36,616 nucleotides of DNA, from IMG/VR virus record IMGVR_UViG_3300045119_000125, positions 1-36,616 of that record; one strand, given 5' to 3'. Both the position numbers and the translations under genes were made by a program. Origin of the DNA: a virus. Of the stretch, positions 1 to 36,616 are shown piece after piece; the first letter of the stretch is position 1; every line of letters starts with the position of its first letter. The notes beneath the pieces are model-generated. The model saw only the letters and a list, made by a program, of their open reading frames with translations, ran no database searches and had not been told where the DNA came from.

Positions 1-278
1 TCGCTGCGCCGCAATCGACGAGCCCGAAAGCGAACGTCAAAGAGCCGAGCGCGAAAAAGGGGTCGGCTAAAAGCGCGGCGAAAAAAGAGCCAGATCCTAA
101 ACAAGCATCCGTGGCGACGATATCGCTCGACCAGTCCACAGCGATCGCGGACAAGCTGAAGGAGGAGGGCGTCAAGCTCTCGCTGCTGCTCGCGCACTAT
201 GAGATCGGCTCGCTCGATGATCTGCCCGCAGACAAGTACGCGGAGGCGCTCAAGCAGATCGATGCGCTCAGCGAATGA
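1..278 (+). CDS. C-terminal end of a probable phage recombinase (Erf/RecT-like single-strand annealing protein), partial
   Basis: The 5' end lies outside the window; the open frame enters at base 3 and stops at 276-278. The visible 91 residues begin with a Lys/Ala/Ser-rich linker, followed by a compact helical tail with the pattern LDQSTAIADKLKEEG...IGSLDDLPADKY. Tails of this kind close many phage Erf/RecT-type annealing proteins; this is a recollection of the family, and the catalytic domain is not visible. A PD-(D/E)XK exonuclease three genes downstream of the small-ORF run supports a recombination module. The stop overlaps the next start by four bases (ATGA), so translation is probably coupled. 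It could equally be another DNA-binding protein with the same tail. Confidence 0.45.
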   Translation, partial: AAPQSTSPKANVKEPSAKKGSAKSAAKKEPDPKQASVATISLDQSTAIADKLKEEGVKLSLLLAHYEIGSLDDLPADKYAEALKQIDALSE

Positions 279-511
279 AGGCGCGATTCACTGTCGATGG
301 CACAGCAGCTGATGGGCAGACGTGGTTCGCCGAGGGCAGCGTGACCGGCGAGATCCCCGAGATCTTCACGGCAGCGATGCGCGACGCGTTCGGGCAGCTG
401 ACGCAGGGCAGGGCGAAATTCGGTCAACCGGGCGTCGGCTGTCGCGGCCCCTACAAGCTGCGCAAGTTCGAGCTGCTCGTGATCGAAGAGGTCGCGCATC
501 ATGGCGTCTGA
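275..511 (+). CDS. Small conserved phage protein, function unknown (78 aa)
   Basis: The start is fixed by the ATGA overlap with the preceding stop. The protein opens MKARFTVDGTAADGQTWFAE and contains an AFGQLTQGRAKFG segment followed by GVGCRGPYKL, a pattern I recognise from small proteins encoded beside phage recombination genes. No catalytic motif, membrane segment or signal peptide is visible; two antiparallel strands followed by a helix look likely. The 3' end overlaps the next gene by 11 bases. It probably works with the annealing protein and exonuclease encoded around it, but this is inferred from position only. Confidence 0.7.
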   Translation: MKARFTVDGTAADGQTWFAEGSVTGEIPEIFTAAMRDAFGQLTQGRAKFGQPGVGCRGPYKLRKFELLVIEEVAHHGV

Positions 512-689
512 TCAGCTGAGCGACGAGCAGCGCGTGCTCGCGATGATTGGGGCTCGAACGAGCCCGTCGATCACGCGCATCATGATCACGGTCGATATTC
601 TTGAGCAGCTGCTCGCTCAACCGGGCGCGGACGGCGAAGAGCAGCAGCTCGCGTTCACGCTCGTCATGGCGCGGCTGGCGGCGTCGTGA
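501..689 (+). CDS. Small helical protein, unknown function (62 aa)
   Basis: The gene begins at ATG inside the end of the previous gene and ends in a GTGA overlap with the next. The protein is predicted to be mostly helical and ends in EEQQLAFTLVMARLAAS. That C-terminus closely resembles the end of the product encoded at 850-1038 (QEFHLAFTFMLAKLAQS), so the two are probably diverged paralogues separated by one tiny gene. No domain is recognised. Its place in a chain of coupled early genes supports real expression. Confidence 0.6.
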   Translation: MASDQLSDEQRVLAMIGARTSPSITRIMITVDILEQLLAQPGADGEEQQLAFTLVMARLAAS

Positions 690-853
690 GTCGCGAACTC
701 ATGCGAGAGATCGAAGTGCTCGCGCGCAAGGCTGACGAATGCTTATGGGCAGCCTCGCAGGCGATCGCGAATCGTTCGCCGTCTCGACGTGATGTCGAGC
801 TGCGCCTCGCGCATGAGCACCTGTCGAAGATCATCGAGCTGGCGCGAGCATGA
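686..853 (+). CDS. Very small helical protein, unknown function (55 aa)
   Basis: This short frame starts with GTG at 686, which overlaps the preceding TGA (GTGA), and stops at 851-853, overlapping the next ATG (ATGA). The overlaps at both ends fit the architecture of the operon and are the main reason to call it. The product begins MSRELMREIEVLARKADEC and is charged and largely helical, with ELRLAHEHLSKIIELARA at the end. No known family is recognised. An internal ATG six codons in is an alternative start. Confidence 0.55.
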   Translation: MSRELMREIEVLARKADECLWAASQAIANRSPSRRDVELRLAHEHLSKIIELARA

Positions 854-1038
854 GCAAGCGAGACGCGCTCGCAGAGGTGACGCAGCTCATCGAGCAGCTC
901 GAACCGCGAGCGCAGCTGCGGGTCATGGAAATGGTCTGCAAGATCCAGCGCATGCACGAGACCGCGCAGGATCAAGAGTTTCATCTCGCTTTTACTTTCA
1001 TGTTGGCGAAGCTCGCGCAATCGAATTGGCCCTTCTAA
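850..1038 (+). CDS. Small helical protein, probable paralogue of the 501-689 product (62 aa)
   Basis: The start ATG overlaps the previous stop by four bases. The predicted product is helical, with a charged N-terminal half (MSKRDALAEVTQLIEQLEPR) and a C-terminal LAFTFMLAKLAQS that matches the end of the 501-689 product. It is the same length as that paralogue (62 residues). A 21-base gap with a good ribosome-binding site for the next gene follows, so coupled translation ends here. Function is unknown. Confidence 0.6.
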   Translation: MSKRDALAEVTQLIEQLEPRAQLRVMEMVCKIQRMHETAQDQEFHLAFTFMLAKLAQSNWPF

Positions 1039-1059
1039 CCCCGACAGGAGCATCTGACC

Positions 1060-2460
1060 ATGATCCCGACTGCAGCCGATGCACTTCCGTTCAGCTTTTC
1101 CCCGCTCTTCGATGCACAGCGCGACGTGTTCGCGCATTATTTTCCGACCTTCCCACTGTCGATCGACAATCGAGCGCCGCTCGCCGATTACTACAATACG
1201 CAGTATCTGAGCCCCGCAGGCGAGTCGGGCAAGTGGAAGGCGCAGGGCGGATTTCTGCGCTCGCGACCGCTGCCCGTCGCGCCGAACGCATCGAACACGA
1301 GAGCAGTGTTCTGCACGGCGAACATGCAGCGCGAAGTTCAGCTCGCGATCTCGCGAGGCTTGACCGGTTTCTGCCACGATCTCTTGAGCGTGAACGATGC
1401 GATGACGGGCACGCTGCCGTGGATGCTGAGCGCAGCAGCTGCCGTTGATACGCGATTTAAGATCGTGCCCATGTTCGATATGAACTCGCTCGGCGCGAGC
1501 TTCACGACTGATCAAGCGCTAGCGATTCTTGAACTCGTCGCCGCGTCGCCGGTCGCAAAGCGTCTGCGCGATGGGCGCATGCTGTTCTCAGCGTATAACG
1601 CCCCGGCAAAGTCGCTTCCGTGGTGGCAGTCGCTGATCGCTGCCGCGAACGCGCAGCGCTTGAGCGTCGCATTCTTGCCGGTACTCGTCGGTGGGCCGAA
1701 CGATGCAGGCACGCTCAACGCAATCTCGTGGGGCGTCGGCGCGTGGGGCACTGCGACGCCGTCGCCGAGCGCTGCGCTCAACCCGACGAAGGCTCACGCG
1801 GCGGGGCTTAAGTTCATGTCGCCGATCGACCCGCAGCAGTCGCGACCGAAGTCGAGCATCTACTGGGAAGCCTCGAACTTGCTGACGTTCATCAACGCGT
1901 GGACGGCGACTATCTCGACGGGCTGCGATCTCGTGCAGTTCGTGACCTGGAATGACTACAGCGAAGCGTCGCAGCTCGCGCCGGTCACCGATGCGACGTT
2001 CAATCAATCGCTCGGCACGGGCTTTTTCGATCTCACTGCGTTCTATGCGACGTGGTTCGCGACCGGCGTCGCGCCCGTGATCACGCGCGACGTGCTGTAT
2101 TTCTGCCATCGTCGTCACCCCTCGAACGCTGCGCATCCGAATCAAGCGAACAATTTCGCCCCGGCTGCGGGCACGGGCGCAGCCGAGGACAGCATCGAGC
2201 TGCTCGCGTTTCTGACCGACGCGGGCACGATCAAGATCAACGCGCATGCGCAAGCGGTTCCGGCTGGGATCTCAGCGTTTAAAGTGCCGCTCGAAGCCGG
2301 GGTGCCGGTGTTCGCTCTGCAGCGCAACGGCTCTGATGTCTTCAGCTGTGCGGGCCCCGCGCAGATCTATGACGCTGCGGGCATGCCGTCCGGTCTGCTC
2401 GACATGACCTACCTGTCGGGGAGCGTGAGTCTGCAAGGGCTCGCGGCGTACAGTTGGTGA
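1060..2460 (+). CDS. Glycoside hydrolase family 71-like protein (alpha-1,3-glucanase/mutanase homologue)
   Basis: The 466-residue product resembles GH71, whose members hydrolyse alpha-1,3-glucan. Visible family-like features in order are VFAHYFPTFPLSIDN near residues 23-37, AISRGLTGFCHDL near 97-109, FKIVPMFDMNSLGAS near 134-148 (the DMN carries the conserved acidic residue), WEASN near 270, and TWNDYSEASQLAP near 295-307 (the WNDY-S/G-E signature). The last 130 residues look like an added beta-rich domain. There is no signal peptide or membrane segment. A strong ribosome-binding site (CAGGAG) precedes the ATG. It sits in an early operon between tiny genes and a recombination exonuclease, an unexpected place for a glycanase. 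Catalytic activity is not established; it could be a capsule depolymerase delivered at lysis. Confidence 0.7.
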   Translation: MIPTAADALPFSFSPLFDAQRDVFAHYFPTFPLSIDNRAPLADYYNTQYLSPAGESGKWKAQGGFLRSRPLPVAPNASNTRAVFCTANMQREVQLAISRGLTGFCHDLLSVNDAMTGTLPWMLSAAAAVDTRFKIVPMFDMNSLGASFTTDQALAILELVAASPVAKRLRDGRMLFSAYNAPAKSLPWWQSLIAAANAQRLSVAFLPVLVGGPNDAGTLNAISWGVGAWGTATPSPSAALNPTKAHAAGLKFMSPIDPQQSRPKSSIYWEASNLLTFINAWTATISTGCDLVQFVTWNDYSEASQLAPVTDATFNQSLGTGFFDLTAFYATWFATGVAPVITRDVLYFCHRRHPSNAAHPNQANNFAPAAGTGAAEDSIELLAFLTDAGTIKINAHAQAVPAGISAFKVPLEAGVPVFALQRNGSDVFSCAGPAQIYDAAGMPSGLLDMTYLSGSVSLQGLAAYSW

Positions 2461-3080
2461 ACGTGCTGGCGGTCGATCAGACCGATAACGAGCTGAGGCT
2501 CGACGTCGAGCGTCACGAGTACTGGCTCGGCAAGGTCAGACTGCCGAGCGTGACGCAAGCGCTCAGCGTGATCGAGAGCTTCGACCATATCCCCGCTGAC
2601 GTGCTCGAACGCGCTCGGCTCTTCGGGCGGCACTGTCATACGATGATCGATCTATTCAACAAGGGCGAACTCGACGAGGAGACGCTCGACCCTGAACTCG
2701 CGCTCTATCTCGCGCAGTACAAGCGATTCCTGTTCGAGACTAATCTCGAAGTGACGCAGAGCGAAGAGCGCGTTTGCTCGCGATCGCTCGGCTATGCTGG
2801 CACGCTCGACATTCGAGGGATCTTGGGCGTGAGAGTGCGCCGTTATTCGCTCATCGATCTGAAGTCGGGCGCAGTGCCGCGCTCGGTCGGCCCGCAGACA
2901 GCTGCATATCAGCAAGCGTGTAACGAGAAACCGCCCCGGCGTTATGCGCTGCAGCTTGCGCGCGATCGCTTCAAGCTGATTCCGTGCGAGGACCCCAGCG
3001 ATTTCTCGAACTTTCTTTCCGCGCTCAATGTGTACCGTTTCCAACGAAGGAGTTTTTCGCATGTTGCCGAACGTGGTTGA
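2457..3080 (+). CDS. PD-(D/E)XK superfamily exonuclease (RecB/Cas4-like)
   Basis: The 207-residue product has the layout of a RecB-type nuclease: an early FGRHCHTMIDL helix near 56-66, GTLD at 115-118 giving the first metal-binding Asp, LIDLKSG at 132-138 giving the D-x-K core (D134, K136), and PQTAAYQQA at 146-154 giving the conserved Q-x3-Y motif. These residues fit an active metal-dependent DNA exonuclease. GTG at 2457 is preferred because it overlaps the GH71 stop (GTGA); TTG at 2454 is the alternative. Its likely role is resection of double-strand ends for the annealing protein encoded upstream. The 3' end overlaps the next gene by 20 bases. Confidence 0.8.
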   Translation: MNVLAVDQTDNELRLDVERHEYWLGKVRLPSVTQALSVIESFDHIPADVLERARLFGRHCHTMIDLFNKGELDEETLDPELALYLAQYKRFLFETNLEVTQSEERVCSRSLGYAGTLDIRGILGVRVRRYSLIDLKSGAVPRSVGPQTAAYQQACNEKPPRRYALQLARDRFKLIPCEDPSDFSNFLSALNVYRFQRRSFSHVAERG

Positions 3081-3741
3081 TCTGAAGATTCAAGCGCCGA
3101 CGCTGCCGACGCCCGGTGAGTTCGCGCAGCTGCTGCGCATCGCTGAGTCAGCAGTGATCGAGAACGCGCAGGACAGCGTTGATCTGCAATCGCAGCGCGC
3201 GAAGTGGAACGCCGACATGAAGGCGACCGTCGAAGAGCGGCTCGAAATCACGCGCAAGATCGACGCGGCGAAGAAAGCGATCATGGACCTCTATGAGCCG
3301 AAGCGCTCGACGCTGGAGAAGTGCATCGCGATATTCGATCGCAAGATCATCGAGTGGGACGACAAGCAGGAAGAGATCCGCCGCGATGCGCAGCGCAAGG
3401 CTGACCGCGACGCGCAGATCGAGCGCGATCGTCTGCAAGCGATCGCGGATAAAGCGGCAGCGAAGGGGCAGGACGACAAGGCGGCGCAGTTTCAAGAGCG
3501 CGCGCAGACTGTCGTCGCCCCCGTGATTCAGGCGCAGACCGGCGCAGCGGCAGGCGTATCGCTACCGAAGCGCTGGACGTTCGAGATCACGAACGCGAAG
3601 CGAGTCAACGCCGATTATCAGAGGCCCGACGAGGTGAAGATCGGGAAGACGGTGCGCGCGCTCGGTCTCGAAGCAGCTGATCTCGTCGGCCCCGGTGTGC
3701 GGATCTTCGCCGAGAAGAGCGTCGCGAGCAGACGGTCGTGA
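3061..3741 (+). CDS. Coiled-coil protein of the recombination module, function unknown (226 aa)
   Basis: ATG at 3061 follows a clear AAGGAG ten bases upstream and is preferred over the in-frame ATG at 3028, which would lie deep inside the nuclease gene. Residues from about 35 to 150 form a long charged coiled coil rich in R, K, E and D. A globular end follows (SLPKRWTFEITNAKRVNADY), closing with an IGKTVRALGLEAADLVGPGVRIF segment. Proteins with a coiled coil followed by a small domain of this type are often encoded next to phage annealing proteins and nucleases, but no activity has been assigned that I can name. A role in recombination is inferred from position. Confidence 0.7.
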   Translation: MLPNVVDLKIQAPTLPTPGEFAQLLRIAESAVIENAQDSVDLQSQRAKWNADMKATVEERLEITRKIDAAKKAIMDLYEPKRSTLEKCIAIFDRKIIEWDDKQEEIRRDAQRKADRDAQIERDRLQAIADKAAAKGQDDKAAQFQERAQTVVAPVIQAQTGAAAGVSLPKRWTFEITNAKRVNADYQRPDEVKIGKTVRALGLEAADLVGPGVRIFAEKSVASRRS

Positions 3742-3869
3742 GCAGCGGAGCGATGACTCGATTCTGGCTTTTCTTTTTCGGCTGGCAAGCGCTGGGCGGA
3801 GGCGTGTGGCTCTGCTGGTTCGCGCTGAACATTCTGCGCGTGTGGCTGCGCGGCACAGTGACGCCATGA
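3738..3869 (+). CDS. Tiny Trp-rich membrane protein (43 aa)
   Basis: GTG at 3738 overlaps the preceding TGA (GTGA); an in-frame ATG lies five codons further on. The product is short and strongly hydrophobic, with an aromatic stretch RFWLFFFGWQALGGGVWLCW that can span the membrane once, and a basic tail (RVWLRGTVTP). Five tryptophans in 43 residues is unusual. The gene fits the coupled organisation of the operon. No family is recognised; it may be a membrane-acting small protein such as a superinfection or host-takeover factor, which is a guess. Confidence 0.5.
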   Translation: MSSGAMTRFWLFFFGWQALGGGVWLCWFALNILRVWLRGTVTP

Positions 3870-3875
3870 CTGACC

Positions 3876-4118
3876 GTGCGCGGTAAGCGTCCGCTCGATC
3901 TCACGCGATCGCCGACCGTGAGAGTGTGCTTCCCCGACCGCATTCGCGTCGAGACCGGAGGTTTTTTGCAGGGCGAATTCAGCGCGCGCGGCGAGCTGTC
4001 AATGGATTGCTGCGCGAAGCTCGTGCTCGATCTGCGTCGAGCGATGCGCGAGATTCGCGACGAGAGAACGGCGACGCTGAACGCTGCGATCACGCGAGCC
4101 GAGAGGCCCGTGCCGTGA
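3876..4118 (+). CDS. Hypothetical protein (80 aa)
   Basis: The only usable start is GTG at 3876, six bases after an in-frame stop; no good ribosome-binding site is seen. The N-terminal half is probably beta-rich (SPTVRVCFPDRIRVETGGF) and the C-terminal half a charged helix (KLVLDLRRAMREIRDERT). Two adjacent cysteines (MDCCAKL) are present but no zinc-binding pattern. The stop overlaps the start of the next gene (GTGA). The function is unknown. Confidence 0.55.
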   Translation: MRGKRPLDLTRSPTVRVCFPDRIRVETGGFLQGEFSARGELSMDCCAKLVLDLRRAMREIRDERTATLNAAITRAERPVP

Positions 4119-4285
4119 GCGCCTTGTTCTGCGTCTGCGGTCACGAACAGGACGATCACGAAGCGCATGATCCGCAAGCGTGCATCGTCATCGGCTGCGA
4201 TTGCGAGGCGTTCGATGTCGAATGCAGTCACGAAGACGACGGCGAGGGGACCTGTCTCGGCTGCGGCGCGGATCTCACGCGATGA
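4115..4285 (+). CDS. Small Cys/His-rich zinc-binding protein (56 aa)
   Basis: GTG at 4115 overlaps the previous stop. The 56 residues contain FCVCGHEQDDHEAH, then ACIVIGCDCEAFD and finally ECSHEDDGEGTCLGCGADL. The first two pieces match a widespread small CxCGH...H...C...C.C..F zinc motif; the last is a second CxH/CxxCG knuckle. The protein is strongly acidic. It is the first of several zinc-ribbon proteins in this operon. A role in binding nucleic acid or a host protein is likely for the fold but is not shown here. Confidence 0.7.
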   Translation: MSALFCVCGHEQDDHEAHDPQACIVIGCDCEAFDVECSHEDDGEGTCLGCGADLTR

Positions 4286-4506
4286 TCGACGCGCTGCTCG
4301 TCTGCGATCGCTGCTCGATGATCTATCGATGTCAGTCGCTCGCGCTGCGCGCAGCGATCACTCAGCGCTGCATCTGCGGCGCGGAGCTGCGCTTCGACAA
4401 GCGCCGAACGCTTCGAGCGCTGCTCGATGTCGTGCCGGAGAGCCGTCGGGCTCGGTCTGCTGTCGCTCGATCAGCTGATCGGAATCGTCGAGTCGCTCGA
4501 AGCTGA
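4282..4506 (+). CDS. Zinc-ribbon protein (74 aa), C-terminus uncertain
   Basis: ATG at 4282 overlaps the preceding TGA. The N-terminal 45 residues form a plausible zinc ribbon: LLVCDRCSMIYRC followed by QRCICGAELRF. The last 30 residues in this frame are Arg/Ser-rich and look unlike the rest of the gene. The +1 frame over the same bases, which also holds an ATG at 4427, reads GLGLLSLDQLIGIVESLEAD, a well-formed amphipathic helix, and stops just past 4530. Either a small overlapping gene begins there or the true C-terminus is frameshifted. Confidence 0.65.
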   Translation: MIDALLVCDRCSMIYRCQSLALRAAITQRCICGAELRFDKRRTLRALLDVVPESRRARSAVARSADRNRRVARS

Positions 4507-4672
4507 CCTACGGGCGCCCGCCTGCTCGGTTTGACCTACCTGCCGAGATCTCCCTAGCACCGCTACGTCCCTATGGGGCAGGAACGCTCGGTCCCACGGC
4601 GCTCCTAGACGGTTCTGTCTGCGTCAAAATAAATTTGGGTGACCTAGTGCGCAATTCCTGCACGGCCTGCGC

Positions 4673-4713
4673 TTGACGTGGGCACAGGCGAGCGCCCAAT
4701 GCAATAATTGCAT
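4673..4713 (+). promoter_or_regulatory. Candidate promoter with palindromic operator upstream of the 4754 gene
   Basis: The 247-base gap at 4507-4753 is the longest non-coding stretch in the left half. It holds TTGACG at 4673-4678 as a possible -35 box. The perfect palindrome ATGCAATAATTGCAT follows at 4699-4713, where a -10 region would lie, but -10 spacing is not ideal (an AATAAT core starts 24 bases after the -35). The palindrome is a good dimeric-repressor site. I see no terminator hairpin in the rest of the gap. Confidence 0.45.
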
Positions 4714-4753
4714 CTCGATGAGCAGACAGACAAAACAACCGGAGACGCTAAAC

Positions 4754-5158
4754 ATGACGACACGAAACAGATTTCAACGGGGCACGGGCCTTTTCACGTG
4801 CTTGAGCTGCAAGCGCAGCACGCGCTCGACCGGGCGCGGCGACAATGAGCACAGTCAGCTGTGCGAGCAGTGCTTCGATCTCGGCGGCGAGACGAACTCG
4901 CTCAGCGATAACGGCGAACTGTTCGATGCGAAAGCGGCGCAATCGAGCATGTTCGCGCTGATCGACAAGGGTATCGACGCGATCAATCTCTTCCCCGAGA
5001 TCGCTGAAGCGCTGAACATTAAGCAGCGTGCATCGACGAAGCCGATCACGAGCCCGGTGCGCGTCGTCAGCGTCGCTGAGTACATCGCCGAGGGCGACAA
5101 AGTGCGCGAGACAGCAGCTTTCGCGATTCTCGCTTGCGACGACGGTGCGTCGTCATGA
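4754..5158 (+). CDS. Phage zinc-ribbon protein (134 aa)
   Basis: ATG at 4754 follows a CCGGAG ribosome-binding site and is preferred over an upstream frame opening that would run through the promoter gap. Residues 10-55 carry GTGLFTCLSCKRSTRSTGRG and then LCEQCFDLGGETNSLSD, which I recognise as a zinc-ribbon pattern (CxxC...CxxC with a trailing N-S-x-S-D) common to small proteins of many siphophages. The C-terminal half is unrelated and partly helical. The molecular role of this family is unknown to me; DNA or RNA binding is plausible. It is the first gene after the candidate operator, so it probably leads a separate transcription unit. Confidence 0.75.
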   Translation: MTTRNRFQRGTGLFTCLSCKRSTRSTGRGDNEHSQLCEQCFDLGGETNSLSDNGELFDAKAAQSSMFALIDKGIDAINLFPEIAEALNIKQRASTKPITSPVRVVSVAEYIAEGDKVRETAAFAILACDDGASS

Positions 5159-5427
5159 GCGCTGCGCACACTTTTCGCGTCGTGCTGACGCTCGACGGCG
5201 CTGTGATCATGCAGCGAAACGTTCGCGCGCTGAACGAGCGCGACGCGATCGACGACTCGATCGAGCTGATCACGGAGAACGATCAGCTCGTTTCGCAGTT
5301 CTCATACGACGATCTGGGGCGCATCAAAGCGGCTGCGGAGCTGCTCGAAGATCGCGATCTCGACGGCGAGATCGAGCCCGAGACGGACGTCGATGCGTTC
5401 TACACGCGCTCGGAGATGCAGTCATGA
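5155..5427 (+). CDS. Hypothetical acidic protein (90 aa)
   Basis: ATG at 5155 overlaps the previous stop (ATGA). The N-terminal 30 residues look like a beta hairpin (HTFRVVLTLDGAVIMQRNV), followed by helices and a very acidic C-terminus (LLEDRDLDGEIEPETDVD). No cysteine pair, membrane segment or known motif is visible. The acidity could suit a DNA-mimic or protein-binding role, but nothing in the sequence confirms that. It ends in an ATGA overlap with the next gene. Confidence 0.6.
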   Translation: MSAAHTFRVVLTLDGAVIMQRNVRALNERDAIDDSIELITENDQLVSQFSYDDLGRIKAAAELLEDRDLDGEIEPETDVDAFYTRSEMQS

Positions 5428-5756
5428 GTCGCGCGAAGATCTCAATCAGCAAGCGCACGATCACGAACGCGGTTCACGCGTCGCAGCTCTTCAGCGCTGA
5501 GCAGATCGTCACGCTGCGTCGCGCGATGAACGCGACTTGGCAGCAGATCGGGCACGACTGCGAGCAGTTCGTCGAAGACAACGAGGGCGCGGTCGAGGCG
5601 TGCATCGACGCTGATCGTCTCGTCTTCAATTGCGGCTGGGGCGACGGCGGCAAAGCGGACGGCGCTGCAGCTGACGCGATCGTGCGCGAGACGATCAAGC
5701 GCACGAGCTACGCAGCGACGCTGCGCGCTCTCTCAGCGCTCGTGAGCTTCAAGTGA
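5424..5756 (+). CDS. Hypothetical protein (110 aa)
   Basis: ATG at 5424 overlaps the previous stop; the frame is open much further upstream but that part lies over two other genes. The protein is mainly helical, with an N-terminal basic segment (SRAKISISKRTITNAVHAS), a central acidic helix (GHDCEQFVEDNEGAVEACID) and an NCGWGDGGKADG loop that could be a turn or ligand-binding loop. No family is recognised. The GTGA overlap at its end joins it to the next tiny gene. Confidence 0.6.
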   Translation: MSRAKISISKRTITNAVHASQLFSAEQIVTLRRAMNATWQQIGHDCEQFVEDNEGAVEACIDADRLVFNCGWGDGGKADGAAADAIVRETIKRTSYAATLRALSALVSFK

Positions 5757-5917
5757 GCAGCTCGCAGCGCATGAGCGAAGCGCAACGGCTCGCACTGCTC
5801 GCGCAGCTCGAATCTGAGCTGCAGCAGATTCGCGAAGAGCAGCTCGCATACGACGCGATCAAGCAGCGCGCAGCACGCGCTGACGGTCTCGTCTTTTTCC
5901 TACCCCAAGCGGAGTAA
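5753..5917 (+). CDS. Very small helical protein (54 aa)
   Basis: GTG at 5753 overlaps the previous TGA; an ATG seven codons in is an alternative. The product is one long charged helix (RLALLAQLESELQQIREEQ) with a short hydrophobic tail (GLVFFLPQAE), suited to a coiled-coil partner protein. No known family is seen. It fills a space that would otherwise be non-coding in a dense operon, which supports it as a gene. Confidence 0.5.
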   Translation: MSSSQRMSEAQRLALLAQLESELQQIREEQLAYDAIKQRAARADGLVFFLPQAE

Positions 5918-5924
5918 CTGACTC

Positions 5925-6056
5925 ATGTATGCAGTCACGATCAAATGGCTCGACGGTTCGATCACTCGCGCGACAGTCAATAAGACGACGCTGCGCGGCT
6001 TCAATCTCAAGGCGTGCAACGGCGCGTCGATCTCAATCATCAAGGTGAAATCATGA
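5925..6056 (+). CDS. Very small basic protein (43 aa)
   Basis: ATG at 5925 follows GCGGAG ten bases upstream, and the stop overlaps the next ATG (ATGA). The sequence alternates hydrophobic and polar residues in a beta-rich pattern: MYAVTIKWLDGSITRATVNK, ending ASISIIKVKS. It is basic and could bind nucleic acid, but no family is recognised. Its fit between flanking genes is the main support. Confidence 0.5.
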   Translation: MYAVTIKWLDGSITRATVNKTTLRGFNLKACNGASISIIKVKS

Positions 6057-6535
6057 ACACTCGCATAATCTGCAAGAACGGCGGCACAGCAGGCAAAGCG
6101 TGCCCCGGCTGCGGTCTGCTCTTCGGTCGTCACAAAATGAGCTGCTCGACAGTTCAGCGCGGCGCAGCTCGTCACGTGATCGCGAAGCCTCTCAAGCGGG
6201 GCGCAGCGAAGCTCGCGCTCGCGTCGATGTCGCGCGAGCAGATCGTCTCAGCGAATCGCGCAGCATCGAAGACGGTCGCTCAGCGCATCGTCGATCAGCA
6301 GCACAGCGAAGCAGTGCGTCGCGTGCAAGAGCGCGAGCAGCTGCAGACGGCGGTGGTGTATCAGATCGTCGCGCAAGCGCTGCGCAACGCGCGCCCGCGT
6401 GATCTCTACACGAACGAAGAGAGGCGCTCGCAGTGGTATGCCGACTGCACTGCGCTCTCGGTCGCGATCGCTAACTCGATCGGCGACGCGTTCAACCCGA
6501 CCGAATTCTTCGACATCGCGGGGGTGCCGTCATGA
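6053..6535 (+). CDS. Small protein with N-terminal zinc-knuckle-like motif (160 aa)
   Basis: ATG at 6053 overlaps the preceding stop. The N-terminus holds ICKNGGTAGKACPGCGLLFG and an SC five residues later, a possible zinc site. The rest is helical and basic, with a long SREQIVSANRAASKTVAQRI segment and coiled-coil character to about residue 105. The C-terminal 50 residues include YTNEERRSQWYADCTALS and FNPTEFF. The function is unknown. The basic middle and zinc-like N-terminus suggest a nucleic-acid contact. It ends in an ATGA overlap. Confidence 0.6.
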   Translation: MNTRIICKNGGTAGKACPGCGLLFGRHKMSCSTVQRGAARHVIAKPLKRGAAKLALASMSREQIVSANRAASKTVAQRIVDQQHSEAVRRVQEREQLQTAVVYQIVAQALRNARPRDLYTNEERRSQWYADCTALSVAIANSIGDAFNPTEFFDIAGVPS

Positions 6536-6900
6536 GCACAGCGCTCAACATCATCGCGAGCTGCGAGCCCGCGCACAGCAGCTTCGAGGCTTGCGCGCAG
6601 TGCGCAGCGCCGATCCCGGAACTCGAAGCGGGGCACATTCGCATGATCATGAAATCACTCGGGCTGCGCATCGAGCGCCTGCGTTATTACGTGACGCGCA
6701 CCGAGCAGGAGGCGCGAGCCTGGGGCGTCGGTGGCGCGTATCGTCGTCATCTCAAGGACAGCCGCAAGCAGAGCGTCGCGCTGAACGCGCGCGAATGCGA
6801 CAAGCTCGTGATCGTGCGCGAGCAGCAGCTCGCTGAACATCAGCACAATCTGCGCCTCGCTCTCGAAGCGCTTCGTTTCTTCAAGGAGCAGCAGTCATGA
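6532..6900 (+). CDS. Hypothetical helical protein with CxxC pairs (122 aa)
   Basis: ATG at 6532 overlaps the previous stop. Near residues 11-24 the protein has SCEPAHSSFEACAQCAAPIP, which could contribute part of a zinc site. The remainder is helical and charged (LGLRIERLRYYVTRTEQEA and LAEHQHNLRLALEALRF), likely a coiled-coil hairpin. No family is recognised. An AAGGAG near its 3' end serves the next gene, with which it also overlaps by four bases. Confidence 0.6.
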   Translation: MSTALNIIASCEPAHSSFEACAQCAAPIPELEAGHIRMIMKSLGLRIERLRYYVTRTEQEARAWGVGGAYRRHLKDSRKQSVALNARECDKLVIVREQQLAEHQHNLRLALEALRFFKEQQS

Positions 6901-7520
6901 GCAGCACGCCGAACATGTCTTACTGTCAGTTTCGCAACACGGTGCAGGCGGTGCGGCAGTGCCGCGAGACGCTCGAAGCGCTGTTCTCTAGCAGCGTCGA
7001 AGACTGCGAGGATCTGCCGCTCTCGCGCGACGAGCACGACGCAGCGAAGCTGCTCGTCGATGAGTGCATCTCGCTCGTGCTCGAAGTGGCGAGCAATATT
7101 TCGGGCAGCGACATCGATCTGCGCGAAGTGCAGGAGAACACTGACGAGCTGCTCGACAATGCGAACATGCTGGCGCGTCGCATGCGCCACTCGCTCGACG
7201 TCGCTGCAGCTGCGGGCGAAGAGGTCTGCAAGCGCTGCGGCGGCTCCGGGGTGATGATCGTCGCTGACGCAGAGAACGGCCCCGAGTTCGATAGCGAAGC
7301 GCCGTGCGAGTGCGAAGCGGGCGAGCGTCTCATGCGCGAGCAGAACGAAGCGCAGGATCGAGAGCGCGACGAGTTCGAGAACGCGAAGCTAGTCTGCCGC
7401 CGTTGCAAAGGTCCGCGTGATCCGGCGACCGGCTGCACAAACGGGCTTTGCATCACGTGTCATCGAGCGCATTGCTCAGACGGCGGCGCGACGTCGCCGG
7501 GGCATAACGTCCAGCGCTAG
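6897..7520 (+). CDS. Phage protein with N-terminal MSYCxF-type domain and two zinc-binding motifs (207 aa)
   Basis: ATG at 6897 has an AAGGAG about ten bases upstream and overlaps the previous stop; an internal ATG at 6915 would start MSYCQFRNT, the way many related phage proteins begin. Residues 7-100 are helical and match the small MSYCRF-N-T phage family I recall. A DnaJ-like zinc motif follows (CKRCGGSG near 113-120, CEC near 138-140). A second Cys cluster lies at the end (CRRCKG, CTNGLCITCH, HCS). The protein probably binds zinc and may act as an adaptor; its function is unknown. It is the last gene before a 76-base gap. Confidence 0.65.
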   Translation: MSSTPNMSYCQFRNTVQAVRQCRETLEALFSSSVEDCEDLPLSRDEHDAAKLLVDECISLVLEVASNISGSDIDLREVQENTDELLDNANMLARRMRHSLDVAAAAGEEVCKRCGGSGVMIVADAENGPEFDSEAPCECEAGERLMREQNEAQDRERDEFENAKLVCRRCKGPRDPATGCTNGLCITCHRAHCSDGGATSPGHNVQR

Positions 7521-7596
7521 TCTGCAGCGGGTTGCGCGTCGCAGCGCGCAGCTCGATGCAATCTCGCATCATCATCGCTAACACAGGAAAAATTGT

Positions 7597-8754
7597 ATGA
7601 AACCCGGAATCTCTCTCTCTGAATTGAACACCGAAGTGCAGCGTCAGGTCAGCGCCCGCGCCGACTATCTGATCAATACGCGCGCGAGCTTGCGTCTCGT
7701 GCCGATGAAGGACTTCGACAAGGGCGTCGCGCTCGTCTCGCTCGACGACGACGCGAGCACGCTGCAGCGCTGGGAGCTGACCTCGACGGCGCACGATCAG
7801 ATCGCCGGTTGGTTGGAGATCCCCCGCAAGTATTACGATCGACTGCTCGTCGATCATCTCGACATGCTGATCGACAATGTGAACAAGCTCTTCGAGCGCG
7901 AGCCCGGCACGCGCATGGTGCGAACGCTCGACGGCAAATGTCGCGCGTTCATGAGCGATCGATATCGCCGACTCGATAACGATCAGGTGCTCGCGACCGT
8001 GCTGCCCCAGATCTTGGGCGCAGGCGAAGCGGGCAATCGCTCGCACAAGATCTTGCAGAGCGTGATCACTGAGAACCAGATGGCGCTGTCGATCGTGTTC
8101 ACTGACCCCGCGCTCGCTCAGAACCTGGGGCTCGTGCGCGCCAAGGACGGTAACGGGATGGTGGACGACATCGTGCACCCCGGCTTTCGCATCGGGAACA
8201 GCGAAGTCGGCAAGGGCTCGCTCAAGATGAAGGGATTCTTCTATCGCGGGTACTGCTTGAACGGCTGCGTTTACGGGCAGTCGGGGGACTTCGAGTTCCA
8301 GCGCAACCACTCGGGCTCGAAGCTCAATGCCGACATGGAGCGGCTGATTATCACCGACGAGTCACGAGCAGCAGACGATCGCGCTCTGATGCTGACGCTG
8401 CGAGACATGATCGCGGGCATGGGTAAGATCGAAGTGGCTCAAGCGTTCGGCGACTCGCTGCGCGCTGCGAAGACCGGCGACACGATCGTCAAGCCCCTGG
8501 CGGCGATCGAGCTGCTCGCGAAGAGCGTCGGGCTGCTGGAGTCCGAGAAGGATCAAGCGCTGCTCAATCTGATCGCCGAGGCGGATATGAGCCGCTACGG
8601 TGCTCTCAACGCGATCACTGCGCTCGCGAATCAGCCGGAAGTGTCCTACGACCGGGCGTTAGAGCTGCAGGAGATCGGCGGCTCGCTGCTGACCATGACC
8701 CAGAACGAGTGGAATCGCATCGCGAACTCGCAGAAAGTGCCTGTCGCGGCGTAA
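7597..8754 (+). CDS. DUF932 family phage/plasmid protein (385 aa)
   Basis: The gene has its own ribosome-binding site (AGGAAA) after a 76-base gap that contains a short TGCGCG/CGCGCA inverted repeat but no clear promoter. The protein resembles the DUF932 (phage/plasmid-like) family in length and layout: an N-terminal region ending in AGWLEIPRKYYDRLL, then MVRTLDGKCRAFMSDRYRRL near 107-126 (the family's R-x-x-L-S-D-R-Y-R-x-x-D-N segment), and a helical C-terminal domain. The function of DUF932 proteins is not settled; they are common on plasmids and phages and are suspected to act on DNA. A parS site begins two bases after its stop. Confidence 0.8.
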   Translation: MKPGISLSELNTEVQRQVSARADYLINTRASLRLVPMKDFDKGVALVSLDDDASTLQRWELTSTAHDQIAGWLEIPRKYYDRLLVDHLDMLIDNVNKLFEREPGTRMVRTLDGKCRAFMSDRYRRLDNDQVLATVLPQILGAGEAGNRSHKILQSVITENQMALSIVFTDPALAQNLGLVRAKDGNGMVDDIVHPGFRIGNSEVGKGSLKMKGFFYRGYCLNGCVYGQSGDFEFQRNHSGSKLNADMERLIITDESRAADDRALMLTLRDMIAGMGKIEVAQAFGDSLRAAKTGDTIVKPLAAIELLAKSVGLLESEKDQALLNLIAEADMSRYGALNAITALANQPEVSYDRALELQEIGGSLLTMTQNEWNRIANSQKVPVAA

Positions 8755-8755
8755 T

Positions 8756-8771
8756 TGTTCCACGTGAAACA
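8756..8771. other. parS: parS centromere-like site (chromosomal ParB type), perfect 16-mer
   Basis: The bases read TGTTCCACGTGAAACA, identical to the optimal Bacillus subtilis parS and a form of the broadly conserved TGTTNCACGTGAAACA sequence recognised by chromosomal ParB. Flanking T and A extend the symmetry by one pair. It lies between the DUF932 stop and the next gene's ribosome-binding site. I found no second full copy in the window. A TTG-initiated reading (MFHVKQRG) crosses it but is not preferred as the start of the downstream gene. The role may be host ParB recruitment or plasmid-like partition. Confidence 0.8.
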
Positions 8772-8817
8772 ACGGGGCGGGACTGCCAACCGCCTCATTC
8801 TTAAGGAGAATTTCGAC

Positions 8818-9417
8818 ATGACCTACCCAACACCACCCCTGCCGCGCTTCGTCAAGCTGCTCGCCGGTCTCGCGACGTTCATCGCTTTGATGCTGCTGAT
8901 CGCGCTCGTCAGCTCGACCGGAGCGATCGGAGCGGGCCTGAATGGCGTCGAATTAGGCAGCCAGCCGACCGTGGGGACGCTCAAGAGCCAACTGGGGATC
9001 ACTGTAGACCCCACGGGGCGAACGCCTGCCAGCGGGCTTCCTAGCGCGTCACAGGCCTATTCGGGCTTCGCGACGATCGAGGGCGTCTCGATGCGAATCG
9101 TCGTGCAGCTCGACGCGGAGCACCGGGTCGAAGCGATCAGCGCGACGTTCAACCCGGCCGCGTATTACGAAATTGTCGAGGGCGCGATGCTGCGCGACTA
9201 CGGCACGCCGACCACGCGCGGGGCTCTGCAGCAGTCGACCCGCTCGGGCTTCACGGTGACGAACGTCGAGAGCGACTGGATTCTCGACGATCACTCGACC
9301 GTGTGCCTGCTCAAGTATCTGCTCGACGTCGATGTCGGTCAGCTCAAGCTGTACACCGAAGCGCATTCGATCGCGCAGCGTCAAGCTCGCGAAGCGACTG
9401 ACAGGAGTCACTTGTGA
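8818..9417 (+). CDS. Membrane-anchored periplasmic protein, unknown function (199 aa)
   Basis: ATG at 8818 follows TTAAGGAGAA at ideal spacing; an upstream TTG start would run through the parS site and is disfavoured. A single N-terminal membrane anchor or uncleaved signal (LLAGLATFIALMLLIALVSS) lies near residues 15-34, followed by a soluble domain of about 165 residues with FATIEGVSMRIVVQLD and TFNPAAYYEIVEGAMLRDYG, suggesting a mixed alpha/beta fold exposed outside the membrane. No enzyme motif is seen. Possibilities include a superinfection-exclusion or envelope-acting protein. It is followed at once by a GTGA overlap. Confidence 0.6.
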   Translation: MTYPTPPLPRFVKLLAGLATFIALMLLIALVSSTGAIGAGLNGVELGSQPTVGTLKSQLGITVDPTGRTPASGLPSASQAYSGFATIEGVSMRIVVQLDAEHRVEAISATFNPAAYYEIVEGAMLRDYGTPTTRGALQQSTRSGFTVTNVESDWILDDHSTVCLLKYLLDVDVGQLKLYTEAHSIAQRQAREATDRSHL

Positions 9418-9614
9418 GCGGCGCACCCGGAGCTTACGGGCGTATGCGCGTCGCTGCAGTCACGCGCCGAACGGTGTTCACGAGCGAGCAGCGGCGCTGG
9501 ATCAGGATTGTCGGGGTCAAGATCGACGACGGCATGATCGAGCTGAACGAAGGCGAAGCGCGAGCGCTCAGCGACTGGCTGCTGCTCAATCTCGCCGAGA
9601 GGGTGTCGTCATGA
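9414..9614 (+). CDS. Hypothetical protein (66 aa)
   Basis: GTG at 9414 overlaps the previous stop and has CAGGAG upstream. The product has a basic N-terminus and a two-strand plus helix pattern (RIVGVKIDDGMIELNEGEAR then LSDWLLLNLAERV). It could be a small DNA- or protein-binding factor. No family is recognised. The ATGA overlap with the HTH gene suggests that the two are made together. Confidence 0.55.
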   Translation: MSGAPGAYGRMRVAAVTRRTVFTSEQRRWIRIVGVKIDDGMIELNEGEARALSDWLLLNLAERVSS

Positions 9615-9913
9615 AGGCGCTCAGCTGCCGCTGCCGTCATCTCGATCGCGGCCATGATCCTGAATGCGAGCTGCTCAACCCCGACAGCTTCACGCCGCCA
9701 TCGCCGGAGCAGATCGCGAAGCTGCGCAATCAGTTCGGTCTGACGCAAGCGCAAGCGGCAGACATCGCGATCAGCGCGAAGCGATCGTGGGCGGGGTGGG
9801 AGGGCGGCGAGTCGCGCATGCACCCCGCGATCTGGGCCTATGTGCTGATTCAGCTGGGTGTGATCAAGCCCTCGAAGTTCACGCCGAAGGCCGTGTTAGC
9901 ATCGCGCCGTTAG
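9611..9913 (+). CDS. Helix-turn-helix (XRE-like) protein with N-terminal Cys/His motif (100 aa)
   Basis: ATG at 9611 overlaps the previous stop. The N-terminus has CRCRHLDRGHDPEC, a possible zinc site of the same style as the 4115 product. Residues 37-90 form a helix-turn-helix: PEQIAKLRNQFGLTQAQAAD, then ISAKRSWAGWEGGESRMHP, closing with a WAYVLIQLGVI helix. This is close to the XRE/putative-zinc-finger/HTH type of small regulator, in which LTQ..AA marks the first two helices. It is a candidate to bind the palindrome at 4699-4713, which is a guess. It is the last gene of the rightward operon. Confidence 0.7.
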   Translation: MKALSCRCRHLDRGHDPECELLNPDSFTPPSPEQIAKLRNQFGLTQAQAADIAISAKRSWAGWEGGESRMHPAIWAYVLIQLGVIKPSKFTPKAVLASRR

Positions 9914-9943
9914 CGACTCTGCTGCCATCGAGAGCAGAACTTC

Positions 9944-9973
9944 AAGCCCCGCCTTAGTGCGGGGCTTTTTTTT
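9944..9973 (+). terminator. Strong intrinsic terminator ending the rightward operon
   Basis: The stem GCCCCGC / GCGGGGC with a six-base loop is followed by a run of eight T on the + strand. It lies 30 bases after the HTH gene stop and overlaps the 3' end of the convergent Rz gene (stop at 9954-9956). On the - strand the hairpin has no matching U-tract, so it mainly stops rightward transcription. Confidence 0.9.
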
Positions 9974-10484
9974 GCTTCTCAGCTTCGCTCGTGAGCATCT
10001 TGTCGCGCCACGAATTGTAGGCGTCGATCGCTGAGCGACTCTGCACGAGCAGCGCATCGCAGTCATTCAGCACAGCGACTTCGGCAGCGGCTATCGCGTC
10101 AGCTCGTCCAACTTCGCTTTGTCCTCGGGGTACTTCGACGGCGCAGCTGTCGCTGCGGGCAGCTCCGGGGGTATTGCGCACGGCGCTGGGACGTAGACTG
10201 TCCGCGTGACGCAGCCGCTCAACCAAGTCAGCATTGCCGCGCTGAAGATCATCGATAATTTTCGCATCTCGGTCCGCCCTCTCTTTGAGAATCGACGCTT
10301 CGTCGGTCTCGATCGCGCCCGCCGCTGAGGCTGCGTCCTGCTTCGTGATCGTCGTATGCTCGATGCATGACTGCGCGCCCTGTTTCTGCTCGCTCAAATT
10401 GTGCAAGTGCCACCACAGCGCTGCTGCGAGGATCATCACGATTCCGCCCGCGATCTCGATGCCGATGCGCTCCAGCGTCGTCAT
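9954..10484 (-). CDS. Rz: i-spanin (Rz-like), inner-membrane lysis protein
   Basis: The 176-residue product has one N-terminal membrane helix (IAGGIVMILAAALWWHLHNL near residues 10-29) followed by a periplasmic, largely coiled-coil domain (SILKERADRDAKIIDDLQRG), the topology of lambda Rz. A second gene with a lipobox is nested in another frame, the classic embedded Rz/Rz1 arrangement, which makes the call firm despite low sequence identity. It lies at the end of the late operon after the endolysin and holin and is expected to fuse the inner and outer membranes during Gram-negative lysis. The start overlaps the upstream gene (ATGA). Confidence 0.85.
   Translation of the reverse strand: MTTLERIGIEIAGGIVMILAAALWWHLHNLSEQKQGAQSCIEHTTITKQDAASAAGAIETDEASILKERADRDAKIIDDLQRGNADLVERLRHADSLRPSAVRNTPGAARSDSCAVEVPRGQSEVGRADAIAAAEVAVLNDCDALLVQSRSAIDAYNSWRDKMLTSEAEKQKKAPH
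10091..10267 (-). CDS. Rz1: o-spanin (Rz1-like lipoprotein), embedded within Rz
   Basis: This 58-residue frame lies wholly inside the Rz gene in a different frame. It starts MRKLSMIFSAAMLTWLSGC, a textbook lipoprotein signal with basic residues, a hydrophobic core and the lipobox LSGC (lipidated Cys19). The mature part is short and proline-rich (VPAPCAIPPELPAATAAP), as in Rz1, and would reach from the outer membrane to meet Rz. ATG at 10267 with an upstream AGAGAGG is preferred; ATG at 10252 would still leave a usable signal. Confidence 0.88.
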   Translation of the reverse strand: MRKLSMIFSAAMLTWLSGCVTRTVYVPAPCAIPPELPAATAAPSKYPEDKAKLDELTR

Positions 10485-10828
10485 GGCTGATTCCGATGCC
10501 CGAACATCTCGGCGAGCCGCTTCATGAGTGCGAGCATGCTGTGAGAGTTCGCCTTCGTCGTCTGCGTGTCGCCGCGCAGCGTCGCCATCTCTGCAGAGAT
10601 ATGCGCGCGCGTTCGCTCGTGCTCTTCGCTTAACGATTCCTTCGTGAACTCGCGCGCCAGCTCTGCGCGCTCGGCGGCTGCTATCTCGAGGGCGACGCGG
10701 CGGATCTCTTCCAAGTTGCGCCGATGGGCGCGGTTCAGCCAGACGAGATAGATCACGAGAACGGTGCAGATCACCACGGCGTACCTGCCCCAGTGCTCGG
10801 CGAGATCATGCAATATTGCGTCGATCAT
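10481..10828 (-). CDS. Membrane-anchored coiled-coil protein of the lysis region (115 aa)
   Basis: One N-terminal membrane helix (GRYAVVICTVLVIYLVWL near 14-31) is followed by about 75 residues of charged coiled coil (RRNLEEIRRVALEIAAAERA). It sits between a membrane protein and Rz, with ATGA overlaps at both ends. The topology resembles Rz, but the Rz assignment goes to the next gene because that one contains Rz1. It may be an accessory lysis or holin-regulating protein. No family is recognised. Confidence 0.65.
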   Translation of the reverse strand: MIDAILHDLAEHWGRYAVVICTVLVIYLVWLNRAHRRNLEEIRRVALEIAAAERAELAREFTKESLSEEHERTRAHISAEMATLRGDTQTTKANSHSMLALMKRLAEMFGHRNQP

Positions 10829-11226
10829 CCCTTATGCCCCCAGCCGATCACGGCGAGAATTATCGCGAAGAGTACCCCAAGAGCCCCAACCAACTTAAAG
10901 ATATTGTCCACCCTTTTCTCGATCTTCGCCGTCAGCTTGGCCTCGAACTCGGCCGACGTGCTCTTGCTCTGCTTGAGTTTGAGCGAGGCGATGATCTTCG
11001 CGATCACGTCGCTGTGCTCTTTCGAAAGGTCCGTCAGGCGCTGAAACGCCTCGAATTGATAGCGCTTTTCCTCTTCGTCGCTGTGCGAGAGTTCGCGCAG
11101 CACGCGCAAGTTCCGCACCGTCTCGTCGAGTTCCTTGCCCGCGATGGTGTCGTCGAATTCAGGGTAAAGCTCAACGGCGGGCTTGGGCGGGCGGTGATAT
11201 TCGCCCGGCCAGCGGTTCGCTTTCAT
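10825..11226 (-). CDS. Tail-anchored membrane protein of the lysis region (133 aa)
   Basis: ATG at 11226 overlaps the holin stop (ATGA). The N-terminal two thirds are soluble and charged, with a long helix from about 40 to 100 (NLRVLRELSHSDEEEKRYQF), and the C-terminus carries a single membrane helix (FKLVGALGVLFAIILAVIGW). This C-tail-anchored layout is found in several phage lysis or anti-holin-like proteins, but I do not recognise the family. Its position between holin and spanins suggests a part in lysis timing. Confidence 0.65.
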   Translation of the reverse strand: MKANRWPGEYHRPPKPAVELYPEFDDTIAGKELDETVRNLRVLRELSHSDEEEKRYQFEAFQRLTDLSKEHSDVIAKIIASLKLKQSKSTSAEFEAKLTAKIEKRVDNIFKLVGALGVLFAIILAVIGWGHKG

Positions 11227-11501
11227 GCGCTCGGCGGCGGTGCCGGATTGTCCCAGTTGCGCCCCTTCTGAACATAGATCTGCAGAATGAAGGGGAAAGC
11301 GCCCGCCATCACCGTCAGCACTGCCGTCGTAAACGCAGTGACCGCGACCGTGCGCTCGACGCTCGGCAGATGAAAATAGCTGACGCTGAAGTACACGATC
11401 GACCACGCGAAGAGCAGCAGATAGCCGACCACGATGATGCGCGGGAACACCCGCAAGCTGTCGATCACTTCGGCCCAGTCGATCAGCAGCTGCTTATTCA
11501 C
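11223..11501 (-). CDS. Probable holin (92 aa, two membrane helices)
   Basis: GTG at 11501 overlaps the endolysin stop (GTGA). The product has two clear hydrophobic helices, IIVVGYLLLFAWSIVYFSVS near 22-41 and VAVTAFTTAVLTVMAGAFPF near 52-71, and a short polar C-terminus (VQKGRNWDNPAPPPSA). Its size, topology and direct pairing with the endolysin fit a class II-type holin that opens the inner membrane. The endolysin has no signal sequence, so it needs such a pore. The later membrane proteins in the cluster could share or control that role. Confidence 0.7.
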   Translation of the reverse strand: MNKQLLIDWAEVIDSLRVFPRIIVVGYLLLFAWSIVYFSVSYFHLPSVERTVAVTAFTTAVLTVMAGAFPFILQIYVQKGRNWDNPAPPPSA

Positions 11502-11995
11502 GCGAGCGCCCCGCCCGCTTGAGCGTAAGCCGTCTGCAGCTGCGCGAGCTTGCGCTGTGGCTGACCGGAAGTGCTGCCGGGCAGCGAGGCCCAGATCCCG
11601 CTGCACGCTGCGATCGCATCGTCCAGGCGCCCGTCGTTCAAGAGATCGAGCGCGCCCTTTTGCTTGATCAGCCAGATCGCCGCATCGTCCTGACTCGGCG
11701 GCGTAAAGTTCGTGAGCTGCAGCGCGTGCTTGCATTCGCGCCACGTCGGGCGGATCAGCTGATACGCCCCGGCTGCCGTCGAGATGTCGTGCTCATACTG
11801 CGGCCCGAGATCTTTCAGCGACTCGCCGCCCCACTCGCCCGTGATGCACGGATGATCTGCGAAGCTCATGATCACGTGCTTGTAGCCGTAGCAGATTCGA
11901 TAGGGGTCTATCGGCGCTCCGGTCGCATCCTTGCGACCCAGCACGCCCTCGGAAAACTGCACCGTCTTGAGAAACGCGGCGACGTTCGGGGTCAT
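11498..11995 (-). CDS. Endolysin, lambda R-like lytic transglycosylase (GH104 type)
   Basis: The 165-residue protein lines up with lambda R (158 residues): FLKTVQFSEGV near 8-18 supplies the catalytic Glu (E16), STAAGAYQLIRPTWRE matches the STGAGRYQL region, and CSGIWASLPGSTSGQ matches CSNIWASLPGAGYGQ near the end. It should cleave the glycan strand of peptidoglycan. No signal peptide or SAR helix is present, so export depends on the holin. ATG at 11995 is preferred; it has AGGA 11 bases upstream, and the longer frame would overlap the upstream gene. Confidence 0.88.
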   Translation of the reverse strand: MTPNVAAFLKTVQFSEGVLGRKDATGAPIDPYRICYGYKHVIMSFADHPCITGEWGGESLKDLGPQYEHDISTAAGAYQLIRPTWRECKHALQLTNFTPPSQDDAAIWLIKQKGALDLLNDGRLDDAIAACSGIWASLPGSTSGQPQRKLAQLQTAYAQAGGALA

Positions 11996-12008
11996 GACGC
12001 TGCGGATC

Positions 12009-12173
12009 CTACCGCATATGCTTGCCGATCTCGAATGCAATCAGCAGTGCGGGCACGCCGACGATCGCGGCGAGCTGCGCGCACTTCGCCTTGTTCGCAG
12101 CGATGAACGCGAGCAGCGTGACCTTAAGAGCTTTCGCGTCTGCTTCGAGCTTCGCCAGTTCGGGTGTATCCAT
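12009..12173 (-). CDS. Small single-span membrane protein preceding the endolysin (54 aa)
   Basis: ATG at 12173 follows GGAGG at good spacing. The product begins with a charged helix (MDTPELAKLEADAKALKVTL) and ends with a hydrophobic span (CAQLAAIVGVPALLIAFEIG) before a short basic tail (KHMR). It starts the lysis cassette after an 86-base gap and ends 13 bases before the endolysin. It could be a pinholin, antiholin or other membrane factor; the sequence alone cannot decide. Confidence 0.65.
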   Translation of the reverse strand: MDTPELAKLEADAKALKVTLLAFIAANKAKCAQLAAIVGVPALLIAFEIGKHMR

Positions 12174-12259
12174 GAGCGGCCCTCCGGTGGGAGAAAGTGG
12201 GAGACGGCGCGCATTCTAGTCGAGCTGAGCCTCGATTGTGGTAGGACTCAAGTCACGGA

Positions 12260-12949
12260 TCAGAAATCAGGGAACGGCGCAGTCGGCGGGCTAAAGTCTG
12301 CCGTGTAGCGCGCGAACTTCGTGATGCGGATCTCGTCGAAGTTTCCGAACCATGCGGGGCCGAACTGCGAGCCGCCAAAGTCGATCTCGTGCAGCGCGCC
12401 TGCCGATCGTCCGGTGACGCTGACCGGGGAGTTCTGGTGCACCCCGTCGTAATAGAAAACGAAGGCGTCGGATTGCATCACGAGCGCGACGTGAACCCAC
12501 TGATTCTTGGCAGGTAGAGCGACCGTGCCACTCGCGCTGAAGATGGTATAGGGCGACGAGCCGAGAACCACGATGAAAGGCGAGAAGGGCACCGAGACGG
12601 CCCACGTGACCGCAGTACCGGGGTTCGTGATGTAGATCCACGTCTCGATCGTGAAATCGCTCGTCGAGATATCGAATGCGCCAGTTCCGATGTTCGTGTC
12701 GATCAGACCGCTGAGCGTCGAGGGTGGCGTGCCGAGAATGACGCTCGCAGCGCCGAATTTCTTATTCGACGTGTCGAGCGTGCCCCCGACGTTTGCGCCT
12801 TGTGCAGCCGGATTGCTCGACGAGTCGGGGAAATTTCCGCCCGAGACGCTATCGATGTGGAGCAGCAGCGCCACGTCAGAGTAGTGGGGATCGCCTCCTC
12901 CTCCGCCGCTACTCGCGCCGCCGCCGAACCGATAGGGGTTGATCAGCAT
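12260..12949 (-). CDS. LamG/concanavalin A-like lectin domain protein, probable tail adhesin (229 aa)
   Basis: The protein begins MLINPYRFGGG, a common start of phage fibre and adhesin proteins, followed by a Gly-rich linker. Residues 27-225 form a LamG-like beta sandwich: VALLLHIDSVSG..FPDSS near 27-45, FGAASVIL, STSDFTIETWIYI near 94-106, KNQWVHVALVM near 147-157, FYYDGVHQN, and a closing FDEIRITKFARYT. Such domains bind sugars or matrix proteins. Its place after the tail-tip genes and before the lysis cassette fits a receptor-binding or decoration protein. Confidence 0.8.
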   Translation of the reverse strand: MLINPYRFGGGASSGGGGGDPHYSDVALLLHIDSVSGGNFPDSSSNPAAQGANVGGTLDTSNKKFGAASVILGTPPSTLSGLIDTNIGTGAFDISTSDFTIETWIYITNPGTAVTWAVSVPFSPFIVVLGSSPYTIFSASGTVALPAKNQWVHVALVMQSDAFVFYYDGVHQNSPVSVTGRSAGALHEIDFGGSQFGPAWFGNFDEIRITKFARYTADFSPPTAPFPDF

Positions 12950-12951
12950 AA

Positions 12952-13572
12952 TTACTCGGAGCCCTTCAGCGTGACGATCAGACCTTGCGCCCCAGTGCCC
13001 GCAGCGGTGACATCGATCGAGATCTCGTCATCATCGCCGATCGCGCTGACCGAGATCACGGGCGGCGTCGCTGCTGTCGTGCTCGTCGTTTCGGTGTCAT
13101 CGATCGTGAGAGCCGTCGAGAGCACCGTGACCCCGTTTTTCTTGATGTCGATCGACACGGGCCCACCGGTTGAGCTGGCGACCAGCAGCGAAGCGCGCAC
13201 TTCAGTCAGCGTGAAAGCGACCGGCGCTCGAACGTAGCCGAGCGAGGTTCCGGTCGCCAACTCGCTCAAGAGATCGCTGCACGAGAGCTGAATGATCACG
13301 GGCACCGCGCCAGGGGCGCTGCTACCGCTGCCGCCGCCAGTCGAATCGACTCGCGTCGCGTTATCTGTTTCGGCTGTGACCGTGAAGCCATCGCCAAAGA
13401 TCAGCTTGCGCGTCGTATGCCCTGGCGATGCCCCGGCCTCTTCGACTGTGATCGTGCCCGCGAGATCGAAGAGCAGCGTATCGAGTAAGTTCCAATCGTA
13501 ATTGAGCGGAACCTCGGGTTGTGATTGCGAAGGCGCGAGCAGCTCGAAGCCGAAATTCGGTGTCAGTTCCAT
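12952..13572 (-). CDS. Tail fibre/appendage protein with conserved C-terminal domain (206 aa)
   Basis: ATG at 13572 overlaps the upstream stop by one base. Residues 1-90 include NYDWNLLDTLLFDLAGTITV, the anchor region of many small siphophage fibre proteins. The C-terminal 110 residues carry IIQLSCSDLLSELATGTS, YVRAPVAFTLTEVRASLLVA and VDVTAAGTGAQGL-like segments (here IDVTAAGTGAQGLIV), a beta domain I recognise from many phage fibre or appendage proteins. It probably decorates the tail tip or capsid. The sequence is low in cysteine and rich in T, S and G, as usual for such proteins. Confidence 0.75.
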   Translation of the reverse strand: MELTPNFGFELLAPSQSQPEVPLNYDWNLLDTLLFDLAGTITVEEAGASPGHTTRKLIFGDGFTVTAETDNATRVDSTGGGSGSSAPGAVPVIIQLSCSDLLSELATGTSLGYVRAPVAFTLTEVRASLLVASSTGGPVSIDIKKNGVTVLSTALTIDDTETTSTTAATPPVISVSAIGDDDEISIDVTAAGTGAQGLIVTLKGSE

Positions 13573-16500
13573 CAGCTTATCTCCAGAATTTGAACAGCAG
13601 GCGTGCCACGCCCGACGATCGCAGAGATCTGATAGATCGCGACCTTGATCGACGAGAGCGGCGTCGAGCCGAAATCGGCCTCCTGCATCGTCACCGTATA
13701 CAGCACGTCTTCAGCGCCAGTCACGCTCAATGTGCGCAGCACGATCTCGGGGCTCGATGGCGAGTCCGGCGAGAGTATGTCAACGCTGAATGCTTCGGTC
13801 GCTTCGCCCAAGGGGATATCAACGCCTGACATGAGTGTGCGGCCCAAGCGCGAGCGGCGCAGCCAGCTGATCGAGATATCGCCGTCAGTCAAGCGATGCG
13901 CTGCGAGATGCACGGGCGAGAAAGGCACGAGCGCTTGCGCGTGCCCTGCGAAGTTCTCGACTGTGCCGCTCGTGAAGCTCGCGCCGATCGACGTGCCGCG
14001 ATACGTGCGAATAGCCCCGATCTCGGAGGACGCGAGCACGACGCGCCCGATCGTATGCTGCGAGATCACTGTCAGCGCATCATTGGCGCGCGAGCTGCCG
14101 ATCACGTGCTCGGTGCCTCTGCGGCCGCGCAAGAGATGCGAGAGCGCCCAGCTCGTCGGCCCGATCTGCGTCGCTGTGCCGTACTGGATGATCTCCCACC
14201 GACCGTCAGCGCCGACCGCTGCGCCATTCGCACCGTTCAGCATCGCATCGTCAGTCACGCTTTCAAACGCGAAGCTCTCATCGGGCGTCGTGATGAGGAT
14301 CGTCGTCGAGTCGTCCCAGGTATACGCCTGAGAGACCGGCAGCGGGGCGTCGATCGTCGCCGTGAGCGTGTCGCTGACGAGGCTGAACAATTGATTGTAG
14401 GTCGCCCCTGAATCGATCGATTTATAAAACGTCGCGCCCTTCCATTTGCCCGCGCTGCTGCCGTGCGCAGCTACATAAAAGCCAGGATCTGAATCGGCGT
14501 CCTGTAGACACGGCAGATCAAGCAGCTCATAGATCGTCGCGGCGACGAAGGTCAGCTCTTGCGGCTGACGCTGCGGAGGCTCGACGACGGCGAAGCTGAT
14601 GTAGGCGCCCTCATCGTCCTTGACACACGAGAGCTTGCGCAATATCGCGCTCGCGTTCGTATCGCTCGCGATTCGCATGCGAACGTAAAAGCCATCGACA
14701 GGCACCGCGATGCAATCGCCGACGTCGAGAGCGAGCCATGATTGATCGATCGACAGCTCGTAAGACGTGCGCGCGGCCCACGCGTCAGCCCACAGCACGC
14801 TCGCGCAGCGCGCAGCTTGCTGATCGGGGATGGCGACGGGGACCGTGATGTCAACATCGTTCACGGCAGCCGTTGCGAGCCTGAAGATCGAATCCTGTTC
14901 GCCGTCTTCATAGTCGCGCGAGGTCGCGATGTAGTGAAAGCGAATCGAGCGAGGCAGATCTTCGTCCTGAGCTCGGGCGACCGTGATCGAAGGCGGGCAC
15001 GTCGACGCACCCGAGCCGTTCTCGCCCGACTGATTGCCATCGTAGGCGCCAAAGTCATCAGTCGTGAAAGTCGCGACGACGGGCTTGCCTCGCCCAGCGA
15101 ATTTCAAGATCCCGCCCGTCTCGACGCAATCGAAAAAGCCGATCGAGCGCAGCGGCGAGAGAATCGACGAGCCCGTGCAGACTGCCGACACGGCATAGCC
15201 GTCGACGTTGATCGCGTCCATATCGCTTGCATCGACAGTCAGCAGCCCCGATCGCTTGCACACGGCGCGGATGATCGAGCCGATCGACACCTGAAAGCCA
15301 GCGCCCTGACAAATCACTTGCTCGACCTGATACCAAGAATTGCCGCCGCCATTGATCTGCGAGCCGCGCGGGTAATCGATGCCGTAAGTCAGCCCTCCCG
15401 GCATGAGCCCCTCACTCACTGCATGATTGTATGCGGCGGTCCAGAAAGTCGAGCTGGAATAATTAGGGTCGTCGTTGAGCACGCAAGGATTCAGCGGGTA
15501 AGAGCAATCGGGATCTGCGCTCAAAAATTGCTGCAGGCATTTCGGGGCGAAATCGGGGTTGAAGATCGCCTGCCATTCATTGCACTTCACAAGATCGCCG
15601 TTCGTCATGATTGCGTAGCCAGGAAGATTCGGCGCTTCTGGCAAACCATAGCAGAGCGGTGTCGGGGCTCCTGGCGTTCGCTGCACGAAGCCGAGCATGT
15701 CCCCGATGCTTTGAATCCATTGCGTCGCTGCGTACAAGCCGAGCACTGTCGTGTAAGGATAGATCAGCGGGCCTGGAGAGCTTGACGTCGATTCACCCGT
15801 GCCCAGCTGAATCGAGCCATCGGTTCCCGATGCAGCTCGCCATACTGCCCCTGCTGTGTTCTTCGGCGCGATCAACCCGCCGCTCGTCTGCGCTTGCGAA
15901 TAAAACCCATCGCTCGGCTGGCGAAAGTTATAAACGATGGCGATCGCGTGCGGATTCGGCGTGCCGGTCATCGTGTCAGAGACCGGAACTCCGCCCGACT
16001 GAATGATCTCGCTATTGCCGCCGCTTCCGGTGTACGCGTAGCCGAGAAATTGAAACGACGCGGGGTAATGCCCCGTCGCGACGATGGTCGCGACCATGCT
16101 CGCTTCGTCTGCAAAAGTGACTGGCATTCCGGGAGGTACGCCGCCGTCCATGAAATCAACCACCCACAAATTTGTGTTGAGCGTGTTGACAGGGTTGGAG
16201 CTGCCGCCGCCTAGCCAGGGGTGCAGCACTTCCGTCGAGTTCAGCGTCGATGTCACGCAATCGCCAACGCCCTGCGAGTAACACTCGAACTGAAAATTCG
16301 GGTGGCGCAAGCCTTGCGCGATCGTGAGATTTCGATTCGGGTACACGATGTAAGCGACGCCTCGAAACGGCGGCACATTGCCGACGCCCTCGATCGCTTC
16401 GATCGTCGGATCGGGCTCCTGCAGCTCATCGCCGAGGTACAGCGTGAAGGTCTCTGCGTAGGCTGCGCTCGCGACGAGACGATTATGATATTGCTGATCC

Positions 16501-16967
16501 GTCTCAGCGATCGTGCCGAGCGCAGTGTCAGCGACTTGCTGCGGGCGGATGTCATACACGATCGAGCCGTTTTCCCAAATGCGCGAGACGCCTGCGATCG
16601 CGCCCTCGGTATCGGGCGCATCATCATCGACTCGCTCAGCGAGGCCGAGCGCGATCGATTGCGTGTAGCTGAAGGTTTGCTGCTCGGGCCCTCCTTTGCC
16701 GCCTTGCGTTGACTCGTGCTGCACGTACGGGGCGAGCCACATCACCGTGCCTGGAAGATTCGCCGTTCCGAAAAGAATCGAGATCGGCCCGCCGACGACG
16801 CTCGTCGTCGTTCGATTGTCTTGAATCTTGGGCCCCGATGGCAGCTGCGTCGGGAATAACGCAGAGCCTGCGAGAGAGCCCAACACGAAGCCTAGCTGCG
16901 GGTACCCGAAGTACGCGCCGACGACTGTGCCGACGACGATGAGCGCTGCTTGACCGAGATTGCTCAT
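13572..16967 (-). CDS. Large tail-tip/host-specificity protein (RcGTA gp15-like, 1131 aa)
   Basis: This is the largest gene of the window. The N-terminus has a hydrophobic Gly/Ala-rich segment (LIVVGTVVGAYFGYPQLGFV) followed by SGPKIQDNRTTTSVVGGPIS, as in proteins of the RcGTA megatron/phage-tail_3 type. The middle (about 450-800) resembles tail-hub regions (DCVETGGILKFAGRGKP; TSYELSIDQSWLALDVGDCI), and the C-terminus has beta-rich adhesive domains including LLRGRRGTEHVIGS. It follows the DUF2460, DUF2163 and NlpC/P60 genes, the same order as in RcGTA. It probably forms the baseplate hub and contacts the host. Confidence 0.85.
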   Translation of the reverse strand: MSNLGQAALIVVGTVVGAYFGYPQLGFVLGSLAGSALFPTQLPSGPKIQDNRTTTSVVGGPISILFGTANLPGTVMWLAPYVQHESTQGGKGGPEQQTFSYTQSIALGLAERVDDDAPDTEGAIAGVSRIWENGSIVYDIRPQQVADTALGTIAETDQQYHNRLVASAAYAETFTLYLGDELQEPDPTIEAIEGVGNVPPFRGVAYIVYPNRNLTIAQGLRHPNFQFECYSQGVGDCVTSTLNSTEVLHPWLGGGSSNPVNTLNTNLWVVDFMDGGVPPGMPVTFADEASMVATIVATGHYPASFQFLGYAYTGSGGNSEIIQSGGVPVSDTMTGTPNPHAIAIVYNFRQPSDGFYSQAQTSGGLIAPKNTAGAVWRAASGTDGSIQLGTGESTSSSPGPLIYPYTTVLGLYAATQWIQSIGDMLGFVQRTPGAPTPLCYGLPEAPNLPGYAIMTNGDLVKCNEWQAIFNPDFAPKCLQQFLSADPDCSYPLNPCVLNDDPNYSSSTFWTAAYNHAVSEGLMPGGLTYGIDYPRGSQINGGGNSWYQVEQVICQGAGFQVSIGSIIRAVCKRSGLLTVDASDMDAINVDGYAVSAVCTGSSILSPLRSIGFFDCVETGGILKFAGRGKPVVATFTTDDFGAYDGNQSGENGSGASTCPPSITVARAQDEDLPRSIRFHYIATSRDYEDGEQDSIFRLATAAVNDVDITVPVAIPDQQAARCASVLWADAWAARTSYELSIDQSWLALDVGDCIAVPVDGFYVRMRIASDTNASAILRKLSCVKDDEGAYISFAVVEPPQRQPQELTFVAATIYELLDLPCLQDADSDPGFYVAAHGSSAGKWKGATFYKSIDSGATYNQLFSLVSDTLTATIDAPLPVSQAYTWDDSTTILITTPDESFAFESVTDDAMLNGANGAAVGADGRWEIIQYGTATQIGPTSWALSHLLRGRRGTEHVIGSSRANDALTVISQHTIGRVVLASSEIGAIRTYRGTSIGASFTSGTVENFAGHAQALVPFSPVHLAAHRLTDGDISISWLRRSRLGRTLMSGVDIPLGEATEAFSVDILSPDSPSSPEIVLRTLSVTGAEDVLYTVTMQEADFGSTPLSSIKVAIYQISAIVGRGTPAVQILEIS

Positions 16968-17380
16968 CGATACACCACCTCAGGAAGTGCCCACGTGCTG
17001 ATCGTGAGCTTCACCCACACGGCTCGATACCCGTGCTCGACGACGCGCCCGAGCAGCTGATCGGCGTGGATCACGTTCTCGCCCGTGAAGATCCCCGCAT
17101 GTGAGGGGTCTTGCGTGTTCGGCCAACGAAATAGAATCAGCGCCCCAGGCTGCAGCTCGATCTGTCTGCAGTTCTTCGAGAGCACGTCGAGCAGCTCCCC
17201 GCGCGGGGCGCGCCCGTAATTGAGCGGCAGCACTTCGATCGCGCGCATCGAGCCAAGCTCTGCGAGCACGCCTGAGACGAAGCCCAAACAGTCAGCGCCG
17301 AATCGCGTGCGCCCTTGATGCCGATAACGAACGCCGAGCCATTCGCGAGCCTGATCGACGAGCTGCTCGGGCGTGATCAA
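16964..17380 (-). CDS. NlpC/P60-family cell-wall peptidase of the tail tip (RcGTA gp14-like, 138 aa)
   Basis: A TTG start at 17380 is chosen because it overlaps the upstream stop (TTGA) and lies eight bases after GGAG; a longer open frame would run far into the upstream gene. The catalytic triad of the family is visible: Cys31 in RFGADCLGFV, His94 in DPSHAGIF and a polar/His residue in NVIHAD (His105). It should cleave peptide cross-links in peptidoglycan during DNA entry, acting from the tail tip. The ATGA overlap with the large tip gene points to joint assembly. Confidence 0.88.
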   Translation of the reverse strand: MITPEQLVDQAREWLGVRYRHQGRTRFGADCLGFVSGVLAELGSMRAIEVLPLNYGRAPRGELLDVLSKNCRQIELQPGALILFRWPNTQDPSHAGIFTGENVIHADQLLGRVVEHGYRAVWVKLTISTWALPEVVYR

Positions 17381-18318
17381 GAGCCCAGCTCCTGCGATGT
17401 AGTGGGCCCCGCAGTCAGCGCGAGCACGCCGGGGATGAAGACGCCGGGGCCGCGCCAGTGAACGAGATTCGCATAGACATCCTTGCACGTGCCCTTCAAG
17501 CGATCGCAGCCCGGGGTCAGCGAAAATGTATCGCCGGGTGCGGCGTCCTCGGGAAAGTCCTCCCACAGCTGTATCACGCCGTCTGTATTCGTCGTCGGCG
17601 AGAGCTTGATCTCGCGGCTGAAGCCCAAGTTCGCGCCGCTCGTGAAGGTCATTACGCCCCCGGCGAAGGGCAGCCCAGACGGCGGGCTCGAATCGATCGA
17701 GACGATGAACTGCTGCCGATTCGTCTCGCTGATGATCGAGCCGCTCTCGGCGAGCGCGTTCACGTTCAAGCGGCAGCGATTATCGCCGAAGCGCACCACG
17801 TTGCACGTCGTCGAGTAGGTGCGGATCAGCGTCTGCGAGAGCAGCTGAGTGAGCCCGCGCACTTCAGTCGTGTACTTGCCGTCCGAGTTGCGAGTGATCG
17901 CGCCGAGATAGCCTGCCTTCATGATCGCGTAGCCGTGCGCAGGGGCTTGCCAGTTGCACAGCAGGACCGTGACCGGGGCCATATCGAGTAGTCCCGCCTC
18001 GATTTCATCGACCGTGATGTCGCGAATTTCGGTATACGGCGCTTGCGGGAATGCGCCCTGCACTTCGAGATTATCGACCGTCATGTCGGTGCTCGACACG
18101 ATGTCGCCTGCCGTGACGTTCGCGATCGCGAGGTAGGTGCCCGCGTATTTGTCAGCCGGGGAGTCGGGCGAGTTCGTGCCACCGGGCAGCTCGATGTCGA
18201 GATCGTGATCGGTGCCGCGAATGATCTTGCCGTTCGCCATCTCGATCGTCCAAAGAAAAGCGAGCGTGGTGCAGTCGGCTTGCAGATCTGCGAGCAGCTC
18301 GGCCGGAATGTTCTTCAT
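17377..18318 (-). CDS. DUF2163 tail-tip protein (RcGTA gp13-like, 313 aa)
   Basis: The protein shows the DUF2163 layout: TLAFLWTIEMANGKIIRGTD near 18-37, VTAGDIVSSTDMTVDNLEV near 68-86, GYLGAITRNSDGKYTTEVRG near 137-156 and two conserved Cys pairs (TCNVVRFGDNRC and GCDRLKGTCKD). These Cys-containing loops probably hold a metal cluster, as in GTA and lambda L-type tip proteins. It lies between DUF2460 and NlpC/P60 genes, with ATGA and TTGA overlaps. The product is expected in the baseplate linking distal tail and hub. Confidence 0.88.
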   Translation of the reverse strand: MKNIPAELLADLQADCTTLAFLWTIEMANGKIIRGTDHDLDIELPGGTNSPDSPADKYAGTYLAIANVTAGDIVSSTDMTVDNLEVQGAFPQAPYTEIRDITVDEIEAGLLDMAPVTVLLCNWQAPAHGYAIMKAGYLGAITRNSDGKYTTEVRGLTQLLSQTLIRTYSTTCNVVRFGDNRCRLNVNALAESGSIISETNRQQFIVSIDSSPPSGLPFAGGVMTFTSGANLGFSREIKLSPTTNTDGVIQLWEDFPEDAAPGDTFSLTPGCDRLKGTCKDVYANLVHWRGPGVFIPGVLALTAGPTTSQELGS

Positions 18319-18965
18319 GGCAGCGGCAGGCGGATCTCAGCGAGCTGCACCGTCACGTTCATGATCGGCCCCGTGTTCCAATTCGAGATCGAGGGGTTTA
18401 GCTGCGCATCGAAGCGGGCCCAGATGTAGAACTCGCCGCCCCAGCTCGTCGGCGTGCCCGCGAAGCTGCCGCCGATCGTGACGAGACCCGTGCTCTCATT
18501 GAGCGTCCAGTCGGTCTGGGTGGTGCCGGTCTCGTTTGCGATCTCGATCGTCGCGCCGTCAGGCTTTAAGATCTCGCGCTCTTGAATGAGCGAGCCGACC
18601 GTGTATTGCTTCACGAGTCGATAGCTCGAGGGTGAGTCGCCCGAGACGACGAGCGGCATGTCAGTCGCTTGAGGCGTATCGTCGAGCAGGCACGACTTGT
18701 AGTCGGTCCAGTCGCGCGCTCTGAACGCGTTCGAGAGCCCGCCCATTGCATGCCAGAACGCCATGACGGCTTGTATATCGACGTTCGGGCGATCGCCGGA
18801 TGGCGACGCTGTGATGCGCGTCAGCGGGCGTGACCACATGCGCTGACGGCGCTCGAAGCCGCCTTCGCGCATGGTGATCTTCACGAGATAGTTCGGCTCG
18901 CTGACATAGCCGAAAGTCGGGCAGTTCGGAAAGATAGCTGACGTATCGGGAATGATCGTGCTCAT
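18315..18965 (-). CDS. DUF2460 distal tail protein (RcGTA gp12-like, 216 aa)
   Basis: Characteristic features are YLVKITMREGGFERRQRMWS near the N-terminus, AFWHAMGGLSNAFRARDWTDY at residues 69-89 (the family's F-R-x-R-D-W-x-D-Y motif), and a C-terminal GGEFYIWARFD. Members form the ring at the distal end of the tail tube in GTA-like particles. It starts at ATG 18965 in an ATGA overlap with the tape measure stop and ends in another with DUF2163. Confidence 0.9.
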   Translation of the reverse strand: MSTIIPDTSAIFPNCPTFGYVSEPNYLVKITMREGGFERRQRMWSRPLTRITASPSGDRPNVDIQAVMAFWHAMGGLSNAFRARDWTDYKSCLLDDTPQATDMPLVVSGDSPSSYRLVKQYTVGSLIQEREILKPDGATIEIANETGTTQTDWTLNESTGLVTIGGSFAGTPTSWGGEFYIWARFDAQLNPSISNWNTGPIMNVTVQLAEIRLPLP

Positions 18966-21451
18966 GTGTTATTGCGCCTCGATGCCTGCTGCAGCGATCG
19001 CGCAGCTGCCGCAGCGGTCTGCATCTGCGACTGTCGGCTGATCGTGCCGCCCGAGCCTTGCACCGTGAAGTGATTCGTCACGTTCACATTCCTACCGCTC
19101 GCACCGTTCGGCACGATCTGCATGTCGCGAGCGCCGGAGTAAATCAGCTCCGGTCCGTTCTCTCCGGCGATGCCGATCTGACCCGCGCCCAACGTGCCAC
19201 CGGCAGCAAAAGCAGGGGTGCCCGCGAGAGCGCCTGCGCCGCTCGTCGCTGCAGCGCCGCCGCCACTGCCGAAGATGCCCGCGAGAAAGGGCGCGACGCC
19301 GCCCGCTGCGCCGCCCGATCCGAACAAGCTCTGCGCGAAATTCTTCGCGATGAGATCAGCAAACTGCTTCTCGATGTCCTTGAGCAGATTCGAGATCGCT
19401 TTACCGAACGATTCAGCGCCCGTGATCAGATCGCTGAAGTTATTCGCGAAGCTCTGCTCCAGGCCATCGCGCACCTGCTTTTCGAGCGCGTTCGTTTGCG
19501 TCGCGAGCCCTTTGATCTGATTGCTGAAAGCCTGCGTGTCCTGCGTGAGCTTCGGCAACGTGGTCGCATTCTGATCGGCGATCTTTTTCTCGGCGTCGTA
19601 AACGCTGCCGAGATCCGCGATCTCTTGCTTGCGCGCCGCGTCGAGCTGCGTCTGCGCCTGCAGATCATTGATCGCGCCGGTCGATTGCTGAAGCGCGATA
19701 TTGGCCGATGCGGTCTCGAATCGCTGCTGGATCTCCGCGCCCTTTTCCACTTCCTCATTGAACGCAGCCTGCGCGACTTGCGCCTGCTTCAGCTGATCGA
19801 GCTGCGCCTTCTGCTGATCGGTGCCGACCGCATTCACATCCTTGATGAGCAGCTTGTTCTGAAAATCGAACGCGGCCGACGCTGCTTGAGCGAGATGCCC
19901 CGAGAGCGTGAGCAGCTGCTGATCGATCGATACGAACGCGTCGGCGTTTTTGAGCTGCAGCTGCTCGACGGCGAGATCGTGGATATGATTCCGAGCCGTG
20001 ATCCCCGCCGAGCCTAAGCGATCGAGCGCCTGCCCGAGCGTGCCCGTGTGGGTCGCGTAGTCGATCGCGGCGACTGTGCCCTGTCCGTACTTGTCGATCT
20101 GCTCCTGCAGCTTTTGCGTGTACTCGTCGACCGATTTCGTGTCTTGCTTCGTCTGCAGCGCGGCGGCGTTGGCGCGAATCGATGCAGCGAGCTTCTGACC
20201 CTCGTCGCCCGCTTTCTTCACGGCGTCGGCGAGCGGTCCGAACTGCAGCTTGTAGTTGATCAGAGCAGCGCTGCCCAAGCCGAACGCGCTGACCTGATCC
20301 TTCAATTCGCTATTGAGCTTTTCCAGCTCCTTGATCGCTGCGTCAGACTCGCCGACCGCTGCGAGATTCGGCGCTTCGGCGCGGATGCGTTTCTTTTCAG
20401 CCTCAGCAGTCGAGATGATCGAGAGCTGCTGGCTCGTGCCCGCATTCAGCAGATTGACGATATCGTCCTGCGCCTTCTTGCTGCTCGCGACCTCATCGCG
20501 CGTGTTCTGCCGATAGATCTCAGCGGCTTCGCTGAAATTGCCCTTCGCGACGGCGACCGCTTCAGCGCCGATCGCGCCGAGCGCTTCGCCGATCTGCTTG
20601 AACTCCGTGATCACGGTGATGATCGATGCCGAGATCAGCTTCACGACCTCGACGATGCCCGCTGCTGCGCTTGAGAACGCCTCCCCGGCTGTCGTCGTGC
20701 TCGTGAGCTGCTCGGTCAGCTCGGTCAAGACGGGCAGCAGCTGCGCTGCGAGCTGATTGCCGAAGCCGCCGCTGATCGTTTCCTTCAGAACGGCAAACTT
20801 TTTCTCGAAGTCTTCGGCTGCATCAGCGAGCGGGCCCGAGACGATGATCCCGGCTGCCTGCGCCTGCTCCTTGAACGATTCGAGACCCTGCGCCCCCTGA
20901 TTCAAGACCGGGATCAGGTTCTGACCTTGCCGCCCGAGCAGCTGCACGGCGAGCGCCGTTTTGTTCGGCCCATCGGCGAAGCCCTGAAAGCGATTCGCGA
21001 GATCATTCAGCACCGCACCGGCGTCGCGCAGCTTGCCGTTGCTGTCCGTGACGTCGATATTCAGCGCGCGAAATGCCTCGCCCGCTTTGCTCGTCGCATT
21101 ACCCGCAGCTTCGCTTAAGTTCTGATTCAGTTTCTTGAGCGAGAGCGCGAATTGATCCTGCGAGATGCCCGAGGCGGCAGCGGCCAAGCGCAAGCTCGAC
21201 AGCTCCTCGACGCTGACGCCCGCCGCCTGCGAGAGCTTCTCCAGAGATGCCGCGCTCTCGATCGCGCCGACCGAGAACTCGATCAGCTTGTCGATCGTGA
21301 ACGCAGCGGCGAACTTGTTCGCGAGATCGCCGAGCAGGCTTTCCTGATCCTTGGAAAACTTCGAGAGCTTGCCGGTCGCCTGATCGAGCGCTTTGATGTA
21401 CTGACTATTGTCGGCCTGCAGTCGCGCGACAAGGGTGGCGAGATCTGTCAT
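18962..21451 (-). CDS. Tail tape measure protein (829 aa)
   Basis: The length, Ala/Gln/Leu-rich helical composition and position right after the frameshifted chaperones identify the tape measure. The N-terminus begins MTDLATLVARLQADNSQYIK, typical of the family. Long coiled coils fill residues 100-650, and hydrophobic segments near 240-310 could insert into the host membrane. The C-terminus has a Gly/Ala-rich portion and AGENGPELIYSGARDMQIVP, a conserved feature of lambda gpH-like tape measures. At about 0.15 nm per residue the tail would be roughly 120 nm. The start overlaps the GT stop (ATGA). Confidence 0.92.
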   Translation of the reverse strand: MTDLATLVARLQADNSQYIKALDQATGKLSKFSKDQESLLGDLANKFAAAFTIDKLIEFSVGAIESAASLEKLSQAAGVSVEELSSLRLAAAASGISQDQFALSLKKLNQNLSEAAGNATSKAGEAFRALNIDVTDSNGKLRDAGAVLNDLANRFQGFADGPNKTALAVQLLGRQGQNLIPVLNQGAQGLESFKEQAQAAGIIVSGPLADAAEDFEKKFAVLKETISGGFGNQLAAQLLPVLTELTEQLTSTTTAGEAFSSAAAGIVEVVKLISASIITVITEFKQIGEALGAIGAEAVAVAKGNFSEAAEIYRQNTRDEVASSKKAQDDIVNLLNAGTSQQLSIISTAEAEKKRIRAEAPNLAAVGESDAAIKELEKLNSELKDQVSAFGLGSAALINYKLQFGPLADAVKKAGDEGQKLAASIRANAAALQTKQDTKSVDEYTQKLQEQIDKYGQGTVAAIDYATHTGTLGQALDRLGSAGITARNHIHDLAVEQLQLKNADAFVSIDQQLLTLSGHLAQAASAAFDFQNKLLIKDVNAVGTDQQKAQLDQLKQAQVAQAAFNEEVEKGAEIQQRFETASANIALQQSTGAINDLQAQTQLDAARKQEIADLGSVYDAEKKIADQNATTLPKLTQDTQAFSNQIKGLATQTNALEKQVRDGLEQSFANNFSDLITGAESFGKAISNLLKDIEKQFADLIAKNFAQSLFGSGGAAGGVAPFLAGIFGSGGGAAATSGAGALAGTPAFAAGGTLGAGQIGIAGENGPELIYSGARDMQIVPNGASGRNVNVTNHFTVQGSGGTISRQSQMQTAAAAARSLQQASRRNNT

Positions 21452-22043
21452 TTACGCGCTCGCGGCTTGCCAGCCTTTCGATCGAGCATCGCGACGAAGG
21501 AGCCGAACCCCGTTTTCTTCGTGGGCTTTCTCAGCATGAAGTCTTCAATTTCAGGCACCCGCGCTCCCTTATTCAAATGCGGCCGCAAGATCTGCACGCA
21601 CAGCATAGCGGTGTGCAGATTGTCGCGGTAGGGTCCCCACGGCTCTTCGGCCCAGTAGCGAGACCATTCCTCGAACTCCCGCGCCGGTAATGCATCGACC
21701 TCTGTCAGCGACAGATGCAGCAGCGACGCGACGCGAAAGCGCAGCAGCTGCTCGAACGTCAGGCGCTCGTCGCTGGCGCCTCCGGTTTTGGGTTGCTGTC
21801 ATCCTCCGCAGAGAGCCGCATCGCTTCGGCGCTGATCCCTTTCGCGAAGACGTTCGCCTCCTCGCCGAGTTCAGCCTCTGTCATCTTGGGCTCGACCAGA
21901 GAGATCGATGCGATGTACAGATCGAGTCGATGCGGCTCCTTGTCCATGATTTTGCGAACATCGCGCATGGCCTTCGCAGACAGCTCGGATACGGTGAACG
22001 ATCGCCCTCGGATCGTTAGCGAGTTGGTGCGAAGGGGTGTCAT
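21448..22043 (-). CDS. Tail assembly chaperone GT, made by -1 ribosomal frameshift (about 198 aa)
   Basis: The upstream 94-codon G frame shifts at C_CCA_AAA (21786-21792) into a second frame that is open to 21448-21450. After the shift the peptide reads TGGASDERLTFEQLLRFRVA, then EFEEWSRYWAEEPWGPYRDN and ends GSFVAMLDRKAGKPRARK. This is the T part, which has no start codon of its own and is followed at once by the tape measure (ATGA). In lambda and most siphophages the G/GT pair binds the tape measure during tail assembly in a fixed ratio. The EEWSRYWAEEPWG piece is typical of T domains in GTA-like phages. Confidence 0.88.
21759..22043 (-). CDS. Tail assembly chaperone G (unshifted product, 94 aa)
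   Basis: ATG at 22043 overlaps the tail-tube stop (ATGA). The product is a small helical protein (LTIRGRSFTVSELSAKAMRD near 9-28) that ends in an acidic, Pro/Ala-rich tail (SAEDDSNPKPEAPATSA). The slippery site lies in the last ten codons, so the unshifted form differs from GT only at its end. It is expected to coat the tape measure protein before tail-tube polymerisation and to be absent from the virion. Confidence 0.85.
   Translation of the reverse strand: MTPLRTNSLTIRGRSFTVSELSAKAMRDVRKIMDKEPHRLDLYIASISLVEPKMTEAELGEEANVFAKGISAEAMRLSAEDDSNPKPEAPATSA
21761..21792 (-). promoter_or_regulatory. Programmed -1 frameshift signal: slippery heptamer plus hairpin
   Basis: The heptamer C_CCA_AAA occupies 21792-21786 in the correct phase of the G frame (X_XXY_YYZ rule). 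Four bases later comes a hairpin with a perfect six-pair stem AGGCGC/GCGCCT and a nine-base loop, overlapping the G stop codon. This is the standard layout of tail-chaperone frameshift signals and predicts a -1 shift into the T frame. Confidence 0.88.
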
Positions 22044-22489
22044 GTGCGAACGACCGGACCGGAGATCTTCGCCGTGAAGGTGATCTCGTTCTGCTTCGCG
22101 ATCGCGGGGCTCAGCGCATAGCCGAGCATCGCAGCTTGAAAGCTGAACGTCTTAAACGGGCTGTCGATGCCGATCGTCAGGCGGAAGTGTCGATTCTCTT
22201 TCGCGTCGACCGAATCCATCAGTGATTCCTGATTGGTCAGATCGTCCCCCGCCGTGGTCACGTAGTTTGCTTTGATCGTGATCTCGACGCCGTCGCTCAA
22301 ACCGGGGATATAATGCTTCGCCCCGCCGTTGCAGAATGTGGTCACCTCGACCTGATCATTCTTGACGCCGATCGAGCCCATGTCGGTCACGGCGCACCAG
22401 TCCGTGAACGTGATCGGCGAGTCTTCGCTTCCTATCGCGAGCACTGCGTTACCGACAAACGCGTCCTCGACTGTGACTGTCTCGTTCAT
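22040..22489 (-). CDS. Major tail (tube) protein (149 aa)
   Basis: ATG at 22489 follows GGAGGG and is preferred to an upstream in-frame codon. The protein is small and beta-rich, starting METVTVEDAF-like (MNETVTVEDAFVGNAV), with QVEVTTFCNGGAKHYIPGLS near 48-67, LSDGVEITIKANYVTT near 66-81 and a C-terminal FTAKISGPV. The pattern V(E/T)TF.NGG..YI.GL..G.EI fits tail-tube proteins of the GTA-like and HK97-like siphophages. It lies just ahead of the G/GT chaperones, as expected. Confidence 0.88.
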   Translation of the reverse strand: MNETVTVEDAFVGNAVLAIGSEDSPITFTDWCAVTDMGSIGVKNDQVEVTTFCNGGAKHYIPGLSDGVEITIKANYVTTAGDDLTNQESLMDSVDAKENRHFRLTIGIDSPFKTFSFQAAMLGYALSPAIAKQNEITFTAKISGPVVRT

Positions 22490-22493
22490 GACC

Positions 22494-22904
22494 TCATCCC
22501 TCCACATACCAGAAGTTAAAAAGCTGCGTTACCCGAATATCGCCCGGCTCGGGGTCAACCAGTGGGAACTCATTCGACAGCGTGATCGCGTTGACGAATG
22601 TCGCGCCCATCATGCCCTGAAAATCGATCAATGCATCGCGCAGAGCAGACGCGAGTTGCCACGCATCCTGCCCGGTCAGCGCGTAGGAATCCAGTTGAAA
22701 GTCAGCCGAGACGAGCTTGATCGTGTGGCCTGGGCCGCAGAACGTGCGCTGCCGCAGGGTGTGGGTGCGCTGAATGATCAGCGCCGGAAGCTCGCTGTTC
22801 GGCTCTCTCAGCATGCCGTAAATGCGCCGCGCGACGAGATCCGTGATCGGCGATAGCGTCAGCAGATACGATCGCAGCTCGGCCTCGAAGATCGGCAGGC
22901 TCAC
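22494..22904 (-). CDS. Tail completion/terminator protein, DUF3168-like (136 aa)
   Basis: GTG at 22904 overlaps the previous stop (GTGA). The protein resembles the gp17/DUF3168 family: an N-terminal helix (EAELRSYLLTLSPITDLVAR), RIYGMLREPNSELPALIIQR near 27-46 and VSADFQLDSYALTGQDAWQL near 65-84. Such proteins cap the head-proximal end of the tail tube. The neighbours (gp10-like upstream, tube downstream) support this. Confidence 0.85.
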   Translation of the reverse strand: MSLPIFEAELRSYLLTLSPITDLVARRIYGMLREPNSELPALIIQRTHTLRQRTFCGPGHTIKLVSADFQLDSYALTGQDAWQLASALRDALIDFQGMMGATFVNAITLSNEFPLVDPEPGDIRVTQLFNFWYVEG

Positions 22905-23365
22905 GGCGTCGCCGCCGCTTTGAGAACATCCTTCTGCAGCGACTCGCGCAGCTTCGTCTCGACCTCATCTCGCGTCGTGAGCAGCGCATTGCGCAGAAAC
23001 GGCTGGGCTTTCTGATAGCGCGTGCCCAGCTCGACAAACTGCAGCACGTAGTAGGCCGCTTTGCGAACGCCGAGCAGCCCGCTCGCGATGTTTTTCTGCG
23101 CGTTGATCGTCGAGATCGTGCGCAAGCTCGCTTTGGCAAAGCCTGGGCCGACCGTGTTGCCCTTGATGCCGATCGACTTGAGTCGCTTCGAGAGCCCGAG
23201 TCGATGAATCTCGGTGCCGACCGGGCACGTTTCGATCGCGCGAGCGAGCGCGACATTGATCCCAGCCTTGACGCAGCGCTTCAACGCTTTGCCGTCATCG
23301 AGCTTGCCGAGCGCTTGCAGCTGTCGCGTGAGCTGCGCCACCCCTTCGAGCGTCGGCGTGCCCAT
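22901..23365 (-). CDS. HK97 gp10-like head-tail protein (154 aa)
   Basis: ATG at 23365 overlaps the upstream stop by one base; a much longer open frame is disregarded because it covers the neighbouring gene. The product is helical in the N-terminal half (LEGVAQLTRQLQALGKLDDG and ALKRCVKAGINVALARAIET), followed by KAAYYVLQFVELGTRYQKAQ and PFLRNALLTTRDEV near 102-135, the E-x-G-T-x-x-x-x-A-x-P-F-L-R motif of the HK97-gp10/putative tail-component family. It sits between the head-tail adaptor and the terminator, as in many siphophages. Confidence 0.85.
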   Translation of the reverse strand: MGTPTLEGVAQLTRQLQALGKLDDGKALKRCVKAGINVALARAIETCPVGTEIHRLGLSKRLKSIGIKGNTVGPGFAKASLRTISTINAQKNIASGLLGVRKAAYYVLQFVELGTRYQKAQPFLRNALLTTRDEVETKLRESLQKDVLKAAATP

Positions 23366-23778
23366 TACGCTGTCGCCCCGACGCGAAAGCCTGCCGCGTC
23401 GCGCAGCGCGCACGTGAGAGTGAGATTCTCGCGCAGATTGATATCGCGCACCGCGCCGAGCACGTCGTAATACTCGAACACGGGGCCCGACTCGCCGGGG
23501 TTCGTCAGATACACGAGACGAAACTGATGCGGCCCAGCGCCCGACATGCCAGGTCGATAGCGAATGGTGATGCGCGTCGAGACCTGTCGCGAGAGCTGCT
23601 CGGCTTGCACGCTTTCGTAGGGCTTCCAATCATCGATGGCGAAGAAAACATTCTCGGCGAAGAGCGTGTAGCTCACGTTCGGCGCTCCGGTCGAGTCCGT
23701 GCCCTCGACGCGTCGCTCGATGTTGCAGACGTGGCGCAGCGCGCCTGATTGCGTCGGGTGGATGAACGTTTTCTTCAA
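23365..23778 (-). CDS. Head closure/head-tail adaptor protein (137 aa)
   Basis: A TTG start at 23778 overlaps the preceding TGA (TTGA). Typical features are SGALRHVCNIERRVEGTDST near 11-30, followed by ENVFFAIDDWKPYESVQAEQ and VSTRITIRYRPGM near 66-78, which fit the SPP1 gp16/phage head-tail joining fold. The C-terminus has an ENLTLTCALRDA strand. It would seal the portal after DNA packaging and dock the tail. Confidence 0.82.
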   Translation of the reverse strand: MKKTFIHPTQSGALRHVCNIERRVEGTDSTGAPNVSYTLFAENVFFAIDDWKPYESVQAEQLSRQVSTRITIRYRPGMSGAGPHQFRLVYLTNPGESGPVFEYYDVLGAVRDINLRENLTLTCALRDAAGFRVGATA

Positions 23779-24014
23779 GTGTCCGCTCCGACCGCAGACA
23801 GAGGTTCAGGCTCGTTACCGATATCTAGTCGGACGGTTGTTCCTGAACTTGTCTGCGGCGCGCCCGAAGGCGCTAGCGGCTTCGCGGTGGTGTATGAAAT
23901 CGAGATCGGCTGACGACGACGATTCGCCGCCATTCTCTGTTCGAGCTGCTCCAGTCGAGCACGTATCGCGACGGGCATGTGGGCGCGGATCCGCTTGCAG
24001 TGACCGCAGCTCAT
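23775..24014 (-). CDS. Small protein of the connector region (79 aa)
   Basis: ATG at 24014 overlaps the upstream stop (ATGA), and the stop overlaps the next TTG start. The product opens MSCGHCKRIRAHMPVAIRAR, with a CxxC motif, a helical basic middle (LEQLEQRMAANRRRQPI) and a loose Ser/Thr/Pro-rich tail. The same position holds small zinc-knuckle-like proteins in some phages, but I cannot name a family. It may stabilise the head-tail joint. Confidence 0.6.
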   Translation of the reverse strand: MSCGHCKRIRAHMPVAIRARLEQLEQRMAANRRRQPISISYTTAKPLAPSGAPQTSSGTTVRLDIGNEPEPLSAVGADT

Positions 24015-24517
24015 ACGCCCATCCCGATGCGGTACGGCGTGAGCATCTGCAGCGCAGTGTCCTCCAGCAGCTGCCACGTCTCCGTGTTGCGATCGAAGAG
24101 CTGCTCGATCTTGAGCAGGATCGCCGACTTGATGTCGCTGCGCTTCGCGTCGCTGTCGTCCTGCATGATCGGGTTCTGATTCTTCCAGTGATCGCGCCAC
24201 TGCTCATCGGTCCAGTTCCCGCTGCCCGGTATGCCAGGAAGCCCACCGATCACGAAGGGTCGATCTCCAGGCTCGACGAAGACGCCATCTTTCGCCGGAG
24301 AGTCCACCGGGTTCGGCAGCGGCACCCCTTCGTCAGCCGGAGGCGAGTCGAGTTCCATCAGCTGACCGATCGAGCGCTGCGTATAGTTTTCCGCCCAGCT
24401 CACAGCCGCATTGATCAGCAGCTGAATGCGCCGATCGTGAATCGTTAAGCCCTCGTCGATCGACAGCTGATCTTTCGCGTCTTGCAGCGTGATGAAAATC
24501 CGGGGCGAGTTGCTCAT
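24011..24517 (-). CDS. Head-tail connector protein, gp6-like (168 aa)
   Basis: ATG at 24517 overlaps the preceding stop (ATGA); a slightly earlier in-frame codon is not needed. The N-terminus reads FITLQDAKDQLSIDEGLTIH and continues DRRIQLLINAAVSWAENYTQ, the gp6/QLRG-type signature (L-x-x-A-K-x-x-L then I-x-x-L-I-x-A-A). The C-terminal DIKSAILLKIEQLFDRNTET is the second conserved helix. A Pro/Gly-rich insertion of about 45 residues separates them. It is the first connector gene after the sugar-modification block. Confidence 0.85.
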   Translation of the reverse strand: MSNSPRIFITLQDAKDQLSIDEGLTIHDRRIQLLINAAVSWAENYTQRSIGQLMELDSPPADEGVPLPNPVDSPAKDGVFVEPGDRPFVIGGLPGIPGSGNWTDEQWRDHWKNQNPIMQDDSDAKRSDIKSAILLKIEQLFDRNTETWQLLEDTALQMLTPYRIGMGV

Positions 24518-25257
24518 CGATAGTGCTCCGCGATCCACTTATGCTTTCGCTGTATGTGGACGTCCCAGGGGTCGACATGCCCGTGCATTATCACTATTTT
24601 CGCCGTGGGGGGAAGGACCCCGCCCGCAGGCATGATCTGATTGCGATACGAATACACCCCATCGGCCTTCGTAAACTTCGCCTCGTGAGGCCCGAGACAC
24701 GCGCCGATCCACGCTTGATCGCTGCCGATGTATTTCAGCTGCAGCCCGAGCGCGGGGCTCGTGTAGGGGTCGAACTTCTCCCACAGCTGGGGTCGAGCGC
24801 CCGCCTTGTGATAGATCAGCGAGCCGTTGTAGGGGGTGCCTCGCGCAGTGTCGCCGTACATCTTGAAATCAATATCGGTCTCAAAAAGCGAGGTGATTTC
24901 CCGGCAGATAACCACGTCAAGATCGATCGAGCAGATGCGGGGCCCGAACAACTCGCCAGCTCCGCGAGAGAACATCTTAAGTCGCCGATAGCACGAGGGG
25001 TTGAGCCCACGGTGCGGGCTTGGAATGTTGGCATAGTCGCTCCACAGCTTGATGATACGAACGCGCGGATCGATACCGCCAGGATCGTCGGTGACGCAGA
25101 CCAACTCGAAGGGCTTCAAGTAATGCCGCGAGAGCATGTTGAAAAGCACGTTTACGGTGTCGGGCGAGAACTTCGAGCGATACCCGACCATGGGCTTCCA
25201 CTTCCAGCAGACGAAGGTCAGCCGATCTTTCGCTGCGACATTGAGCTGCGCGTTCAA
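24514..25257 (-). CDS. GT8-like glycosyltransferase (247 aa)
   Basis: A TTG start at 25257 is supported by GGAGG at good spacing and a TTGA overlap with the previous stop. The GT-A pattern is visible: LTFVCWKWKPMVGYRSKF at the N-terminus, CYRRLKMFSRGAGELFGPRI before ICSIDLDVVI with the DxD (D112, D114), then YNGSLIYHKAG and YIGSDQAWIGACLG, ending in a conserved HGHVDPWD. Enzymes of this shape move a sugar from a nucleotide donor. The acceptor cannot be predicted; it lies in a block with five other modification genes. Confidence 0.75.
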   Translation of the reverse strand: MNAQLNVAAKDRLTFVCWKWKPMVGYRSKFSPDTVNVLFNMLSRHYLKPFELVCVTDDPGGIDPRVRIIKLWSDYANIPSPHRGLNPSCYRRLKMFSRGAGELFGPRICSIDLDVVICREITSLFETDIDFKMYGDTARGTPYNGSLIYHKAGARPQLWEKFDPYTSPALGLQLKYIGSDQAWIGACLGPHEAKFTKADGVYSYRNQIMPAGGVLPPTAKIVIMHGHVDPWDVHIQRKHKWIAEHYR

Positions 25258-25979
25258 GGGAAAATCCTCCGATAAGGAAAGCTCAGGTTCAGCGGGCGCC
25301 AGTCGAGATCGCGGCCGCGCTCGACCTTGATGCGCTGAATAGCGCCGACATCCTCGGGCGCACCCTTACGAACATACGTCGTCGTGCTCGCGTCGCTGAT
25401 CGTCGAGCGGGGCACGCGATAGATCGAGCTGTCGAGCATCACGGGCTCGCCCGACTGACGCACCAAGCGATCGCGAAACTCGGCGTCCGTGCCGTAGTGA
25501 CCGGCAAAGCGCTCATCGTATCCGCCGATTTTCCAGTACAGCTCGCGCGACATGAGCCACGTGTTCGGGTGCGGCTTGTACGGGCTGCGCTCGTCGGGCA
25601 GTGCGTCGAGCGTCTCACGCGTGAATCGATACGCGCGCAGCGCGTCGAGCTTGTGCGCGATCAGCCACTCGAACGTCGAGCACGGCACGAGATGATCGAT
25701 GTCGGTCAAGAGCAGCCAGCGCGCTGTCGAATGATGCGCCGCAATGTTGCGGGCGGCGTCTTGATTCCAGCGCACATCGACGTCGATGCGAAAGATCGTC
25801 AGAGGACAGCCGATAGGCGCAGCCCTGGCCTCGCCATTGGGAGATCCGTCGTCGGTGATCAGAACCTCAAGCCGATCGAGAACGCCTTGGGGAAAGCTCC
25901 GTAGTCGGTCGAGCTGCTCATCGAGCATGCCCTGATTCATGTAATACGGCATGCAGAGCGCAATCAAACGGCTTGGCAT
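25254..25979 (-). CDS. GT2-family glycosyltransferase (241 aa)
   Basis: ATG at 25979 is preferred because the protein then begins with LIALCMPYYMNQGMLDEQLD, the first strand and helix of a GT-A fold. RWNQDAARNIAAHHSTARWL precedes LLLTDIDHLVP, with the DxD at 93-95, and the C-terminal part has GYDERFAGHYGTDAEFRDRL, the family's acceptor-side motif. It resembles the GT2/GT7-like enzymes found in other phages near structural genes. It overlaps the upstream gene by 16 bases and the downstream one by four. Confidence 0.8.
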   Translation of the reverse strand: MPSRLIALCMPYYMNQGMLDEQLDRLRSFPQGVLDRLEVLITDDGSPNGEARAAPIGCPLTIFRIDVDVRWNQDAARNIAAHHSTARWLLLTDIDHLVPCSTFEWLIAHKLDALRAYRFTRETLDALPDERSPYKPHPNTWLMSRELYWKIGGYDERFAGHYGTDAEFRDRLVRQSGEPVMLDSSIYRVPRSTISDASTTTYVRKGAPEDVGAIQRIKVERGRDLDWRPLNLSFPYRRIFP

Positions 25980-26599
25980 TCGACCTCCAGCTGACGGGGT
26001 GAGAGTGGCAGAAAGGGCAGACGAAACGTGTTCTCGCAGACGATGCGCGTGAGCACCCCCGCAGCGCGCAGCTGCTGCGACGCCTCGGAGAACTGTAGCG
26101 ACCACTCGTCGAGCCGCTTCGCGCCGGTCGATGTCTTCGACCAGGAGTAAGGCGGGTACCAGTGCGCTTCATCGTGCGGGCCGCGCTTCATGTCGAAGCC
26201 GACGAGATAGAGCTGCTTCGGTCGCATCTGATAGGCCAAGTTCAGGGCGCAAAAGCCCGAGTGGGTGCCGTTCAGCTTGCCGCGCTCATCGCTCAACGTG
26301 GTCGATTCGTGATCGCAATCAAATAGCTCGACGTCCATGCTGTCGAGGTTCAGCGGGTTGGTGAGCACGGCGCGCAGATCGCCCTTGACCGCTTGCGAGC
26401 GAAGCCAGATCGGCTTGCCGAACTTCGACACTTGCGCGAAACGATGCTCCATCCACAACCGATCCATGCTCACGATCGCATCGACGCGTGGCGCATAGAT
26501 CGCAGCGTCATTGACCGCGATCACGTAGCCCGGCAATCGGCGCAGATTCACGCGCGACGCTGACCAACCGCCCGCGACGATCGTCACCGATTCTTTCAT
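25964..26599 (-). CDS. DUF115/GT42-like Rossmann-fold protein (211 aa), paralogue of the frameshifted gene
   Basis: ATG at 26599 overlaps the methyltransferase stop (ATGA); a longer open frame lies over that gene and is disregarded. The protein starts with a Gly-rich loop, SVTIVAGGWSAS, followed by VIAVNDAAIYAPRVDAIVSM and later GTHSGFCALNLAYQMRPKQL and YLVGFDMKRG...HW. This layout (G-x-G/S-x-S near the start, then SG-x-x-A-x-x-x-A and L-x-G-x-D) is shared with DUF115 and GT42-type sialyltransferase-like proteins, so a sugar- or nucleotide-binding role is likely. It is a diverged copy of the -1 frame product at 28345-29043. Confidence 0.65.
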   Translation of the reverse strand: MKESVTIVAGGWSASRVNLRRLPGYVIAVNDAAIYAPRVDAIVSMDRLWMEHRFAQVSKFGKPIWLRSQAVKGDLRAVLTNPLNLDSMDVELFDCDHESTTLSDERGKLNGTHSGFCALNLAYQMRPKQLYLVGFDMKRGPHDEAHWYPPYSWSKTSTGAKRLDEWSLQFSEASQQLRAAGVLTRIVCENTFRLPFLPLSPRQLEVECQAV

Positions 26600-27234
26600 G
26601 CGGTGTAACTCATGGTCTCGAATTTGATGCCCCAGTGAACGCGCATCGGCGAGCTGAACGCTTTCGACAGCTCGCGCTGATACGCAAAGGCGATTCCGGG
26701 GTTTCCCTTCGCGCCGCCGCGCACATCGACGATGATCTGCGTTTGCCCCTTGATCGAGCAGCTCTTGACGAAATCGATGTAGCGCGAAGGTGGGTAGTGA
26801 AAGCACCAACTTTTGAGCGAGATCACGAGATCATAAAAATGCGGCGCGCGAGGCGCTTCAGGTCTGATCGCGTGAATGCGCTCGACGCCGTTCAGCTGCA
26901 GAAAATTGCGGGCGATATCGAAGTTCGAGAAGGTCTCGGCGTGGTTCGTCATCTGCGGCAGATCATCGACGCCATCGAGCAGCGACACGCTGCAGCCGCC
27001 GCCGTAGTGACGATTGAGCAAGATGTTGATCCCTCCCATGCCTCCGCCGATGTCGAGAATCGTGTCGCAGCGCTTCGGCAGGAACGGCTCGATCGAGCGA
27101 AACTCGCTCGCGAGCATCTCGGCATACTTGCCGAGCCAGAGCGCGCGATCGTCCTTCATATCATCGAGCGCCCCGCGCTGCTGCACGAGATACGGGTACA
27201 CAAAATCCGGCACCGCAATTTCGTGACTGATCAT
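26596..27234 (-). CDS. Class I SAM-dependent methyltransferase (212 aa)
   Basis: ATG at 27234 overlaps the upstream stop (ATGA). Motif I is clear: CDTILDIGGGMGGINILL near 56-73, with the acidic end of strand 2 at SVSLLDGVDD. The N-terminal 50 residues are a helical lid (KYAEMLASEFRSIEPFLPK). The later YDLVISLKSWCFHYPPSRYI fits motif IV with an altered catalytic sequence. It resembles small phage or sugar O-methyltransferases more than DNA methylases: no DPPY or PC motif is visible. Methylation of a transferred sugar is the best guess. Confidence 0.78.
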   Translation of the reverse strand: MISHEIAVPDFVYPYLVQQRGALDDMKDDRALWLGKYAEMLASEFRSIEPFLPKRCDTILDIGGGMGGINILLNRHYGGGCSVSLLDGVDDLPQMTNHAETFSNFDIARNFLQLNGVERIHAIRPEAPRAPHFYDLVISLKSWCFHYPPSRYIDFVKSCSIKGQTQIIVDVRGGAKGNPGIAFAYQRELSKAFSSPMRVHWGIKFETMSYTA

Positions 27235-28412
27235 TTCAGCGCGACGATCGTCACGGACTTGCTGCCGTTCGTCAGCTGAGTGATCGACCACCCTATCGCG
27301 TTGAGTTTGCGCTCCCACCAATGTGCGTCATGCAGCGACAGGTGGGCATTGCGCCCGTCCGGAAGGATCGCATTCGCAGGCTTGGTGTCGATCACGAAGT
27401 AGGCGACGCGACCCGTCAAGCGATGCACGTGATCGAGCACCGCGTCGAGCTTCTCGGGCTCGACGTGCTCCAGGACGTCGGTGCAGACCACCATGTCGCA
27501 GGGCTTAGGCATTTTCTCGCGCCCGATGATTCCGGGGTCATACCCCGAGATGCGAAATTCTGCCGCCAGCGAGTCGGCCAGCTTGTTCTCGCCGCAGCCA
27601 TAGTCCAGAACGGTCTTCGGCTGATACTGCGCATGCAGCGCTCGAACGGCGTCGGTGTGCTTCGCCCCGTCTGCGCCCCATTTTTGCTTGCGATGCAGCT
27701 CGACGAGCTGATCGCGATAAACGCTGCTCGTGAGATCGTCCGCGCCGTATCGATACGCGCCTGCATGTCGCATGAACATCCCAATGTGGCCCAAGTCGAG
27801 CGCGTGAATGCCTTTTTTCGAGAGCCGATAGGCCAGCACCGTCGCGCACGTGCCGAGACAGAGTAGGACACGCGCCGAGGTTTTGCCAATCTGCTCCTCC
27901 AGCTGATCGATCACAGCGTAGGCGTGCTGACGAGGGCCGATCACTTCGCGCACCGACTTCGCCTCGCTGCCGATCATCTCGGTGGTGATGCTTTTCTTGT
28001 CGCCGCTCACGAGCACGATGTCTTGATCGCGCCAGAGTTCGCGAACCTCATTCCAATACGCGGGGGTATCGATCCACGGCGCGTTGTCGGGGCGCGTGAT
28101 GAAGCTCGATGCATAGGTTTTCGCGCCGAGCAGCGATGAGAACTGCGGCCCGGTATATTTGAGCCAGCTCTCGCGGCGCGGTGCGCCCTCGATCGCGAAC
28201 GGGTTCGGCAATCCGACGAGACAATCGCCGGGCTTTTTGAGCACTTCCTGCAGCTCCTGCGCGAGTCCTCGCTCAGCACGCTGCGACGTGCATGCGCCGC
28301 CGATCGCGCAGCGCCACTCGCCGTCGCCGAATCGTGCGATCGACCTATGGCTGCACTCGATCAGCGTGCTCGACTCGCTCCAGATCTTCGGATACCACGG
28401 GAATTCTTTCAT
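27231..28412 (-). CDS. Fusion of GT-D-type glycosyltransferase (DUF1792-like) and SAM methyltransferase (393 aa)
   Basis: The N-terminal half has CSHRSIARFGDGEWRCAIGG near 20-39, the R-x-G-D-G-E core of the GT-D/DUF1792 fold, and DCLVGLPNPF and WRDQDIVLVSGDKKS further on. The C-terminal half, from about residue 267, is a class I methyltransferase: TVLDYGCGENKLADSLAAEF (motif I), VVCTDVLEHVEPEKLDAVLD (motif IV), and LPDGRNAHLSLHDAHWWERK near 351-370, a pattern common to phage methyltransferases. An AAGGAA ribosome-binding site precedes ATG 28412. One enzyme would add a sugar and methylate it. It overlaps the upstream gene by 68 bases. Confidence 0.75.
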   Translation of the reverse strand: MKEFPWYPKIWSESSTLIECSHRSIARFGDGEWRCAIGGACTSQRAERGLAQELQEVLKKPGDCLVGLPNPFAIEGAPRRESWLKYTGPQFSSLLGAKTYASSFITRPDNAPWIDTPAYWNEVRELWRDQDIVLVSGDKKSITTEMIGSEAKSVREVIGPRQHAYAVIDQLEEQIGKTSARVLLCLGTCATVLAYRLSKKGIHALDLGHIGMFMRHAGAYRYGADDLTSSVYRDQLVELHRKQKWGADGAKHTDAVRALHAQYQPKTVLDYGCGENKLADSLAAEFRISGYDPGIIGREKMPKPCDMVVCTDVLEHVEPEKLDAVLDHVHRLTGRVAYFVIDTKPANAILPDGRNAHLSLHDAHWWERKLNAIGWSITQLTNGSKSVTIVALK

Positions 28413-29237
28413 CGGGAAGTTCCTTGTCGATCGTCGATCGTCTGAAGCATTGCAGCGCCGACTGTCGCGAGCAGTTCACGACCTCGACGCCCTTGTCGCT
28501 CAAGCCCTTCGCGAGCTTGCCCATCGCGACGAGCCAGCCGGAATAGCGCGAGCCGTTTCCGAGCCCCTTCGGGTGATCTCCGTGCCAGTGGGACTTGCCG
28601 TTCGTGCGCTGCATGTCGAAGCCGAGCAGGATCATTTTCTTCACGCCCCAGACGTAGGCCAAGCTCATCGCTTGATACCCCGAGTTGCGCCCGGTGTGAA
28701 TGTGCGCGAGATCCGGCGAGAGCCCCTCGCGATCGGCCCCGAAGATCCAGTGCAGACCGTAGCGATCGCGCGCCGCGTTGCTGACCGTCCACAGCTCGCC
28801 GCGAAAGCCGCGCGCGACTTGGGGGAAGTACGCATTCCACCACGTCGTATCGCAAGCGTAGAGAACGTCGGCCCATGGCGCGAGTAGAAAGCTCGTGTTT
28901 ACGACTATGGTTTTACAGCGGGTGCGCGCGTGCTCGGCGTCCGCTTTCGTAAGCGACGGGCCGCTCGCGATAATGCAGACGGTCTCTCCGGCCCATCGTC
29001 CTGTGGCTTTTCCGTATCGGACGGGGGCGGCGGCTCCGTTTCGTTTTTTTTTAACGGTGCGCCGGGGATCACCTGACGTCGATCGGGCTGTCGCAGCTCG
29101 CTCTTGTCGGGCTTGATCTCTTCCGCCATCAGCTTGCTGACCAGATACACGCCGTAGCTCTGCTCAGCGGTGAAGATCTCGCCGATGCGTATCGGACCGT
29201 AGCGACTCTCGAAGCGTTTCAACGCTCGCACTTGCAT
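28345..29237 (-). CDS. Frameshift fusion: small post-capsid protein joined to DUF115/GT42-like protein (about 297 aa)
   Basis: The frame open from 29043 down to 28345 encodes a convincing domain: RWAGETVCIIASGPSLTKAD, then NTSFLLAPWADVLYACDTTW, GRNSGYQAMSLAYVWGVKKM and ILLGFDMQRTNGKSHWHGDH. It has no ATG, GTG or TTG before the one at 28668, which would remove the Gly-rich nucleotide loop. The upstream 110-codon frame has a canonical A_AAA_AAC heptamer at 29043-29049 that shifts -1 exactly into it. The predicted product is 65 codons of the small protein plus 232 residues. The alternative is a homopolymer error in the assembly. Confidence 0.65.
28905..29237 (-). CDS. Small protein after the capsid gene (unshifted product, 110 aa)
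   Basis: ATG at 29237 follows GAAGGAAA at good spacing and comes after the capsid-gene terminator, so an earlier in-frame codon at 29366 is rejected. Residues 1-45 (MQVRALKRFESRYGPIRIGE and YLVSKLMAEEIKP) resemble small post-capsid proteins of other siphophages that begin with a beta hairpin. Beyond residue 65 the frame is a disordered, Pro/Arg-rich tail (NETEPPPPSDTEK, then ALSRAARRLRKRTPSTRAP) which overlaps the real coding frame of the next domain, so this tail may be rarely made. Confidence 0.6.
   Translation of the reverse strand: MQVRALKRFESRYGPIRIGEIFTAEQSYGVYLVSKLMAEEIKPDKSELRQPDRRQVIPGAPLKKNETEPPPPSDTEKPQDDGPERPSALSRAARRLRKRTPSTRAPAVKP
29043..29052 (-). promoter_or_regulatory. Candidate -1 frameshift or transcriptional slippage site (nine-A run with A_AAA_AAC)
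   Basis: The - strand has nine A followed by CGA. In the 110-codon frame the codons are TTA AAA AAA AAC, so the heptamer A_AAA_AAC is in the correct phase. A -1 shift continues with CGA AAC GGA into the DUF115/GT42-like frame. A nine-A run can also cause RNA polymerase slippage. Only a small potential hairpin (CCGT/ACGG) is seen downstream. Confidence 0.6.
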
Positions 29238-29251
29238 GGTTTTTTTTCCTT

Positions 29252-29293
29252 CAAACGAAAACGCCCGCTGAGGCCGTATCTCCCCAGCGGGCG
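29252..29293 (-). terminator. Intrinsic terminator after the major capsid gene
   Basis: On the - strand the stem CGCCCGCTG/CAGCGGGCG (nine pairs, 14-base loop; arms at 29285-29293 and 29262-29270) is followed by TTTTCGTTT. It lies about 90 bases beyond the capsid stop and just before the ribosome-binding site of the next gene. Such hairpins raise capsid mRNA relative to later genes by partial termination. The 142-base gap holds nothing else that I can support. Confidence 0.8.
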
Positions 29294-29379
29294 CTGAATT
29301 GGCGATCTCCTGCCCAAGCAAATTGAAGTGCTTGGTCGAGCGTCGCCCTTTCTCTGTCGCGATCATTCAGCTCAACGGA

Positions 29380-30720
29380 TCAGCTGCTGTGACCGGCGGG
29401 GAACGCACCGAACACGAACGCCTTCGGTCGCGCCACCGCGAGCGCGAGACGCTCTTCGCACAAGATCGTCACCATGTTGCGCGTGAAATTGTCGTTATCC
29501 TCATTGCTCACGAGGATCTGCGCCACTTCGCGATCGAAGATTGTCGCCGCCAACTTGAACGCACCGACCAAGAAATCTCCGGCTGCCATCGAATAGCACT
29601 GCACGACCGGCACGCCCCATAACATCGGCGGCGTGTTCGTCGAAGGCACTGCGAGGATGTACCGACCGAAGCTGTCCTTCGTCAGCTCGAGGGTGTGCCA
29701 GTCAGTCGGCGAGAGCACGATGCCCGTCGTCGGGTAAAAGGCCAACTGAACCTGCAGCATCGCGTGACGCAGAATGTCGATCATCGTGTCGCCGCTCTTA
29801 TCGAATGCGGTCGAGAACGAGGTCGCCTGCGGCACCAACCCGAGCAGATTGTCGCCGTTGCCGTCGCCGAACATGATCTGCTTTTCCTCTTCGAGCTTGA
29901 GCCCGAACTGCAGACGGCCGTTGATCAGCGTCGCGAGCTGCTTGAAGTCGGCGAGGATCTGCTTCGAGGCTTTGATCCAATGCGCGATCGTCTGCACCGG
30001 CACGGTCAGACGCGAGTAGGTGATATCGGATTGCGGCTTGACCGCACCTTCCGAGACCACATTCGCCGCGTTCGTGAACACGTTCTCGGCCACCCACTCG
30101 ATCAAGTTCGTTTCGGTCGTGCCCTGATCGAGCAGATCGCGAACCACCAACGGCTGAAACGCCGGGATCACGGGAGTCGGGAGGAACTCAGGGAACGCAC
30201 CCGCGCCGCCCGATGTCGAGCCGCTCGTGATGTTTTTCATTCGCACGGCGACGCTGTGCCGAATGTTATGGCCCTTCTCGTGAAACTCCTTGAACTCGGG
30301 GCTCTCGATGAAGATCTGACCGGGCGTCTTCGCTTTCACATTGCGACCGGCCATACCGGCGAAGCCCGTCAGGATCTGCTGCTCCAGCGAGAGAATGCGC
30401 GCGTCTTGCTTCTCGCGTGCTGCTTTCAGCTCGCCGAACAATGGGCCACCGGTCTTGTTCAGATCCGCGACTGCTTGCTTGGTCGACTCTTGGATCTCGC
30501 CGAATGTTTTGATATCGGCCTGCGTCTTCGTGATGACCTCGCCGACTTCCTTGAAGTGCTTCGAGAGCGCGGCTTCGATCTTCGCCATGATCTTCGCTTC
30601 ATCGTCAGCGTCGGCCAGCGCCATCGGGCCGCTGTAGTGAAAGCCCTCGCTGTGCAGAATGGCGCTCGTCGCCATGTCGATCACGCCACGCGTGATGATT
30701 CGTCGGGAATTGCGGGACAT
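29380..30720 (-). CDS. Major capsid protein, HK97-like (446 aa)
   Basis: ATG at 30720 follows TAGGAGCACC at ideal spacing. The N-terminal 135 residues are a coiled-coil delta (scaffold) domain (EAKIMAKIEAALSKHFKEVG), probably removed by the protease encoded upstream, and the mature HK97-fold part follows. Recognisable stretches are PVIPAFQPLVVRDLLDQG near 183-200, AHWIKASKQILADFKQLATL near 247-266, FGDGNGDNLLGLVPQATS near 286-303 and the C-terminal EERLALAVARPKAFVFGAF. It forms the icosahedral shell. Confidence 0.93.
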   Translation of the reverse strand: MSRNSRRIITRGVIDMATSAILHSEGFHYSGPMALADADDEAKIMAKIEAALSKHFKEVGEVITKTQADIKTFGEIQESTKQAVADLNKTGGPLFGELKAAREKQDARILSLEQQILTGFAGMAGRNVKAKTPGQIFIESPEFKEFHEKGHNIRHSVAVRMKNITSGSTSGGAGAFPEFLPTPVIPAFQPLVVRDLLDQGTTETNLIEWVAENVFTNAANVVSEGAVKPQSDITYSRLTVPVQTIAHWIKASKQILADFKQLATLINGRLQFGLKLEEEKQIMFGDGNGDNLLGLVPQATSFSTAFDKSGDTMIDILRHAMLQVQLAFYPTTGIVLSPTDWHTLELTKDSFGRYILAVPSTNTPPMLWGVPVVQCYSMAAGDFLVGAFKLAATIFDREVAQILVSNEDNDNFTRNMVTILCEERLALAVARPKAFVFGAFPAGHSS

Positions 30721-30732
30721 TGCTTGGTGCTC

Positions 30733-31413
30733 CTACTTGATTTTGAAATTGGAAATAAACTTCGTCAGATTCTCGACTGACTCATCGCTGAGCCCTGCAC
30801 CAGCGTCCCGCTGCTTCAGGAATTTCGCATAGCCGAGCGTCGAGATCTGCTCGGCCTGCTTTCGACTGTAGCCGCCTGCATCCCGCAGAAAGCTCTCGAA
30901 TTGACGGATGGTAGGGGTCTCGCCGGCGCCAAGCAAATTCTTGACATCGGTCACGACCGCTGACGTGTTCGCGGGGAAGGTCACGATCGAACACTCCCAC
31001 AGCTCGATCTCGGTCAGATTGTTGACGTTCGTCTCGCCGTCGTATTCTTCCCCGCCCATCGGCACGTTATAGCCGATCGATTGGCCGCGAATCGCGTTCG
31101 CTTTCATGAGCGCATGCGCTTCGCGAGCTTGCTGCACGTCCTTGATCAGCAGCTGACCCTCGGTGTAGAGCCCTTTGCTGTCTTCGCGCATCAGCGTGTA
31201 GGGGCCGATCGGCGATCGTGAGTCGTGCTGCCAGAGTATCGGGGGCAGTGCGCCCTTGGTTTTCCACTCTTCGAGCGTCTTCTGGAATGCCCCAGGCTTC
31301 ACGACGTCGCGATAGGCGTCGGCATTGTTGAAGACCGAGCCGTAACCGGCAAAGCTGCCATCGGTGTCCAGTGATTTCAGCTCGAATGCGAACTGCAGGC
31401 GCTTGATCTTCAT
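30733..31413 (-). CDS. Prohead protease, HK97 family (226 aa)
   Basis: The start overlaps the portal stop (ATGA). The N-terminus reads FAGYGSVFNNADAYRDVVKP near 21-40, LWQHD at 60-64 supplies the catalytic His63, and RGQSIGY at 109-115 supplies the catalytic Ser112, in the spacing expected for the family. The C-terminal third is helical (IRQFESFLRDAGGYSRKQAE), probably autolytically removed. It cleaves the capsid scaffold domain during maturation and lies directly between portal and capsid genes. Confidence 0.92.
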   Translation of the reverse strand: MKIKRLQFAFELKSLDTDGSFAGYGSVFNNADAYRDVVKPGAFQKTLEEWKTKGALPPILWQHDSRSPIGPYTLMREDSKGLYTEGQLLIKDVQQAREAHALMKANAIRGQSIGYNVPMGGEEYDGETNVNNLTEIELWECSIVTFPANTSAVVTDVKNLLGAGETPTIRQFESFLRDAGGYSRKQAEQISTLGYAKFLKQRDAGAGLSDESVENLTKFISNFKIK

Positions 31414-32798
31414 GACACTAGCTCCAGATACTTTTTCGGGGGTGGTGGTGGCGGAACTGGCTTCGCCGGAGGCTTGGGCTCTCCAGGCTGCTGCGTCGGT
31501 TGCCCGCCCATCTCTTCGAGCTTGTCGAGCGGGATCAGATTCGACTGCACCGTGAGCGAGTCGCCACCCGGCAGCGGCGGCAAGCCCTCTTGCGCGCGCA
31601 TCTCGTTTCGCGTCTTGATGCCGTTCTGACCGAAGCTCGAATAGAGCGCAGAGCGCGCAGCGCTGTCAGCGCCGAGCAGATCGTCGGTGTCGATCGACGC
31701 GTACAGGCTCGGGCGCTCTGACGGCAGCAGCAGACAGCGACCGATCGTGTCCTCGATGCGCCGCACGTAGGGGCGCAGATTGAGCGAGAGCCAACCGAGT
31801 AAGAGCTGCTCGATGCCGGAGCCCCAGGCGGTGACGCCTGCCGCCGCATGTCCGATTAGAACGGGCGGAACGCCGAACCACCGGCAGATATCCTCCACCG
31901 CGTACTGACGCGATGCGAGCAGCTGAACGTCCTGCGGGTTCATCGTGAGAGGCTCGAACGACAGACCCCCTTCCAGGGTGAAAAACGAACCGGCGCGCGC
32001 GCCTCCGGTCGTAAACTCTTGCAGCGAGTTCTGAAACTGCTCGCGATTTTCTTTTTTCAGCCACTTGTCCGACTTGATGAAACCGCCCGAGCGCAGCCCG
32101 TTGCGGAACACGTCGCTCGTCGCCTCTTCGCCCGCGATCGCGATGCCCATCGAATTGCGCGCGTACTGAATCGGCGAGAGCCCGACGAGCCCGTCCATCG
32201 TCTTGCCCTTCAGGTGGAAGATCTCAGCGGCTGAAAAGTCGAGCGACTCCAAGGGCGAATAGTATCGATATCTAATCGCGTACTTTTTCGGCTGCGTGCC
32301 CTCGATGTACTGACGATAGGGAACCATGTACTCGGGGCGGATCGGGTCGAGATTGATCACGTCGCCCTGCGAGTTGCGCGTGACGTACGCGTAACCGTTG
32401 CCCCACAGCAGATCGCTCGCGAGCATGAACTGCCAGAAATCTGACGGGCTCATGTCCTTGTTCGGCGCATACGCGAGCACTGAATACAGCGGGTTGTCGG
32501 TCTCCGGCGTGCCGTAGGTTGGGCCCGTGCGGCGATTGAGCACGAAGGGCAGCGTCGAGATCGTGTCGCTGATCAGCCAGATGCACGCCCAGGCGGCAGC
32601 GATCGAGAGCGCCCCGTTCGGCGTGATGACGCGACCTGTGTCGGCGCGCGCTGCGTTAATCGGCGGCTTCGCTTGACCGCCAGCGGCGACGGGGTAAAAG
32701 CCCCCAGCGAGTGAGCCTGCGCCGAAGTCGAAGAGTGAGTTAAAAAACTCGGCCGTTTTACTGTGAGTGACTCGCGAGATCGCCGAGCGAAGATTCAC
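31410..32798 (-). CDS. Portal protein, HK97 family (462 aa)
   Basis: GTG at 32798 overlaps the terminase stop (GTGA). The family pattern is visible: LSIAAAWACIWLISDTISTL near 65-84, LLWGNGYAYVTRNSQGDVIN near 130-149, GLVGLSPIQYARNSMGIAIA near 204-223, and VEDICRWFGVPPVLIGHAAA near 304-323. The C-terminus is a Pro-rich tail (AKPVPPPPPPKKYLEL). Twelve copies form the DNA entry channel at one capsid vertex and dock the terminase. Confidence 0.93.
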   Translation of the reverse strand: MNLRSAISRVTHSKTAEFFNSLFDFGAGSLAGGFYPVAAGGQAKPPINAARADTGRVITPNGALSIAAAWACIWLISDTISTLPFVLNRRTGPTYGTPETDNPLYSVLAYAPNKDMSPSDFWQFMLASDLLWGNGYAYVTRNSQGDVINLDPIRPEYMVPYRQYIEGTQPKKYAIRYRYYSPLESLDFSAAEIFHLKGKTMDGLVGLSPIQYARNSMGIAIAGEEATSDVFRNGLRSGGFIKSDKWLKKENREQFQNSLQEFTTGGARAGSFFTLEGGLSFEPLTMNPQDVQLLASRQYAVEDICRWFGVPPVLIGHAAAGVTAWGSGIEQLLLGWLSLNLRPYVRRIEDTIGRCLLLPSERPSLYASIDTDDLLGADSAARSALYSSFGQNGIKTRNEMRAQEGLPPLPGGDSLTVQSNLIPLDKLEEMGGQPTQQPGEPKPPAKPVPPPPPPKKYLELVS

Positions 32799-34576
32799 GC
32801 GCGCACCGGGCGCGCGAAGTAATCCGAGCCGTCACTGTCGTCTTGCGGCAGCGCTGCGAGCCCGAAGCACATAAACAGCGCGACCGCGCCGTCGATCTTG
32901 TCGGGGCTTTTCTGCTTGTTCGGTGCTACGTTCATATTCACATCCCAGCGCGGAACTACGTTCGCCATGTGCCACGTCAGCACCGGATCTGAGCCGTAGC
33001 GCAGATTGCCGTTGAGGTAGGCTGTCTCGCAGAGCTTCATCGCGGGGCTGAACGACTTCGGCCCCTGAATAAATGCGATCAACCCCGTGGGGTCTTCCGC
33101 TGTGGCGGCCGGAATCCCCTCTTCCTCGACGAGATCATTCACGAGCTGCGACGCATTCCACGGATCGTAAGCGATACTAATCGGATCGAATCGCTTGATA
33201 TCCGCGACCAGATCACGCTTTACGACGCCGTAGTCGATGGTTGCTCCCTCGCACTGCTTGACCAAACCGGCCTCGACCCACCCCGCATAGTTCACGCTCT
33301 TGCGCTCGGTGCGGTGCGCGACCGCTTCAGCCGGGACCCAAAAACGGCCCCAAGTGTAGTAGGTTTCCTTGAGCAACCACAATAAGCGCCACGCCACCAT
33401 GTCGGTCGTGCTCGCGAGATCGAACGCCGCCCAGCACTTCGCGCCGCGCAGCTGATCGAGTTCGATCGGGGCCCCGCCGCACTTGCGCCACTTCGAGAGG
33501 TTGGTCCAGGACGTCGCTGACGAGCTGCGCCGATTGAGCCGCTTGATGCGAAATTCCGCCGCCGTGCCGGGCATGTTCTGCGCTTCGATCGCGAGCTTGC
33601 GGGCCTCGCGCAAAATGATTGGATTGACGTCGATCAAGGGGTTTGCTTTGCACCATTTGCTCTCGTCGTAGTCGTCGTCCTCTTCGTCGATCGCGTAGTA
33701 CAGTGCGAGCATGTGATCCGCCTCGATCACGCCTTCGAGAATGTTATGACACATCGCGCGGATCTCGGGCCAGGGGCCGGGGGTCTCGAAGCCCTCGGTG
33801 GTGGTGTAGAGCACGAGCGGGGCTTCTCGTGCGCCTGCGGCCTGCCGGATCACATTGAGCAGATCGTGTGTCTTATGGGCATGGATCTCGTCGAGGCTTA
33901 CGTGGCTCGGATTGAGACCGTCCTGCGTGCTCGCCTTGGAGTTGATCGGCTTGAAAATTCCCCCGATTTCATAGCGCGCAATCGCATTCGCGAGCGCTTC
34001 GAGGTCGAATTCTGCCGCGAGATCTGGCAGCAGCTCGACCATGCGCTTCGCGACGTTGAAAACAATACGGGCCTGCGAGCCTGTGGTCGCTGCCGAGAGC
34101 ACTTGGGCGCCCTGCTCGTTTTCAAAGCAAAGGCAGTACAGCATGATTCCTGCCGCCAGCGTGCTCTTCGCATTCTTGCGGGCGACAGCGAGCAGCGCTG
34201 AGGTGAATCGACGATGCCCCGCGAGATTGCGAAAGCCGAATAGATTCACGAGGAAGAAAACGTGCGCGGGGTGCAGCGTGATATTCGGCGTGGACCACTT
34301 GCCCTCGACGTGCGGCAGCTGCTGCATGAACTCGCAGCAGTGATTCGCCCACTTCGGCGAGAACATGAACGGCGGGCGCTTGCGCTGCGAGCGCTTCAGA
34401 TCGGCAATGAATCGTTTGGCAGCGAGTCGGACCCACTTGCCGTATTTTCTGCGCTTCGTGTCGTCGATCGCGTCTTCGGCGTAAGCGATCGCGACGCTGA
34501 CGAAATCGCTAGGGTCGGAACTCTTTGAGCGCTCCGAAGGGGGACTGTGTTTTCTTTTTGCCGGAGACCTTGACAC
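32795..34576 (-). CDS. terL: Terminase large subunit (593 aa)
   Basis: ATPase and nuclease motifs are in order: Walker A-like ARKNAKST at 132-139, Walker B VSLDEIH at 226-232 (D229, E230), a YTTTEG coupling motif near 257-262, then the nuclease aspartates in AFDLAST (D386), AYDPWNAS (D471) and KIDGAVAL (D562). It belongs to the Terminase_1/HK97 type. It cuts concatemeric DNA and pumps it into the prohead. GTG at 34576 gives a 68-base overlap with the small subunit; no later start keeps the full N-terminus. Confidence 0.95.
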   Translation of the reverse strand: MSRSPAKRKHSPPSERSKSSDPSDFVSVAIAYAEDAIDDTKRRKYGKWVRLAAKRFIADLKRSQRKRPPFMFSPKWANHCCEFMQQLPHVEGKWSTPNITLHPAHVFFLVNLFGFRNLAGHRRFTSALLAVARKNAKSTLAAGIMLYCLCFENEQGAQVLSAATTGSQARIVFNVAKRMVELLPDLAAEFDLEALANAIARYEIGGIFKPINSKASTQDGLNPSHVSLDEIHAHKTHDLLNVIRQAAGAREAPLVLYTTTEGFETPGPWPEIRAMCHNILEGVIEADHMLALYYAIDEEDDDYDESKWCKANPLIDVNPIILREARKLAIEAQNMPGTAAEFRIKRLNRRSSSATSWTNLSKWRKCGGAPIELDQLRGAKCWAAFDLASTTDMVAWRLLWLLKETYYTWGRFWVPAEAVAHRTERKSVNYAGWVEAGLVKQCEGATIDYGVVKRDLVADIKRFDPISIAYDPWNASQLVNDLVEEEGIPAATAEDPTGLIAFIQGPKSFSPAMKLCETAYLNGNLRYGSDPVLTWHMANVVPRWDVNMNVAPNKQKSPDKIDGAVALFMCFGLAALPQDDSDGSDYFARPVRA

Positions 34577-34970
34577 GAGACCTCGATGAAGGCGTGAAGC
34601 CCAGCTCGCTCGCGGCTTTCGTCATCGCTGTATTGGCTCGATTGCGCGCGGTCACGAAAGGGTTATGCATCGGCTGGCCTTGCGGCGTCCGTACGACCAT
34701 CCCCATCTCTTGAACTCGTCGATCTGCTTCGAGAAACTCGGCAAAGTTCACGATGTAGGACGCGAATATGCCTACATCGAGCTTGCGAAGCAAACCTTCC
34801 GGCACATTCGCGAGCGTTGAGCACCACAGACGTCGCTGCGCAGGGGTAAAGGTCTCCGGCGCATCGACGAGAGCGCCCTCCGGCTGCGGCTCGTCCGTGT
34901 TCAAAGGTCGATGCCCCGGATTTCCGGCGACGATTTTGAGCCATGTGGGCTTGGGTTTTCGACCTCTCAT
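34509..34970 (-). CDS. terS: Terminase small subunit, P27 family (153 aa)
   Basis: The N-terminus MRGRKPKPTWLKIVAGNPGH followed by RPLNTDEPQP is the signature of the P27-type small terminase. The middle is helical (DVGIFASYIVNFAEFLEADR near 65-84), and SELGFTPSSRSRVKV near the C-terminus is also conserved. It binds the packaging site and hands DNA to the large subunit encoded in an overlapping frame. No strong ribosome-binding site is seen; the gap to the upstream gene is 17 bases. Confidence 0.92.
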   Translation of the reverse strand: MRGRKPKPTWLKIVAGNPGHRPLNTDEPQPEGALVDAPETFTPAQRRLWCSTLANVPEGLLRKLDVGIFASYIVNFAEFLEADRRVQEMGMVVRTPQGQPMHNPFVTARNRANTAMTKAASELGFTPSSRSRVKVSGKKKTQSPFGALKEFRP

Positions 34971-34987
34971 GACGCGAGACTATGCCA

Positions 34988-35875
34988 TCAGTGCGCGGAA
35001 ACGCCAGCGGGAGCGCGTCTCACTATCGCCATTCCGTAGTTATCGACGCCCTCGGGCAGCGTGAGCCCCTCTTTCAGCACGAGCTGCGTTCGCTGGAACG
35101 GCCTGTAGTTGATCTCGTGGTGGATGCGCTGAAATTTCCAGGTCAATCGAGTCACGTCGGGGTGCATCGCGACGAGCATCTCGCTTTTCGCTCGCGTGCC
35201 CTCCTTCGCGTAAAATTCCTCCGTGTTGCCGCCCTTGACCGTCTGCGTTCGCATCTTGGACTGCAGAAACGCGTTGAACTGCACCGTGCACCAGTTGCGC
35301 TTGAGCATGCGCAGGCTCAAGTCGGTGTCTTCGTTATAGCGACCGCGCCACCTGAAATCGACATCGTTTCTGATCAAGTTGCAGCTGTAGATGCGCGTAT
35401 TCGTGATGAACGGCGGCAGCTTTTGCTTTTGCTTAGCGAAAAAGAGGTAGTTCGGCCCCGCCATCGCGACATTGCGATACCTCAAGCAGAAATCTTCCAT
35501 GACTCTGAAGCAGGTTCCGTCGCTGACGCGCACTTTCAGATTGCGATTCAGCCGATAAAAGCAGCGAATATTGTCGTCCATGACCCAGTGCCACGCTGCT
35601 TGGTGCTTGATCGAATGCTCCCAGGCGAAGTTTCGAGCAGGCCCCGGACCCTTCGACTTTGAATCGCCGAGTCGATCGCACGTGTCATACCGTTCCTGGT
35701 AGCGTTTCGGCAGCACGAGCAAGCGATCGCGAGCGATCACAGCTGCGTAGGCGTCAAACTCCTGCTCTTCGATGATCACGAAGTAATCGACGCGCAGCTC
35801 GTCGAGCGCTTTGACGGTCATGCGCGAGTCCGCGCGACCCTTGCTGACGATGTAGATCGGGAACTGCGGCTTCAC
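34988..35875 (-). CDS. TAGT-like (TET-associated/GREB1-type) glycosyltransferase (295 aa)
   Basis: GTG at 35875 overlaps the upstream stop (GTGA). The N-terminus is FPIYIVSKGRADSRMTVKAL, then a strand-helix pattern with VDYFVIIEEQEFDAYAAV. WHWVMDDNIRCFYRLN carries the metal-binding DD (100-101), and RYNEDTDLSLRMLKRNW (E182, D183, D185) the acceptor-side acidic motif. This matches what I know of the phage TET-associated glycosyltransferase family, which is thought to add sugars to oxidised methyl-pyrimidines in DNA. No TET-like oxygenase lies in this window. It sits between a ParB-like gene and the terminase. Confidence 0.75.
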   Translation of the reverse strand: MKPQFPIYIVSKGRADSRMTVKALDELRVDYFVIIEEQEFDAYAAVIARDRLLVLPKRYQERYDTCDRLGDSKSKGPGPARNFAWEHSIKHQAAWHWVMDDNIRCFYRLNRNLKVRVSDGTCFRVMEDFCLRYRNVAMAGPNYLFFAKQKQKLPPFITNTRIYSCNLIRNDVDFRWRGRYNEDTDLSLRMLKRNWCTVQFNAFLQSKMRTQTVKGGNTEEFYAKEGTRAKSEMLVAMHPDVTRLTWKFQRIHHEINYRPFQRTQLVLKEGLTLPEGVDNYGMAIVRRAPAGVSAH

Positions 35876-36582
35876 GGCTTCGCGTCAGCTGCGCCCTCGA
35901 GCGACTCGACTCGCTGATCCTTGAGCACGTTTTTCTTGTCGATCGGGTGCCAAATGTACTTCGTCAGCGGCGTGAGCTGCTGCTTCACGAGCTTCGCGAA
36001 CGCTTGCACGTCCTTCTCGGTGCGAAAATGCACGATGATCGAGCGAAAGGCCATGCGATCGGGCTGATTGAACTCGGGCATGCCGCGCGCAAAGTGCCCT
36101 TGCGGGTCGAGTGGGTCGGCGTTCGGGGCCCACAATCGAGCGAGATCAGCGTCAGAAAAGCCGACGAGCGTCGTGTCGAATGCGTTGAGCTTCATCCATT
36201 CGACCTCTTCGCCGAGCTTGAGCATGTCCCAGTCAGCGTTCAGCGCGAGCTGATTGTCAGCGATCACGTACTGACGACGGGTGTCGGCGTCCATCCAGTC
36301 GGCGACGATGCACGGCGCAAATTCGAGGCCTAACTCCTGCGCTGCGAGCAGTCGACCGTGACCGGCGATGATCTCGCCGTCTGCTGAGATCAGAATCGGC
36401 ACTGTCCAGCCGAAGCGCTCGATCGAGCGAGCGAGCTGCGCGATCTGCACCGGGCTGTGCATGCGCGAGTTGCGCTCGAACGGTTTCAAGCTCTCGATCG
36501 CTCTCGATTCGATCGTTTTCGAGACGCTCAGCGGCGCTTTGGCGCTCAAGCTGCCCCCCTGGGCTTCAAATTCGCGACCCAC
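35872..36582 (-). CDS. ParB/sulfiredoxin-fold N-terminal domain protein (236 aa)
   Basis: Residues 25-110 form a ParB-like domain: NSRMHSPVQIAQLARSIERF near 38-57, VPILISADGEIIAGHGRLLA near 61-80 (the GHGR at 74-77 is the nucleotide-binding core) and LGLEFAPCIVADWMD. The C-terminal third (FRSIIVHFRTEKDVQAFAKL and WHPIDKKN) is a small domain seen in other phage proteins. There is no centromere-binding helix-turn-helix, so it is not a full partition ParB. GTG at 36582 is the longest start but has poor spacing; TTG at 36549 after GGGGGG is an alternative. It leads the leftward operon in this window. Confidence 0.8.
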   Translation of the reverse strand: MGREFEAQGGSLSAKAPLSVSKTIESRAIESLKPFERNSRMHSPVQIAQLARSIERFGWTVPILISADGEIIAGHGRLLAAQELGLEFAPCIVADWMDADTRRQYVIADNQLALNADWDMLKLGEEVEWMKLNAFDTTLVGFSDADLARLWAPNADPLDPQGHFARGMPEFNQPDRMAFRSIIVHFRTEKDVQAFAKLVKQQLTPLTKYIWHPIDKKNVLKDQRVESLEGAADAKP

Positions 36583-36616
36583 CCCTCGACTAAAAACGCG
36601 TCCGCAAAATAAAGCC

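Follow-up and report, generated by a model that had tools for sequence, protein, structure and literature searches.

The window analyzed here is the whole 36,616-nt IMG/VR record IMGVR_UViG_3300045119_000125 (positions 1 to 36,616), a siphophage-like record with terminase, portal, protease, capsid, tape measure and GTA-like baseplate proteins. A GH71 glycoside hydrolase gene is located on its + strand in a tight array of five tiny ORFs, GH71, a phrog_298 exonuclease gene and the gene of a phrog_10477 protein. The tail genes (12.3-22.5 kb) and the lysis genes (9954-12040, -) are both far from it and on the opposite strand, in agreement with the sequence-only reading, which had placed the enzyme far from the tail genes. 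The features are as follows:

111..1038, +, five short ORFs that overlap one another (55, 78, 62, 55 and 62 aa), located 5' of GH71 in the same apparent operon (coordinates)
1043..1049, +, ribosome binding site region ACAGGAG ahead of the GH71 ATG (sequence)
1060..2460, +, GH71 glycoside hydrolase gene, 466 aa (PF03659, PDB matches, fold match and residue mapping)
2457..3080, +, phage exonuclease of 207 aa when translated from the GTG, with TTG 2454 as the start of the listed ORF (phrog_298, 2.7e-16)
3028..3741, +, 237-aa protein whose PHROG carries the annotation exonuclease (phrog_10477, 1.8e-13)
9954..11744, -, probable remaining lysis cassette, several small proteins with one hydrophobic segment each (hydropathy and translations)
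11498..12040, -, endolysin (phrog_90, 1.9e-34), 43% identical to the endolysin of relative L030
12260..12949, -, tail-end protein matching Laminin_G_3, a ConA-like lectin family (PF13385, 1.6e-11), and a possible carbohydrate-binding partner
18315..18965, -, unfused DUF2460 distal-tail-type protein (PF09343, 6.6e-33)

The GH71 ORF is intact: it starts with ATG, an in-frame stop codon lies 7 codons 5' of the start, and AGGAG is found ∼10 nt upstream. Its stop codon is overlapped by the GTG start of the exonuclease gene (GTGA). The gene had been described as lying between tiny early genes and an exonuclease; the five small ORFs and the exonuclease are real, and the term "early" is taken from gene order only. 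Relatives of this exonuclease, annotated "exonuclease", are found in Xanthomonas, Stenotrophomonas and Pseudomonas phages. The GC content (0.627), GC3 (0.771) and codon usage of the GH71 gene match those of the remaining phage genes; a recent foreign insertion was considered and rejected since the composition gives no sign of acquisition. Also in the early region, a 385-aa phrog_1362 protein (1.7e-38) with no assigned function is encoded at 7597-8754 (+). In the lysis region, 9954-10484 (-) is Rz-like by layout only, a spanin assignment without a family match.

Pfam analysis of the GH71 protein gave a single family, Glyco_hydro_71 (PF03659, E 3.5e-30, residues 84-428), at 105 bits against a curated cut-off of 34, and a phmmer search of all PDB sequences matched just three chains, each of them GH71, so that the assignment is well above what chance would give. 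The motifs FDMN and WNDYSE are at residues 139-142 and 297-302. A 466-residue GH71 homologue with these two motifs is thus what the locus encodes, as had been claimed. Also as claimed, there is no signal peptide: Kyte-Doolittle analysis found no hydrophobic segment at the N-terminus, so the protein lacks a usual, non-defining trait of GH71 enzymes, which are extracellular. It consists of the catalytic unit alone, a barrel and a C-terminal sandwich, and carries no further domain for anchoring.

For this protein an AlphaFold2 model was built with 12 sequences of the window and the loci as input (pLDDT 70.7, pTM 0.76). Foldseek ranked solved GH71 enzymes best (E about 1e-20 to 2e-23), and the model aligned with GH71 structures at Z 28-30 over 352-359 residues, as compared to Z ∼22-23 for GH99. 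The proposed fold check therefore came out in favor of GH71, and the match takes in both the beta/alpha-8 barrel and the packed C-terminal beta-sandwich. In the alignment to Agn1, window residues D299, E302 and D140 correspond to D237, E240 and D69; PDB 9m6l, the Agn1 D237N mutant, confirms the numbering used. D299 and E302 also correspond to D265 and E268 of AnGH71C, the general base and general acid, whose alanine mutants lost activity by ∼6,000- and 15,000-fold, respectively (PMC12394665). The window protein thus carries the D-x-x-E catalytic pair of GH71. Strand 8 of the model is formed by residues 291-294, and D299 and E302 come next, at the start of the beta8-alpha8 loop, where the catalytic pair of AnGH71C is likewise found. 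A superposition of the catalytic acids had been suggested as a check; the residues align in sequence, and the active-site loop that contains them (297-320) follows strand 8 as expected but is modelled at pLDDT below 50. A second structure prediction with 13 rows gave no better loop.

This loop, together with the large insertion relative to the fungal enzymes, is what speaks for a repurposed, catalytically dead GH71 fold that only binds its ligand. D140, D299 and E302 are invariant in 13 of 13 aligned phage and bacterial GH71 sequences, and we regard a dead fold as highly improbable. From the sequence and the model, we strongly infer that the window GH71 is catalytically competent.

The window protein carries ∼45 extra residues after beta-strand 1 relative to the fungal enzymes, and at this place 62 of its residues stand against 13 in Agn1. 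In phage-type GH71 proteins 68-76 residues separate the strand-1 AHY motif from the G-x-T/D-G-F motif, compared with 28 in one other bacterial GH71 protein. A ∼50-residue region between beta1 and alpha1, wrapping one side of the cleft, is present in GH99 and absent from AnGH71C. Because of the insertion, the fungal substrate is an unsafe guide, and the window enzyme may act on a substrate other than plain alpha-1,3-glucan. The description of GH71 as a chiefly fungal family does not hold, since bacteria account for about half of the diversity known in it, a half that is uncharacterised (PMC12394665).

No GH71 relative was found in a search of 50,697 phage records. Scans of IMG/VR turned up GH71 on ten further phage contigs, in eleven genes that all keep both catalytic residues; just one of the eleven (L030) came from extra alignments, and the set looks nearly saturated for the patterns used. 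The relatives occur in three settings. In L010 and L012, DUF2460 is joined to GH71 through a glycine-rich linker, the L010 fusion ending in a legume-lectin domain, and in L014 GH71 is fused to another tail-module protein. Free copies are found within tail modules in L008 and L011, and early or mid genome in L003, L002/L004, L009 and L013; those of L003, L002/L004 and L009 adjoin nuclease genes, among them two with VRR-NUC matches slightly under the Pfam cut-off. In L003, the stop of a YqaJ exonuclease gene overlaps the GH71 start, similar to the overlap in the window. The third setting is in or just after the lysis cassette. L030 has an endolysin, a small membrane protein and GH71, the end of which is overlapped by a gene that matches Rz-spanin weakly; its endolysin, two genes 5' of the free GH71, is the one similar to the window endolysin. 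In L015 the order is endolysin, membrane protein, Rz and then GH71. L014 and L030 are on one 132,772-base contig (IMGVR_UViG_3300044691_000355), which carries two diverged copies, one tail-fused and one in a lysis cassette. The bacterial forms have a hydrophobic segment at the N-terminus that is absent from the free phage forms.

Two side observations come from these contigs. L013 (9842-10741) and L030 (9784-10467) share a ∼175-aa domain 3' of GH71 at 62% identity; the L013 domain had no significant Pfam match, and our guess is a beta-sandwich carbohydrate-binding module. L008 contains at 6305-7951 a 548-aa methyltransferase ORF with an apparent intein-like interruption (CFAQGTEILAESGWKPIEQVAIGELVMALD... 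ending ...LWAGNC).

The tail-associated relatives raise the question of a virion-bound depolymerase, in which the free GH71 would sit on the tail, e.g., via DUF2460 or the lectin-like proteins, and open the slime at adsorption. Fusions with tail-module proteins occur in three relatives, L008 and L011 have their free copies among tail genes, and the unfused DUF2460 of the window is 52% identical to the DUF2460 domains of the L010/L012 fusions, with the order tape measure, DUF2460, baseplate hub the same in the window and the fusion phages by inspection. The window gene, however, lies outside the structural operon and encodes a catalytic unit without an anchoring domain; it is a free gene of an early operon and not a part of the tail module or of a virion protein, the usual places of a tail-spike or tail-fibre depolymerase. 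We consider virion attachment unlikely.

The early position of a non-exported gene coupled to an exonuclease gene, with its parallel in L003, could instead point to a role inside the cell, on lipid-linked EPS precursors, cytosolic glucan or a sugar of the phage DNA. The window also encodes a TET-associated glycosyltransferase (TAGT, 1.7e-42) at 34988-36582 (-), beside a ParB-like gene, which may serve in sugar modification of phage DNA. TAGT was not found in the L002 and L003 records, which may be fragments, and we dropped a link between GH71 and DNA glycosylation. Tail fusions and lysis-cassette copies point outward and the bacterial relatives are secreted, so that an intracellular role appears quite unlikely. 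A search for Tet_JBP in the window gave no match, though the search control gave none either. Two glycosyltransferase genes and methyltransferase genes lie between the capsid gene and the head-tail connector genes (24514-28412, -), and L002 and L008 have glycosyltransferase/methyltransferase pairs near GH71 or structural genes, which by tblastn are not homologous to those of the window.

Pseudomonas phage phi2 has a TerL with 53% identity to the window TerL; this likeness, and that of the exonuclease to proteins of Xanthomonas/Stenotrophomonas phages, suggests a gammaproteobacterial host. In the Gammaproteobacteria MAG Centralia_MAG_79 (JAJPKM010000021.1), two GH71 genes, whose products have a lipobox or signal peptide, flank an EPS locus containing Wza-like, Wzz-like, Wzx-like and glycosyltransferase genes. 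GH71 is rare in genomes around this MAG (1/200 in the family, 1/246 in the order, 1/369 in the class and 2/398 in the phylum), and we rejected a conserved chromosomal host gene for this reason. The rarity also makes the bacterial sampling for the GH71 tree thin. In the tree, the window copy groups with L003 (100/99), the three fused copies with one another (100/100) and the L011 copy with Nonomuraea (100/100). The phage copies other than that of L011 form one clade (94/96), which is provisional because there are few bacterial rows. If the L011-Nonomuraea pairing reflects transfer, phages would have taken up GH71 at least twice.

The gene might also be an auxiliary or moron gene through which the host or a lysogen uses fungal or environmental alpha-1,3-glucan, the best-known GH71 substrate being the fungal polymer. 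L003 has an integrase and L009 an integrase-like gene (by eye). No integrase was found in the window record, whose ends may be fragment ends; a protein without a signal peptide would have no Sec export from a living lysogen, and the locus of the nearest bacterial copies is one for EPS biosynthesis and not for glucan use. We judge this explanation very unlikely. The term moron, one of three options offered before, fits the variable gene position and explains no function. Among those options, a depolymerase released at lysis is best supported, by tail fusions and by relatives in or next to lysis cassettes, and a repurposed fold is disfavored by the invariant catalytic residues.

We concluded that the product of the window gene is probably a catalytically competent GH71 hydrolase directed at host EPS, which would be made in the cytosol and released at lysis. 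D299 would activate water and E302 would protonate the leaving group, resulting in inverting cleavage of an alpha-linked glucan or a related host extracellular polysaccharide. Without an export signal, the enzyme would accumulate in the cytosol during infection and be freed when the phage lyses the cell, the simplest route out, for which the capsule depolymerase of phage TP-84 offers a precedent (PMC10131341). Outside, it could thin the slime or capsule round neighbouring cells, letting progeny get through to these. We infer the activity, substrate, release at lysis and benefit; action outside the cell is suggested because relatives occur in tail fusions and lysis cassettes. The window enzyme is, as expected of a soluble depolymerase, free and non-exported in a phage with a lysis system. 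Counting against release at lysis, the gene and the lysis cassette are far apart and on different strands, the gene lies beside recombination genes, and a lysis-released enzyme needs no early synthesis. The early position and the exonuclease coupling are unaccounted for by this reading and may be just where the gene landed.

For the phage group as a whole, we give about even chances to a shared mobile domain for EPS depolymerization, namely a GH71 subtype that is kin to EPS-locus enzymes and whose beta1-alpha1 insertion resembles that of GH99. It would be deployed as a distal-tail fusion for entry, as a lysis-cassette gene for exit and, in the window phage, as a free early enzyme, with one contig carrying entry and exit copies. 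Most of the known phage depolymerases are tail spikes. The literature searched contained nothing relevant on GH71 with phage or auxiliary metabolic genes, which is weak evidence as the search was thin on subscription journals. Our results add to the candidate phage depolymerases a family without a phage record in that literature or in the phage collection searched, its catalytic domain occurring free, linked to lysis genes or fused to tail proteins. They also offer concrete enzymes for assays in the uncharacterised bacterial half of the GH71 family and point to alpha-linked EPS as a barrier for phages of uncultivated bacteria.

Compared with known systems, the window protein shares the barrel, the C-terminal sandwich and the D-x-x-E after strand 8 with the fungal enzymes Agn1 of S. 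pombe (8yfh, 9m6l) and AnGH71C of A. nidulans (9fnf-9fnh), at 19-21% identity over ∼355 residues; the phage/EPS type differs from them in the longer beta1-alpha1 segment and, in the window, the missing signal peptide. GH99 endo-alpha-mannosidases/mannanases, the second-best fold match, have the comparable beta1-alpha1 region but an ExxE pair and mostly retaining action, and the match is limited to the barrel. The GH71 proteins of Centralia_MAG_79 are closer (48-50% identity for the L005 copy), having the long N-terminal insertion and motifs in common with the window protein, but they are chromosomal and carry a signal peptide or lipobox. The fused GH71 domains of L010, L012 and L014 (47-50% identity, both catalytic residues kept) are covalently attached to a tail-module protein, whereas the window copy is free and early. 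TP84_26, the capsule depolymerase of the Geobacillus phage TP-84, is GH18-like and larger; it too is a phage polysaccharide hydrolase, found both soluble and in virions, and its gene clusters with holin and endolysin genes, as GH71 does with lysis genes in L030 and L015 (PMC10131341).

Follow-up and report, generated by a model that had tools for sequence, protein, structure and literature searches.

The DNA analyzed here, referred to as the window, is a viral sequence of 36,616 nt (IMG/VR record IMGVR_UViG_3300045119_000125, positions 1 to 36,616). On its minus strand, a phage with the gene order of RcGTA carries six modification genes in the interval from the major capsid protein (MCP) gene to a gp6-like connector gene. 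This raises the question of what these enzymes modify, and of how the first of them, a glycosyltransferase (GT), is produced. We consider it probable, at roughly 60%, that a -1 frameshift tethers a protein GT to the assembling head, where the block's enzymes make a methylated glycan.

Modification genes between the capsid and connector genes

An earlier note on this sequence had placed six genes for sugar and methyl modification at this site, within a late operon ordered as in RcGTA. Profile matches and recurrence in relatives bore out the gene set (Table 1), and the RcGTA-like gene order was supported by profile matches in the window to DUF2460, the gp84_N hub, NlpC/P60, and Phage-tail_3 plus Rcc01698_C. 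The second DUF115/GT42-like protein, DUF115b, aligns with the first, DUF115a (hhalign prob 98.6), and the GT8-like protein is 52% identical to its homologue in Tetraselmis viridis virus S20. Counted in block order from DUF115a, successive genes overlap by 68, 4, 4, 16, and 4 nt, and the GT8-like gene overlaps the connector gene by 4 nt. These junctions do overlap (4 to 68 nt), but the suggestion that short overlaps make the block co-translated with structural genes is wrong for the first gene, which appears to need recoding. Glycosyl and methyl modification with late co-expression is supported, and the block may be regarded as a late virion-modification module.

Table 1. Genes of the modification block and its neighbors in the window
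Feature	Position	Strand	Supporting match or remark
Major capsid protein (MCP), HK97 fold	29380..30720	-	PF05065 Phage_capsid E 1.5e-50; directly upstream of block
Zero-frame small ORF, 110 codons	28905..29237	-	phrog_2616 E 3.6e-5; overlaps GT frame
DUF115a glycosyltransferase, MAF/GT42 fold (predicted), -1 frame	28345..29042	-	PHROG 4603 E 1.1e-51
GT-D + SAM methyltransferase fusion	27231..28412	-	PF08759 102 bits and Methyltransf_23 42 bits, both above cut-off
Probable SAM methyltransferase	26596..27234	-	weak PF13489 E 0.04; motif LDIGGG; kept in relatives' block
DUF115b, second DUF115/GT42-like glycosyltransferase	25964..26599	-	phrog_4603 E 7.8e-19
GT2-type glycosyltransferase	25254..25979	-	PF00535/PF10111 above cut-off
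GT8-like glycosyltransferase	24514..25257	-	only match PHROG 1962 'glycosyltransferase' E 2.6e-8
gp6-like head-tail connector	24011..24517	-	PF05135 Phage_connect_1 E 2e-5, above cut-off; phrog_40; directly downstream

A survey for the block elsewhere, which the earlier note had proposed, showed nine further IMG/VR contigs with these six genes, identically ordered and at this site; S20 carries a variant of the set. The block is not a chance arrangement, because its gene order recurs in independent contigs at 44 to 74% identity. A position behind the MCP gene is common to all contigs carrying the full block. Querying IMG/VR with the GT sequence alone gave no matches, and an alignment query gave about 590. 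The pattern of a small ORF followed by a -1 GT frame was also found in Pseudomonas phages D3 and Psp6 and in prophages.

The reading frame of the first glycosyltransferase

In the earlier note the block extends to position 29237. The ATG there belongs not to the GT but to a small ORF of its own (29237 to 28905), and the DUF115a frame overlaps this ORF deeply in a different frame, -1 relative to it. No ATG, GTG, or TTG precedes the conserved GRW..TVCIIASGPS motif in the GT frame of the window, S20, or Psp6, and neither does CTG, ATT, ATC, or ATA in the window, S20, and many others. Despite the lack of a preceding start, this frame shows conservation of the GRW motif immediately ahead of the core. 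Because the GT has no start of its own and lies in the -1 frame of the small ORF, it would need recoding. The overlap holds an in-phase A_AAA_AAC, a candidate -1 slippery heptamer, at 29043..29049 on the minus strand (context TTA AAA AAA AAC; a run of nine A residues, A9, at 29044 to 29052, followed by C). The frameshift fusion predicted from 29237 has 297 amino acids.

Among loci with the small domain upstream, the GT was in the -1 frame in 89, in the +1 frame in 0, and in frame in 1 (57, 0, and 1 after dereplication). Start-codon absence was considered as a sign of selection and rejected: a start codon is missing from 45 of the 57 dereplicated -1 loci, where chance alone would leave about 41 without one. 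Since this is expected in a GC-rich -1 frame, the absence shows no more than the lack of an independent start in the GT frame. An in-phase X_XXY_YYZ heptamer was present in 37 of the 57 loci, compared with 14.8±3.1 expected from shuffled codons, and one of the A/T type in 30, compared with 4.2±1.9 (z 13.6). Heptamers fell into the phases as 51/17/7, and their density was about 3.4 per 100 codons versus 0.19 in neighboring structural and GT genes. RNA structure as a downstream stimulator is unsupported, the RNA beyond the slip site folding no better than shuffles (z +0.3 to -1.9). In at least two loci (L034 and L076; hhalign E 5e-8 and 5e-6) the small domain and the GT are fused in one frame; a third locus, L083, is a weak match and was left out of this count. 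By eye, L080 and L090 resemble in-frame fusions.

These sequence comparisons make it very likely that a -1 frameshift produces the first GT. A separate start for the GT, at a non-standard codon or by re-initiation, with the overlap reflecting gene packing, could be argued from a GTG in the GT frame of the D3 group that might serve as a start, from the 12 of 57 dereplicated -1 loci that have some start codon, and from the 20 of 57 that lack a canonical heptamer. However, it is quite improbable given that the window, S20, and many others offer no standard or alternative codon before the motif, that all 57 overlapping loci place the GT at -1, that in-phase heptamers are strongly enriched, and that in-frame fusions exist.

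A run of nine A residues is long enough for polymerase slippage, and the closest relative, L011, also has an A-run. Transcriptional rather than ribosomal slippage might therefore make the fusion in this phage. This appears distinctly unlikely because the slip sites of relatives, in the same phase, include G_GGA_AAA, C_CCT_TTG, C_CCA_AAA, and T_TTT_TTG, which are not long homopolymers; the feature common to them is a tandem-slip heptamer. Runs such as A9 are also error-prone, and A/T runs of at least 7 occur only three times in the window. That the gene is broken or misassembled at the A9 homopolymer is nevertheless barely credible, since the same -1 architecture occurs in relatives, both across unrelated assemblies (57 loci after dereplication) and in the isolates S20, D3, and Psp6, with slip sequences that mostly differ from A9.

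Predicted folds of the small domain and the glycosyltransferase

PDB sequence profiles gave no significant match for the small domain or the GT, and comparison of folds was therefore needed. The small ORF encodes a gpFI-CTD-like domain of about 45 residues and then a proline-rich linker. The AF2 model of the domain (pLDDT 83) matched the lambda gpFI CTD (2lsm) with Z 4.6 and rmsd 1.1 over 41 residues, a score tied with those of L9-N and GINS domains, among which this small fold is common. YqbF (2hjq) was in the Foldseek match list. The sequence match to lambda FI is weak (hhalign E 0.0017, probability 15%), and no significant homology was found to Mu gp35 or TP901-1 ORF37. Small size and a position directly after the MCP gene are as for gpFI-like head-module proteins. 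The proposed likeness of the domain to gpFI draws on modeled fold, position, and a weak sequence match. gpFI is reported to act via the major head protein (PMC7889075; PMC4493119).

The AF2 model of DUF115a (pLDDT 88) best matched the MAF flagellin glycosyltransferase 5mu5 (VIA Z 16.4), followed by Cst-I/II at Z 12 to 13 (Cst-I 12.8). The predicted fold of the phage domain is shared by MAF (PF01973) and the GT42 sialyltransferases Cst-I/II. Because its match to PF01973 (E 1.6e-5, 25.2 bits) is below the curated cut-off of 34.6, we file DUF115a as MAF/GT42-like by fold and not as a member of that family. The extra N- and C-terminal domains of MAF are missing from the phage GT, which has the gpFI-like domain in front instead. 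PHROGs already labels the phage family 'alpha-2,3-sialyltransferase'. MAF puts nonulosonic acids on flagellin in O linkage (PMC11339370), and GT-D/DUF1792 glycosylates the protein Fap1 (PMC5063993).

Likely target and comparison with known systems

The earlier note had left undecided whether a virion protein or DNA is modified. The predicted frameshift link to a gpFI-like ORF, the MAF fold, and the GT-D precedent for protein O-glycosylation now favor a head protein, as does the presence of the block in full-length contigs without the TET and TAGT genes that were looked for. The window itself encodes a TAGT-type DNA glycosyltransferase (34988 to 35875; PF20691 E 1.7e-42), beside a ParB-like gene and the small terminase gene. 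The TAGT family is named for glycosylation of 5hmC in DNA. Since this gene is present, the DNA of this phage may be modified too, and the block could act with the TAGT-type enzyme to decorate a hypermodified base in packaged DNA. However, TAGT was found in just 1 of 35 other records with the block or a frameshift GT, many of them about 37 to 45 kb, and Tet_JBP (TET) in neither the window nor those 35, a weak result because the search matched no control genome either. As the nearest GT folds are sialyl- and MAF transferases and the frameshift would place that GT on a head-binding-like domain encoded next to the MCP gene, packaged DNA is an unlikely target.

Phage glycosyltransferases often target the O-antigen or capsule. 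The genes might likewise modify the host surface, for superinfection exclusion or serotype conversion, their location in the head operon being accidental. This is highly improbable in view of the constant site of the full block behind the MCP gene and of the GT's attachment, through recoding or as an in-frame fusion, to a domain of the capsid module. Furthermore, no flippase-like gene was recognized among the block genes.

If a head protein is the target, most ribosomes would yield the 110-residue protein alone, and slippage at A_AAA_AAC would give a minority of this gpFI-like protein the MAF-like GT as a C-terminal extension. The gpFI-like domain would dock onto the MCP, so that during assembly the first sugar, possibly a nonulosonic acid by family precedent, would be added to a Ser/Thr residue in a head protein. 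DUF115b and the GT-D, GT2, and GT8-like enzymes would extend the glycan, and the two methyltransferases would cap it.

A broader proposition seems to us evenly balanced: that in many tailed phages, mostly of Pseudomonadota, a conserved but as yet unannotated -1 ribosomal frameshift bolts a MAF-type protein GT onto a capsid-chaperone-like domain, with slippage setting the ratio at which the shell is glycosylated in place during assembly, and that the six-gene block is a more elaborate version making a methylated oligosaccharide. Glycosylated heads would then be expected in a large phage group. To our knowledge, virions of the group with the -1 GT pattern have not been examined for glycans so far; the laboratory phage D3 belongs to it, which makes direct testing possible. 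Annotations would also need correction, because the first GT has been cut at internal starts in S20 (at an internal ATG in the S20/SI1 database entries), U7, and others.

Tetraselmis viridis virus S20/SI1 (NC_020840, HQ632857-8) has its block variant at the same site and the -1 architecture via C_CCT_TTG. It differs in that GT-D and the methyltransferase are two genes, FkbM and GT2 genes are added, and the connector sits between DUF115a and GT-D. The mycobacteriophages Che8 and Rita, which have other hosts, share phage-encoded glycosyltransferases; we know of no frameshift fusion in mycobacteriophage virion glycosylation. Their virions carry glycans on the major capsid protein (Freeman 2023; PMC11256854).

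Lambda gpFI, HI1506 (FluMu_N), YqbF, and TP901-1 MCP3 share with the small ORF its position directly after the MCP gene and small size, and have a fold similar to the one modeled for it, but here the domain would also be the N terminus of a GT through the predicted -1 frameshift. Programmed frameshifts in phage structural genes are known from lambda G/GT, A2 and Listeria phage capsid and tail genes, and the T3 coat (reviewed in PMC5009743). The literature searched, mostly without subscription journals, gave no report of one that fuses a glycosyltransferase to a protein of the head module. Those systems likewise have one N terminus and two C termini, often through -1 slippage at X_XXY_YYZ, but their extension is a chaperone or Ig-like domain rather than a glycosyltransferase. 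The proposed mechanism, if correct, would be the equivalent in phages of retroviral Gag-Pol logic, by which frameshifting equips a fixed minority of capsid-binding domains with an enzyme.

Reading frames at the start of the block

The minus-strand gene series of the window, a 36,616-base IMG/VR record (TerS, TerL, portal, protease, major capsid protein or MCP, the block, gp6-like connector, head completion, gp10-like, tape measure, DUF2460, hub, NlpC/P60, and Phage-tail_3/Rcc01698) supports the RcGTA-like order claimed in the earlier note. The six modification genes listed there were also recovered, five with Pfam or PHROG matches and the second methyltransferase weakly. However, the block does not start at 29237, as had been assumed; the ORF there encodes a different protein, the small domain, in a frame other than that of DUF115a, the first glycosyltransferase (GT) of the block.

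DUF115a lies in the -1 frame relative to the ORF starting at 29237, with no ATG, GTG, or TTG in its frame before mid-domain in the window. The overlap of the two reads TTA AAA AAA AAC, which contains an in-phase heptamer. A conserved stretch, GRW..TVC.IASGPS, is in the GT frame and has no start upstream. The 'sialyltransferase' annotations of phages S20 and vB_Pae_U7 begin at internal ATG codons and omit the conserved N-terminal motif.

Coordinates and candidate slip heptamers in the window and related loci
Feature	Source	Position	Strand	Detail
Six modification genes	Window	24514 to about 29042	minus	
DUF115a open frame	Window	29163 to 28345	minus	overlap contains in-phase A_AAA_AAC
TET-associated glycosyltransferase (TAGT) gene	Window	34988-35875	minus	PF20691, E 1.7e-42
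ParB_N protein	Window	35872-36582	minus	contig edge
Glycosyl hydrolase family 71 domain	Window	1060-2460	plus	E 3.5e-30
'Sialyltransferase'	S20 (L002)	6455-6925		
'Sialyltransferase'	vB_Pae_U7 (L009)	3142-3546		
GT relative	PAJU2 (L005)	2974-3543		
Hypothetical gene and methyltransferase	D3 (L004)	4885-6280		
Hypothetical gene and methyltransferase	Psp6 (L006)	3903-5319		
Slip heptamer	S20			C_CCT_TTG; layout as in window
Slip heptamer	Pseudomonas phage Psp6			T_TTT_TTG; layout as in window
Slip heptamer	D3 group			C_CCA_AAG; layout as in window; D3 also with GTG, possible GT start
Full block order of window	L133-L136, L140-L142, L145, L146			

Frames were compared across 154 GT loci gathered from IMG/VR, one genome scan, and annotated phages, with a profile of the small domain built to find its upstream copies. 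Among loci with the small domain upstream, the GT frame was -1 in 89, +1 in none, and the same in one, and in one more the GT was a separate gene; dereplication at 80% gave 57, 0, and 1 for the first three classes. No start codon preceded the GT core in 45 of the 57 dereplicated -1 loci. In-phase heptamers were present in 37 of these 57, versus 14.8±3.1 expected with zero-frame codons shuffled, and A/T-type heptamers, the best slippers, in 30 versus 4.2±1.9, enrichments whose z-scores are not strict probabilities because the loci are related. Heptamer phase counts were 51/17/7, and heptamer density was ~18 times that of neighbouring genes. A classic slip site was absent from 20 of the 57 dereplicated loci. 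Several prophage loci (L103, L105, L108, L112, L119, L128, and others) have a -1-frame GT whose overlap lacks a canonical slippery heptamer. The small domain and GT are fused in one frame in L034 and L076. The -1-only shifts, the missing starts, the heptamer enrichment and phase, the startless GRW stretch, and these fusions make it very likely (probability about 0.9), as judged from sequence, that -1 frameshifting produces a small domain-GT fusion.

Predicted folds

The earlier note had called the first protein DUF115/GT42-like, and structure searching agreed: its predicted model (pLDDT 88) matched the MAF glycosyltransferase 5mu5 (Z 16.4, 3.1 A, 185 residues), followed by Cst-I/II sialyltransferases. 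The GT relative in PAJU2 has its own start, does not follow this type of MCP, and is annotated 'structural protein'. The small domain model (pLDDT 83) is beta-rich with one main helix and matched the C-terminal domain of lambda gpFI (2lsm) over 41 residues (1.1 A, Z 4.6), with weak sequence likeness; ribosomal L9-N and GINS domains tied with that match.

The block in relatives

An IMG/VR search with the window's GT-D/methyltransferase fusion yielded 24 loci at 41-72% identity. Surveying for the block at the same site, as proposed earlier, revealed the window's order of MCP, DUF115a, GT-D/methyltransferase, methyltransferase, DUF115b, GT2, GT8, and connector in nine of them. Only the second methyltransferase gene went undetected in L138 and its near-duplicates, three loci (L148, L151, L152) keep the gene order but have additional genes or a connector that differs or escaped detection, and a variant gene set occupies this site in Tetraselmis viridis virus S20. 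Judged by gene order, the six-gene block is a real module. The connector lies between DUF115a and GT-D in S20, L143, and L150, leaving DUF115a with the MCP and the remaining genes cassette-like. In D3 and Psp6 the head module has, close to the GT, a methyltransferase gene and a conserved hypothetical gene, possibly a minimal form of the block's pathway.

Target of the modification and known systems

The earlier note considered the choice between a virion component and DNA undecided by sequence. Given the frameshift, a head protein is now the favored, and probable, target because of the fusion to a head-module domain, the protein-glycosylating families, and the rarity of TAGT (one of 35 other records carrying the block or a related GT) and absence of TET (none of the 35, in a search without a positive control) among relatives. 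However, the window's own TAGT-type gene means that its DNA, too, may be glycosylated. That gene adjoins the small terminase gene, with no detectable TET gene; TAGT also occurs in the contig of L015 (L157). The ParB_N protein also matches the N-terminal part of DNA methyltransferase phrog_498. The glycosyl hydrolase domain is unusual for what appears to be a phage early region.

MAF enzymes attach nonulosonic acids to flagellins by O-glycosylation (PMC11339370), GT-D/DUF1792 transfers glucose onto the Fap1 protein (PMC5063993), and gpFI is reported to act via the major head protein (PMC7889075; PMC4493119). No frameshift that couples a glycosyltransferase to a head-module domain was reported in the literature searched, which took in few subscription papers. 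For TP901-1, a frameshift fusion of the gpFI relative to the head protein was proposed by Popovic et al., whereas no second band was seen on Western blots (PMC4493119). Frameshifts in phage tail and capsid genes are already known (PMC5009743), as is phage capsid glycosylation (PMC11256854).
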